Made by a program: the position numbers and the translations under genes. The notes beneath the pieces were generated by a model. That model was not told the origin of the DNA and ran no database searches. It saw nothing but the letters and a program-made list of their open reading frames with translations. DNA of 37,150 bases, taken from the NCBI GenBank assembly GCA_019912545.1, contig JAIOIK010000102.1, positions 1-37,150 of the forward strand, in the 5' to 3' direction. How positions within the stretch are numbered: position 1 is the stretch's first letter; each line of letters begins with the position of its first letter. This document shows, in pieces, positions 1 through 37,150 of this stretch. This DNA comes from Ignavibacteria bacterium. GTDB lineage: Bacteria > Bacteroidota > Ignavibacteria > Tepidaquicellales > OLB5.

Positions 1-184
1 CCTCAACCTTTTTATCTATATGCTCATCACGATTGAATATAAACTGGCTTTTCTTTTCGGCTATTTTATCGACTTTAAAGAGATTGTAACCGAGCGTTAT
101 AAGGGCAGCTGCTAAGCCAAGATCATAAGTAAGAAACTTCACATTTAAAGAGTCCGTTTTACATGGTTGATTATTTGAAGTCAT
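1..184 (-). CDS. DUF5659-like protein, partial (C-terminus cut by window edge)
   Basis: An open frame starts at the ATG at 184 and runs leftward off the window, giving 61 visible residues. It begins MTSNNQPCKTDSLN and continues with YDLGLAAALITLGYN, a pattern (aspartate, small hydrophobic helix, LGY) that resembles DUF5659, a short domain of unknown function common on plasmids, phages and integrated elements. Charged residues (KVDKIAEKKSQFIFNRDE) follow. The upstream bases give no convincing ribosome binding site. It lies 150 bases downstream of the 293-aa gene on the same strand and could share its transcript. Function unknown. The family match is from memory of the sequence pattern only. 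Confidence 0.5.
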   Translation of the reverse strand, partial: MTSNNQPCKTDSLNVKFLTYDLGLAAALITLGYNLFKVDKIAEKKSQFIFNRDEHIDKKVE

Positions 185-337
185 ATTAAATTAGTTAAAT
201 GTTTATGAGTACCAATGCATTGGATTGATAGATGAAGCTTCTATCTCTAGATGGCGAAACTCACGATGATTTGAGAAAAATAAAAAACCCTTAGTAAAAA
301 CTAAAGATTTTCGATAAGTTATAGAAAGCAAAATTCG

Positions 338-1219
338 CTAATCTTCTATAACTTGAGGAGCTTCTTCGTTTAAAAACTCCTGAATACCAAGCACGTCATC
401 ATTTATTTCAACAGGATTGTTAGGCACTGTAATTATCGGAGGTGGGATTAATGTCAGCTTAATTTTATAGGAGTTGCCGCTTTTTTCATGGCTGGATTTA
501 TAGGGATAGAACGGATCGTAATCAATGGAAAAGTATTTTTGGAGTATTTCAGTCAAACCCTGTTTTTGCTTTTTGTAAGTATCTTTGGCCTCAGTATCTT
601 TTATTGTAATTTCGCCGTGACATTGAGCCAGCACTTTTAAAAATACCCATTGCTCGCTTGGAGAAGGCACTTTTCCTTTGCCAACCATTCCCATTTCCTT
701 GAAATCCGTAATATGCTTCAGCCGTTTAACCCAAATTTCTATTTTTTCGTTATTCAGAAATTTGACAATAACATTATTCCAATGAGTTCCGGCAGGGATT
801 TTATGAGGAAATTTGGGACCTGCTTTCTCAGGTTCTCTGGGCTTAAGCGCATCAAGTCTTTCATTTAAGCCGGTAATTTTAATTTCGCCGATAATAGGCA
901 GAGGATTATTTATATCAAATAAAGAAAGTTGTTTAGGGTTATTGGTATAGGATGATTTTCTGCTTCTTGTACGCTTTTTAAAATAATTTGGATTACCCCA
1001 ATAGTCCTTTCTTCCCGGTTGTTTTTGAGGTCGGATAGGTAAGCGGGCATTTAGAAACGTTTTTACCATTTTCATATTAGAAATCAAAAACTGGTAGTCC
1101 TGTTGATTGACAATTCCTGTTTCAAAAAAATGTTTGAGTGTTACCTCAAATCGTTTGACTTCTAGCTGTAAATAATGTTGCTGCCAGGAATTTGAATTAA
1201 ATCCTTCTTGCGGTTTCAT
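338..1219 (-). CDS. Hypothetical protein of the integrated element (293 aa)
   Basis: I do not recognise this protein. The first 60 residues are helical, with several Trp, Gln and Tyr. Residues about 60-100 are very basic (RPQKQPGRKDYW, then KKRTRSRKSS), which suggests nucleic-acid contact. The last third, from about residue 180, starts PSEQWVFLKVLAQCHGEI and looks like a small winged-helix type fold. No signal peptide or membrane segment is seen. The gene sits with the DUF5659-like fragment and on the same side as the integrase, so a role in maintenance or replication of the element is possible but unproven. The ATG at 1219 has only A-rich upstream sequence, which is usual in this lineage. 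Confidence 0.7.
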   Translation of the reverse strand: MKPQEGFNSNSWQQHYLQLEVKRFEVTLKHFFETGIVNQQDYQFLISNMKMVKTFLNARLPIRPQKQPGRKDYWGNPNYFKKRTRSRKSSYTNNPKQLSLFDINNPLPIIGEIKITGLNERLDALKPREPEKAGPKFPHKIPAGTHWNNVIVKFLNNEKIEIWVKRLKHITDFKEMGMVGKGKVPSPSEQWVFLKVLAQCHGEITIKDTEAKDTYKKQKQGLTEILQKYFSIDYDPFYPYKSSHEKSGNSYKIKLTLIPPPIITVPNNPVEINDDVLGIQEFLNEEAPQVIED

Positions 1220-1440
1220 TGCAGGATATTCTTAACATAACTTTATTCTTATTTTAGCAAAAAATTCAGGAATTTTCTTATTTTGATTAAATACAGCCTG
1301 AAACAAGAATATATATTATCTTACTACTCTGAACCTCTTTTAAATTTTCGAGAATATATTTTTTTCATCCTTATAGAAATCGGTATAATGATTTCCTTTT
1401 TGTTCCAATCTTGTTTAATGTCCATTAAAAGATTAATGGC

Positions 1441-1448
1441 TAATTTTG
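1441..1448 (+). promoter_or_regulatory. Possible -7 box (TAATTTTG) upstream of the 155-aa gene
   Basis: TAATTTTG fits the Bacteroidota-type TAnnTTTG -7 consensus and lies 49 bases before the ATG at 1498. No clear TTTG -33 box is present at the usual spacing, so this call is weak. Confidence 0.25.
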
Positions 1449-1497
1449 TTAGTACCAGAAAACAGTCAAAATAACAATTCTAAAATATCTTTTTCCA

Positions 1498-1965
1498 ATG
1501 CAGATAGTACCGAATTTAATCGAACAAATATCAGAGCCTTTCAATATAAAGGAACTGCATGTAAATTTTGTCAGGAATACAAAACCGGGTGAAATTGTGA
1601 TCAATAAAACGGCATTTCTTTGCCATATGAACAGAAAAATATCCCAATGCATCAAATTACCAAAGGCTAAAGTGTATATTTCCAGTAAAGTGTTAAAACA
1701 CCTGTATGACAAACGGCCCGCTCAGGAATATGATTGCTTATTGGAAAATATATTCGGAATCACAAGATATCCCGATCTTCTATATATTAACAAAAGCGAT
1801 AAATCCGGGGATTATATCTTTGTTAAGGCTGTAAAGGGGTATAGCTATATGTGTTCTGCCAAATTTATTCAAACGAACAATTGTGGTAAATTAAATATTA
1901 TAACCGCCTTTTCCGTAAAACCGGAGTATATGAAAGATTTTAAATTGATATGGAGTTGGAAATAG
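1498..1965 (+). CDS. Hypothetical protein, possible BECR-fold (PBECR-like) nuclease, 155 aa
   Basis: The C-terminal half (about residues 58-155) reads VYISSKVLKHLYDKRP, then a helix, YPDLLYIN, GDYIFVKAVKG, and ends ITAFSVKPEYMKDFKLIWSWK. This order (strand, helix with KH, Pro-Asp turn, three strands, a T-x-F strand near the end) resembles the phage Barnase-EndoU-ColicinE5-RelE (PBECR) nuclease-like domains found in phage and mobile-element proteins. The first 55 residues are a separate N-terminal part without a recognised motif. The gene has its own terminator at 2034-2070 and stands alone on the plus strand. A toxin or nuclease role is an inference from shape only; a plain hypothetical protein is the safe alternative. 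Confidence 0.6.
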   Translation: MQIVPNLIEQISEPFNIKELHVNFVRNTKPGEIVINKTAFLCHMNRKISQCIKLPKAKVYISSKVLKHLYDKRPAQEYDCLLENIFGITRYPDLLYINKSDKSGDYIFVKAVKGYSYMCSAKFIQTNNCGKLNIITAFSVKPEYMKDFKLIWSWK

Positions 1966-2033
1966 GTTCACATTTGTAAGATTTTTTTAGTTGTAGTATA
2001 TTTAATAGTGCAGTTCTTTTTTAACGTATCTTA

Positions 2034-2070
2034 GCTCGAAATGATTAATTCATTTCGGGCTTTTCTTTTT
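2034..2070 (+). terminator. Rho-independent terminator after the 155-aa gene
   Basis: An 11-bp stem (GCTCGAAATGA with TCATTTCGGGC, one T-G pair) closes a TTAAT loop and is followed by TTTTCTTTTT. It lies 70 bases after the stop at 1965. Confidence 0.8.
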
Positions 2071-2194
2071 CCTGAAGGAAAAAAGGGAAAATTGCCCAAA
2101 ATTTTCCCTTAGACTATCAAAAGGTTTAATGCACCTTGAAAACTCAATATATAATTTTGTACTGACTCAAAACTAAAGAAAAAGGAGTTATGAA

Positions 2195-2374
2195 ATGGGT
2201 TGGTTTACAAAAGAAGCAAAAGCATTTGGTCGTGAGTTTGGTAGGCAGGGTAGTATTCTGTTGTTTGGTAAAGCACCTAAACCCAAGCGGCATAGCCCTC
2301 CTAAAAAGAAAACCGGAGCACAACGCCAATATGAACGGGCACAGCGCTTGGCAAAGAGAAACGGCTTCAAATAA
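2195..2374 (+). CDS. Small basic hypothetical protein (59 aa)
   Basis: This short gene begins MGWFTKEAKAFGREFG and ends QRLAKRNGFK. The start at 2195 is fixed by a strong ribosome binding site (AAGGAG at 2182-2187, 7 bases upstream). An overlapping frame starting at 2190 is longer but lacks suitable spacing and composition. The middle is very basic (GKAPKPKRHSPPKKK), followed by an Arg/Gln-rich helix, so DNA or RNA binding is likely. There is no Cys and no membrane segment. It lies just before an imperfect hairpin at 2378-2406 and converges with the HTH gene. Small basic proteins of this kind are frequent in integrated elements; I do not know its family. Confidence 0.65.
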   Translation: MGWFTKEAKAFGREFGRQGSILLFGKAPKPKRHSPPKKKTGAQRQYERAQRLAKRNGFK

Positions 2375-2377
2375 CTA

Positions 2378-2406
2378 AGCCCGCCCCGACAGTTCAGGGC
2401 AGGGCT
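2378..2406. terminator. Imperfect GC-rich hairpin between convergent genes
   Basis: AGCCCGCCC pairs with GGGCAGGGCT around one bulged A. The hairpin lies between the stop of the 59-aa gene (2374) and the stop of the HTH gene (2415). There is no long T-run on either side, so terminator strength is uncertain. Confidence 0.45.
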
Positions 2407-2414
2407 CTTATGAA

Positions 2415-2645
2415 TCAGTCCATCAATCCGTGTGAATCCACACGGTTTTGATGTGACTTTTTAGTGTTCTTTAGCTGGTTTGTAGCAATTGTTTTAAGCG
2501 TTTCAGCTAAAATAGCTCTGTCGAAGAATATGCTATTGGCTAATCTGAAGTAGCCGGGTATAACTGCTTGATGCTTATACACCCATTTCTGACTTCTCTT
2601 TAGCAGTAATGCGACATCAGCGACAGACAGGTAATTGGAATCCAT
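2415..2645 (-). CDS. Helix-turn-helix protein, excisionase-like (76 aa)
   Basis: The protein starts MDSNYLSVADVALLLKRSQK, the usual opening of MerR/excisionase-type HTH domains (LSV-x-DVA-x-LL, then the recognition helix KRSQKWVYK). A short wing with FRLANSIFFDRAIL follows, then a basic tail. I chose the ATG at 2645 and not the one at 2672 because AAAGGAGT lies at proper distance before it. It is divergent from the tyrosine integrase that starts 145 bases away, which is the classic place for a recombination directionality factor. The inferred role is control of integrase direction or of element genes. A transcriptional repressor of the same fold would look alike. Confidence 0.75.
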   Translation of the reverse strand: MDSNYLSVADVALLLKRSQKWVYKHQAVIPGYFRLANSIFFDRAILAETLKTIATNQLKNTKKSHQNRVDSHGLMD

Positions 2646-2789
2646 ATGGATCACTCCTTTAGTCCCCAACACCCATTTTATTTTAACTTAGCCTAACACA
2701 CCACCACCATATATAAAGACACATATTTTACCGCTCTAAAAAATAATTCATTTAAAATCAAAAAACAAAATAAAAAGAAAGGAGAAATA

Positions 2790-3752
2790 GTGTCAGCCTA
2801 CTTAAGAAAACTAAAAAAAGGCACATTTTGGTATTACAAATTTAAATTCAGCGGAACGGTCTATTTCTCCGAATGTATTTATGTATCAAAAAGTGAGGCT
2901 AAAAGAGCCGAAGCCATTAAATACGAGGAAGTAAGCAATAAAAAAAGAAATACCCTTGATGTGCCTGTTTTAAGCCTTAGAGACGCCATTATCGAAAGAC
3001 TGGACTACGTAAGGGCTAAAAAAAGCGTTGATTATTATAAAGACAATAAAAGGTACTATTCAATGCTCTTAAAGTCTCTTGACAATATTCCGATAGACAG
3101 CATTACCCGAAAAGACATTAACGATTTTATTTTCACTCAAGCCAAAATTGCTAAATTAGCGGGCAGGGATAATTATGCTGTTAACTATATGCTCAATCTA
3201 TTTAAGGCTCTTTTCAATTATACTATTGAAAGCCATGAATTGAACATGAGAAATCCCTGTTTAGGCATAAAACCCTTTGCAGTAAAAAAGAAATTAAAAT
3301 ATATTCCGAGTGATAAGGAAATTGAAGCAGTAAGAGAGCTTTGTGATCCATACCAAAAACTCTTAATTGATTTCGTATCTGAAACAGCGGCACGGATTAA
3401 TGAACCGCTAAAAGTTACAGGTAAAGATGTATTCGATACATATGTAGTTTTATATACGAAAAAAAGCAAAAATTCGAATGTAATACCAAGAAAAGTACCA
3501 AAACCTGATTGCATCAAAGATATTAAAATTGAACCGGATGAAAGATTATTTAAATTATGGTCTGATACCCCAAAGTTTTTAGAAAGGAAGATTCAGGCTT
3601 TAGGGCAACATTCATGGAATTGGCACAATCTGAGACACAGACGGGCAAGTATATGGCATACTGTTGAAAAACGTCCTTTGTATGAAGTAATGTGTTTATT
3701 GGGACATAGCCAGTTATCTACGACGCAAAAGTACCTTCAAATGATAGTATAG
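2790..3752 (+). CDS. Tyrosine recombinase / phage-type integrase (320 aa)
   Basis: This enzyme cuts and rejoins DNA at attachment sites to integrate and excise the element. Residues 1-50 look like an arm-type DNA-binding domain (GTFWYYKFKF, then SKSEAKRAEAI). Residues about 60-165 form the SAM-like core-binding domain, and 170-320 the catalytic domain. The catalytic set is visible: R202 (in AARINEP), a candidate K224 or K225, H279 and R282 (HNLRH), H306 (LLGHSQLSTTQ) and the nucleophile Y315. Translation starts at GTG, 2790, behind GAAAGGAG. The length is at the short end for the family, but the protein is complete, with only five residues after the nucleophile. It faces the HTH gene and ends 91 bases before a strong terminator. 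Confidence 0.93.
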   Translation: MSAYLRKLKKGTFWYYKFKFSGTVYFSECIYVSKSEAKRAEAIKYEEVSNKKRNTLDVPVLSLRDAIIERLDYVRAKKSVDYYKDNKRYYSMLLKSLDNIPIDSITRKDINDFIFTQAKIAKLAGRDNYAVNYMLNLFKALFNYTIESHELNMRNPCLGIKPFAVKKKLKYIPSDKEIEAVRELCDPYQKLLIDFVSETAARINEPLKVTGKDVFDTYVVLYTKKSKNSNVIPRKVPKPDCIKDIKIEPDERLFKLWSDTPKFLERKIQALGQHSWNWHNLRHRRASIWHTVEKRPLYEVMCLLGHSQLSTTQKYLQMIV

Positions 3753-3843
3753 AAGTTTGTAGACTTTTAAAACAGTTTTTTGGATGGTAATCGCTAGTTT
3801 TAATATACAAAATATATTGACTATAAATAATAAACATATATAG

Positions 3844-3876
3844 AGGGCGTTTCATAAAATGAAATGCCCTTTTTAT
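3844..3876 (+). terminator. Rho-independent terminator after integrase
   Basis: AGGGCGTTTCAT pairs with ATGAAATGCCCT (12 bp, one G-T pair) around an AAA loop, followed by TTTTT. Confidence 0.85.
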
Positions 3877-3947
3877 AATCGGGAACTATTTTTAGGTAAT
3901 ACCAATTCATTTTTTACGAAAACGAATTATCTAGGTGTTAAACCATA

Positions 3948-3978
3948 TTTATCTTTCATAATTTTCTTGTTATATTTG
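3948..3978 (+). promoter_or_regulatory. Bacteroidota-type promoter for the TerB operon
   Basis: TATATTTG at 3971-3978 is an exact TAnnTTTG -7 box. TTTA at 3948-3951 lies 19 bases upstream, close to the TTTG -33 consensus with its 19-21 base spacing. Transcription would start near 3985, leaving a leader of about 140 bases that contains the hairpin at 3995-4025. Confidence 0.5.
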
Positions 3979-3994
3979 TGTAGACAAAATAGAG

Positions 3995-4037
3995 GGTAAC
4001 TTTCAGAACAATACCTGAAGTTACCTTATTTTACTTT
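3995..4037 (+). terminator. Leader hairpin with T-rich tail, possible attenuator
   Basis: GGTAACTTTCAG pairs with CTGAAGTTACC around an 8-base loop with one bulged T, followed by TTATTTTACTTT. It lies just downstream of the predicted start of transcription and 90 bases before the TerB start codon, so it would sit in the operon leader. It could act as attenuator, mRNA stabiliser or simply a second terminator for the integrase. Confidence 0.5.
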
Positions 4038-4125
4038 ATGATAATCCAAATAAAATTCTAAGGTTACTTTTTTAATAAGATATTAGTTATAATGTACTAT
4101 AGATTTAGATTCAACATTTAATCAT

Positions 4126-6120
4126 ATGACAGCTATACTTATAATAATGGCTATTGCAATTCTAATTGTTGTTGTAATTCTAATCGTTATTGTGAGCCGT
4201 TATATAGTTGCTAGAAACCAGAATACGAGTAGATTAAAGTCAGATTTTTCAAACAAATATGATTCTCAAAGATTAAAAATGGATTCGAATAATCAATTAG
4301 TAAATAGTATACAAGACATGAAAATTACAATAACGACGTCAAGTAGCTATAAAGATGATTCAATTATTGATATTACAGGTCAATCAAGCAACATTCCATC
4401 AAACATCAATTTGAAGAAATATACCAGTGGTGTCCCGTTTTGGGCACACCATTATGTTTATTCCTTCAATGAGTTAATGGGGGCTTCATATGAACAAAAA
4501 GGTTTTTATCATTTTTTCAAGGGATGTTTTCTCAAGGGTGAATATTTAGATCTTGAAGGAAACACAAATTATGCATTCATTTTATTATTTGATTTACTAA
4601 ATGAATATGAAACCAATAAAAAATTACTGAAGCTTGAAAATCATTTTAATATACTGGGGCAATATTATCCCAAGACAAAGCCCTATTGCAATGCTTACTT
4701 TGCTAAAATATTAGCCGGTGATGAAAGTGATGATGCAACGAAAATAAAAAGTGAAAACGAATACAGCCAAAATTACTATTATGACAATGACTATTGGTCT
4801 TTAGGAACAAAATATAAAGCTAAGCTAAAACTAAATGAAGAGGAAGTCAAACTACTTAATAAACTTTGGTATCCAACAAATAATTTCTGTAGTATTGAAT
4901 ATTGTTTTATGGAAATTCTTAAGCTCTATGTTTTAGTAATATTAGAATTGAATAAGAAATTTATCGAAGAAGGAAGTACTATAGATTCACAATTTATATC
5001 AGTTGCCGATGTCGTTGCAAGAAAACACTACAATTACAGAAACGGAAGTCATAATTACAAGTATTGCTTAGAAACAACTACAAAAGAATTATATTCTTAT
5101 ATCTTTAAACATTGCGAAAATGCGGTTCGAGAATATTATGGTCACAAACGAAAGATAAGTACTGATATATATTATTCAAATAAAGAAATCAAAGAGATAT
5201 ATGAGTCTGTAATTGTTTCCAGGGTATCTGAGATACTTCCGATTCTGATTAATTCGGTTGCGTTTCCTGATGAAGAAACAGAAATTCAGCTTTACACAAA
5301 AAACACTGGTCGATGGAAGTTCAAATTTGAAGAATTAACTAAAAATTACGATGGGAATATAAAAAAGTTTACGGACTCGATTCATGTTCTAGCAAAACTA
5401 AATCAAAAAAATCCATCCATCGAAAATATTTTCTTTGATGCATCAAAGTTTATCGCTAAATACGATAAGGAATCGGCTCTTATTCTATATATTCATTACT
5501 TATATTATGATTTAATATCAACTACTTTTGATAATAAACGATTCACAAAAACTATTCAGAAGAATTTATTTAAAACGAATGAACAATTACATGATTTCGA
5601 AATAATTGTAAGTGAACTGATTAATGATAAGAACCTGGACAAGGCTTTAAAGAGCGTTTCCAAAGTATACGAGGTTAAGAGAAAGAAAATTCGACTTGAC
5701 ACAGCTTCAATAAAAGAAGTACAGCAACAACATTCTGGAACAGTTGAACTCTTGAATGAATATTTAAAAGACGATTATGAAGATGAAAATAATACTATCA
5801 AAACTGAAGAAATGAATAAAGATGAAATCTTGATTGAAATAGTTCCCAAGATTGAAGGATTTCAAAGTTCAGCATATGAAAGTGATATTGCCTTTACGCC
5901 ATTACATTTAGAAACATTGGAATTATTTGTAAAAAGTAATTTTTCATTACCTCAATTAGATCTTGAATTATTTGCAAAATCAAAAAGCATCTTTAAAAAT
6001 CAATTAGTAGAAAGTATTAATGAAGCATGCTATGATTTGTTAGATGATGTATTAATAGAGGAAGAAGATGATTTTTATGCAATTAATATAAACGACTTTC
6101 AAAGAATTTCTGTAAAATGA
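4126..6120 (+). CDS. Membrane-anchored TerB-N/TerB-C domain protein (664 aa)
   Basis: Residues 4-28 are an uninterrupted hydrophobic helix, which suggests anchoring to the membrane with the rest in the cytoplasm. Residues about 100-310 match the TerB-N pattern: FWAHHYVYSFNELMG, then YEQKGFYHFF and NTNYAFILLFDLLNEYE. The last 75 residues (THE LETLELF region through FYAININDF) match TerB-C, with its acidic stretch EEEDDF near the end. TerB-N and TerB-C flank or replace TerB modules in proteins linked to Ter stress systems and to DNA-processing gene neighbourhoods. Here it is the first gene of a three-gene operon with a BrxD-like ATPase and an Lhr-like helicase, and its stop overlaps the next start as ATGA. 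The inferred role is sensor or scaffold for that pair. No strong ribosome binding site precedes the ATG. Confidence 0.8.
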   Translation: MTAILIIMAIAILIVVVILIVIVSRYIVARNQNTSRLKSDFSNKYDSQRLKMDSNNQLVNSIQDMKITITTSSSYKDDSIIDITGQSSNIPSNINLKKYTSGVPFWAHHYVYSFNELMGASYEQKGFYHFFKGCFLKGEYLDLEGNTNYAFILLFDLLNEYETNKKLLKLENHFNILGQYYPKTKPYCNAYFAKILAGDESDDATKIKSENEYSQNYYYDNDYWSLGTKYKAKLKLNEEEVKLLNKLWYPTNNFCSIEYCFMEILKLYVLVILELNKKFIEEGSTIDSQFISVADVVARKHYNYRNGSHNYKYCLETTTKELYSYIFKHCENAVREYYGHKRKISTDIYYSNKEIKEIYESVIVSRVSEILPILINSVAFPDEETEIQLYTKNTGRWKFKFEELTKNYDGNIKKFTDSIHVLAKLNQKNPSIENIFFDASKFIAKYDKESALILYIHYLYYDLISTTFDNKRFTKTIQKNLFKTNEQLHDFEIIVSELINDKNLDKALKSVSKVYEVKRKKIRLDTASIKEVQQQHSGTVELLNEYLKDDYEDENNTIKTEEMNKDEILIEIVPKIEGFQSSAYESDIAFTPLHLETLELFVKSNFSLPQLDLELFAKSKSIFKNQLVESINEACYDLLDDVLIEEEDDFYAININDFQRISVK

Positions 6121-7430
6121 TAGACAACATTAAACCTAAGGAGGCCACTTCCATAATCAATTCATTGATTAGTGGTGTAGTTCCTAAAATTGGAGTACAA
6201 CATATAACTGTTGGACGCTCAGAAGAAATAAATGCAGTTGTAGCTGCCTTGCAAGATGTGAAAAATGGACATAGCATGGTAAAATTTTGGATTGGCGATT
6301 TTGGTTCCGGTAAATCCTTTATGCTTCATTTGTTAAATACAGTTGCTTTAAAGCAAAAGTTTGTCGTAGCAAATGCTGACTTTACTCCTGATAATCGCTT
6401 GTATTCAAATGACGGGAAAGGCGTTGCACTATATTCAGCTATTATAGATAATATATCAATTCAAACTAAACCCGAAGGTGGAGCATTGCCGACTTTACTG
6501 GAAAAATGGATTGAACAAATTATCACGAAAACAGCAAACGAAAATAATATTTCATTGACTGAAATTCGTAATGAGCAATACCTAAAACTTATTCAAAGCA
6601 ACATCATGAAAACCATTCACGAAATTACTGAGGTCGGTGGTTTCGACTTTGGGACGGTTGTAATGAAATACTATGAAGGCTATATCAAAGATGATGAGCA
6701 TTTGAGACGAAGTGCTATTAAGTGGTTAAAAGGCGAATATAGAACCAAAACGGAAGCAAAACAAGACTTAGGGGTTAGAGAGATTATCAATGATTTGAAT
6801 TATTATGATATGCTCAAAAACTTTTGTAAACTTTTTGTAAGTATGGGTTATAGCGGTTTTATGATTAACCTTGATGAAGCTATCAATCTCTATAAGATTT
6901 CAACTTCTGTTATGAGAGAAAAAAACTATGAAAAAATACTTACTATTTATAACGACTGTTTTCAAGGAAAAGTAGCTAACTTGTTTTTCAATTTTGCAGG
7001 TACTAAGGAAGTTTTAGAAAATGAACGCAGAGGACTTTTCAGTTATAGTGCATTAAAATCAAGGCTTCTAACAAATAAGTTTGAAACATTAGAAATTAGA
7101 GATTTTGCACAGCCGGTAATTCGTTTAATGCCTCTAGACCATAATGAAATATTTGTATTGCTCAAAAAACTAAAAGCAATTTTTGACTATAATTATAAAA
7201 CCGACATTTCAATAAGTGATAATGAAATTCAACTATTTATGGAGGAATTGTTCAATAAGCCCGGTGCATCAGAATTTTTGACACCAAGAGAAGTAATAAG
7301 AGATTTTTTAAATATACTGAATATCATTCGTCAAAATCCAACAGTTGATAAAAATAAGTTATTTGGAGAACTTGAAATTTCAGACGAAAGACCTGATGAA
7401 GTTTCATTAGACAGCATTGAAGAACTATAA
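6117..7430 (+). CDS. BrxD-like ATP-binding protein (DUF2791 family, 437 aa)
   Basis: This is a P-loop ATPase of the BrxC/BrxD (DUF2791) group. The Walker A motif GDFGSGKS lies at 60-67. The family signature AIKWLKGEYRTKTEAKQDLG spans about 200-219. Walker B FMINLDEAINLY lies at about 248-259 with D253 and E254. The sensor-like AGTKEVLENERRGLFSY lies at about 294-310. Length and motif order are normal for BrxD, the ATPase that accompanies the BrxHI helicase in type 2 BREX. The start codon overlaps the TerB stop by 4 bases, and the stop shares a base with the helicase start, so the three proteins are probably made in fixed ratio. The inferred job is an ATP-driven switch or loader for the helicase on foreign DNA. 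No methylase, PglZ or BrxC gene is nearby. Confidence 0.88.
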   Translation: MIDNIKPKEATSIINSLISGVVPKIGVQHITVGRSEEINAVVAALQDVKNGHSMVKFWIGDFGSGKSFMLHLLNTVALKQKFVVANADFTPDNRLYSNDGKGVALYSAIIDNISIQTKPEGGALPTLLEKWIEQIITKTANENNISLTEIRNEQYLKLIQSNIMKTIHEITEVGGFDFGTVVMKYYEGYIKDDEHLRRSAIKWLKGEYRTKTEAKQDLGVREIINDLNYYDMLKNFCKLFVSMGYSGFMINLDEAINLYKISTSVMREKNYEKILTIYNDCFQGKVANLFFNFAGTKEVLENERRGLFSYSALKSRLLTNKFETLEIRDFAQPVIRLMPLDHNEIFVLLKKLKAIFDYNYKTDISISDNEIQLFMEELFNKPGASEFLTPREVIRDFLNILNIIRQNPTVDKNKLFGELEISDERPDEVSLDSIEEL

Positions 7431-9556
7431 TGTCATTTGATTTACTTTCTGAGCCAATACGGAAATTCATTCGGGACAAGGGATGGGAGCAATTACGACC
7501 AATTCAAGCTGCCGCTATTGCCAAAATTTTGGCATCAGATGACAATTTTATTCTAGCATCAAGGACGGCATCAGGTAAAACAGAGGCTGCGTTTTTACCA
7601 ATTCTTTCAAAAGTAGATTTTAAACAATCGGGTGTTCAAATACTGTACATTTCACCTTTAATCGCCTTAATCAACGATCAGTTTTATCGTATAGAAGAAC
7701 TTTGCAAAAATCTTGATATAACAGTTACCAAGTGGCATGGAGAGGCAAATAAAACTCTTAAAGACAGGTTGATTAAACAGCCAAACGGAATTGTTTTAAT
7801 AACTCCAGAATCATTGGAAGCAATGTTTGTTAACAAACCTTTTAATATCAAGCAATTGTTTTCAAACCTAAAATATATAGTAATTGATGAAATACATTCC
7901 TTTATTGGTACAGATAGAGGAATTCAGCTAAAATCGATATTATCCAGACTTCAAAATGTGAATTCAAAAACGTTCAGTATAGTTGGATTATCGGCAACAA
8001 TTGGCGATTACAATGAGGCAAAGAAGTTTACAGGTGATGAACTGAAAACGAAAGTTCTTTTGGATAGAACTGCAAAGGAAATTAATGTTGTTTTTCGTTA
8101 TTTTGAAAATTTCAATGAGGAATTGCCATTAGAGTTGCTAAAAGATCTATATATTGAGACTAAAGATAATAAAGTCTTAATTTTCCCTAATAGTAGAGGT
8201 CGAGCAGAAGAAGTTGCAGTAAAGCTCAATAAGATCTCAAGCCGAGTAAAGGGGCATTCAAATTATTTTTCACATCATTCTTCAGTGGACAGAGAGGTGA
8301 GGGAATATGTTGAATATTTTGCCAAAAATAACCGAAGACAAAACTTTTGCATATCTTGCACTTCTACATTAGAATTAGGTATTGATATTGGTACTGTTGA
8401 TGAAGTTGTGCAAATTGATGCAACCCATAGCATTTCCTCATTAATTCAAAGAGTAGGAAGAAGCGGCAGAAAGGAAGGCGAAAGCAGTAACCTATATTTA
8501 TATGCAACTACTAAATGGAATTTGCTTCAATCTATTGCTTGTTGGCTCCTATACACAGAAGGTTTCATTGAACTTCCTCAGAAAAACGAAAAACCATATG
8601 ATATTTTACTTCATCAAGCGTTATCAATAACCAAAGGGCATTCTGGAATTTTACTAACCAAATTAGTAAAACAGTTAAAAGAAAATGCTGCATTTAATCA
8701 AATTGAAGTGTTAGAAATAGAGCAAATCTTAAATTATCTGATTGAAATTGACCTTTTGGAAAAGTTGCGGTCAGAAGTTATTATAGGTATTGAAGGAGAA
8801 AGAATAGTAAATAGTCGGGATTTCTACAGCGTATTTAAGACAGAGGAGAACTTCAAAGTAGTTAATGCAGGTAATACTGTGGGTGAAATTCCTTTTTCTC
8901 CACAAATTATTGAAGATGAAAATATTTTACTATCTGCTAAAATATGGAAAATAAAATATGTGGACCATAAAGCAAAAAAGATAGAAGTAATCCCAGCAAA
9001 CGATGGAAAAAAGCCAATGTTTTTCGGAGGTAGTGCTGATATTCACCCCAAAATTAGAGAAAAAATGTTCAGAATTCTTTATTCCAATAAAACATTTGAC
9101 TTTCTAAATAAAGCCAGTAGTGATGAATTAGAAAAGATACGCAAAGAATTTTCAGTTTTTAATATTAAAAATTTGGAAAAGGAACGACCTTTGTTAATGG
9201 CTGAATTACATGCTCAATTGTTTACATTCACGGGATCACGAATAAATAGGACATTACAACTTTTATTGAACATATCAGAAATTAACAACTTAATAGATAC
9301 AATTAGCAGTTCGTTTTATTTCAATGGGTTAAATGAGAATTTCTGCGAGAAGCTTGATAATCTAAACTACTTTATAGAAGACATTGATTCACACATATGT
9401 GATCTTTTACATGCAAACCCGGGATTATTAAGTTTCTCTAAATGGGGCTTGTATTTACCTGAAAGTTTTCAAGTTAAACTTTTAAAAGATAAGTATTATG
9501 ATATTGAAGGTACTAAAGAGTATCTATCCAAAACAAAATTCATTATAAATTCATAA
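7430..9556 (+). CDS. Lhr/BrxHI-like superfamily 2 DEAD/H-box helicase (708 aa)
   Basis: All superfamily 2 helicase motifs are present: Q-like LRPIQAAAI (22-30), motif I ASRTASGKT (43-51), Ia ISPLIALINDQ (74-84), Ib TPESLEAMF (125-133), II DEIH (153-156), III GLSATIG (186-192), IV LIFPNSRGRAEEVA, V STLELGIDIG and VI QRVGRSGR. The Lhr-type WHGEANK segment (102-108) and the long C-terminal region after the helicase core place it with Lhr and BrxHI rather than RecQ or RecG. It uses ATP to move along or remodel nucleic acid. It is the last gene of the TerB-BrxD-helicase operon, starts at the TAATG overlap at 7430, and is followed by a strong terminator. It is shorter than full-length Lhr proteins. 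Confidence 0.9.
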   Translation: MSFDLLSEPIRKFIRDKGWEQLRPIQAAAIAKILASDDNFILASRTASGKTEAAFLPILSKVDFKQSGVQILYISPLIALINDQFYRIEELCKNLDITVTKWHGEANKTLKDRLIKQPNGIVLITPESLEAMFVNKPFNIKQLFSNLKYIVIDEIHSFIGTDRGIQLKSILSRLQNVNSKTFSIVGLSATIGDYNEAKKFTGDELKTKVLLDRTAKEINVVFRYFENFNEELPLELLKDLYIETKDNKVLIFPNSRGRAEEVAVKLNKISSRVKGHSNYFSHHSSVDREVREYVEYFAKNNRRQNFCISCTSTLELGIDIGTVDEVVQIDATHSISSLIQRVGRSGRKEGESSNLYLYATTKWNLLQSIACWLLYTEGFIELPQKNEKPYDILLHQALSITKGHSGILLTKLVKQLKENAAFNQIEVLEIEQILNYLIEIDLLEKLRSEVIIGIEGERIVNSRDFYSVFKTEENFKVVNAGNTVGEIPFSPQIIEDENILLSAKIWKIKYVDHKAKKIEVIPANDGKKPMFFGGSADIHPKIREKMFRILYSNKTFDFLNKASSDELEKIRKEFSVFNIKNLEKERPLLMAELHAQLFTFTGSRINRTLQLLLNISEINNLIDTISSSFYFNGLNENFCEKLDNLNYFIEDIDSHICDLLHANPGLLSFSKWGLYLPESFQVKLLKDKYYDIEGTKEYLSKTKFIINS

Positions 9557-9642
9557 AAACAAATCAATTTTAAAAAATCTTATAAATGTGCTGTTAAAAG
9601 AGTATTTTTATACGGATATTATGATAAACTTATCCCCTAAAA

Positions 9643-9660
9643 GTGTAGCCAAGGTGTAGC
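9643..9660. repeat. GTGTAGC direct repeat near tRNA-Ala, possible integrase arm sites
   Basis: Two exact GTGTAGC copies at 9643-9649 and 9654-9660 are separated by CAAG. The 11-base period is about one helical turn, as in arm-type sites bound by tyrosine integrases. They lie about 80 bases from the 3' end of the tRNA, on the side of the presumed island. The function is inferred. Confidence 0.4.
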
Positions 9661-9683
9661 GAGAATAAACAAGAGCAAAGCAG

Positions 9684-9720
9684 AAAGGGTTAACAACTTA
9701 TGTTAACCCTTTTAGTTTTT
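9684..9720 (+). terminator. Strong terminator after the helicase
   Basis: AAAGGGTTAACA pairs perfectly with TGTTAACCCTTT (12 bp, ACTTA loop), followed by TTAGTTTTT. It also separates the operon from the converging tRNA gene. Confidence 0.88.
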
Positions 9721-9735
9721 CATACTTACAGCTTG

Positions 9736-10074
<339 letters not shown>

Positions 10075-10076
10075 AT

Positions 10077-10172
10077 TTCAAGCACTCTCCTCTACGAGTC
10101 TTCCCTACGGGTCTTCGACCCGAAGGGTCGTTGACGACTCGAAGAGTCGTAGACCAACTGAGCTACAGCCCC
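10077..10172 (-). pseudogene. Duplicated 5' fragment of tRNA-Ala, interrupted in the D-loop
   Basis: Read from 10172, this fragment matches bases 1-32 of the intact tRNA-Ala with a single change at base 25. The match stops at the start of the anticodon loop, after CTTGAA. A 64-base insertion lies between GTTGG and GGAGAG in the D-loop. There is no anticodon, variable loop, T arm or 3' acceptor strand, so it cannot be a working tRNA. The break points of the intact and broken copies are exactly 300 bases apart, which defines the size of the unit that carries the GIY-YIG gene. Confidence 0.85.
10091..10154. repeat. 64-base foldback insertion within the tRNA fragment
   Basis: The insert is bounded by 13-base inverted repeats with one mismatch (TCTACGAGTCTTC at 10091-10103, GAAGAGTCGTAGA at 10141-10153). 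Inside are smaller perfect hairpins, CGACCC-GAA-GGGTCG (10116-10130) and ACGACTC-GAA-GAGTCGT (10134-10150), and two direct copies of TACG(A/G)GTCTTC. It is far more structured than its neighbours. Confidence 0.75.
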
Positions 10173-10178
10173 AATTTC

Positions 10179-10210
10179 AATTACGAATTGAGAATTAGGA
10201 ATTACGAATT
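10179..10210. repeat. AATTACGAATT direct repeat
   Basis: Two exact 11-base copies at 10179-10189 and 10200-10210 lie just outside the tRNA fragment. Low-complexity repeats of this kind are common in intergenic DNA; no function is proposed. Confidence 0.5.
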
Positions 10211-10307
10211 ATAATAGAACAACTCATGGACTATTACAAATGTAGCAAAAATCGTTTGAAATATAAATTCATTAAGCAATCAGATAGTCTCCTCGTCTTG
10301 TCTTCTG

Positions 10308-11279
10308 CTACATTGTTACGACCAATCGCTTTCCACCCTGCACTTCCATGCTCCATGCTTTTCCGATGTCACTTAGACTTACTTTTTCGGTATCAACTTT
10401 CAGTTTATTTCCAGCTGCAAGCTGAAACATTTCAGGTAGAATTTCGGTGAACAATTTTATCGTTTCAATTTTTGACCAGCTGCCCAAACCCGAACCTGTT
10501 AATTGAAGATCAGCGCTTCTTAAAATCTCTGATGACAAGCGGATATTGCTGCCTGTAACAGCGCCAACAGAAACAAACCTTGTCCTGTTTGTGAATGAAC
10601 CATTGCCTTTTACAGAAGCAAGAATAAGTTCTGCTGTGTGCCCCCATAAATAATCTATGATGATATCAATTGGTGTGTTAGCGTGCTGCTGTTTTATATC
10701 AGCAATGAATGATTCATCATCTTCTTTGATTAAAATTGTTTCATCGGCACCTAATGCAATTAAAGACTGCAATGTTTGCCGGTTTCTGCCTGTTGCAATT
10801 ATTTTGCCGGCACCATAATGCTTTGCTATCTGGACAGCCAATTTTCCCGTAAATCCTGTTGCTCCGTTTATCAGAACGGTTTCGCCCGGAAGCATAGCTG
10901 CTCTGAAGCGAATTGCCATTGCAGAGCCTGTAACTGCATTGGGTAATGCTGCTGCGGTAACATCATCAACTTCATCGGGCAGCTTTATCAATCTGCTTTT
11001 CATAACGGCAGCTTTTTCGGCAATCATGCCGCTTGTGCCTAATGCATAAACCCGTGAGCCATCTGCTAAAATACCAACGCCATCACTGCCAATTACTTTT
11101 GCAGCTTGACCCTTTTCACCGGCATAATAGTGATTTCCGCGGGCGTTTAATTTATCAAAGTGTTTTATAGCCGCTGCCTTTACAGTCATTAAAAGCTCAT
11201 CATCATTTTTAACTACAGGTTCGGGGAAACTGATACATTGCGGCGTTTCTCCAGGTTTAAGTATTACTGCTGCTTTCAT
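10308..11279 (-). CDS. MDR-superfamily NAD(P)H quinone oxidoreductase-like protein (323 aa)
   Basis: This is a medium-chain dehydrogenase/reductase. Residues 1-110 form the GroES-like catalytic part (GSDGVGILADGSRVYA at about 64-79). Residues 110-260 form the Rossmann domain with the nucleotide loop NGATGFTGKLAVQ (138-150) and the second strand KIIATGRN, whose Arg favours NADPH. No zinc-binding Cys/His set is visible, so it belongs with the zinc-free quinone oxidoreductases. It probably reduces quinones or enones in the cytoplasm. The gene stands alone, and the ATG at 11279 has no strong ribosome binding site. The next gene upstream on the strand is separated by a hairpin at 11375-11402. The substrate cannot be predicted. 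Confidence 0.85.
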   Translation of the reverse strand: MKAAVILKPGETPQCISFPEPVVKNDDELLMTVKAAAIKHFDKLNARGNHYYAGEKGQAAKVIGSDGVGILADGSRVYALGTSGMIAEKAAVMKSRLIKLPDEVDDVTAAALPNAVTGSAMAIRFRAAMLPGETVLINGATGFTGKLAVQIAKHYGAGKIIATGRNRQTLQSLIALGADETILIKEDDESFIADIKQQHANTPIDIIIDYLWGHTAELILASVKGNGSFTNRTRFVSVGAVTGSNIRLSSEILRSADLQLTGSGLGSWSKIETIKLFTEILPEMFQLAAGNKLKVDTEKVSLSDIGKAWSMEVQGGKRLVVTM

Positions 11280-11374
11280 TTGTTATTATTTTTATTTTGT
11301 TAATATGATTTGAATATTACTTAACGTTCTATTCCTGTTTTACTTTGAACTAAATTTCTGCTAAAACATATAAT

Positions 11375-11402
11375 AGCCGGGAATCAATTTATATCCCCGG
11401 CT
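11375..11402 (-). terminator. Hairpin terminator after the HdeD-like gene
   Basis: AGCCGGG pairs with CCCGGCT around a 13-15-base AT-rich loop. On the minus strand it is followed by a weak T-rich stretch (ATTATATGTTTT). It lies 18 bases after the stop of the HdeD-like gene. Confidence 0.55.
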
Positions 11403-11419
11403 TTTATATTGTAACAATG

Positions 11420-11983
11420 TTAATTTGAGGTCTTTGGTTGAAGATTCCGAATTGAAAAGCCCATAAAGACCATCATAATTCCAAACAACAGCGCGTAGAT
11501 ACCAATGAGATAGATCATCACAACAATACCCGAAGCCGGCCATAGAAAAATAAGTATGGCAAACACGATTGAAAGTATTCCTGAAACTATCATCCAAAAC
11601 TCGCCATCAATTACTTTCCGTAATTTTATGGCTGATATGATCTCAAGTATTCCGGTGGAAAAAGCCCACACTGAAACCAGTATAGCTAATCCGTAAAGAG
11701 TAATCTCGGGCAAGAAGAATGCGAGTATCCCGATGGCAATGCCGGCTATTCCTTCTATCAGGTATGACCAGAAATGAGCCCTCGCTGTGCGTGAGGTGAA
11801 GAGAGACACAATTGCGAAGACACCGTCAAAAAAGATATATGCGCCGAAAAATAAAGCCAGCGCTGCTGCCGCAGTGAACGGATAGATAACAACGATTATG
11901 CCAAATATTGTTGACACAATGCCCCTGACAACCATCCATTTCCAGTTTATTGAAATTCCGGGGACTAAAGTATTTTCATTCAT
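11420..11983 (-). CDS. HdeD-family (DUF308) membrane protein (187 aa)
   Basis: Six hydrophobic helices are arranged as pairs, each pair with the family pattern seen in RGIVSTIFGIIVVIYPF (20-36), IEGIAGIAIGILAFFLPE and VSGILSIVFAILIFLWP. This repeat of G-x-x-x-x-x-G-I-x-x-x-x-P is typical of HdeD/DUF308 proteins, which in enterobacteria are linked to acid resistance at high cell density. Length is normal. The N-terminus has a short hydrophilic lead (MNENTLVPGISINWKW). The gene is separate from its neighbours. Its function here is not known beyond being a small integral membrane protein, possibly for stress. Confidence 0.85.
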   Translation of the reverse strand: MNENTLVPGISINWKWMVVRGIVSTIFGIIVVIYPFTAAAALALFFGAYIFFDGVFAIVSLFTSRTARAHFWSYLIEGIAGIAIGILAFFLPEITLYGLAILVSVWAFSTGILEIISAIKLRKVIDGEFWMIVSGILSIVFAILIFLWPASGIVVMIYLIGIYALLFGIMMVFMGFSIRNLQPKTSN

Positions 11984-12056
11984 GATTTTTAATTTATAAT
12001 TTTTTTTGTTTTCAGAATTAGTTATGACTCATATGAATTTGAACCTGGTCAGAAGT

Positions 12057-12093
12057 CCGTAATTGCTTTTGGAATTTCCGCCGGCAATTACGG
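12057..12093. terminator. Hairpin after the glycine-zipper protein gene
   Basis: CCGTAATTGC pairs with GCAATTACGG (10 bp) around a 17-base loop, just past the end of the gene that stops at 12107. The minus-strand tail lacks a T-run, while the plus strand has GTTCTTTT, so it may work better for plus-strand read-through. Confidence 0.5.
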
Positions 12094-12106
12094 GTTCTTT
12101 TCATGC

Positions 12107-12853
12107 TTATGCTTTGATATGGTTCAATTCTTCATTGAGTTCTTTAAGTTTCGATTCGTGACGGGCAATTTTGTTTTTGATAAATCCGGTTCTGGTGCTT
12201 GCAACTGCATCTTTGAAATCACTTTTGAAAGTTTTTGCATCGTTTCTGGCTTTTGCAATTACATCATTTCTCTTTTTTTTCAGATCGGCAATTTTCTGTG
12301 CAATTTTATCTTTTCCTCTTCCTGCTGCGTTTTTCATGTTTTCTCTTGCCTGAAGCAGATCTTTATCAATTTCATCAATTTCATTCAGCACATAATCATC
12401 AAATTCAAAATCAACATCGCTTCTGTCTATTTCCGCACCAAATGGCCTGAGAGCATTATCAACATATATATTGCTGTTTTCATCGATCTCTGCAATTATT
12501 GAGACTGTTTGCGGAGGCATTCTGCTTTCCATTTTCTTTACAAAACTCTCATCGAAGTTCTGGCGCCCGACATCAGAGATCATTCCAATGGTTGTTCCGG
12601 TGCACAATCCGACTACAAAACCTACCGGCCCGCCAATGGCGCCGAGTAAACTTCCGGCTACCATACCCGTCAGGGTTCTCCAGCCGTTGGAAGCGTTAGC
12701 TTCAAGGATTTCATATCTGCCATCGTTATGTTTGCGAACGATTGCTTTTCCATATATGGAAATATCTCCATACGATTCCAATTCGGAAAGTTTATGCATT
12801 GCTTTGATGGCTTGTGATTCTTTGTCAAATGTTGCTACTATTACGTTTGTCAT
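12107..12853 (-). CDS. DUF1269-like glycine-zipper membrane protein with coiled-coil tail (248 aa)
   Basis: Residues 1-55 start MTNVIVATFDKESQAIKAMH, the ferredoxin-like strand-helix start of DUF1269 proteins. Residues about 63-92 form a Gly-rich hydrophobic zipper (TGMVAGSLLGAIGGPVGFVV and on), which may insert in membranes or oligomerise. Residues 105-150 contain the second strand-helix half (PPQTVSIIAEIDENSNIYVD). From about 155 to the end there is a long charged coiled coil rich in K, E and D. The coiled-coil tail is longer than in short DUF1269 proteins. It sits between the HdeD-like gene and the AraC gene, all on the minus strand but with gaps, so co-transcription is uncertain. It may be stress-related; no catalytic motif is present. 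Confidence 0.75.
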   Translation of the reverse strand: MTNVIVATFDKESQAIKAMHKLSELESYGDISIYGKAIVRKHNDGRYEILEANASNGWRTLTGMVAGSLLGAIGGPVGFVVGLCTGTTIGMISDVGRQNFDESFVKKMESRMPPQTVSIIAEIDENSNIYVDNALRPFGAEIDRSDVDFEFDDYVLNEIDEIDKDLLQARENMKNAAGRGKDKIAQKIADLKKKRNDVIAKARNDAKTFKSDFKDAVASTRTGFIKNKIARHESKLKELNEELNHIKA

Positions 12854-12979
12854 TTTATTTTGTTATTTAATTTTTTAAAAATGAATCTGAATTATTACAT
12901 AACAAAAATAATTGAATGCAAGCGAATAGTCTATGTTTGAAAGTCGCAGGAAATTGTCTGAAACTCCTGAAATGAGAGA

Positions 12980-13867
12980 TTATCTGTGTGAGCGGAAGGA
13001 AATAGGTGTAATGCCGGTATTTTTCTTAAAAAATTTACTAAAAGATGCCTGGTCGCTGAACTGCAGCCGCTCAGAGACAGTTGCAACATTATGATCAGGG
13101 TCCTTAAGAAGCATTTTTGCTTCAGCGATAATTGCTTCATCAATCAGCTTGCCTGGTGTTTTACCCGAAGATTTCTTAATGGCATGGATAAGATATTTGG
13201 GAGTTATGAAAAGCGAATCAGCATAAAACTTAAGTTTATGCTTCTTACTATCGGTTTGGATCAGAAGCTGCTGAAATTTTGAATTTAATTCGGCATCCCG
13301 GGTGAATTTGGGCTGAGCGACCTCTTTCTTCTGGTATATAGCTGCTGCCTCGTAAAGAAATGTATAGAAGAGGCTTCTTATTATTTCGAGATGATGCGGT
13401 GAATTGATCTTATGTCTTTTATTTTTGAGAATATCATAAAGCTGTAATAACGGTTCTGCATCTTCTTTTTCAAGCTGTATATAGGGCTCAGTGGCGGATG
13501 AAAAGAAAAGGAACGATTCCAGTTCATAAAAATTAGTTATGTTGTTGAGCAGAAATTCTTTTGTAAAAAAAAGATATCTTAATTTGCAATCAGGACTTTG
13601 TTTAATTTTCCGGATAGTCCTTTCTGGGCCGGCTGCGAAAAAACAATTGGGGTAAATCCTCAGCAGCACATTATCCACTTCAAATTCTATCCATCCCTTA
13701 ACACAAAGACCAAGAATGCAGAAATCAGGTCTGTAAGGGAAATCTTCCTGCTGGGCTGGTTCTGTTTCGTCAGGTGAAATGAAGTAATCGGCAGAGTGCC
13801 AGTCAAACCCCATGCTAACAAGCCTCTGACCTATGCTTTCAAGCGGAATATTCTCTTTACTGCCCAT
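12980..13867 (-). CDS. AraC-family transcriptional regulator (295 aa)
   Basis: The last 90 residues hold the double HTH of AraC proteins: LKFYADSLFITPKYLIHAIK (first HTH, about 205-225) and VSERLQFSDQASFSKFFKKN (second HTH, about 260-280), followed by TGITPISFR. Residues about 20-160 look like a cupin-type sensing domain, with FCILGLCVKGWIEFEVDN as its first strands and YPNCFFAAGPERTIR as later ones. The overall length is normal. It probably senses a small molecule and controls a nearby or distant promoter; the ligand is not evident. The ATG at 13867 was chosen because the protein begins normally there. No operon partner is close. Confidence 0.88.
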   Translation of the reverse strand: MGSKENIPLESIGQRLVSMGFDWHSADYFISPDETEPAQQEDFPYRPDFCILGLCVKGWIEFEVDNVLLRIYPNCFFAAGPERTIRKIKQSPDCKLRYLFFTKEFLLNNITNFYELESFLFFSSATEPYIQLEKEDAEPLLQLYDILKNKRHKINSPHHLEIIRSLFYTFLYEAAAIYQKKEVAQPKFTRDAELNSKFQQLLIQTDSKKHKLKFYADSLFITPKYLIHAIKKSSGKTPGKLIDEAIIAEAKMLLKDPDHNVATVSERLQFSDQASFSKFFKKNTGITPISFRSHR

Positions 13868-14029
13868 GGCAATGCAAATGTTGTAAGAATAGGCATGAAT
13901 TTCAACTCATAAAATTGGTTTTGGAAATTGGTAAAATAGCAGCCAACCGGCTCATTTTTAATTGAATTGGAATGCTGCCTGCAATTGGCGAGTAAACCAC
14001 TACTTAAAATCTTACGGCACACGCAATCA

Positions 14030-14059
14030 TAAAAAAACCGGGAAAAAATCTTTCCCGGT
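14030..14059 (-). terminator. Strong terminator after the exported Gly/Lys-rich protein gene
   Basis: On the minus strand ACCGGGAAA pairs with TTTCCCGGT (9 bp, 5-base loop), followed by TTTTTTA. It lies 40 bases after the stop at 14099. Confidence 0.88.
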
Positions 14060-14098
14060 AAATGTTAAACAGTTTGCTAATCTTTTTATTTGTTACTG

Positions 14099-14512
14099 CT
14101 ATTTATTCCTTGGGCAGTTGCCGCGTCCGTCGCCTTTTCCATAGCCTTTGCCGTTACCTTTGCCATACCCGCGTCCTTTTCCATCCTTATTCCATTTCGG
14201 CACACCTTTATCATCGGTGAATACCATTGTATTCCCATCCTGAACGATTTCATACGGATAAATATCATTGCCCTTTACATCGCCTTTTATCTGAGCTGTG
14301 CTTAAATTCAACACGTATTTATTTTCTTCCCAATACCAGTACGGCCCTAAGTGGATAGTATATTCATTGCCGTCACTTGTTACTAATTTTCCGCACGGCC
14401 TCTGGTTATCTGTTACTGTACCTGATATTGTCTGAACATCTCCCGGTTTGAACCCGGTGAATAAGATTACAGATGTAGCTGCTACAAGTATTAATGCAAT
14501 TATTGTTTTCAT
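14099..14512 (-). CDS. Small exported Gly/Lys-rich protein (137 aa)
   Basis: I choose the ATG at 14512, not the upstream one at 14578, because the protein then opens with a clean signal peptide (MKTIIALILVAATSVILFTG). The mature part starts with a small beta domain (ISGTVTDNQRPCGKL, EYTIHLGPYWYWEENKY, AQIKGDVKGNDIYPYEI) that looks like an OB-type or bacterial beta-sandwich fold. The tail, from about residue 110, is a Gly/Lys/Arg repeat with GKGRGYGKGNGKGYGKGDG. Such tails are flexible and positively charged and may bind cell-wall or nucleic-acid polymers. No known enzyme motif is seen. The single Cys in RPCGK and one near the C-terminus could form a disulfide. Function unknown. Confidence 0.7.
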   Translation of the reverse strand: MKTIIALILVAATSVILFTGFKPGDVQTISGTVTDNQRPCGKLVTSDGNEYTIHLGPYWYWEENKYVLNLSTAQIKGDVKGNDIYPYEIVQDGNTMVFTDDKGVPKWNKDGKGRGYGKGNGKGYGKGDGRGNCPRNK

Positions 14513-14674
14513 GATTCTGCCTTTTGTTTCTAATAGTTTAATGTTCTTTTTTACATCAATGATAAGAACAATTACCATGCCAGAAATATTTGCTGTTTAA
14601 TCCTTCAATTTCAAGCTTCTGCAAAAGCTGCGCGCTATATTTGGCGGATAGTTCGTTAATATCTGCGAATAGCT

Positions 14675-15859
14675 TTATTTCACTTTTTCCAGCGCCTGCT
14701 CAAGGTCCCATATCAGGTCTTTTACATCTTCAATACCAACAGAATATCTTACAAGGCCATCGCTTATCCCTGCTTTTGCTTTATCAGCCGGGGATACTTT
14801 TGAATGCGTCATTGATGCAGGATGCTCGATCAATGATTCAACTCCACCAAGCGAAACCGCAAGTATTGAGATCTTAACATTATTCATTAAAGTTTTACCG
14901 GACTGGAATCCACCTTTAAGCCCGAAACTTATCAATGCACCGGGTCCGTCCATCTGTTTTTTGGCAAGTTCATACTGCGGATGCGATTTTAATCCGGGAT
15001 ATCTGACCCATTCAACTTTAGGATGCTTTTCAAGGTATTCAGCAATTATCATTGCATTTTCCTGCGCCCTGTCCATCCTTACAGCAAGAGTCTTTAAGCC
15101 GCGTATTACCAAATAAGACTGGTGAGGATCAAGGTTACAGCCTAATGCGATCATCATCGAGCGCAGCTTTTTGTACATTTCCTTTGTTTTAGCTACGACC
15201 ATGCCGCCAACAATATCCGCATGCCCGTTGATGAATTTAGTCATAGAATGAACTACAACATCGGCGCCAAGATCAAGCGGCTTTTGCAGGTAGGGGCTTG
15301 AAAAAGTATTATCAACCACAAGTACCAATCCGTTTTCCTTTGCGATCTCTGAGCAGGCTTTCAAATCGGTAATTTCGATCGTTGGATTTGCAGGTGTTTC
15401 AATATACAAAACTTTCGTGTTTGGCTTAATTGCCTTTTTGATATTTTCAACATCAGAAGTAGTTACATAAGTTGAATCTACTCCGAAGCGTGAATAATGC
15501 TCTTCTATTATAACACGTGAAGGTCCGTACACAGCATCCGAGCTTATCATATGATCGCCTTTTGAAAGCAGCGCCATGTAAACAGTGTTTATTGCTCCCA
15601 TTCCTGAGCTGGTGCCAATTCCGCCGAATCCGTTTTCAAGCTCAGCAACTGATCTTTCAAGAGCATTAATTGTAGGGTTGCCAATTCTTGTATAAATGTA
15701 GCCTTCACTTTCTCCCAGGAAACATCTTGCGCCCTCTTCGGCAGTTTCAAACTCGAATGTTGATGATTGAAATATGGGTACATTTACGCTGCCGTATTTA
15801 TCTTTGTATCCGCCGCCATGGATGAGTTTAGTATTGAAACCGGAATTATTTACTGACAT
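14675..15859 (-). CDS. Cys/Met-metabolism PLP enzyme, methionine gamma-lyase / cystathionine gamma-lyase type (394 aa)
   Basis: This is a fold-type I PLP enzyme of the transsulfuration family. The PLP lysine is K208 in HSMTKFINGHADIVGG. Other family residues are Y56 and R58 (YTRIGNPT), Y111 (VYGPS), D183 (VVDNTFSSPY) and the C-terminal SLGGVESLIEHPASMTH. The last motif and the length favour methionine gamma-lyase or cystathionine gamma-lyase/synthase over O-acetylhomoserine sulfhydrylase, which is usually longer. Where classical methionine gamma-lyases have Cys after the active-site Tyr-Gly, this protein has Pro (P113), so the substrate is uncertain. The ATG at 15859 follows AAAGGAAAT. It is 58 bases downstream of the NtrC-type regulator on the same strand and might be read with it. 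Confidence 0.85.
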   Translation of the reverse strand: MSVNNSGFNTKLIHGGGYKDKYGSVNVPIFQSSTFEFETAEEGARCFLGESEGYIYTRIGNPTINALERSVAELENGFGGIGTSSGMGAINTVYMALLSKGDHMISSDAVYGPSRVIIEEHYSRFGVDSTYVTTSDVENIKKAIKPNTKVLYIETPANPTIEITDLKACSEIAKENGLVLVVDNTFSSPYLQKPLDLGADVVVHSMTKFINGHADIVGGMVVAKTKEMYKKLRSMMIALGCNLDPHQSYLVIRGLKTLAVRMDRAQENAMIIAEYLEKHPKVEWVRYPGLKSHPQYELAKKQMDGPGALISFGLKGGFQSGKTLMNNVKISILAVSLGGVESLIEHPASMTHSKVSPADKAKAGISDGLVRYSVGIEDVKDLIWDLEQALEKVK

Positions 15860-15917
15860 ATATTTCCTTTATTGTTTTTTATATAAATTGATTGAATAAT
15901 TACAGCTATAAATATCT

Positions 15918-17273
15918 TTATTTATTACCGATCCTGTTAATTCGATACCTCAAATTGCTTTCTGATATACCAAGCCTTTTAGCGGCTTGTGTCTGGTTAC
16001 CGCCGGTAAGCCTTAATGCTTCTTCAATCATCTCTTTTTCGAGTGATTCTATTCTCTCATTAAGGTTCGGGCTGTCAGAATCCCTGCTACTATTGGGCGA
16101 GCCCTTAATGTCAACTGTTACATCATCAATTGCAATAATATTGCCGCGCGAGAGAACAACAGCCTTCTGAATAATATTTTCCAGTTCTCTAATATTACCC
16201 GGGTAATTGTACTTCAAAAGGTAATCAATAGCTTCCCTAGAAAAAACCATATTTTCTTTGTTAGCCGCAGTTGAATATTTCTTCAGGCAGAAATCGATCA
16301 AAGGAATAATATCTGTTTTCCGCTCACGGAGAGGGGGGAGCTCTATTTGAACAACGTTTAGCCTGTAAAACAGGTCTTCCCTGAACCGGCCATCCTGTAT
16401 CAATTTCCTCAGATCTTTGTTTGTTGCAGCAATAAGACGCACATCTACCTCAATAGTGTGAGAAGAACCGACTCTTTCAAATTTATTTTCCTGCAATATC
16501 CTCAAGAGCTTTACCTGAGTTGATAAGGGAATATCCCCGATCTCATCCAGAAAAATTGTTGAGCCATCTGCAGTTTCAAACCGCCCGATCCTTTGTTTAT
16601 CTGCACCTGTAAAGGCGCCCTTTTCGTGCCCGAATAATTCACTTTCCAGCAGGTTTTCATTCAGTGCAGCGCAGTTAACGGCAACAAAAGGTTTCAATTT
16701 TCTATCACCTGAGTAATGAATTGCTTTTGCGATGAGTTCTTTACCTGTTCCGCTTTCACCGGTTATCAGCACCGATGCCTTGCTTGGCGCAACCCGAGCG
16801 GCAAGACTTAATATTTCCTGCATCTGTTTTGATTTTGCAATAATGCCTTCTATATTATGTTCACTTTTTAGCTGCTGCCGGAGCATTTCATTTTCTTCAA
16901 TGAGATGTTTTCTTTCTACAATTTTTCCGAGCAGCAGTTCGAGCTCATCAAGGTCAATAGGTTTTGTGAGGTAATCATATGCGCCTTCTTTCATTGCTTT
17001 TACTGCCTGTTCTATTGTACCAAATGCAGTCATCAGTACAACAGAGATCATAGGATTGATCTTCTTTACCCGTGTAAGCAATTCCATTCCCGTAATACCC
17101 GGCATTTTGTTATCGGTAAGTATGATATCAATTGCATGCGCAGATACGGTCTCTATTCCAGCAGTGCCATCGGGGGCTTCATAAACTTCATAATTTTTTC
17201 GCGTTAAGAAACCCTTTAATATCTCTCTTTGGGCGGTTTCGTCATCTATTATCAGTATGTTTATTTTTTTCAT
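15918..17273 (-). CDS. NtrC-family sigma-54-dependent response regulator (451 aa)
   Basis: Residues 1-120 are a receiver domain with D10/D11, phospho-acceptor D54 (LTDNKMPG), T82 and K104. Residues 143-380 are the AAA+ sigma-54 activator domain: Walker A GESGTGKE (172-179), the sigma-54 contact loop GAFTGA (219-224) and Walker B FLDEIGD (241-247). Residues 408-450 are a Fis-type HTH ([20 protein letters not shown]). It activates promoters read by sigma-54 RNA polymerase once phosphorylated. It follows the histidine kinase gene by 8 bases and is clearly its partner. Target promoters are not evident; I found no convincing TGGC-N8-GC site in this window. Confidence 0.95.
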
Positions 17274-17281
17274 AAATTCTG

Positions 17282-19336
17282 TTATATTTTAATTGGCAGG
17301 CAAATGGTGAAAGATGAACCGATACCCGGAGAGCTTTCTATATCAATGCTTCCGTTGTGCTGAGAAACGATCTGCTGAACAATACTCAGTCCAAGCCCTG
17401 ACCCGTTTGGCTTGGTTGTATAATACAGGTCAAATATTTTCTTCAGTTCATCTTTTCCTATGCCGGAGCCGGTATCCTTTAGTTTGAAGCAGAAGTTACT
17501 ATCATGTGTAAAGGATTCAATTGTCACACTTCCGCTTTTGGGAGTTGCATCAACGGCATTTATCAGTAAATTAACTAATGCCTGCTTTAGCAGCTCCTTA
17601 TCGGCATTAAACTCGGCTTGACCGGTTTCGATAATCCTGAATTCAATAGCTTTGGAACTGCAAGTTGTTTCCCCGATATTTTTCAGCTCTGCAAGCAATT
17701 CACCTGATCGTACTTTACCTAAATTCAGCTTTGGAGGACGGGCAAACTTAAGGAATTCTTCAATAATACTATTCACCCGTTTTGATTCAGAAAGCATTAC
17801 TTTCACAAGCGGCTGAAGATCATTTTTGTTTTCATCAGTGATGAATTCCTTACCGATTCTCTGTGCTATCATATTGATAGAGTTAAGGGGATTGCGCACT
17901 TCGTGAGCAACTCCGGAGGCAAGCTCACCCATTGCGGATAATTTTTCCTTTTGTTTTACTGTTTCTTCCATCTTCCTGATGCCGGTAAGGTTTTTTATTA
18001 CAACAGTAAACGAGTCATAATTGCCCCGGGTATCCTTTGTAAATGTTGATGTGAGGCTTAGTGTCTTCGTGGCTATACCCGGTATGGAGAATTCTATTTC
18101 TTTATTGTTTAATTCTTTTCGGTCATTCAAACTCTGCTTTACGATTTCAAGCCTGGAATCAAAAACCCTGCATAGATCTGAACCGATAACTTCTGCGGAA
18201 GACATACTAAACAGCTTTTCGGCATTCTTATTGAATATTCTGATTTCGCCGTTCATCCCGGTTGAAATTACAGAATCAGCCATATTCTGAAGTATGTTAC
18301 CCGAAAATGACTGTATTTTGCTGAATTCTCCTGAAACGAATTTCAGGTTTTGATTCATGTTCAATACGCTTATTACAATTACTCCAATTACTATCAAAAT
18401 TACAGTAGTGATAATGCCCCTGTTTACCATTCTTGTTTCAAGAGATCTCATTTCATCCATATCAAGCCCTATACGCAGTAAACCATATGATTCACCATTG
18501 ACCTTTAAAGTGCGGGCAGCTTCGTAATAATCGGTACCATTAATGCTGAAAACTCTGGAGTATATGGAGTCGCTAGTAAGCGCGTTGTTCAGAAAATCGT
18601 CATTACGTGCAGGTTCAAAAGTAAAATCAGGTTTTGAGGATGCTATCACTCCGCCGCTATCCTGCAGGATAATATAACCCATACCTTTGACCTGGCCAAT
18701 ATCTTCGATCAGTTTATTAAGCCCGATCTTTTTTTTGAATTGGATCATGTAGTCGGCATCTATATTTACCACGATCATGCCTCCAGGGTTTGCGGATCTT
18801 TTTACGGCAACGGCGAATCGTTTCCCGGTATCATGCCTGGATTTCTTGAAACCTATAATGGATTCGTCTTTATTTTCTGCAAGAAGTGATTTTATGTAAT
18901 CGCCGGGCGGGCTGTTGCGGTTATGTTCAAGGTGCAGGGTATCGTCTGTTATGCTGCTGAATACTTTATCAGCGTTTGTATCGAAAATATTAATTCTGAA
19001 TACGGAATTTTCATCTGCAATATTATGGAGAAGGGTTTGAGTGATGAGTTTCATGCTATCAAGCCTTCTAACCATTCTTGCCGTCCCTAAAAGACGCAAA
19101 GCAACAAGGTCTTCAAGCTCATTTCCGGATATAACTGTATTTAAGCTGCTTTGGTTGATTGTTTTGATGACCGAAACAGCTTCATCATTCATAAGTGTCT
19201 TAAGCTCTTTTTTGCTCTGCTCAAGTTCTACTATTGCTGATGTTATCATAAGTGCTGCAACAACTACTGCAATACCGATGATATTTTTGGGATTTATGAA
19301 TCCCGATAACCGGTATTTTGATGTTTTAGGTTCCAT
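17282..19336 (-). CDS. Membrane sensor histidine kinase (PAS, HisKA, HATPase; 684 aa)
   Basis: A first membrane helix lies at about 19-38 and a second at about 305-327. The part between them is a periplasmic sensor domain of double-Cache type size, with YIILQDSGGVIASSKPDF near its end. Residues 345-455 form a PAS domain (NMADSVISTGMNGEIRIFNK). The phosphorylated His is H478 in GVAHEVRNPLNS. The ATPase domain has the N box LLINAVDATP, G1 DTGSGIG and G2 GSGLGLSIV. It is an NtrB/ZraS-like kinase that phosphorylates the regulator encoded 8 bases downstream. A TATTTTTG -7-like box at 19345-19352 on the minus strand lies directly before the ATG at 19336, which would leave almost no leader. The signal sensed is unknown. 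Confidence 0.93.
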   Translation of the reverse strand: MEPKTSKYRLSGFINPKNIIGIAVVVAALMITSAIVELEQSKKELKTLMNDEAVSVIKTINQSSLNTVISGNELEDLVALRLLGTARMVRRLDSMKLITQTLLHNIADENSVFRINIFDTNADKVFSSITDDTLHLEHNRNSPPGDYIKSLLAENKDESIIGFKKSRHDTGKRFAVAVKRSANPGGMIVVNIDADYMIQFKKKIGLNKLIEDIGQVKGMGYIILQDSGGVIASSKPDFTFEPARNDDFLNNALTSDSIYSRVFSINGTDYYEAARTLKVNGESYGLLRIGLDMDEMRSLETRMVNRGIITTVILIVIGVIVISVLNMNQNLKFVSGEFSKIQSFSGNILQNMADSVISTGMNGEIRIFNKNAEKLFSMSSAEVIGSDLCRVFDSRLEIVKQSLNDRKELNNKEIEFSIPGIATKTLSLTSTFTKDTRGNYDSFTVVIKNLTGIRKMEETVKQKEKLSAMGELASGVAHEVRNPLNSINMIAQRIGKEFITDENKNDLQPLVKVMLSESKRVNSIIEEFLKFARPPKLNLGKVRSGELLAELKNIGETTCSSKAIEFRIIETGQAEFNADKELLKQALVNLLINAVDATPKSGSVTIESFTHDSNFCFKLKDTGSGIGKDELKKIFDLYYTTKPNGSGLGLSIVQQIVSQHNGSIDIESSPGIGSSFTICLPIKI

Positions 19337-19493
19337 CCATAGTACAAAAATATACTACATATAATGTTTAAAATATCCCTTTATATATCCATAGTTTAAA
19401 GATCAAATTAAGAGGAAATGATGTTTGCAACTGCTGAAAACTTATCAAACTGCGATGACAAAAAACGATCCTGATCCTGTGAGAATTTGATAA

Positions 19494-19709
19494 TTACAAA
19501 CCGGACTGATCGTCAATTGATTTATCAATTGCCTTTTGTTTTGGCGGTATGCCCATGACAATTCCTCCGAGCATTCCATAAACAGTTGTTATATACCAGC
19601 GCGAAGTCAGCGGGCACCCCCCGGATGTACAGCCGATGAAATAGTAATATGCATAACCAAGTGACGCACCTATTACTGCAAACAGAAGCATCTTCTGATA
19701 TTTTTTCAT
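19494..19709 (-). CDS. DUF6132 small membrane protein (71 aa)
   Basis: Two hydrophobic helices (residues about 7-25 and 39-55) flank the motif YYFIGCTSGGCPLTSRWY, in which GC-x-SG-x-CP is the mark of DUF6132 proteins. The two Cys could bind a metal or a sulfane sulfur. The tail is hydrophilic (PPKQKAIDKSIDDQSGL). It overlaps the upstream YgaP-like gene by 4 bases (ATGA), so the two are translated together. Similar small Cys proteins often accompany thioredoxin, rhodanese or YeeE genes, and this one lies in such a locus. Role unknown. Confidence 0.8.
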   Translation of the reverse strand: MKKYQKMLLFAVIGASLGYAYYYFIGCTSGGCPLTSRWYITTVYGMLGGIVMGIPPKQKAIDKSIDDQSGL

Positions 19710-19915
19710 TTCCTCAGTTTCCTTAAAGTGCTTAGCCCAAGCGGCAGGTAAAGAGGACAGGAACCGATGAAGCTTGTAGCAAGGAATATCACAGATAGCG
19801 CTATCAATATTATACCTATTGTTCCGGAAACAATTCCGGTTAAGTAGAAAGTGATAAATGCTGCTGCTATAATGATCCTTGTAATCTTATCTGCTGAACC
19901 TATATTTTTTTTCAT
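19706..19915 (-). CDS. YgaP-like transmembrane protein (DUF2892, 69 aa)
   Basis: The opening MKKNIGSADKITRIIIAA and the ending SFIGSCPLYLPLGLSTL match the DUF2892 domain, the membrane part of YgaP, where it is fused to a rhodanese. It has two hydrophobic helices and a Cys in the conserved GSCPLY motif. The protein here is only the membrane domain, at normal length for stand-alone copies. Its stop overlaps the DUF6132 start, and both lie downstream of the thioredoxin lipoprotein gene on the same strand, with a REP-like hairpin between. A link to sulfane-sulfur handling is inferred from the neighbours. Confidence 0.82.
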   Translation of the reverse strand: MKKNIGSADKITRIIIAAAFITFYLTGIVSGTIGIILIALSVIFLATSFIGSCPLYLPLGLSTLRKLRK

Positions 19916-19960
19916 TGTAATCTTTCTTTAATTAATTTTAAGCTTACCGTTTATGATACA

Positions 19961-20022
19961 TAAACCGTTAAAACGGTTTCAGTTAAGTATTTTAACGTCA
20001 TTCCCACGACTAAAGTCGTGGG
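19961..20022. repeat. REP-like intergenic repeat, copy 1
   Basis: It contains AAACCGTT-AA-AACGGTTT (19962-19979), a short AT-rich spacer, and the hairpin CCCACGACTAAAGTCGTGGG (20003-20022). The same order and most of the bases recur at 30855-30920. It lies between the thioredoxin gene and the YgaP-like gene. Confidence 0.75.
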
Positions 20023-20088
20023 CTGCTAAATATTTATATATGTAATTAAACATTAGAATGCTCAACTTGAGTAATAAATTTTAATTTA

Positions 20089-20655
20089 CTACTGAACTAA
20101 GAGTATTTCATTGATCGCTTTTACAAAGCCGTCTTTGGGGATCGCACCCATTGTCATCTGCGGTTTGCCCTTCATTGGGATAAACAGAATTGAAGGAATG
20201 CTGCGAATTCCGAAAACTGAAGCCAGTTCCTGCTCTGATTCTGTATCCACTTTATAGATCTGTACTTTCCCGTCATATTCTTTTGAAAGCTCATCTAAAA
20301 CCGGGGCTACCATTTTGCACGGTCCGCACCAGTCAGCGTAAAAATCTATAATTACCGGTTTATCTCCTGTGAACATCCATTCTTTATTTGTTTCATAATT
20401 GAATACTTTTTGTTTGAATTCTGCTGCTGTTAAATGTACCATTTTAGTGCTTCCTTTTGTATTAGTTTCGTTATTATTATTGATTTTTGTATCAGTTTTA
20501 ACTTCATTTGTGCCGTTATTTCGGTTTATCGGTTGCTGCGTAGTTGTACTATTATTTAATGATTGTTTGTCATCTTTCACTCCGCATCCGGTTAATAAAG
20601 CGGTAAATAACGCGGCAAGAAGTAAAATGTGAAATATTAATTTGGCTTTTTTCAT
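20089..20655 (-). CDS. Thioredoxin-fold lipoprotein (188 aa from ATG 20655)
   Basis: The N-terminus is a lipoprotein signal peptide: a hydrophobic stretch then LLTGC, with the lipid-bearing Cys at residue 24 when counted from the ATG at 20655. An ATG at 20664 in the same frame would add three residues; I cannot decide firmly between them. After the Cys comes a linker of about 45 residues very rich in Asn and Thr, then a complete thioredoxin domain with FYADWCGPCKM (active site WCGPC) and the cis-Pro loop RSIPSILF. This places a dithiol reductase outside the cytoplasmic membrane. Its promoter region holds the first AGTTGCTA operator, and it is divergent from the octaheme cytochrome. It may deliver electrons to sulfur compounds or to cytochrome Cys. 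Confidence 0.9.
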   Translation of the reverse strand: MKKAKLIFHILLLAALFTALLTGCGVKDDKQSLNNSTTTQQPINRNNGTNEVKTDTKINNNNETNTKGSTKMVHLTAAEFKQKVFNYETNKEWMFTGDKPVIIDFYADWCGPCKMVAPVLDELSKEYDGKVQIYKVDTESEQELASVFGIRSIPSILFIPMKGKPQMTMGAIPKDGFVKAINEILLVQ

Positions 20656-20683
20656 AAAAATCATAACAATTGCGGTTCCTAAT

Positions 20684-20702
20684 TAGTTGCTAGTAGCAAC
20701 TT
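20684..20702. promoter_or_regulatory. MarR-type operator upstream of thioredoxin gene
   Basis: AGTTGCTA-G-TAGCAACT (20685-20701) is a perfect 8-base inverted repeat with one central base. On the minus strand it lies just after a TATCTTTT sequence (20713-20706) that resembles a -7 box, so a bound protein would block transcription start. The same palindrome occurs at 20829-20847 and 25431-25455. Confidence 0.75.
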
Positions 20703-20811
20703 ATTAAAAGATATCGAAATAAACAAGGGATGAAAACGGTCTGCCGAAAGTATGGATATAAATCATATTTTTCTTTGACATAAGACATATTTTATCATCG
20801 TGTATAAATGG

Positions 20812-20847
20812 TATCTTTGTATATATGTTAGTTGCTACTGGCAACTA
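20812..20847 (+). promoter_or_regulatory. Promoter -7 box and MarR-type operator upstream of the octaheme cytochrome
   Basis: TATCTTTG at 20812-20819 fits TAnnTTTG. Ten bases further, TAGTTGC-TACTG-GCAACTA (20829-20847) is the second copy of the operator, with one mismatched pair. The operator would cover about +3 to +21, a repressor position. No good -33 box is visible. Confidence 0.65.
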
Positions 20848-20885
20848 TAATCGCATCCAACATTGCTATTGATACTTAAAAAAGA

Positions 20886-22454
20886 ATGAGAAAGATATTT
20901 TTTTTGATAACGCTAATTGCAGTTATTGTCATGAGCATTCTTGCAATTATCCTTCCTAAACATTCTGACAACGAAAGTCTGAAAGAGCTGAAAGAAAAAT
21001 TAGCAGCGAAAGATTCAATACCTGCCGATCATACCAAATTTGAAGTATTGCAGAAAAAATTCAATGCTCCCTCAGATGTTACTGAAACCTGTTTAAGCTG
21101 TCATACAGAGCGCGGTAAAGAGGTGATGCGCTCCAGTCATTGGAATTGGGAAAGACAGGAGTATATCAAAGGCAAAGGCATAGTAAGTATAGGCAAAAAG
21201 AATGCAATTAATAATTTCTGTATTGGTGTGGAAGGCAATGAGCAAAGCTGTGCTAAATGCCATATCGGATTCGGAATGACAGATAGCATGTTTTCTTATA
21301 CCGACCAGAAGAACATAGACTGTATGGTTTGCCATGATAACACAGAAACATATGTTAAAGGCAACGAAAGATCAGGTTATCCTGATGCAGAGCTTGACCT
21401 TCAAAAGATAGCCACCGGAATTGGAAAACCAAAAAGGAGTAATTGCGGAGTTTGTCATTTCTTCGGCGGTGGCGGTAATAATGTTAAGCATGGCGACCTT
21501 GAGAAATCTATGTTTGAGCCAACAAAAGAAGTTGATGTTCATATGGCATCCGAAGGCCCTGATATGCAGTGTATTGATTGCCACGTGACCAAAGAACATC
21601 AGATGCTTGGAAGGGTTTATTCACTTTCATCAATGAATAAAAACCGCTCTGAATGCGAACAATGTCATACCGAAAATCCCCATAAGGAAGATATTTTAAA
21701 TGAACATACTTTAAAAGTGGCCTGCCAGACCTGTCATATACCCATATATGCAAAGGTTAATTCTACAAAAATGGAATGGGACTGGTCAACAGCCGGGCAG
21801 CTTCGCGATGGAATTCCATTTGAAGAAGAAGATTCACTGGGGAATCATTCTTATCTTTCTATAAAAGGAAGCTTCAAATGGGAAAGAAACCTCAAGCCTG
21901 ATTACATTTGGTTCAATGGCACAGCTGACCATTACTTGCTTGGTGATAGAATTGAAGATACATCCGGAGTTCTTTTGCTGAACAAACTTAATGGTTCATA
22001 CATTGATAAGAGTTCCAAAATTATTCCGGTAAAGATACATAAAGCCAAACAGCCTTTTGATCCTGTTACCGGAATGCTGCTTCAGCCCAAACTGTTCGGA
22101 AAGAAAACGGGTGAGGGCGCATTTTGGAAAGATTTCGACTGGGCACGCGCATCTGAAGTAGGAATGAAAGAGGTCGGGCTGCCATTCAGCGGAAGGGTAT
22201 CTTTTATACGTACTGAAATGTTTTGGCCTGTAAATCATATGGTTTCAAAAAAAGAAGAGTCCCTTAAGTGTACCGATTGCCACACAAGTTCAAACAGCAG
22301 GCTTGCAGGTGTTCCGGGCTTCTATATGCCTGCAAGGGATAGAAGCAGTATTATTGATTATTCAGGAATGGCTATTATCCTTTTAACAATATTCGGAGTT
22401 ATGGTACATTTAAGTGTGAGAATATATTCATCTTTGAAAAGGAAGATAAAATGA
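20886..22454 (+). CDS. Octaheme c-type cytochrome, tetrathionate-reductase (OTR) type (522 aa)
   Basis: Eight CxxCH heme sites are present, at C69, C122, C146, C187, C229, C257, C280 and C462. Eight hemes with seven grouped in the first 285 residues and one far downstream fit the octaheme tetrathionate reductase family known from Shewanella, which reduces tetrathionate and also nitrite or hydroxylamine in vitro. Residues 4-23 are an N-terminal signal anchor and residues about 492-515 a C-terminal membrane helix, so the heme domain is held on the outer face of the membrane. The stop overlaps the next gene, a cytochrome b, by 4 bases. The two probably form a quinol-linked reductase or oxidase for sulfur compounds. 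The direction of the reaction cannot be read from the sequence. Confidence 0.9.
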   Translation: MRKIFFLITLIAVIVMSILAIILPKHSDNESLKELKEKLAAKDSIPADHTKFEVLQKKFNAPSDVTETCLSCHTERGKEVMRSSHWNWERQEYIKGKGIVSIGKKNAINNFCIGVEGNEQSCAKCHIGFGMTDSMFSYTDQKNIDCMVCHDNTETYVKGNERSGYPDAELDLQKIATGIGKPKRSNCGVCHFFGGGGNNVKHGDLEKSMFEPTKEVDVHMASEGPDMQCIDCHVTKEHQMLGRVYSLSSMNKNRSECEQCHTENPHKEDILNEHTLKVACQTCHIPIYAKVNSTKMEWDWSTAGQLRDGIPFEEEDSLGNHSYLSIKGSFKWERNLKPDYIWFNGTADHYLLGDRIEDTSGVLLLNKLNGSYIDKSSKIIPVKIHKAKQPFDPVTGMLLQPKLFGKKTGEGAFWKDFDWARASEVGMKEVGLPFSGRVSFIRTEMFWPVNHMVSKKEESLKCTDCHTSSNSRLAGVPGFYMPARDRSSIIDYSGMAIILLTIFGVMVHLSVRIYSSLKRKIK

Positions 22455-23113
22455 TGATTAAGAAAATATATATATACAGGGCATTTGAAAGATTCTGGCA
22501 CTGGATGCAGGCATTCCTTATCTTTTTGCTTGCGGCAACCGGATTTGAAGTTCACGGTTCAATAAAATTCTTCGGTTATCAGAATGCCGTTACTTATCAT
22601 CAAATTGCAGCATATGCATTTATAGTTCTCATAGCATTTGCAATTTTCTGGCATCTTACTAGCGGCCAGTGGAAACAATATATTCCCACAAGAGGAAATC
22701 TCAGGGCGCAGATCAATTATTATTTGTTCGGGATATTTAAGCATGCGCCTCACCCAACTAAAAAAACCGTTTTGAGCAAGCTTAATCCGCTTCAGAAACT
22801 TGTTTATCTTGGCCTGAAAATTCTGGTAATACCGGTCATGGTTATTTCAGGGCTGCTGTATATGTATTACAGGTATCCACAGCAGAACAGGATTGAATCT
22901 CTGAATATTGAATCACTTGCTCCGATAGCATATATCCATACTGCAGGTGCATTTCTTTTAATTGCATTCATAGCTGCCCATGTGTACCTTATTACAACGG
23001 GAAGCAAAGTTACATCAAATCTAAAGGCGATGATAACCGGTTATGAAGATCTTGATGACGGTGAAAAAAATGAAGAAAAGGATATAAAAGATGCTATCCT
23101 TCTTAAAAAGTAA
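22451..23113 (+). CDS. Cytochrome b561-like membrane subunit (220 aa)
   Basis: Four hydrophobic helices carry His residues typical of diheme cytochrome b: H17 (RFWHWMQ), H50 (TYHQIAAYAF), H67 (IFWHLTSG), and later YIHTAGAF and AAHVYLI. The motif ERFWHWMQAFLI is a usual opening of cytochrome b561/NiFe-hydrogenase type b subunits. It starts within the last codons of the octaheme cytochrome gene (ATGA overlap) and ends in a charged cytoplasmic tail (DDGEKNEEKDIKD). The likely job is to pass electrons between the quinone pool and the octaheme cytochrome. Length is normal for the family. Confidence 0.9.
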   Translation: MMIKKIYIYRAFERFWHWMQAFLIFLLAATGFEVHGSIKFFGYQNAVTYHQIAAYAFIVLIAFAIFWHLTSGQWKQYIPTRGNLRAQINYYLFGIFKHAPHPTKKTVLSKLNPLQKLVYLGLKILVIPVMVISGLLYMYYRYPQQNRIESLNIESLAPIAYIHTAGAFLLIAFIAAHVYLITTGSKVTSNLKAMITGYEDLDDGEKNEEKDIKDAILLKK

Positions 23114-23158
23114 TATGCTGTTTAGAACAGACTATGAAATTTCAATAAGTAAAATAGA

Positions 23159-23674
23159 ATGAACAATACAAAATACATGAATCCATACCTGGCAGGGTTT
23201 TTCCTGGGGCTTCTGCTGCTGGTAACAATTTTTATAACAGGCCGTGGACTTGGCGCAAGCGGCGCATTTAAAAGTGCCATAGTTGCAGCAGTTGAAACTG
23301 CTGCCCCTGTTCACGCATCTGATACTAAATATTATGTTGAGTATATGGGCGAGCATGACGGGAGTCCACTGAAGAACTGGCTGGTATTTGAAGTTATCGG
23401 AGTTATTGCGGGAGCATTTATTTCAGGTTTGGTATCAAACAGGCTGAAATTTACTCTGGATAAATCCGGAAGAACAACAACTAAGGTCAGAATTATTGGC
23501 GCGCTGCTTGGCGGGTTACTGTTTGGATTTGGCTCACAGCTGGCAAGAGGCTGCACAAGCGGTGCGGCATTAAGCGGTATGGCAGTGCTTTCTGCCGGAG
23601 GCATTATTACAATGCTTGCAATTTTTGGCGGGGCTTATATGTTTGCTTATTTCTTCAGAAAATTGTGGATATAG
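23159..23674 (+). CDS. YeeE/YedE sulfur-transport protein, first half (171 aa)
   Basis: This has several hydrophobic helices and the family motif GSQLARGCTSGAALSG, with the conserved Cys at 132. YeeE/YedE (TsuA) proteins move thiosulfate or sulfane sulfur across the membrane through conserved Cys. The length is half of a full transporter, and the next gene carries the second half with its own Cys motif, so the two probably pair. It is 45 bases after the cytochrome b gene and in the same direction. Residues about 44-72 are an unusual hydrophilic loop on one side of the membrane. The ATG at 23159 has no strong ribosome binding site. Confidence 0.88.
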   Translation: MNNTKYMNPYLAGFFLGLLLLVTIFITGRGLGASGAFKSAIVAAVETAAPVHASDTKYYVEYMGEHDGSPLKNWLVFEVIGVIAGAFISGLVSNRLKFTLDKSGRTTTKVRIIGALLGGLLFGFGSQLARGCTSGAALSGMAVLSAGGIITMLAIFGGAYMFAYFFRKLWI

Positions 23675-23689
23675 AAAGGACAAAATAAA

Positions 23690-24883
23690 ATGGCACCTCT
23701 GGTTCCCGATATTATCAGTAATGAATTTAATTTTGTAATAGCTATTCTTATCGGAATTGCATTTGGGTATATATTAGAGCAGGCAGGTTTTTCTTCATCT
23801 AAAAAACTTGTCGGATTGTTTTATGGTTATGATTTCACTGTGCTGCGTGTATTCTTTACAGCGGGCATAACGGCTATGATGGGTGTCATTGGCCTGGCTC
23901 ATTACGGACTTCTTGACCTGAATATTATATACGTGAATCCAACTTTTCTGCGATCAGCTATTGTTGGGGGCCTTATTATGGGGTTGGGTTTTGTAATTGG
24001 CGGTTTTTGCCCGGGTACAAGTATTTGCGCTGCCTCTATAGGTAAGATTGATGCTATGATATTTGTGGCGGGTATTATTCCGGGAGTATATTTATTTGCT
24101 GAAGGCTATCCATATCTGGAACATTTCTATATGGCAGATGCATGGGGATATGTGACTCTATTCCAGGTAATGGGAATCTCACAGGGTTTAATGGCTTTCC
24201 TTATGATTTTTGCAGCAGTTGCTGCGTTTGTTGTTACTACATTTGTTGAAAAAAGAGTGAACGGCAAAGCTAATCCCGAATTCTTGCCTGCAAAAAAATA
24301 CTTTGCTCTGGCGGGCGCTGCAGTACTGATAGGGCTTACTGCATTTGCTCTTCCTGAGAGGCAAAGCTATGTTATGGCCAATGCTGAGGTAAATGAAAAT
24401 ATCAATACAACAGCCGCAAAGAAGATTTCGGCAGATGAGCTGGCATTCAGGATAATGAACGATATAAATTCATTCAGGATATATGACCTGAGGACGAAGG
24501 AAGAATTTACTAAGTTAAGTCTGCCGAACTCCGAAAATATTCAGTTAAATTACTTCTTCGGAAAAGATGCAGCCAAGAACCTGAAGAAAGATAATGTGAT
24601 AAATATTATTATCTCATTGCGCGAAGATGAAAGCATAAAAGCTAATTATATTGCTGCGGAAAACGGATACAATGAAATGTATATACTCCAAGGCGGCTTG
24701 CAGGGTTTTAATGATTCTATTATAAATTTTACTTCACCCCGAATTCCCCAAACCAGGTGGGAAAGAGATACGTATAGTTTCAGGGAAGCTGCGAAGACAA
24801 AAATTCCGGGGATAATAGAGAACTTCAAAAAGCAAAATAGAAGTGAAACGAAAAAGACAAAACGAATTATAGGCGGCTGCTGA
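23690..24883 (+). CDS. YeeE/YedE sulfur-transport protein with rhodanese-like C-terminal domain (397 aa)
   Basis: Residues 1-240 hold the membrane part with motif GGFCPGTSICAASIGKIDA (C107 and C113). Residues about 255-350 look like a rhodanese domain (FRIYDLRTKEEFTKLSLPN at its start, GYNEMYILQGGLQGF at its end). Where active rhodaneses have a loop starting with Cys, this protein reads IIISLREDESI, so the catalytic Cys seems replaced, probably by Ser. The final residues are IIGGC, leaving a Cys at the very C-terminus. This gene follows its YeeE partner by 15 bases, behind AGAAAGGA. The fused domain may bind sulfane sulfur without transferring it, or the terminal Cys may take over. Confidence 0.87.
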   Translation: MAPLVPDIISNEFNFVIAILIGIAFGYILEQAGFSSSKKLVGLFYGYDFTVLRVFFTAGITAMMGVIGLAHYGLLDLNIIYVNPTFLRSAIVGGLIMGLGFVIGGFCPGTSICAASIGKIDAMIFVAGIIPGVYLFAEGYPYLEHFYMADAWGYVTLFQVMGISQGLMAFLMIFAAVAAFVVTTFVEKRVNGKANPEFLPAKKYFALAGAAVLIGLTAFALPERQSYVMANAEVNENINTTAAKKISADELAFRIMNDINSFRIYDLRTKEEFTKLSLPNSENIQLNYFFGKDAAKNLKKDNVINIIISLREDESIKANYIAAENGYNEMYILQGGLQGFNDSIINFTSPRIPQTRWERDTYSFREAAKTKIPGIIENFKKQNRSETKKTKRIIGGC

Positions 24884-24973
24884 AATATTGTATAGCTTAT
24901 AAAATATACAGGAAGTTGTTTTATATTTCGATTTAATTTATTAAGTTGCGGATAACAACAATATTTTTACAAA

Positions 24974-25390
24974 ATGAACAGATCAATTGTAGAGCTGATC
25001 TTTGAGCTGAAATTTGCCTGCCTGGCAAAAGAGGAGAGCATCAGGGAAAAGCTTGATATATCTCCCGCCGAATACAGGGGGATAATTTCTATGCAGCCCG
25101 GGAAAGCTGTAAGCTGTATGGAACTTTCGGCTGCTATGGGGCTATCCAGATCGCGCGGCAGCAGGGTAGTGGATAAGCTTATCAAAAACGGGTTTTTGAA
25201 AGAAGCCGAAAAGTCTGATGATAAAAGGGTATTTAATGTTATTCTGACAAAAGCAGGCAGAAAAGCGCTTAGGGAGATAAACCATGTTATGAAAGATTGT
25301 GAATCTGCAATTCTAAAGGATCTGCCTGAAAAGGAACTCAAATCATTTACACTTACCCTGCATAAGATTTCAGAAATTGTAAAACCCTGA
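24974..25390 (+). CDS. MarR-family transcriptional regulator (138 aa)
   Basis: A winged HTH lies in the middle: CMELSAAMGLSRSRGSRVVD (about 48-67, helix and recognition helix), followed by the wing EAEKSDDKRVFNVILTKAG. Flanking helices should form the dimer. Length is normal. Three Cys (C16, C48, C109) could make it a thiol or persulfide sensor. It is 90 bases downstream of the YeeE-rhodanese gene and just before the osmC gene, whose promoter carries a perfect 25-base palindrome. I infer that this protein binds the three AGTTGCTA-N-TAGCAACT palindromes and represses the sulfur locus until it senses a sulfur or oxidant signal. Confidence 0.88.
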   Translation: MNRSIVELIFELKFACLAKEESIREKLDISPAEYRGIISMQPGKAVSCMELSAAMGLSRSRGSRVVDKLIKNGFLKEAEKSDDKRVFNVILTKAGRKALREINHVMKDCESAILKDLPEKELKSFTLTLHKISEIVKP

Positions 25391-25430
25391 AAACCGAATG
25401 CATGAAAGATGTGAATACTGAACCATTATA

Positions 25431-25467
25431 ATTTAGTTGCTATTAGCAACTAAATGTGTTATATTTG
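25431..25467 (+). promoter_or_regulatory. Promoter and perfect MarR-type operator upstream of osmC
   Basis: The operator is a perfect 25-base palindrome (25431-25455): arm ATTTAGTTGCTA, central T, then the inverse arm. The -7 box TATATTTG (25460-25467) fits TAnnTTTG, and GTTG at 25436-25439 lies 20 bases upstream in the -33 position, inside the operator. A bound repressor would block the polymerase. Confidence 0.85.
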
Positions 25468-25507
25468 TATCGTAAGCAAAATTAGTATAAAGAAAGGTTT
25501 AATTATT

Positions 25508-25918
25508 ATGAAAATGGAAATATATTTCGAAGAAGGAAAGAAAGTTAACGCAAGCTATAACGGCAATGTGATTAAAACTGATCAGCCAATTGAAGCAGGC
25601 GGATCCGGCAGCGCACCTGCGCCGTTTGATCTGTTCCTGGCATCAATAGGGACATGTGCCGGAATCTATGTGAAATCATTCTGCAGTCAGCGGGGGATAC
25701 CGGCTGATAATATAAGGATAGTTCAATCAATGCAGTACGATTTTGAAAAGTCGCTTGTTGGTAAGATTAAGCTTGATATAATTCTGCCTGAAGATTTTCC
25801 CGAAAAGTATAAAAGCGCAGTAATTAATGCCGCCAATTTATGTGCCGTTAAGAAGCATTTACTTGACCCTCCGGAAATTTCAGTTGAAGCAAAAACTTTA
25901 AATGAAGTAATGGATTAA
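25508..25918 (+). CDS. OsmC-family protein (136 aa)
   Basis: The motif PAPFDLFLASIGTCAGIYVK with C50, and NLCAVKKHLLDPP with C112, are the two conserved Cys regions of OsmC proteins, which reduce organic peroxides or act on persulfides. C59 is extra. The start at 25508 is chosen because the promoter -7 box at 25460-25467 would exclude the in-frame ATG at 25454, and AGAAAGG lies about 10 bases upstream. The gene lies right after the MarR gene and behind its best operator, so it is very probably controlled by it. In this locus a role in sulfane-sulfur or peroxide removal is likely. Confidence 0.9.
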   Translation: MKMEIYFEEGKKVNASYNGNVIKTDQPIEAGGSGSAPAPFDLFLASIGTCAGIYVKSFCSQRGIPADNIRIVQSMQYDFEKSLVGKIKLDIILPEDFPEKYKSAVINAANLCAVKKHLLDPPEISVEAKTLNEVMD

Positions 25919-26040
25919 CTAAATCAGCTTTATCTGCAGGCTTTAAAAAAGCGCAGAGCCCCCGGATTTTATAATTTGCCCTAAATGAATTGCAAATTTT
26001 CAGTATATTGCAAATACACAAAAATTAGTAGGGGGCAAAA

Positions 26041-27573
26041 ATGTTAGAGTTCTTAAAGAAACCTACCTTATATATTATTACTTCCATAATATTAATCATC
26101 ATCATAATTATTTTACTACTCAGATCCTGCAATGAAGGAGGAGTTATTGGAATAATTGACGGCAAAAAAGATGATTCCACAAAAACCTTCAGCAAGAAAA
26201 GATTCAAAACCAAGAATTCGGTTATTACCGCGCGCGAATCAGCCGGAACAAATAAGCCCAAGAATATCACAAAGAAAGACCTGCTTGCAATTGGCAGATT
26301 TGGCGCAGGGACATACTTAACCGTCGGGAAAGACGGAACTATACTTACAACTCATGATGGCGGCATAAACTGGGTTAGCAGAACCAGCGGAGTTGCAGTA
26401 GATCTCCTGGGTGCGGCAGTACTTAATACAAAAACAATGCTTGCCGTAGGGAAAGGCGGGACAATTCTGCGAACGGTTGATAACGGAGCGACCTGGAGCG
26501 CTGTTGTAAGCGGAACACCGAAAGACATAAAGGCAATTTGCTTTGCTGATAGCTTAACAGGATATGCCGCAGGAGCTGACGGTTTGATACTGAAAACCAC
26601 TAATGCGGGAGTAAGCTGGTCATCAATAAGCCTTGGCACTTTGATCTCTTTAAATTCAATAAGTTTTATAGGAAGCAAGGGATTCATAGCTGCAAACGGC
26701 GGCAGTATTTACAAGACTACAAACGGAGGAGGCGCGTGGATGCTTGATACTAATTTACCATCAAACTCGGATTTGAGCGGCGTTTCATTTAACAGCAGCA
26801 GCAGGGGAACAATAATAGATGTTGACGGCAGGATATACGATACTAAAAACGGCGGCGGCCTGTGGACACTCACCACACAGCTTGCGGGAAAGAAACTTAA
26901 CGGAGTTCACCGGATAAATAACAAATCCGGATTTATAGTGGGTAAAGGGATAATTTTAAGACTGGACGATTCTCTGGTAACAAAGCTTGATACTACCGGC
27001 TCCAGGGTTTACAATGCTGTTGACCCGTACCCATATATGAACGGGTATGCCTGCGGTAACGGCGGTGAAATGGCAGGCGTTACTATTGCGACTTGTAATG
27101 ATAACAATCACCATAACCTTGTTTTTTACGCAACAGGCGAAAACACATGGCATCTTTCTATCAGGGTAAGCGGCTACCATAGTAAAAAAAATCTGTGCAG
27201 AATTATAAGCCCGGGTTATAATCTTGACAATTCAATAATGGCCGGCTGGACACAAATAGACAGGGAGCCTGTAACAGGTTATCCTGCACTTGATTATTAT
27301 CCAAATAATCCAACAGAAGAGGATTCACCATCTTACCAGTTTGGACACGATTTTATTGATATAGATCTAACAGATTATTATGTGGAAGAAAACCAGAGAA
27401 GCAGTTCTTCGCCGTCATCTGTACAGCTTGAGCTTCAGTTAAATCCCATTGAAGGAAATCTAACCGGCTCCGGAAGTTTTCAGTTCTATTTTGGAAGCGT
27501 TGGTACAGGCGAGAATGATAATATGGGAAATGACTTCTGCCATTTTGTAACCTATGACCTGGCAGGCCAGTAG
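26041..27573 (+). CDS. Membrane-anchored BNR/Ycf48-like beta-propeller protein (510 aa)
   Basis: After a membrane anchor at residues 8-29, residues about 80-300 hold repeats of the Ycf48/BNR type: VGKDGTILTTHDGGINW, VGKGGTILRTVDNGATW, AAGADGLILKTTNAGVSW, AANGGSIYKTTNGGGAW. Each repeat is one blade of a propeller with the typical D-x-G-x-x-W end. Residues about 350-510 form a separate domain with no recognised motif (CNDNNHHNLVFYATGENTW). The protein is exported and membrane-bound; in photosynthetic organisms Ycf48 is an assembly factor, but in this lineage similar repeats occur in many surface proteins. GGGGG before the ATG serves as ribosome binding site. Seventeen bases separate it from the regulator gene downstream. 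Confidence 0.82.
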   Translation: MLEFLKKPTLYIITSIILIIIIIILLLRSCNEGGVIGIIDGKKDDSTKTFSKKRFKTKNSVITARESAGTNKPKNITKKDLLAIGRFGAGTYLTVGKDGTILTTHDGGINWVSRTSGVAVDLLGAAVLNTKTMLAVGKGGTILRTVDNGATWSAVVSGTPKDIKAICFADSLTGYAAGADGLILKTTNAGVSWSSISLGTLISLNSISFIGSKGFIAANGGSIYKTTNGGGAWMLDTNLPSNSDLSGVSFNSSSRGTIIDVDGRIYDTKNGGGLWTLTTQLAGKKLNGVHRINNKSGFIVGKGIILRLDDSLVTKLDTTGSRVYNAVDPYPYMNGYACGNGGEMAGVTIATCNDNNHHNLVFYATGENTWHLSIRVSGYHSKKNLCRIISPGYNLDNSIMAGWTQIDREPVTGYPALDYYPNNPTEEDSPSYQFGHDFIDIDLTDYYVEENQRSSSSPSSVQLELQLNPIEGNLTGSGSFQFYFGSVGTGENDNMGNDFCHFVTYDLAGQ

Positions 27574-27590
27574 AGCCTATAAATTAAGGA

Positions 27591-30500
27591 GTGATACTAA
27601 AAAGGTTATTAAAACCTCCCTCTGCACCCGGGGAGATTATTCACAGAAATAGGTTGAACGGATTGCTTAATTCCAATTCCGGTAAATCTTTTTTTTTAAT
27701 TTGCGCCGCTGCAGGTTACGGCAAAACAGTTTTGCTGGCAGACACTTTTTCAGGAAACAGAAGAGTTTCATGGCTGCAGGGCGACTCAATGATAGACAGC
27801 ATTCTTACCTTATTTGAATACTTAACAGAAGCTATAAAACAGTCTTACCCTTCGTTTGGAACAGCGATGCTGGAGTTCATTTCAGCATCAGCCGACTCAT
27901 GGAAAGAAACTGAATCGGAAATAAATGATATTGTTATCATCTTTATTAATGAGCTTACTGAAAACATCCACGAGGAGATAGTATTAGTTATAGATGACTA
28001 TCATTTGATATGTGCACATAAAAACGAAATGTTAAATGCCGCAATTAGCATGCTTTTGAAATACCAGCCTGCGAATCTGAAAGTAATAATCAGCACAAGA
28101 GAAGCGCCTGGCCTGGAGATAATGCGGCTAAAAGCAAAAAGAAAATGTGTTGAGTTCGAAACAACTGAACTTGCCTTTACTACTGATGAAATAACTGAAT
28201 TATCAAAATCATTATATGATAGTGAATTATCGCGCATTGAAGCTGAGAAACTTAAAGACAAGACTTCAGGATGGATAACAGGTATTCATTTATTGTATCA
28301 GTCAAAAAGCAAATTTACAATTTCGGAAAGTAATGAAAAAGACATTTTCGATTTCTTCGCAGAAGATATCTATAGTAAACTTGAACCTGTGTTTCAGAAT
28401 TTTGTACTTTTCTCATCATTATTGGATAGTTTTTCTCCAGAAGATACTGATAAACTACTTGGAATTAGTACCTCAACACAGATTATTGATCAACTTACGA
28501 AGAGAAATATTTTCATTGAATCCTTTGAATCGTTTTCAAAATTCAGTTATTCCTACCAAAAGCTGTTCTCAGCCTTCCTTAACTCTACGATTGAAAAGAA
28601 GCTAGATGAAGTAACTCTAGTAGCTGCGTACAGAAGGGCGTCATTAATATACAATGAGAAAAAGGAAGTAGTTAGAGCCATAGAATGTGCGATCAAGGCA
28701 AAAGACTATGTTTTATCTTTAGAATTTATAAATAATAGCTTTGAGCTCTACTTTGAAAACGGTGAAAATCAAGTATTAAGAAAATGCTTTGATAGTATTG
28801 GTTGGGATATAATTCAATCGAACGAAGTTGCTTTGATTAATTTTATGAAATTCAGTCTTTCATCGAACTCTTTATTTGATGTAGAAAAATGCATAAACAT
28901 TGTTGAAGAAACGGGCGACATTCTCATATCTAATACTTTAGATGAAGACTATTTGTTGTGCAAATCAGAATATTTTCTATTGAAAACTAATTACGAAGAT
29001 TCAATTGCTACACTTGAGGGTATAATCGAGTTAAATCCAAAAACTTTAAGTAGAGACAGGACAACTATCCTGCTTGCTAAGAATTATTACAGAATGGGAT
29101 TTGACTATTATGAAAAAGCCATCATATTAGCAAATGAACTTTTATCATCGAATAAGGATCTTGATCGAACGATTAAAATTGAGCTACTTAAAATTCTTGG
29201 CAACATCTATTCTGATAGAGGTGACAAGTTAACGACTATTAAATTTTATGAACAAACTCTTGAACTGGAAAAGAGTGTTATCAAAACGTTCAAAACCAGA
29301 TCAAACCTTTCAGATTTCTACTCTCATGCAGGTAGATACGAAAAAGCATATTCGTATCTTTCCAGAGCCAATGAGATGTTTGAAAAGTACCCTTCAGCAT
29401 TGTTTGAAAGGATTTATTTAAGATCACTTTTTAATTTTCAAAGTAATATTGGTGATTACATTTCCGCAATTGATACATTGGCCAGAGTTGAATCAAATGA
29501 AGAATTAAGTAATAATGTACCTCTTCTGTTTGCGCATTGGGTGGCTTTATGTGAAGTATATTATAGAGTTGATGACAAAATAATGTCAAAACAAGCTCTA
29601 AATATGTTAAAGAATAATGAACTGAAAGATATTGAATTCTACAAACTGCTATATGAATTTTGTGAGAACTTTTACTCATCTGAAATCATAACTACTACAG
29701 AAACAGAAATTGCTTTGAACAACATTCTAACCTTCTACAAAGAACGTAATGTGTATCTTGTAATTCCTTTGGTAGAATTCCATTTTTCTGAGCATTACCT
29801 TTTGCGCGAAAATTATGAGACAGCTTTAAGCTATCTCGCCAAATCGCTGGAATCACTCCGTACAAAGCAATTTATTGCTTTTGCGCAGCAGCAATATGTA
29901 CTTTCAAGACATGTGTATGATCTTGCTGTTTCGCAGAATATCGAAAAGAAATTTATCCGGGATATTCACCTAAGCCTGATAGAAAAAGTGGATCTGCCGT
30001 TCATAGATGATGAATTCAGGAAAAAGCTGCTTAAGGATATTGATAAAATTACGGATATCAAATTTTCATCCTTCGGTAAAACGGAGTTTTACCTGAGAGG
30101 TGAGTTGGTTCATGAAGATAAATGGATACGCAAGAAAAGCAAAATACTGTTGGCGTATTTAATGAGTGATCCTGAAAAAGTACACACAAAAGACAAAGTC
30201 ATGGATATGTTCTTTGACGATATGCCTGTGGATAAAGCAGATGTTGTGTATCACAGTACCATTTATAATATCCGTACTGCGCTTAAGGTGTATGAGCTGA
30301 AGTCTGATAAGCCGAAGCGTTCGAAGTCGAAATCGTATGACTACAATCCGCAATATATCCTTTATGAGGATAAGACGCTGAGGCTCAATCCTGATTTTTA
30401 TTACACTTCTGATAATATCGAGTTTGAGCGGCATTACGAAAAGGCAAAGCTTCCTTCGCTTTCCACAGAAGAAAAAATTAAGCACTCAGTCAAAGCGGTT

Positions 30501-30842
30501 GAGCTTTATAAGGGCGATTTTCTGCCCGGCTATTATGAAAGCTGGTCAGAAGAGCTGAGGGAGAAGTATAAGAATATGTATATTACACTTACGGAAGATT
30601 TGATTAAACTGCTGGAGAGTGAAAAGAGGTATGAGGAAGTTGTTAAGTACTCCGAAATGCTTTTGAATGAAGATAAGCTAAACGATGCGGCGCATGTAAG
30701 TATTGTAAAAGCGTATTCGGCTCTTGGGAATATTAATATGGCTAAGAGCAGGTTTCAGGTAATGCTCAAAATATTTGAAGAAGAACTCGGCGAGAAGCCA
30801 TCACAGAAGACCCTTGATAAAATAAAATCAGTTTTAGAGTAG
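27591..30842 (+). CDS. STAND-type MalT-like ATPase with C-terminal BTAD transcription activator domain (1083 aa)
   Basis: Residues 1-300 form a MalT-like NTPase domain: the opening KPPSAPGEIIHRNRL, Walker A AAAGYGKTVLLA (39-50) and Walker B EIVLVIDDYHLI (about 125-136). Residues about 340-820 are TPR-like helical repeats. Residues about 825-930 look like an OmpR-type winged helix (KTEFYLRGEL, then WIRKKSKILLAYLMSDPEK), and the rest is a BTAD domain as in SARP activators, ending KSRFQVMLKIFEEELGEKPS. Such proteins sense a ligand with the repeats and activate promoters. The only start in frame is GTG at 27591, which overlaps the AAGGAG sequence before it, so initiation is unusual. It is 17 bases after the BNR gene and precedes the secreted-peptide modules. 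Confidence 0.85.
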   Translation: MILKRLLKPPSAPGEIIHRNRLNGLLNSNSGKSFFLICAAAGYGKTVLLADTFSGNRRVSWLQGDSMIDSILTLFEYLTEAIKQSYPSFGTAMLEFISASADSWKETESEINDIVIIFINELTENIHEEIVLVIDDYHLICAHKNEMLNAAISMLLKYQPANLKVIISTREAPGLEIMRLKAKRKCVEFETTELAFTTDEITELSKSLYDSELSRIEAEKLKDKTSGWITGIHLLYQSKSKFTISESNEKDIFDFFAEDIYSKLEPVFQNFVLFSSLLDSFSPEDTDKLLGISTSTQIIDQLTKRNIFIESFESFSKFSYSYQKLFSAFLNSTIEKKLDEVTLVAAYRRASLIYNEKKEVVRAIECAIKAKDYVLSLEFINNSFELYFENGENQVLRKCFDSIGWDIIQSNEVALINFMKFSLSSNSLFDVEKCINIVEETGDILISNTLDEDYLLCKSEYFLLKTNYEDSIATLEGIIELNPKTLSRDRTTILLAKNYYRMGFDYYEKAIILANELLSSNKDLDRTIKIELLKILGNIYSDRGDKLTTIKFYEQTLELEKSVIKTFKTRSNLSDFYSHAGRYEKAYSYLSRANEMFEKYPSALFERIYLRSLFNFQSNIGDYISAIDTLARVESNEELSNNVPLLFAHWVALCEVYYRVDDKIMSKQALNMLKNNELKDIEFYKLLYEFCENFYSSEIITTTETEIALNNILTFYKERNVYLVIPLVEFHFSEHYLLRENYETALSYLAKSLESLRTKQFIAFAQQQYVLSRHVYDLAVSQNIEKKFIRDIHLSLIEKVDLPFIDDEFRKKLLKDIDKITDIKFSSFGKTEFYLRGELVHEDKWIRKKSKILLAYLMSDPEKVHTKDKVMDMFFDDMPVDKADVVYHSTIYNIRTALKVYELKSDKPKRSKSKSYDYNPQYILYEDKTLRLNPDFYYTSDNIEFERHYEKAKLPSLSTEEKIKHSVKAVELYKGDFLPGYYESWSEELREKYKNMYITLTEDLIKLLESEKRYEEVVKYSEMLLNEDKLNDAAHVSIVKAYSALGNINMAKSRFQVMLKIFEEELGEKPSQKTLDKIKSVLE

Positions 30843-30854
30843 CGAAAACATTTC

Positions 30855-30920
30855 TTAAACCTTTAAAACGGTTTCAATAAAGCATTTTTTTCATCATTCC
30901 CACGACTGAAGTCGTGGGCT
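30855..30920. repeat. REP-like intergenic repeat, copy 2
   Basis: It follows the same order as the copy at 19961-20022: AAAACGGTTTCA, a T-rich spacer, then TCATTCCCACGACT and its inverse, AGTCGTGGGCT. The hairpin differs from copy 1 by one loop base. It lies right after the STAND-BTAD gene. Confidence 0.75.
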
Positions 30921-30960
30921 ATAGCAATCTCAATGTTGCATTTTTAGCATATCATGCTGA

Positions 30961-30982
30961 GCACAGGCAGGAATGCCTGTGC
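30961..30982. repeat. GCACAGGCA hairpin
   Basis: GCACAGGCA pairs perfectly with TGCCTGTGC around GGAA. Hairpins of this composition are often dispersed intergenic repeats. No T-run follows, so it is not a normal terminator. Confidence 0.55.
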
Positions 30983-31167
30983 CACTGTTTGACCAAAATC
31001 CTTCAAATTTCCGCAAAAAACGCAATAAACCCTTCCTGCATAATTCTGTCAGATTCGAAAATAAGTTTGTACAGTTCGATTGGTGCGGGCTTTGAAAGCC
31101 GGCTAAAGCCTGAAACCAGCGGACCTTTCTAAAAACCAAACACACCAAACTAAGAAAGGGTGCAAAC

Positions 31168-31365
31168 ATGAAAACCAAACAATTCATCTTAACAGTAATT
31201 GCAGTTGCAGCATTATTCACCGCGTCACTCACCAGCGTTTTTGCAGGAAGCAGCAATGATGTTACGCTTAAATGCTACGAGAATAAGCTTTACATGCCTC
31301 CTGAAGGGGATGATGATGATGATACAACAAATGGCGGAACAATAATATACCCGATCGGAAACTAA
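31168..31365 (+). CDS. Small secreted peptide, copy 1 (65 aa)
   Basis: A clear signal peptide (MKTKQFILTVIAVAALFTAS, then LTSVFAG) would be cut after VFA or FAG, leaving about 38 residues. The mature peptide reads NDVTLKCYENKLYMPPEG, an acidic run of five Asp, then TTNGGTIIYPIGN. It has one Cys. The second copy at 33047 is nearly the same outside the acidic run. The ribosome binding site AGAAAGGGTG precedes the ATG, and a perfect 12-base hairpin follows, which also contains the stop of the convergent 474-aa gene. Such a small exported acidic peptide could be a signal, toxin or surface ligand. I recognise no family. Confidence 0.75.
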   Translation: MKTKQFILTVIAVAALFTASLTSVFAGSSNDVTLKCYENKLYMPPEGDDDDDTTNGGTIIYPIGN

Positions 31366-31373
31366 GTTAATTC

Positions 31374-31406
31374 ATAGGCAGGCTTCTAAAGCCTGCCTAT
31401 TTTAAT
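31374..31406. terminator. Shared terminator between peptide 1 and the 474-aa gene
   Basis: ATAGGCAGGCTT pairs perfectly with AAGCCTGCCTAT around CTA and is followed by TTTAATT. The stop codon of the minus-strand gene (31397-31399) lies in the right arm, so the hairpin serves both converging genes. Confidence 0.8.
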
Positions 31407-32821
31407 TCATCAAGATTTTTTTCTAACCATTGTATGCCATACAAAAGCCCTTTGCAGCTATTTATCTCATCTTCCAGTTTTCTGATTTCAAAGTTTACAT
31501 CCTTAGATGCCAATTTACTTTCGTAAATGGACGATAGTTTTTTTAAGAAGTTTAAAAAAAACGAATAACTCTCTTTATGTTGAGATCCAATTTCTCTATG
31601 TGTATTTAAATATTTTTTTGAAGTTTCTATAACCATTAACAATTCTGAAATATTTTTTTCACAATATAAAATTCGGCACTCAATAAGTTTGGCTTCTAAA
31701 TAGTACATGAAGTCATCATAGACAACCTGGGAACTATATGCTCTTGCTTTGCGAAAATCATTTTTCAAAAAATTTATTTTTGCCATACATACAGAATAGA
31801 TGCTTTGTCTGTATTTATGAATTAAATAGTCCTTATTTTTTTCTGCAAATTCTTCAGCCCAATTGAAATTTTTAGCTCCAATTGCGGCTTCAATTATGAT
31901 CTTATATTCATTGGGGGCTATATTTTCCTTGAAGTAGTTACGGTTATCCATGATTTCCGCCAAATGAATTATATTATTCTCAAATTCCCTTTTTCCGCTA
32001 TTCACCAAAAGGGTATAATAATTCATTAAATCTTCATAATAAGTTCTGCAGTTGATATTACTGGTTCCCTCAAAGCTGTTTATTAAATTCAAATATTCAT
32101 CTGTTATTGACTGTTGAGAAGGATTAGCTATCATTAAGTACATTAAATAACGAAGGTAAATATCCGAATGTTCGGCAATAAGCTTTTCTTTATTTTCAAC
32201 TATATAACTGTTAATTATTTCTAAAAAGGTCTTTTCAATTTTTTTATCCTGAATATATATGTATTCCATTGATTGAAATCGCTGATATAAAAACATTTTC
32301 ATGTCGGCAAAATATTTATTAAGATGTTCATCAACTTTAAATGAAAGGTCGCTTTCCCATGAGCTGTAATTGAAACCTTCTGCCTGGTAACGCAGGCTGT
32401 AAAGCTCAAGCATCTTCCGGTAATATTCCTCATCTTTTATCCCGCCTGTATCAATAGCGGATTCCGCGCGATTTGCTTCCCGGTTATATGCTTCTTTGAG
32501 GTTTCGCGCAGAATACTGCTTGATAAGCATTATCCTTTGCCTGTATTCGTCCTTTTCATATTCAAGCTCGCTCAAAAATCTGCTAAAGATCTTCATGAAT
32601 TCTGATACAAGCTTACGGAAACGGAGTTCACCGGTGAAGCTTTTGCTGCCAAAAAATCTCTCTGCAATTGTCTCTAAGGTGGCATTTTTATCTTCTAAAA
32701 TATCGTAAACCCTAATGAATCGTTCTTCAATATTAAAAAACGGCGAACGCAAGAAATTGCCGAATCTCTTGAACTCTTTTGCGCTTAAAACTGATTGTAT
32801 ATCTGTTATCTGAGGTTTCAT
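31397..32821 (-). CDS. Helical protein of peptide module, copy 1 (474 aa)
   Basis: The N-terminus has VLSAKEFKRFGNFLRSPFFN followed by IEERFIRVYDIL, then RFRKLVSEFMKIFSRFLSEL. The same order is found in the 479-aa protein at 33271-34710. Related proteins with the phrase 'F-x-x-F-x-x-SPFFN' are, as I recall, widespread and uncharacterised in Bacteroidota. The remainder is all alpha and rich in Tyr, Leu, Glu and Lys, with TPR-like helix pairs, for example ARAYSSQVVYDDFMYYLEAK. There is no signal peptide or membrane helix, so it is cytoplasmic. It converges on the small secreted-peptide gene and shares its terminator. The function is unknown; a receptor, chaperone or immunity protein for the peptide is one idea. 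Confidence 0.8.
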   Translation of the reverse strand: MKPQITDIQSVLSAKEFKRFGNFLRSPFFNIEERFIRVYDILEDKNATLETIAERFFGSKSFTGELRFRKLVSEFMKIFSRFLSELEYEKDEYRQRIMLIKQYSARNLKEAYNREANRAESAIDTGGIKDEEYYRKMLELYSLRYQAEGFNYSSWESDLSFKVDEHLNKYFADMKMFLYQRFQSMEYIYIQDKKIEKTFLEIINSYIVENKEKLIAEHSDIYLRYLMYLMIANPSQQSITDEYLNLINSFEGTSNINCRTYYEDLMNYYTLLVNSGKREFENNIIHLAEIMDNRNYFKENIAPNEYKIIIEAAIGAKNFNWAEEFAEKNKDYLIHKYRQSIYSVCMAKINFLKNDFRKARAYSSQVVYDDFMYYLEAKLIECRILYCEKNISELLMVIETSKKYLNTHREIGSQHKESYSFFLNFLKKLSSIYESKLASKDVNFEIRKLEDEINSCKGLLYGIQWLEKNLDELK

Positions 32822-33046
32822 ATAAAAAACGTAAAATTTAGTAAATCTGTATTTGAATGATAAATCATGTTTGAATTCCTAAACAATTCAATCTGAAGCT
32901 ATTCGAAATTAAAATTCACAGAATGAAAGGTACTATTTAGGTGTTAAAGTATTGGATTAATATATATATTGCATCCTTTCGATGGACCTTGTGATCATTC
33001 GGAAAATTTCAAAAAATAAAAACACCAAACAAGAAAGGGTGAAAAA

Positions 33047-33250
33047 ATGAGAACCAAACAATTTGTCTTAACAGCAATTGCAGTTGCAGCACTATTCACT
33101 GCTTCACTCACCAGTATTTTTGCAGGGGATCAAAATGATGTTACTTTAAATTGCTACGAAAACAATCTTTATATGCCACCTGATGGCAATGGTTCGGATG
33201 ATGATGATACAACTGATGGAGGAATAATTATATTCCCAGGTGGGAATTGA
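33047..33250 (+). CDS. Small secreted peptide, copy 2 (67 aa)
   Basis: It is a paralogue of the 31168 peptide: signal peptide MRTKQFVLTAIAVAALFTAS plus LTSIFAG, then NDVTLNCYENNLYMPPDG, a shorter acidic run (SDDDD) and TTDGGIIIFPGGN. The single Cys and the CYEN-x-LYMPP core are kept. The sequence before the gene is also duplicated (ACACCAAAC, AGAAAGGGTG). It is divergent from the 474-aa gene and converges with the 479-aa gene, with a 9-bp terminator at 33262-33293. The strong conservation of the signal peptide and core, against a variable acidic spacer, suggests a function tied to export and a fixed core. Confidence 0.75.
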   Translation: MRTKQFVLTAIAVAALFTASLTSIFAGDQNDVTLNCYENNLYMPPDGNGSDDDDTTDGGIIIFPGGN

Positions 33251-33261
33251 TGAAATCAACC

Positions 33262-33293
33262 AAAGGCAGGCTACAAACCTGCCTTTAGTTTTT
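33262..33293. terminator. Shared terminator between peptide 2 and the 479-aa gene
   Basis: AAAGGCAGG pairs with CCTGCCTTT around CTACAAA, followed by AGTTTTT. The stop codon of the minus-strand gene (33271-33273) lies in the loop, so both converging genes end here, as in the first module. Confidence 0.8.
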
Positions 33294-34710
33294 CCAGTTC
33301 TTTCTTTAACCACTGGCCTGCATATACTACAGTTTCAGGATTATTCAGTCTTTTGAGCATCAAATTGATCTCAAATTCAATCCTTTCTTTGGTGAAATCT
33401 TTGTTTAAAACGATGACTAACTTCCTCATCAATTCTGCAAACATTTTGTACGCTCCTGCGTAATGGCTCCCAATTGACTTATTCTGAGAAAGGTATTTCA
33501 AAACTGTATCACAAGCATTGATTACTGCTTCAGGCTGATCCTGCAAATAGGCTATGCGGCACTCAATAAGTTTTGCTTCGCAATAAAAAATATAATCTAC
33601 TATCGTTATTTGTGAGAGCAGTTCTCTTGCTTTATCATACTCTCCCTTAAAAAAGTAAAGTTTTGATGCGATGAGATTATAAATATTATCCGGATTCTTA
33701 TCGCGGATATATTTCCTGACATCGTTCATAAAGACAAGTCCCCAATCAAAGGTGCCTGTGCTGATTGCGCTTTCTGTAATTATCTTAAGATCTATATAAG
33801 AAATACCGTGCTTTGCAAAAATGCCTTTATCAAACATGATCACTGCTATTTCAAGTGCTTTGGCTGAGAGTTCTTCTTTTCCGGAATTGATGAATTTAGA
33901 AATAAGATTCAGCAGGGTAAGCAGAAGCCCATTCTCATTTATCCTGAACCTGCTGCCTGTTACATATAAAACTCTTAAATATTCATTGTATAATTCTTCA
34001 TTAAAACCGTGTATATCAAGTTTAAGAGCAATATAACGCAGATATATCTCGGGATCGTTTTCGATTAGTGACTCTTTATTGGCAAGTACGAAATCATAGA
34101 TGCTTTTCTCGAATGTCCTGCGGGCAGTCAAATTGATGCCGGAAACATATTCAATTGAGTACATTCTCTGCAAAAGGAAGAGCTTCATTGATATAAAGTA
34201 CCTGTCAAGATAGTCATTGGTCTCAAGGCAAAGATCATTTCTGTTTTTTTTTATCGCTGAATCTTCAAAAGCATAGCGTTTAGCAGAAAGTTCAGCTTTG
34301 CGGAGATAATACAATTCATCTTTATCACATTTCATATTAATATAATTTGTAGTATCTTCGCAAGCCTTCAGAAACCTCTCCAATTCGTTTTTTTCCCTTA
34401 AAACATCTAAGAGCATATTTTTTTGCGCAAGCTCATTTTTTTCAAAGGCGCATTCGGCAAGGAAACGGTTAAATAGTTTCATAAACTCCGAGACCAGTTT
34501 TCTGAAGCGGGTATCTCCGGAAGATGAGGTTTTTCCGAAGAATTTCTCACATATTACTTCTCTGCCGGGGTTTTTCTCACCACTTATTATTTCAAATAAT
34601 CTTACAAAACGGGCTTCAATATTGAAGAATGGAGAGTTCAAAAATTCTCCAAAGCGCTTCATTTCTTTTGATGAAAGCAATTTCGGAATATCGGTAATAT
34701 CAGTTTTCAT
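33271..34710 (-). CDS. Helical protein of peptide module, copy 2 (479 aa)
   Basis: It is a paralogue of the 474-aa protein. It starts with LLSSKEMKRFGEFLNSPFFN, IEARFVRLFEII and RFRKLVSEFMKLFNRFLAEC, at the same positions as in copy 1. Later matches include YIDLKIITESAISTGTFDWG against YKIIIEAAIGAKNFNWAEEF, and IFYCEAKLIECRIAYL against MYYLEAKLIECRILYC. It is all alpha, without signal peptide or membrane segment. The N-terminal 90 residues are the most conserved, and the middle is more divergent, which suggests a shared partner at the N-terminus. It converges on the second secreted-peptide gene. Function is unknown. Confidence 0.8.
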   Translation of the reverse strand: MKTDITDIPKLLSSKEMKRFGEFLNSPFFNIEARFVRLFEIISGEKNPGREVICEKFFGKTSSSGDTRFRKLVSEFMKLFNRFLAECAFEKNELAQKNMLLDVLREKNELERFLKACEDTTNYINMKCDKDELYYLRKAELSAKRYAFEDSAIKKNRNDLCLETNDYLDRYFISMKLFLLQRMYSIEYVSGINLTARRTFEKSIYDFVLANKESLIENDPEIYLRYIALKLDIHGFNEELYNEYLRVLYVTGSRFRINENGLLLTLLNLISKFINSGKEELSAKALEIAVIMFDKGIFAKHGISYIDLKIITESAISTGTFDWGLVFMNDVRKYIRDKNPDNIYNLIASKLYFFKGEYDKARELLSQITIVDYIFYCEAKLIECRIAYLQDQPEAVINACDTVLKYLSQNKSIGSHYAGAYKMFAELMRKLVIVLNKDFTKERIEFEINLMLKRLNNPETVVYAGQWLKKELEKLKAGL

Positions 34711-34985
34711 CTTTTAAAAATTGTCTGATTATTGAAGATTATCTGAATTTGCAGGGTTTGATAAGTTAATATACAGGTTAAACAATTTAATTTAACCCAC
34801 AAAATTGTTCACAAAACAGCCCATTCGGAATAGAAAAACCTTTAAAAATGCGGGAAAATGATATAATTGGTTTTTCAATGAGTTCACTTCATGCAAAACA
34901 TTTCTTTGGAATCAGTATTACCATTAATTATTATTAAATAAGAAAGAAAACATTTAATAACTGATTAACAAACCCTGAAAGAAAA

Positions 34986-35390
34986 ATGGCGCTTAGAAGA
35001 AGAAATCCCTCAGCAAAAGTGACAAAAGCGGAAAAAAGACTTGAAGCGATGAAAAAAATAGATCTAAGAAATAACAGGCAGATAAATTACGGGGGCGATA
35101 ACAATCCATTGACCTCAGTGGAAATGCTGAAACAGATAGAAGAATGCCGCCAACTGATAATTGAATATAATAGTATGATCGAAATGGTTGATGAAAGATC
35201 GGCTGCTATCAGGAAGGCAGAAGAGAAGCTGGGCGACTACTTTACCCGTGTACTTGCCGGCGGCAGAAGTATTTTTGGAGTGGATAGCGATGAAGTAGAG
35301 GAGCTTGGCGGCACAAAAAAGAGCGAAAGAAAAAAACCAATTAAATATAATAAAATCTCATTTAACAATTTAAACAACATAACATCATGA
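34986..35390 (+). CDS. Small coiled-coil protein coupled to the surface protein (134 aa)
   Basis: A basic N-terminus (MALRRRNPSAKVTKAEKRLE) is followed by a long helical part, QIEECRQLIIEYNSMIEMVD then AAIRKAEEKLGDYFTRVLAG, and the segment GVDSDEVEELGGTKKSERKK. This order (YN-x-x-I-x-x-x-D, later S-x-E-x-E-x-x-GG and KSERK) resembles small helical proteins of unknown function that I recall from cyanobacteria and related genomes. It has no signal peptide. Its stop codon overlaps the ATG of the large secreted protein (ATGA), so the two are translationally coupled. A regulatory or export-related role for the larger protein is possible. I cannot name the gene. Confidence 0.7.
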   Translation: MALRRRNPSAKVTKAEKRLEAMKKIDLRNNRQINYGGDNNPLTSVEMLKQIEECRQLIIEYNSMIEMVDERSAAIRKAEEKLGDYFTRVLAGGRSIFGVDSDEVEELGGTKKSERKKPIKYNKISFNNLNNITS

Positions 35391-37150
35391 AAACAATCTT
35401 AAAATTCGTTTTTGCTTTACTTTTCATTGCGGGCGGCCTGCAGGCGCAGGTGCTTCTATACAATCAAAATTTTAATGACTCATCGGGAGGTTTGCCTGCA
35501 AACTGGACCAACATAGGTTCATGTAACTGGGTTAAAGATAATACAAATCCATCTTCAGGTTATGCAAATTCTTCCGGCGGCAGAAATATGTGGGCCAATT
35601 GTAATGGTAACTCAGAAATTACTGTAAGCAATATTGTAACAACCGGATATGCAAGTTTAACTGTTACATTCGGGGCACGCAAGGGAGCTACTCAGCTAAA
35701 CAATCTTGAGTTCTACTGGAGCAGTGATGGATCTGTTTATAATCTCATCTCTTTTACAGACGTTACCAATAATGCAACATGGACTTTGGTAAACGGAGGT
35801 GTTGCAATAATCCTCCCTGCAGGATGCGAAAACCAGGCAAACCTGAGGTTTAAATTCAAGATCAACAACTCAGGAAGCGCTGCCGATTACCGGTTTGATG
35901 ATTTCAGGTTGAGCGGAATAGCGCCACCGACAAAACTATATATTACAAGTGTAATTGGTACAGGGTGCAGTTTTCCACAGGTTGGTATTCCTTTCAGTGT
36001 AACAGTTCAATCAAGGGATATAAACAATAATCCGGCTAATGTTACAAGCGCTACAACAATTCAGCTTTCTTCAACTCCTTCGGGAATTACAGGAACAACC
36101 AGCGGAATAATTGCAATCAATACAAGTTCTGTGACTATTTCAGGAGTTATCTATAATACTGCCGGAGGAATAACAATTACAGCTACTCCAACTGCAGGCA
36201 TGACAGGATTAACGCCTTACACAACCGGAACAATTAATGTAAAGGCACTGCCAACAGGGTTGGCATTCAATAACCTGCAAGTAACAGGGATAGTTAATAA
36301 TGTTCATCCTTCTTTTCAGGTTCGTGCAACACCGCTTGATTCAGGTTCAGCCTGTTTCAGCGGTCTGGTAACTTTGGTACAGGTATCGGGGCCATCAGGC
36401 GGATTGACAGGAACTTTAGCTGTAAACGCTTCGGGCGGTCAGGCAACATTTAGTAATGTGATCTTCACACAAGTTGGCGTTTACCAGATAAAAGCTACAG
36501 CATCCGGCTTAACTGATGCACCGACTACAACAGTGACCATAGGCACGGCACCTGTTGCTTTCACTCAAATGATAGTGCCGTTAAATATGCAGGGAAAAAG
36601 CGGTACAAATGATCAGAGAGTTCATTCCGCATTTCTTGCAGAGATCACTAACTTGGTTCCAAATCAGATGTACAGGTATTACACGCGCGCAGTGAGTACT
36701 ACAGATAATGTAACTGAAGTAGGTAATTCAATTTATGCATATTCCGGAATCAATTTTGTAAGATCAACTAACCCGAATTTAACAACAGCGGGTTCATATG
36801 GCTTATTTACTTCTGATGCCTTAGGTAAATTCCGCGGCTGGTTCATGCTTGAGCCGACGGGTGATTCACGCTTTGCTGCCGGAGAGCTGATCAAACACCG
36901 TGTTGTAGTAGATGGCGGTAATAACGGAGTGCCAACATATACTTTTACCACAGCACAGACCACCAAATGCTTAACATTCGGCACAACTCCCGGTTCGCTG
37001 ACAGAAGGCACAGCGCTTAGCCTGCTATCACCAAATGCCGGCACTCAGCAAAAGAACTTCCTTCTTTTCTACAGGGGAGATACAGCCGGAACAAGCGGGC
37101 GCCCGGTTGCAATTAATGTAATTGAAAACGATGGACTGAACTTAAGCGGA
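35387..37150 (+). CDS. Large secreted surface protein with Ig-like repeats, partial (588 aa seen)
   Basis: The frame opens at the ATG at 35387 and runs off the right edge without a stop. Residues 1-21 are a signal peptide (MKTILKFVFALLFIAGGLQA, then Q). Residues about 22-185 form a beta-rich jelly-roll-like domain (QNFNDSSGGLPANWTNIG to YRFDDFRLSG), as in adhesins and glycan-binding surface proteins. From about 186 the sequence is beta-sandwich repeats rich in Thr, Ser, Gly and Asn, for example VGIPFSVTVQSRDINNNPAN and a later TGTLAVNASGGQATFSNVIF. This is typical of cell-surface or secreted proteins of this lineage. The end, which would show a sorting signal, lies outside the window. It is coupled to the 134-aa gene upstream. 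Confidence 0.85.
   Translation, partial: MKTILKFVFALLFIAGGLQAQVLLYNQNFNDSSGGLPANWTNIGSCNWVKDNTNPSSGYANSSGGRNMWANCNGNSEITVSNIVTTGYASLTVTFGARKGATQLNNLEFYWSSDGSVYNLISFTDVTNNATWTLVNGGVAIILPAGCENQANLRFKFKINNSGSAADYRFDDFRLSGIAPPTKLYITSVIGTGCSFPQVGIPFSVTVQSRDINNNPANVTSATTIQLSSTPSGITGTTSGIIAINTSSVTISGVIYNTAGGITITATPTAGMTGLTPYTTGTINVKALPTGLAFNNLQVTGIVNNVHPSFQVRATPLDSGSACFSGLVTLVQVSGPSGGLTGTLAVNASGGQATFSNVIFTQVGVYQIKATASGLTDAPTTTVTIGTAPVAFTQMIVPLNMQGKSGTNDQRVHSAFLAEITNLVPNQMYRYYTRAVSTTDNVTEVGNSIYAYSGINFVRSTNPNLTTAGSYGLFTSDALGKFRGWFMLEPTGDSRFAAGELIKHRVVVDGGNNGVPTYTFTTAQTTKCLTFGTTPGSLTEGTALSLLSPNAGTQQKNFLLFYRGDTAGTSGRPVAINVIENDGLNLSG

Follow-up and report, generated by a model that had tools for sequence, protein, structure and literature searches.

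A predicted Shango (SngABC) anti-phage operon with an exchangeable SngA membrane anchor at a tRNA-Ala gene of an Ignavibacteria bacterium

The stretch of DNA analyzed here (the window) is the whole of contig C35, 37,150 nucleotides from an Ignavibacteria bacterium. ORF analysis placed three plus-strand genes at 4126-9556, designated sngA, sngB and sngC, which run into one another through ATGA at the sngA/sngB junction (6117-6120) and TAATG at the sngB/sngC junction (7428-7432), and the sngA start lies 374 nt downstream of an integrase gene (Table 1). A first-pass annotation made from the letters of the window had described an overlapping three-gene operon beside an integrase, and the ORF coordinates, the two junctions and the PF00589 gene confirm both points. 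It had also read the products as a membrane-anchored TerB-N/TerB-C protein, an ATPase with a BrxD-type domain and an Lhr-like helicase as in BrxHI, forming a probable anti-phage system that was unnamed and lacked the BREX core.

Table 1. Coordinates of the operon, its neighboring features and the regions of SngA.
Feature	Position	Strand	Assignment and evidence
Tyrosine recombinase (integrase)	2790-3752	+	GTG start; catalytic C-terminal domain present; PF00589, E 5e-7
sngA	4126-6120	+	664 aa; PADLOC SngA, PF15615, hydropathy, AlphaFold model
SngA transmembrane helix	residues ~4-22		
SngA linker	residues ~32-93		low confidence
SngA TerB-type helical core			
SngA TerB_C	residues 508-656		
sngB	6117-7430	+	437 aa; PADLOC SngB, PF10923, motif residues
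sngC	7430-9556	+	708 aa; PADLOC SngC, Pfam DEAD + Helicase_C, nearest solved Lhr 5v9x, motif counts
tRNA-Ala (GGC)	9735-9808	-	island attachment site
Putative 48-nt att core	9735-9782	-	3' half of tRNA-Ala; exact 48-nt copy at C116:11456-11503

The ATPase and helicase assignments held, with the refinement that PADLOC places the two proteins in SngB and SngC. SngB is a P-loop ATPase of the PF10923 (BrxC_BrxD) family (488 bits by Pfam), carrying GDFGSGKS as its Walker A motif and DE at residues 253-254 as its Walker B motif, and the PADLOC SngB model scored 551 bits on it compared to 146 bits for BrxD. SngC is an SF2 helicase of the BrxHI/Lhr-like group having DEAD and Helicase_C domains and the motifs TASGKT, DEIH, SAT and QRVGRSGR; the solved sequences nearest to it are the Lhr helicases 5v9x and 7lhl, and the PADLOC SngC model gave 713 bits compared to 429 bits for BrxHI, the second-best family. 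In a published helicase study (PMC12278908), SngC is grouped with BrxHI, DruE and DpdJ in a proposed clade of SF2 defense helicases; DruE of Druantia and DpdJ of Dpd differ from SngC in their partner genes, and their PADLOC models describe much longer proteins.

SngA ends in a TerB_C domain (PF15615, E 6e-24, 85 bits), and the PADLOC SngA model aligned to residues 98-654 with an E-value of 9.8e-36. Pfam detected neither TerB_N, which was sought even at a loose threshold, nor the central TerB in the window protein, so that the TerB-C half of the earlier description stood and the TerB-N half did not. The membrane anchor ascribed to this protein was supported by a strong hydrophobic helix at residues 4-22 (mean hydropathy 3.9), and, given the basic residues on the C-terminal side of this helix, the rest of SngA would lie in the cytoplasm according to the positive-inside rule. 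The AlphaFold model of SngA was fair (mean pLDDT 77.5), while the predicted structure of SngB was poor (mean pLDDT 60.8). Foldseek returned no match to the SngA model at E <= 0.001, and VIA-align yielded nothing beyond helical-repeat arrangements of a common kind and, in the C-terminal domain, winged-helix-like matches (Z 6-7, under the level regarded as useful). With no fold matched significantly, structure lends no support to the role of SngA or to the order of steps in the mechanism proposed below. A sequence search for solved relatives of SngA and SngB gave none that was meaningful, and matches of SngA to a bile acid receptor at E 0.06 were rejected as chance.

The operon is assigned to Shango and not to BREX because the Shango models outscore the BREX models for SngB and SngC and because SngA matches the Shango model as well. 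According to the report on this system (PMC10250203), Shango was published in 2022-2023 as a TerB protein, an ATPase and a DEAD/DEAH helicase found at cDHS1 of P. aeruginosa and independently in E. coli, and it stops phages in Pseudomonas as well as in E. coli; PA14 Shango placed in PAO1 lowered plaque numbers 10-100-fold for several phages, and the E. coli form gave an approximately 10-fold reduction for two phages. In the window SngA, SngB and SngC were all matched and are adjacent in one operon, and this copy shares with the Shango of P. aeruginosa PA14 and E. coli the three families, their order, the overlapping or abutting genes and a mobile or defense-island context. The two differ in sequence: the window SngB is ~38% identical to the Enterobacteria form, and the Klebsiella SngA shows TerB_N, TerB and TerB_C whereas the window SngA is so divergent that Pfam sees TerB_C only. 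A comparison of the window-type SngA family with the Klebsiella SngA by hhalign gave no match. Judged by sequence and gene order, the operon is very probably Shango in complete form, an anti-phage system (SngABC) that an integrative island at tRNA-Ala carries as its cargo. Its anti-phage activity would be carried over by analogy from the published inhibition of phages by other Shango members, and to that extent the earlier call of a probable anti-phage operon is upheld; the idea of an unnamed system is not, as SngABC had already been published and the PADLOC Shango models match.

The tRNA-Ala gene forms the right-hand boundary of the island. An exact 48-nt copy of its 3' half was found on another contig, C116, of the same genome (G000), where it adjoins the histidine kinase genes that flank tRNA-Ala in the Shango-less congener G271. 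The first base of C35 is probably already inside the island, and C116 and C35, two contigs that are not joined, are presumably the two ends of one island. The integrase and Shango form a module that abuts tRNA-Ala in two congeners: in G299 a 7.4-kb integrase-Shango stretch, 89.5% identical to the window, abuts the same tRNA with the integrase gene at the same place. Around this module the window has an inverted repeat of 19 nt (1969-1987/9572-9590, 95% complementary). A further contig of G299, C59 (L123:3953-10738), holds two tandem 47-nt copies of the tRNA-Ala 3' end 8 kb apart, and the genes between them, for an N6_N4_Mtase methylase, a ResIII/DEAD helicase and an SMC-like ATPase, are probably another defense module at the same tRNA. 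This tRNA-Ala is most likely a hotspot that collects defense modules. Beside the att copy on C116 there is a decayed second tRNA 3' end (L121:11338-11440), broken by a hairpin-rich stretch that resembles in style an insert at 10091-10153 of the window. Upstream of the integrase, a 155-aa ORF (1498-1965, plus strand) gave a weak, sub-threshold match to PBECR3, a phage Barnase-EndoU-ColicinE5/D-RelE-like nuclease.

On the other side of the boundary, a 91-aa GIY-YIG gene (9799-10176, minus strand; PF01541, E 2e-19) has the intact tRNA-Ala on one side and a repeat of the tRNA 5' end on the other, the repeat being identical over 23 nt and then degenerate. The layout looks as though the gene had entered the tRNA gene and the tRNA had afterwards been restored. 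A similar arrangement was seen in the congener G300 (C168). Small GIY-YIG genes of the window family were no more than 60 nt away from a tRNA gene in 14 of 30 fetched loci (L128-L157) from relatives of the window's genome, far above chance at a few dozen tRNAs per genome; the tRNAs were Ala, Pro, Ser, Leu, Asp and Arg, and the genes were mostly directly downstream and in the same orientation. These small genes may be tRNA-homing nuclease genes.

A genome scan provided 80 relative loci with SngB 76-97% identical to that of the window. All three genes, in the order A-B-C, were present in 76 of the 80 loci and in 72 of 72 where the contig has room for both flanking genes, with A and B overlapping in 67/76 and B and C in 62/76. 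Median identity to the window was 47% for SngA compared to 86% for SngB and 65% for SngC, indicating that SngA is the fastest evolving of the three. The Walker A, Walker B and helicase motifs were kept across the relatives with few exceptions, motif I of SngC being present in 76/76. In one locus (L005:7575-9591) two genes stand between sngB and sngC; judged by eye, one starts AlbA_2/Schlafen-like and the other is of no clear kind. Full operons were also found in distant organisms (Cetobacterium, Klebsiella, Pseudoalteromonas, Paenibacillus, Moraxella and a haloarchaeon), where every SngA matched the PADLOC model. When 5,426 complete genomes of E. coli were compared with the Klebsiella operon, 688 had similar DNA, which covered at least 80% of the operon length in 436. 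Within the phylum, 15 of 296 genomes had a SngB match, one of them a weak match in a longer frame, and within the genus Shango was present in 2 and absent from 11 of the 13 genomes. No SngB relative was found in a phage collection.

The neighborhoods of the 80 loci were assessed by PADLOC on the large proteins encoded up to 10 kb away, 96 in all with a length of 560 aa or more. The matches included JetC, MkoA/MkoC, type IIG R-M, HamB, Avs1b and DrmMI, as well as GajA/GajB, pAgo, type I R-M, DndD, LmuB and others, placing Wadjet, Mokosh, Hachiman, Gabija, Avs, pAgo and R-M systems near these loci. The first-pass annotation had suggested counting how often the three genes occur together without BREX core genes and near known defense genes. 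The three genes stood together at all the loci with room, defense genes were found within 10 kb of related loci, and no BREX core family was among the 96 proteins at strict thresholds (E <= 1e-75/1e-85, at which weaker matches may pass unseen).

These data bear on the possibility that the operon is a BREX remnant or minimal BREX, i.e., BrxD and BrxHI accessories serving core genes elsewhere or just past the window. The Pfam family of SngB and the second place of BrxHI among the PADLOC families for SngC speak for it, and both proteins are indeed homologous to the BrxD-BrxHI pair of type 2 BREX. Against it, the Shango models are ahead by ~400 bits for SngB and ~280 bits for SngC, and no PglX, PglZ, BrxC or other BREX core gene is present in the window, as the earlier annotation had noted. 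A core lying just outside, which it had named as a possible refutation, was not found when the genome of the organism itself (206 contigs totaling 3.66 Mb, 99.7% complete) was searched with the PF08665 (PglZ) and PF10923 profiles: the sole PF10923 match was sngB itself and the sole PF08665 match was a 522-aa PglZ protein with a response-regulator start, and a complete BREX outside the window was rejected on these grounds. We take the 522-aa protein to be a PorX-type regulator, with adjoining genes that are presumably tsaB/tsaE-like. Together with the lack of BREX core families around the relative loci, this renders a BREX remnant highly improbable, and the reading of the pair as orphaned BREX accessories did not survive. 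As families, SngB and SngC are distinct sisters of BrxD and BrxHI by sequence comparison; the likeness is a real family-level homology, yet the operon is not BREX. The question raised earlier of how self would be told from foreign DNA without methylation belongs to a BREX or R-M frame and is not forced for Shango. An equally slight chance is given to a housekeeping or stress operon for tellurite resistance or DNA repair. TerB domains take their name from tellurite resistance and Lhr helicases act in repair, which is in its favor, but the patchy presence, the island location, the defense-gene neighbors and the published phage resistance of the Shango family all stand against it.

Returning to Shango, the anchor of SngA was compared across relatives in the poorly conserved pre-core region, the segment ahead of a conserved 'DDSIIDVTG' motif. 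About half of the relatives have a single helix in this region, and the others have a TM2 domain, a signal peptide followed by a bacterial SH3_3 domain and a helix, two helices, or none of these; some SngA proteins with signal peptide, SH3_3 and helix also have TM2, and Pfam confirmed TM2 and SH3_3 in the examples scanned. In total, ~70% of labeled loci have a transmembrane or secreted SH3/TM2 module before the SngA core, the labels being drawn from hydropathy and longest-ORF starts with partly manual sorting; several Hymenobacter starts may be misjudged, L021 is counted as two-helix but holds TM2 by Pfam, and L006 is counted as anchored while just under threshold. Mapped onto a quick tree of SngB with 87 rows, the labels require at least 22 changes and anchor presence or absence requires 11. 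Anchor modules were also found in E. coli/Klebsiella, Pseudoalteromonas, Cetobacterium and a haloarchaeon (a helix in Klebsiella and Pseudoalteromonas, a TM2 domain in the haloarchaeon). In contrast, SngA of Flavobacterium, Pedobacter, Paenibacillus, Moraxella and other loci has no membrane segment while all three genes are kept. The membrane anchor of SngA is modular, with related copies swapping or dropping it, which is somewhat new; in the passages on Shango consulted, Millman et al. (2022) on the E. coli form aside, such an anchor is not mentioned, which suggests that it may be so far undescribed.

We propose a mechanism for SngABC that is, as a whole, tentative and somewhat short of an even chance. 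SngB, as a BrxC/D-type P-loop ATPase, and SngC, as an Lhr/BrxHI-type SF2 helicase, would load on DNA and translocate along it wherever it bears marks of phage replication, for instance ends, gaps or unusual structures. SngA would serve as a helical TerB-family scaffold coupling the two to an effector step, and in the branch of the window it may keep all three at the inner membrane, the entry site of phage DNA. Because no nuclease or methylase is recognizable in the operon, the outcome would probably be the blocking or remodeling of phage DNA rather than restriction with self-methylation. As a general requirement, the membrane step is contradicted by the many SngA proteins without a membrane segment. 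The envelope sensing through the TerB anchor suggested earlier is possible, but it cannot be the core of the mechanism, given that many intact Shango loci lack the anchor. A refinement, in which Shango is a membrane-tethered defense, with SngA sensing either the envelope or the genome as it enters and with the anchor as a functional specificity module that fits Shango to different hosts or phages, is conceivable but doubtful. The frequency of the modules, their repeated alternation, which extends to the distant lineages, and the poor conservation of the pre-core region are in keeping with it; the loci that keep three genes and no membrane segment and the manner of labeling on a quick tree weigh against it. 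That SngA is the recognition and targeting subunit, with its fast-changing N-terminus setting where SngBC acts and which phages are stopped, such that envelope-bound and soluble forms of Shango evolve by module exchange, we consider unlikely.

Taken together, the window holds a new copy of a known defense system, ordinary as a discovery and of modest interest for its exchangeable SngA anchor. A supposed new system is thereby struck from the list and an intact Shango in Ignavibacteria is gained along with its likely carrier, and the exchangeable anchor of SngA provides a concrete point at which the mechanism of Shango can be tested.

Follow-up and report, generated by a model that had tools for sequence, protein, structure and literature searches.

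A MarR-family regulator and its promoter palindromes in a probable sulfur and thiol regulon of an Ignavibacteria bacterium

Introduction

Two MarR-family regulators, OhrR and MexR, use cysteines to sense sulfane sulfur (PMC11211675, PMC9495516). For OhrR of Pseudomonas aeruginosa, release from DNA by an oxidant or by sulfane sulfur has been reported (PMC9495516), and MexR of the same species senses sulfane sulfur with a two-cysteine switch (PMC11211675). Here we analysed a 37,150-nucleotide stretch of DNA from an Ignavibacteria bacterium (hereafter the window), which encodes a MarR-family protein. This protein resembles OhrR of Xanthomonas campestris and P. aeruginosa in its MarR fold, its predicted OsmC/Ohr-type target and its placing of cysteines close to the N-terminus and within a C-terminal helix, at positions that are only roughly comparable. 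Unlike those of OhrR, its predicted targets include an octaheme cytochrome, YeeE transporters and a lipoprotein thioredoxin. With MexR it shares the family and a cysteine spacing of 32 residues (C30-C62 in MexR, C16-C48 here); however, MexR controls a drug efflux pump, C48 of the window protein is not invariant, and the operator and targets differ.

In GTDB, Bacteroides belongs to the same phylum as Ignavibacteria. BmoR of Bacteroides fragilis is a MarR repressor of an adjoining thiol/sulfur enzyme gene, is linked to thioredoxin expression, and bound only its own operon in the published study (PMC6158253). The system described here is likewise a MarR regulator with a probable tie to neighbouring thiol and sulfur functions, but the inverted repeats reported for BmoR hold TTTCC and not TTGCTA as here. 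At loci carrying the BmoR partner-enzyme family, no related MarR was linked.

SoxR of Hyphomicrobium denitrificans is a member of the ArsR family. In that bacterium, SoxT/YeeE-like transporters are tied to this sulfur-responsive repressor (PMC11582611), an arrangement that parallels the one proposed here except that the regulator is SoxR and not a MarR protein and that the other targets differ. The transcription factor SqrR of Rhodobacter capsulatus responds to polysulfide, and a thioredoxin is reported to undo its modification (PMC10044876); the pairing of a thioredoxin with a putative polysulfide-responsive regulator is similar here, whereas the regulator and the gene set are different. We found no prior description of the present regulator-operator pair in the open-licence literature. 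Judging from the sequence, the window MarR very probably switches sulfur-handling and thiol-protection genes through promoter palindromes.

Results

Operator palindromes in the window and the genome

The palindrome AGTTGCTA-N-TAGCAACT is present three times in the window, as a sequence-only reading of this DNA had claimed: without mismatch at 20685-20701 (operator 1), with one mismatch at 20830-20846 (operator 2), and without mismatch at 25435-25451 (operator 3). The 25-base perfect symmetry that the same reading ascribed to the osmC copy is also borne out (25431-25455). Operator 1, on the minus strand, reads AGTTGCTACTAGCAACT towards the thioredoxin gene (profile E 2.5e-5), lies 21 nt before the listed start of that gene, and has counterparts ahead of the thioredoxin gene in genus relatives. 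On the plus strand, operator 2 reads AGTTGCTACTGGCAACT (profile E 1.5e-3) and lies 40 nt before the cytochrome gene, and operator 3 reads AGTTGCTATTAGCAACT (profile E 6.3e-6). Chance would account for 0.18 matches with up to three mismatches in the window, and three matches did not arise in any of 100 shuffles.

Throughout the whole genome (3,660,562 bases), no further match with up to two mismatches occurs beyond the three window sites. Allowing three mismatches adds eight matches outside these sites, 11 in all, a number that we attribute to chance because a reversed control pattern gives 17. These three places were also the only ones returned when the genome was scanned with a profile. The window sites score 28-33; no position of a random genome of the same size and dinucleotide make-up reached 16. 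Shuffle, reversed-pattern and Markov controls together rule out a chance origin. The sequence-only reading would have been undermined by palindromes spread over unrelated genes of the genome, and the own-genome matches lie only here. A larger regulon in this genome was considered and rejected: the candidate, a 479-aa secreted protein, was matched only via its C-terminal part, which is common to many proteins. In relatives, the gene for the 479-aa secreted protein carries an operator site.

The remark that no such palindrome was noticed elsewhere in the window overlooked a fourth, degenerate copy (operator 4), which lies on the plus strand at 24944-24960, 14 nt before marR, and reads AGTTGCGGATAACAACA. 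The operator matrix ranks it fourth among the window positions, and it is kept at the same place before marR in the genus relatives examined. We consider operator 4 a probable autoregulatory site.

Genes and promoters at the predicted operators

Operator 1 stands ahead of a leftward operon on the minus strand, which begins with a lipoprotein thioredoxin (20089-20664; lipobox LTGC, WCGPC; PF00085, 1.9e-26; TIGR01068, 111 bits, cut-off 96.8). Next come a small YgaP-like membrane protein (19706-19915), recognised from its translation and from its L040 counterpart (PF11127, 73 bits), and a DUF6132 small membrane protein (19494-19709; PF19628, 1.1e-11), whose counterpart gene in another genome (L133) is preceded by its own operator. 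Rightward of operator 2, the plus strand encodes an octaheme c-type cytochrome of the tetrathionate reductase family (20886-22454; TIGR04315, 579.7 bits, cut-off 375) with eight counted CXXCH motifs, a cytochrome b561 membrane subunit (22451-23113; PF01292, 8.5e-29), a YeeE/YedE-type sulfur transporter half with a cysteine in its GCTSG motif (23159-23674; PF04143, 2.7e-22), and a second YeeE/YedE-type half with a fused rhodanese-like domain (23690-24883; PF04143, 1.2e-12; PF00581, 7.3e-6). The fusion protein has cysteines at 107, 113 and 397 only; none falls in the rhodanese-like domain, which is therefore not an ordinary sulfurtransferase. Operator 3 is followed on the plus strand by the gene for an OsmC-family protein (25508-25918; Cys 50, 59 and 112; PF02566, 7.6e-15), one of three OsmC genes in the genome.

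Each palindrome had been described as overlapping or directly following a -7 box. That description fits the cytochrome gene, where the box TATCTTTG (20812-20819, plus strand) ends 10 nt ahead of operator 2, and roughly fits the thioredoxin gene, where a TATCTTTT-like box (20706-20713, minus strand) lies immediately before operator 1 and seems to resemble Bacteroidota-type promoters. It fails for osmC, since operator 3 sits 8 nt upstream of the -7 box TATATTTG (25460-25467, plus strand), and every genus member examined keeps this distance. Because the sites overlap or abut promoter elements, repression is likely.

The MarR protein and its cysteines

The regulator (24974-25390, plus strand) has 138 aa, among them C16, C48 and C109, and matches PF12802 (28.3 bits, cut-off 27) and PF01047 (25.7 bits, cut-off 24.6). 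Its gene has a trait of the family in that it adjoins a predicted target gene with a palindromic operator at the promoter. An AlphaFold2 model (pLDDT 90) shows a winged-helix protein with N- and C-terminal dimerisation helices, and the top matches in structure comparison are all MarR-family proteins (Z up to 15.0 over 138 residues). Relatives are 63-81% identical, and the viral contigs searched contained none. The best NCBIfam matches, BilQ (50.3 bits), MprA (41.7 bits) and TcaR (39 bits), fall under their cut-offs of 125, 157 and 170; BilQ and MprA were rejected as identities, as was SlyA, whose score is also under its cut-off. No OhrR model appears among the 12 NCBIfam matches, from a library that may hold none, and the absence of OhrR chains among the 50 structure matches listed has no bearing on OhrR kinship.

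Sensing had been assigned to any one of the three cysteines, a proposal that can now be narrowed. C16 (helix 1 of the model) and C109 (helix 5) are invariant in 27/27 subfamily members, down to 29% identity, whereas C48 is found in only 25. Profile and structure alignments with SarZ place its C13 near residues 6-8 of the window protein, and alignment offsets leave C16 and C109 not exactly on the OhrR cysteines.

Co-occurrence of regulator and operator

In a profile search of 36 genomes, operator sites were present in all 21 that encode the MarR and in one of the 15 that do not (Fisher p = 4e-4 for the second batch alone and 4e-9 for all 36 genomes, with shared ancestry ignored). Across these genomes the palindrome tracks the presence of the MarR subfamily, which is the check that the sequence-only reading had proposed for related genomes. 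Within the genus, 11 of 13 genomes have the MarR, mostly with sites at the thioredoxin and osmC genes. The MarR-less genomes G001, G002 and G008 gave no operator profile match. The exception is G506, a fragmented assembly with two sites and no recognisable subfamily member. Most subfamily members, across three phyla, have a site directly ahead of marR, and such sites occur in Aminicenantes and a Chitinispirillaceae bacterium. Related MarR subfamilies with a different recognition helix gave a weak operator match in only one case of five. Since this protein and this palindrome are found together again in related genomes and in two other phyla, we regard the regulon as real.

In a sister family, the sites are scattered over unlinked loci, mostly still ahead of the same kinds of gene. 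Sites away from the regulator precede osmC (8), the FmdB zinc ribbon gene (6), the lipoprotein thioredoxin gene (5) and the octaheme cytochrome operon with YeeE/rhodanese (2), with DUF6132, YgaP-like, DUF302 and CMD-like genes as further targets; most of these sites had been left out of profile building. In relatives, some ten sites stand ahead of genes with no obvious sulfur link. The sulfur and thiol theme is strengthened by the marR neighbours in this family, which include a PhsA-type reductase, type III sulfide:quinone reductase, TusE/DsrC and DsrE2.

Discussion

Two of the other explanations concern the palindromes themselves. That they are operators of another regulator, with marR adjoining by chance, is very improbable: G506 does have sites without a MarR, but the 21/21 versus 1/15 co-occurrence, the site directly before marR in most members, and the scarcity of sites in subfamilies with another recognition helix all point to this protein. 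Even less credible is an origin as RNA hairpins, as terminators or as mobile repeats. Such elements could also be perfect or near-perfect intergenic inverted repeats, yet these palindromes keep fixed distances from promoter boxes, are absent elsewhere in the genome, and conserve the core alone between copies while their flanks differ; their position at promoters rules out a hairpin or terminator.

A weightier explanation, though still an unlikely one, keeps the regulator and operators and changes the signal to an organic peroxide, an electrophile or a general thiol oxidant, as in the classical OhrR control of OsmC/Ohr, with the sulfur genes included for thiol repair and as electron sinks. From genome to genome the most constant targets are osmC and thioredoxin, which would fit a response to peroxides or electrophiles as well as one to sulfane sulfur. 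Published OhrR proteins sense peroxides via cysteines in comparable helices and also respond to sulfane sulfur (PMC11211675, PMC9495516), and BmoR is an example of a MarR regulator linked to the balance of thiols under oxygen (PMC6158253). Against this, the genes found repeatedly next to the regulator or its sites are sulfur-specific (PhsA-type reductase, octaheme cytochrome, YeeE, type III sulfide:quinone reductase, TusE/DsrC and DsrE2), and the missing OhrR-family model match speaks in the same direction as far as the library allows.

We consider it likely that the window holds a compact regulon in which operators, repression and a thiol-switch sulfur response belong together under one MarR regulator. 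In our best reading of the sequence, this protein would be an autoregulated repressor whose thiol switch responds to sulfane sulfur or to another, related signal of oxidised sulfur. A MarR homodimer would very probably bind the pseudo-palindrome TTAGTTGCTANTAGCAACTAA directly at three promoters, those of the lipoprotein thioredoxin, YgaP-like and DUF6132 genes, of the octaheme cytochrome, cytochrome b, two YeeE-type halves and rhodanese-like domain, and of osmC, and may bind the degenerate copy before its own gene more weakly. Since the bound protein would cover promoter elements or the start region, it most likely represses. C16, probably with C109 and possibly with C48, would react with sulfane-sulfur species or a similar thiol oxidant, perhaps through disulfide chemistry, and a persulfide or polysulfide from thiosulfate, tetrathionate or sulfide is a candidate signal. 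This reaction would release MarR from DNA and so switch on the genes by which oxidised sulfur is taken up and reduced and modified thiols are repaired.

More broadly, it is about as likely as not that this undescribed MarR subfamily, with members in Ignavibacteria, Aminicenantes and a Chitinispirillaceae bacterium, is dedicated to sensing sulfane sulfur or oxidised sulfur compounds, in which case one operator would link tetrathionate/thiosulfate reduction, YeeE sulfur import and thiol repair. If so, a MarR subfamily would hold a role otherwise known mainly in other regulator families. For uncultured Ignavibacteria, the locus provides a testable regulator-operator pair. The operator also offers a membership test for genes of unknown role, and such membership ties DUF6132, the YgaP-like protein, the FmdB zinc ribbon, DUF302 and the secreted 479-aa protein to sulfur and thiol chemistry. 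Finally, the regulon suggests when octaheme cytochromes of the 'tetrathionate reductase family' come into use, which matters because their sequence leaves the physiological substrate unsettled.

Operator copies in the window and the genome

The palindrome AGTTGCTA-N-TAGCAACT, which the sequence-only reading had reported before the thioredoxin lipoprotein gene, the octaheme cytochrome gene and osmC, is present at all three places: at 20685-20701 on the thioredoxin side, at 20830-20846 on the octaheme cytochrome side with one mismatch, and at 25435-25451 on the osmC side, where it is symmetric over 25 bases. The MarR gene does adjoin the last copy, the gene order being marR (24974..25390, forward strand) then osmC. 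By chance, 0.18 matches with up to three mismatches are expected per window, and no shuffle contained three copies. The whole assembly (3.66 Mb, 206 contigs) holds no further match with up to two mismatches, and three-mismatch matches genome-wide are no more numerous than those of a reversed control pattern. A 27-position profile, built partly from the window's three sites, returned the same three places in the source genome and nothing more at E values up to 0.05; the pattern result is independent of this profile. Among the three OsmC-family genes of the source genome, only the osmC beside marR carries the operator.

The leftward operon encodes the lipoprotein thioredoxin, a small YgaP-like membrane protein and a DUF6132 protein. 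First in the rightward operon comes a tetrathionate reductase-family octaheme cytochrome with eight CXXCH motifs (580 bits to TIGR04315), followed by cytochrome b561 and two YeeE-type halves, beyond which lie marR and osmC. The second YeeE-type half (23690-24883) carries a rhodanese-like domain with zero cysteines, which therefore cannot work as a normal sulfurtransferase and may serve in sulfur binding or docking. The region immediately to the left of the regulon (14675-19336) encodes an enzyme of Cys/Met metabolism, for which PF01053 is the best family, beside a sigma-54 response regulator and a sensor kinase carrying a Cache-type domain; no operator was found there. Elsewhere in the window, 4126-9556 holds an apparently complete Shango anti-phage defence set in a single operon, comprising SngA (TerB-C), SngB (BrxC/D-like, 551 bits) and SngC (helicase, 713 bits).

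A degenerate copy, AGTTGCGGATAACAACA at 24944-24960, ranks fourth among all window positions with the symmetrised operator matrix, scoring 12.7 bits against 28-33 for the three main operators and still above the remaining positions. Because a random genome of equal size would yield about five such scores, support for this site comes from its position, 14 nt before the marR start, and from its conservation at nearly the same position in the genus relatives examined. The pre-marR site is often better in a sister family and in other phyla, reaching 23.6 bits, and points to autoregulation of marR, which is common among MarR regulators.

Co-occurrence of regulator and operator

When 36 genomes were scanned whole with the profile, sites turned up in each of the 21 that encode the MarR and in 1 of the 15 that do not. 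Fisher's test gives p = 4e-9 for all genomes pooled and p = 4e-4 for the second batch alone (8/8 versus 1/10), values that ignore shared ancestry and include some sites, from both batches, that had gone into the profile. The single MarR-less genome with sites is G506, a fragmented assembly that has two good operator copies (loci L199 and L200); no MarR of the window's subfamily was found in it, and its best MarR candidates lack the subfamily's recognition helix. A missing contig, a foreign contig or a lost regulator could each account for these sites. In the class, the MarR group nearest to this subfamily differs in its recognition helix; it retains a cysteine where C16 stands but lacks C109, and a weak site accompanies it in only 1 of 5 cases.

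Within the genus, 11 of 13 genomes encode the MarR (63-81% identical to the window protein), including Chlorobi bacterium OLB5 and Ignavibacteria bacterium UBA2360, with the arrangement thioredoxin, sites, octaheme cytochrome, YeeE halves, MarR, site, osmC largely preserved. Several relatives (loci L039-L043, L051 and L052) have a different octaheme cytochrome, about 41% identical, between the same operators, with a FadL-type porin gene at the head of the operon and, 3' of the YeeE halves, a fusion of a decaheme-like cytochrome with a b-type part; thus the operators are constant and the intervening operon has been exchanged. In several genus genomes (L145 1970, L146 1940, L147 2010, L048 6643 and L053 7475) a site also stands before the gene of a secreted protein of 479 aa that contains the motif GWNDLGMHC; the source genome matches this protein in the C-terminal part only.

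Sister-family genomes carry sites remote from marR, most of them unused in profile building. The genes 3' of them are osmC (eight), FmdB zinc-ribbon (six), lipoprotein thioredoxin (five), the octaheme cytochrome operon (two) and, once each, DUF6132, a YgaP-like gene, DUF302 and a CMD-like gene. At L133 2709-4659 the site precedes DUF6132, then Rrf2- and IscS-like genes, possibly a connection with iron-sulfur assembly; the FmdB, DUF302, CMD, Rrf2 and IscS names were read from the sequences and are not library matches. About ten sites in relatives precede genes without assignment. The sister-family marR neighbours encode either a PhsA-type molybdoenzyme together with iron-sulfur and NrfD-type subunits, or a sulfide:quinone reductase of type III accompanied by DUF1641, TusE/DsrC and DsrE2. 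The latter genes follow one another in this order at L096, where the reductase (675-1904; type III selenoprotein-subtype model, 653 bits) lies directly behind a subfamily MarR; at L100, an octaheme-YeeE operon 57-76% identical to the window's lies near marR and PhsA-type genes. Farther afield, a site separates marR from leftward genes, a thioredoxin gene among them, in two Aminicenantes genomes, and in a Chitinispirillaceae genome marR is preceded by two sites.

The MarR protein and its probable signal

All sequence and structure tests applied place the regulator in the MarR family: its AlphaFold2 model is a confident winged-helix, and the best structural matches are all MarR-family proteins. 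No model tested against it reached a named-subfamily cut-off. Among 27 members, the most distant of them 29% identical, C16 (helix 1), C109 (helix 5) and recognition-helix residues S58, S60, R61, S63 and R64 are invariant, and C48 is replaced in two. In Pseudomonas aeruginosa OhrR, sulfane sulfur joins cysteines of the N-terminal region to C121 of the partner (PMC9495516), and a review counts OhrR, MexR, MarR and MgrA among sulfane-sulfur sensors (PMC11211675). C16 and C109 are comparable, not identical, in position to the OhrR cysteines, so a pairing between them is no more than a possibility. The closest published case by theme is BmoR of Bacteroides fragilis, for which a different operator is reported; among open-licence papers we found no description of this MarR-palindrome pair.

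The osmC operator precedes the -7 box by 8 nt, in the place expected for the upstream promoter element; that of the cytochrome gene comes immediately 3' of the -7 box; and that of the thioredoxin gene stands behind a -7-like box, upstream of which relatives have a TTGAC element. All three positions suit repression, in which MarR at the operators would block polymerase. The regulon would serve the import of thiosulfate-like sulfur, the reduction of tetrathionate-like compounds and the repair of modified thiols. Peroxide or another oxidant is a rather unlikely signal for this regulator; this gene content favours sulfur, and the signal is probably sulfane sulfur or oxidised sulfur.
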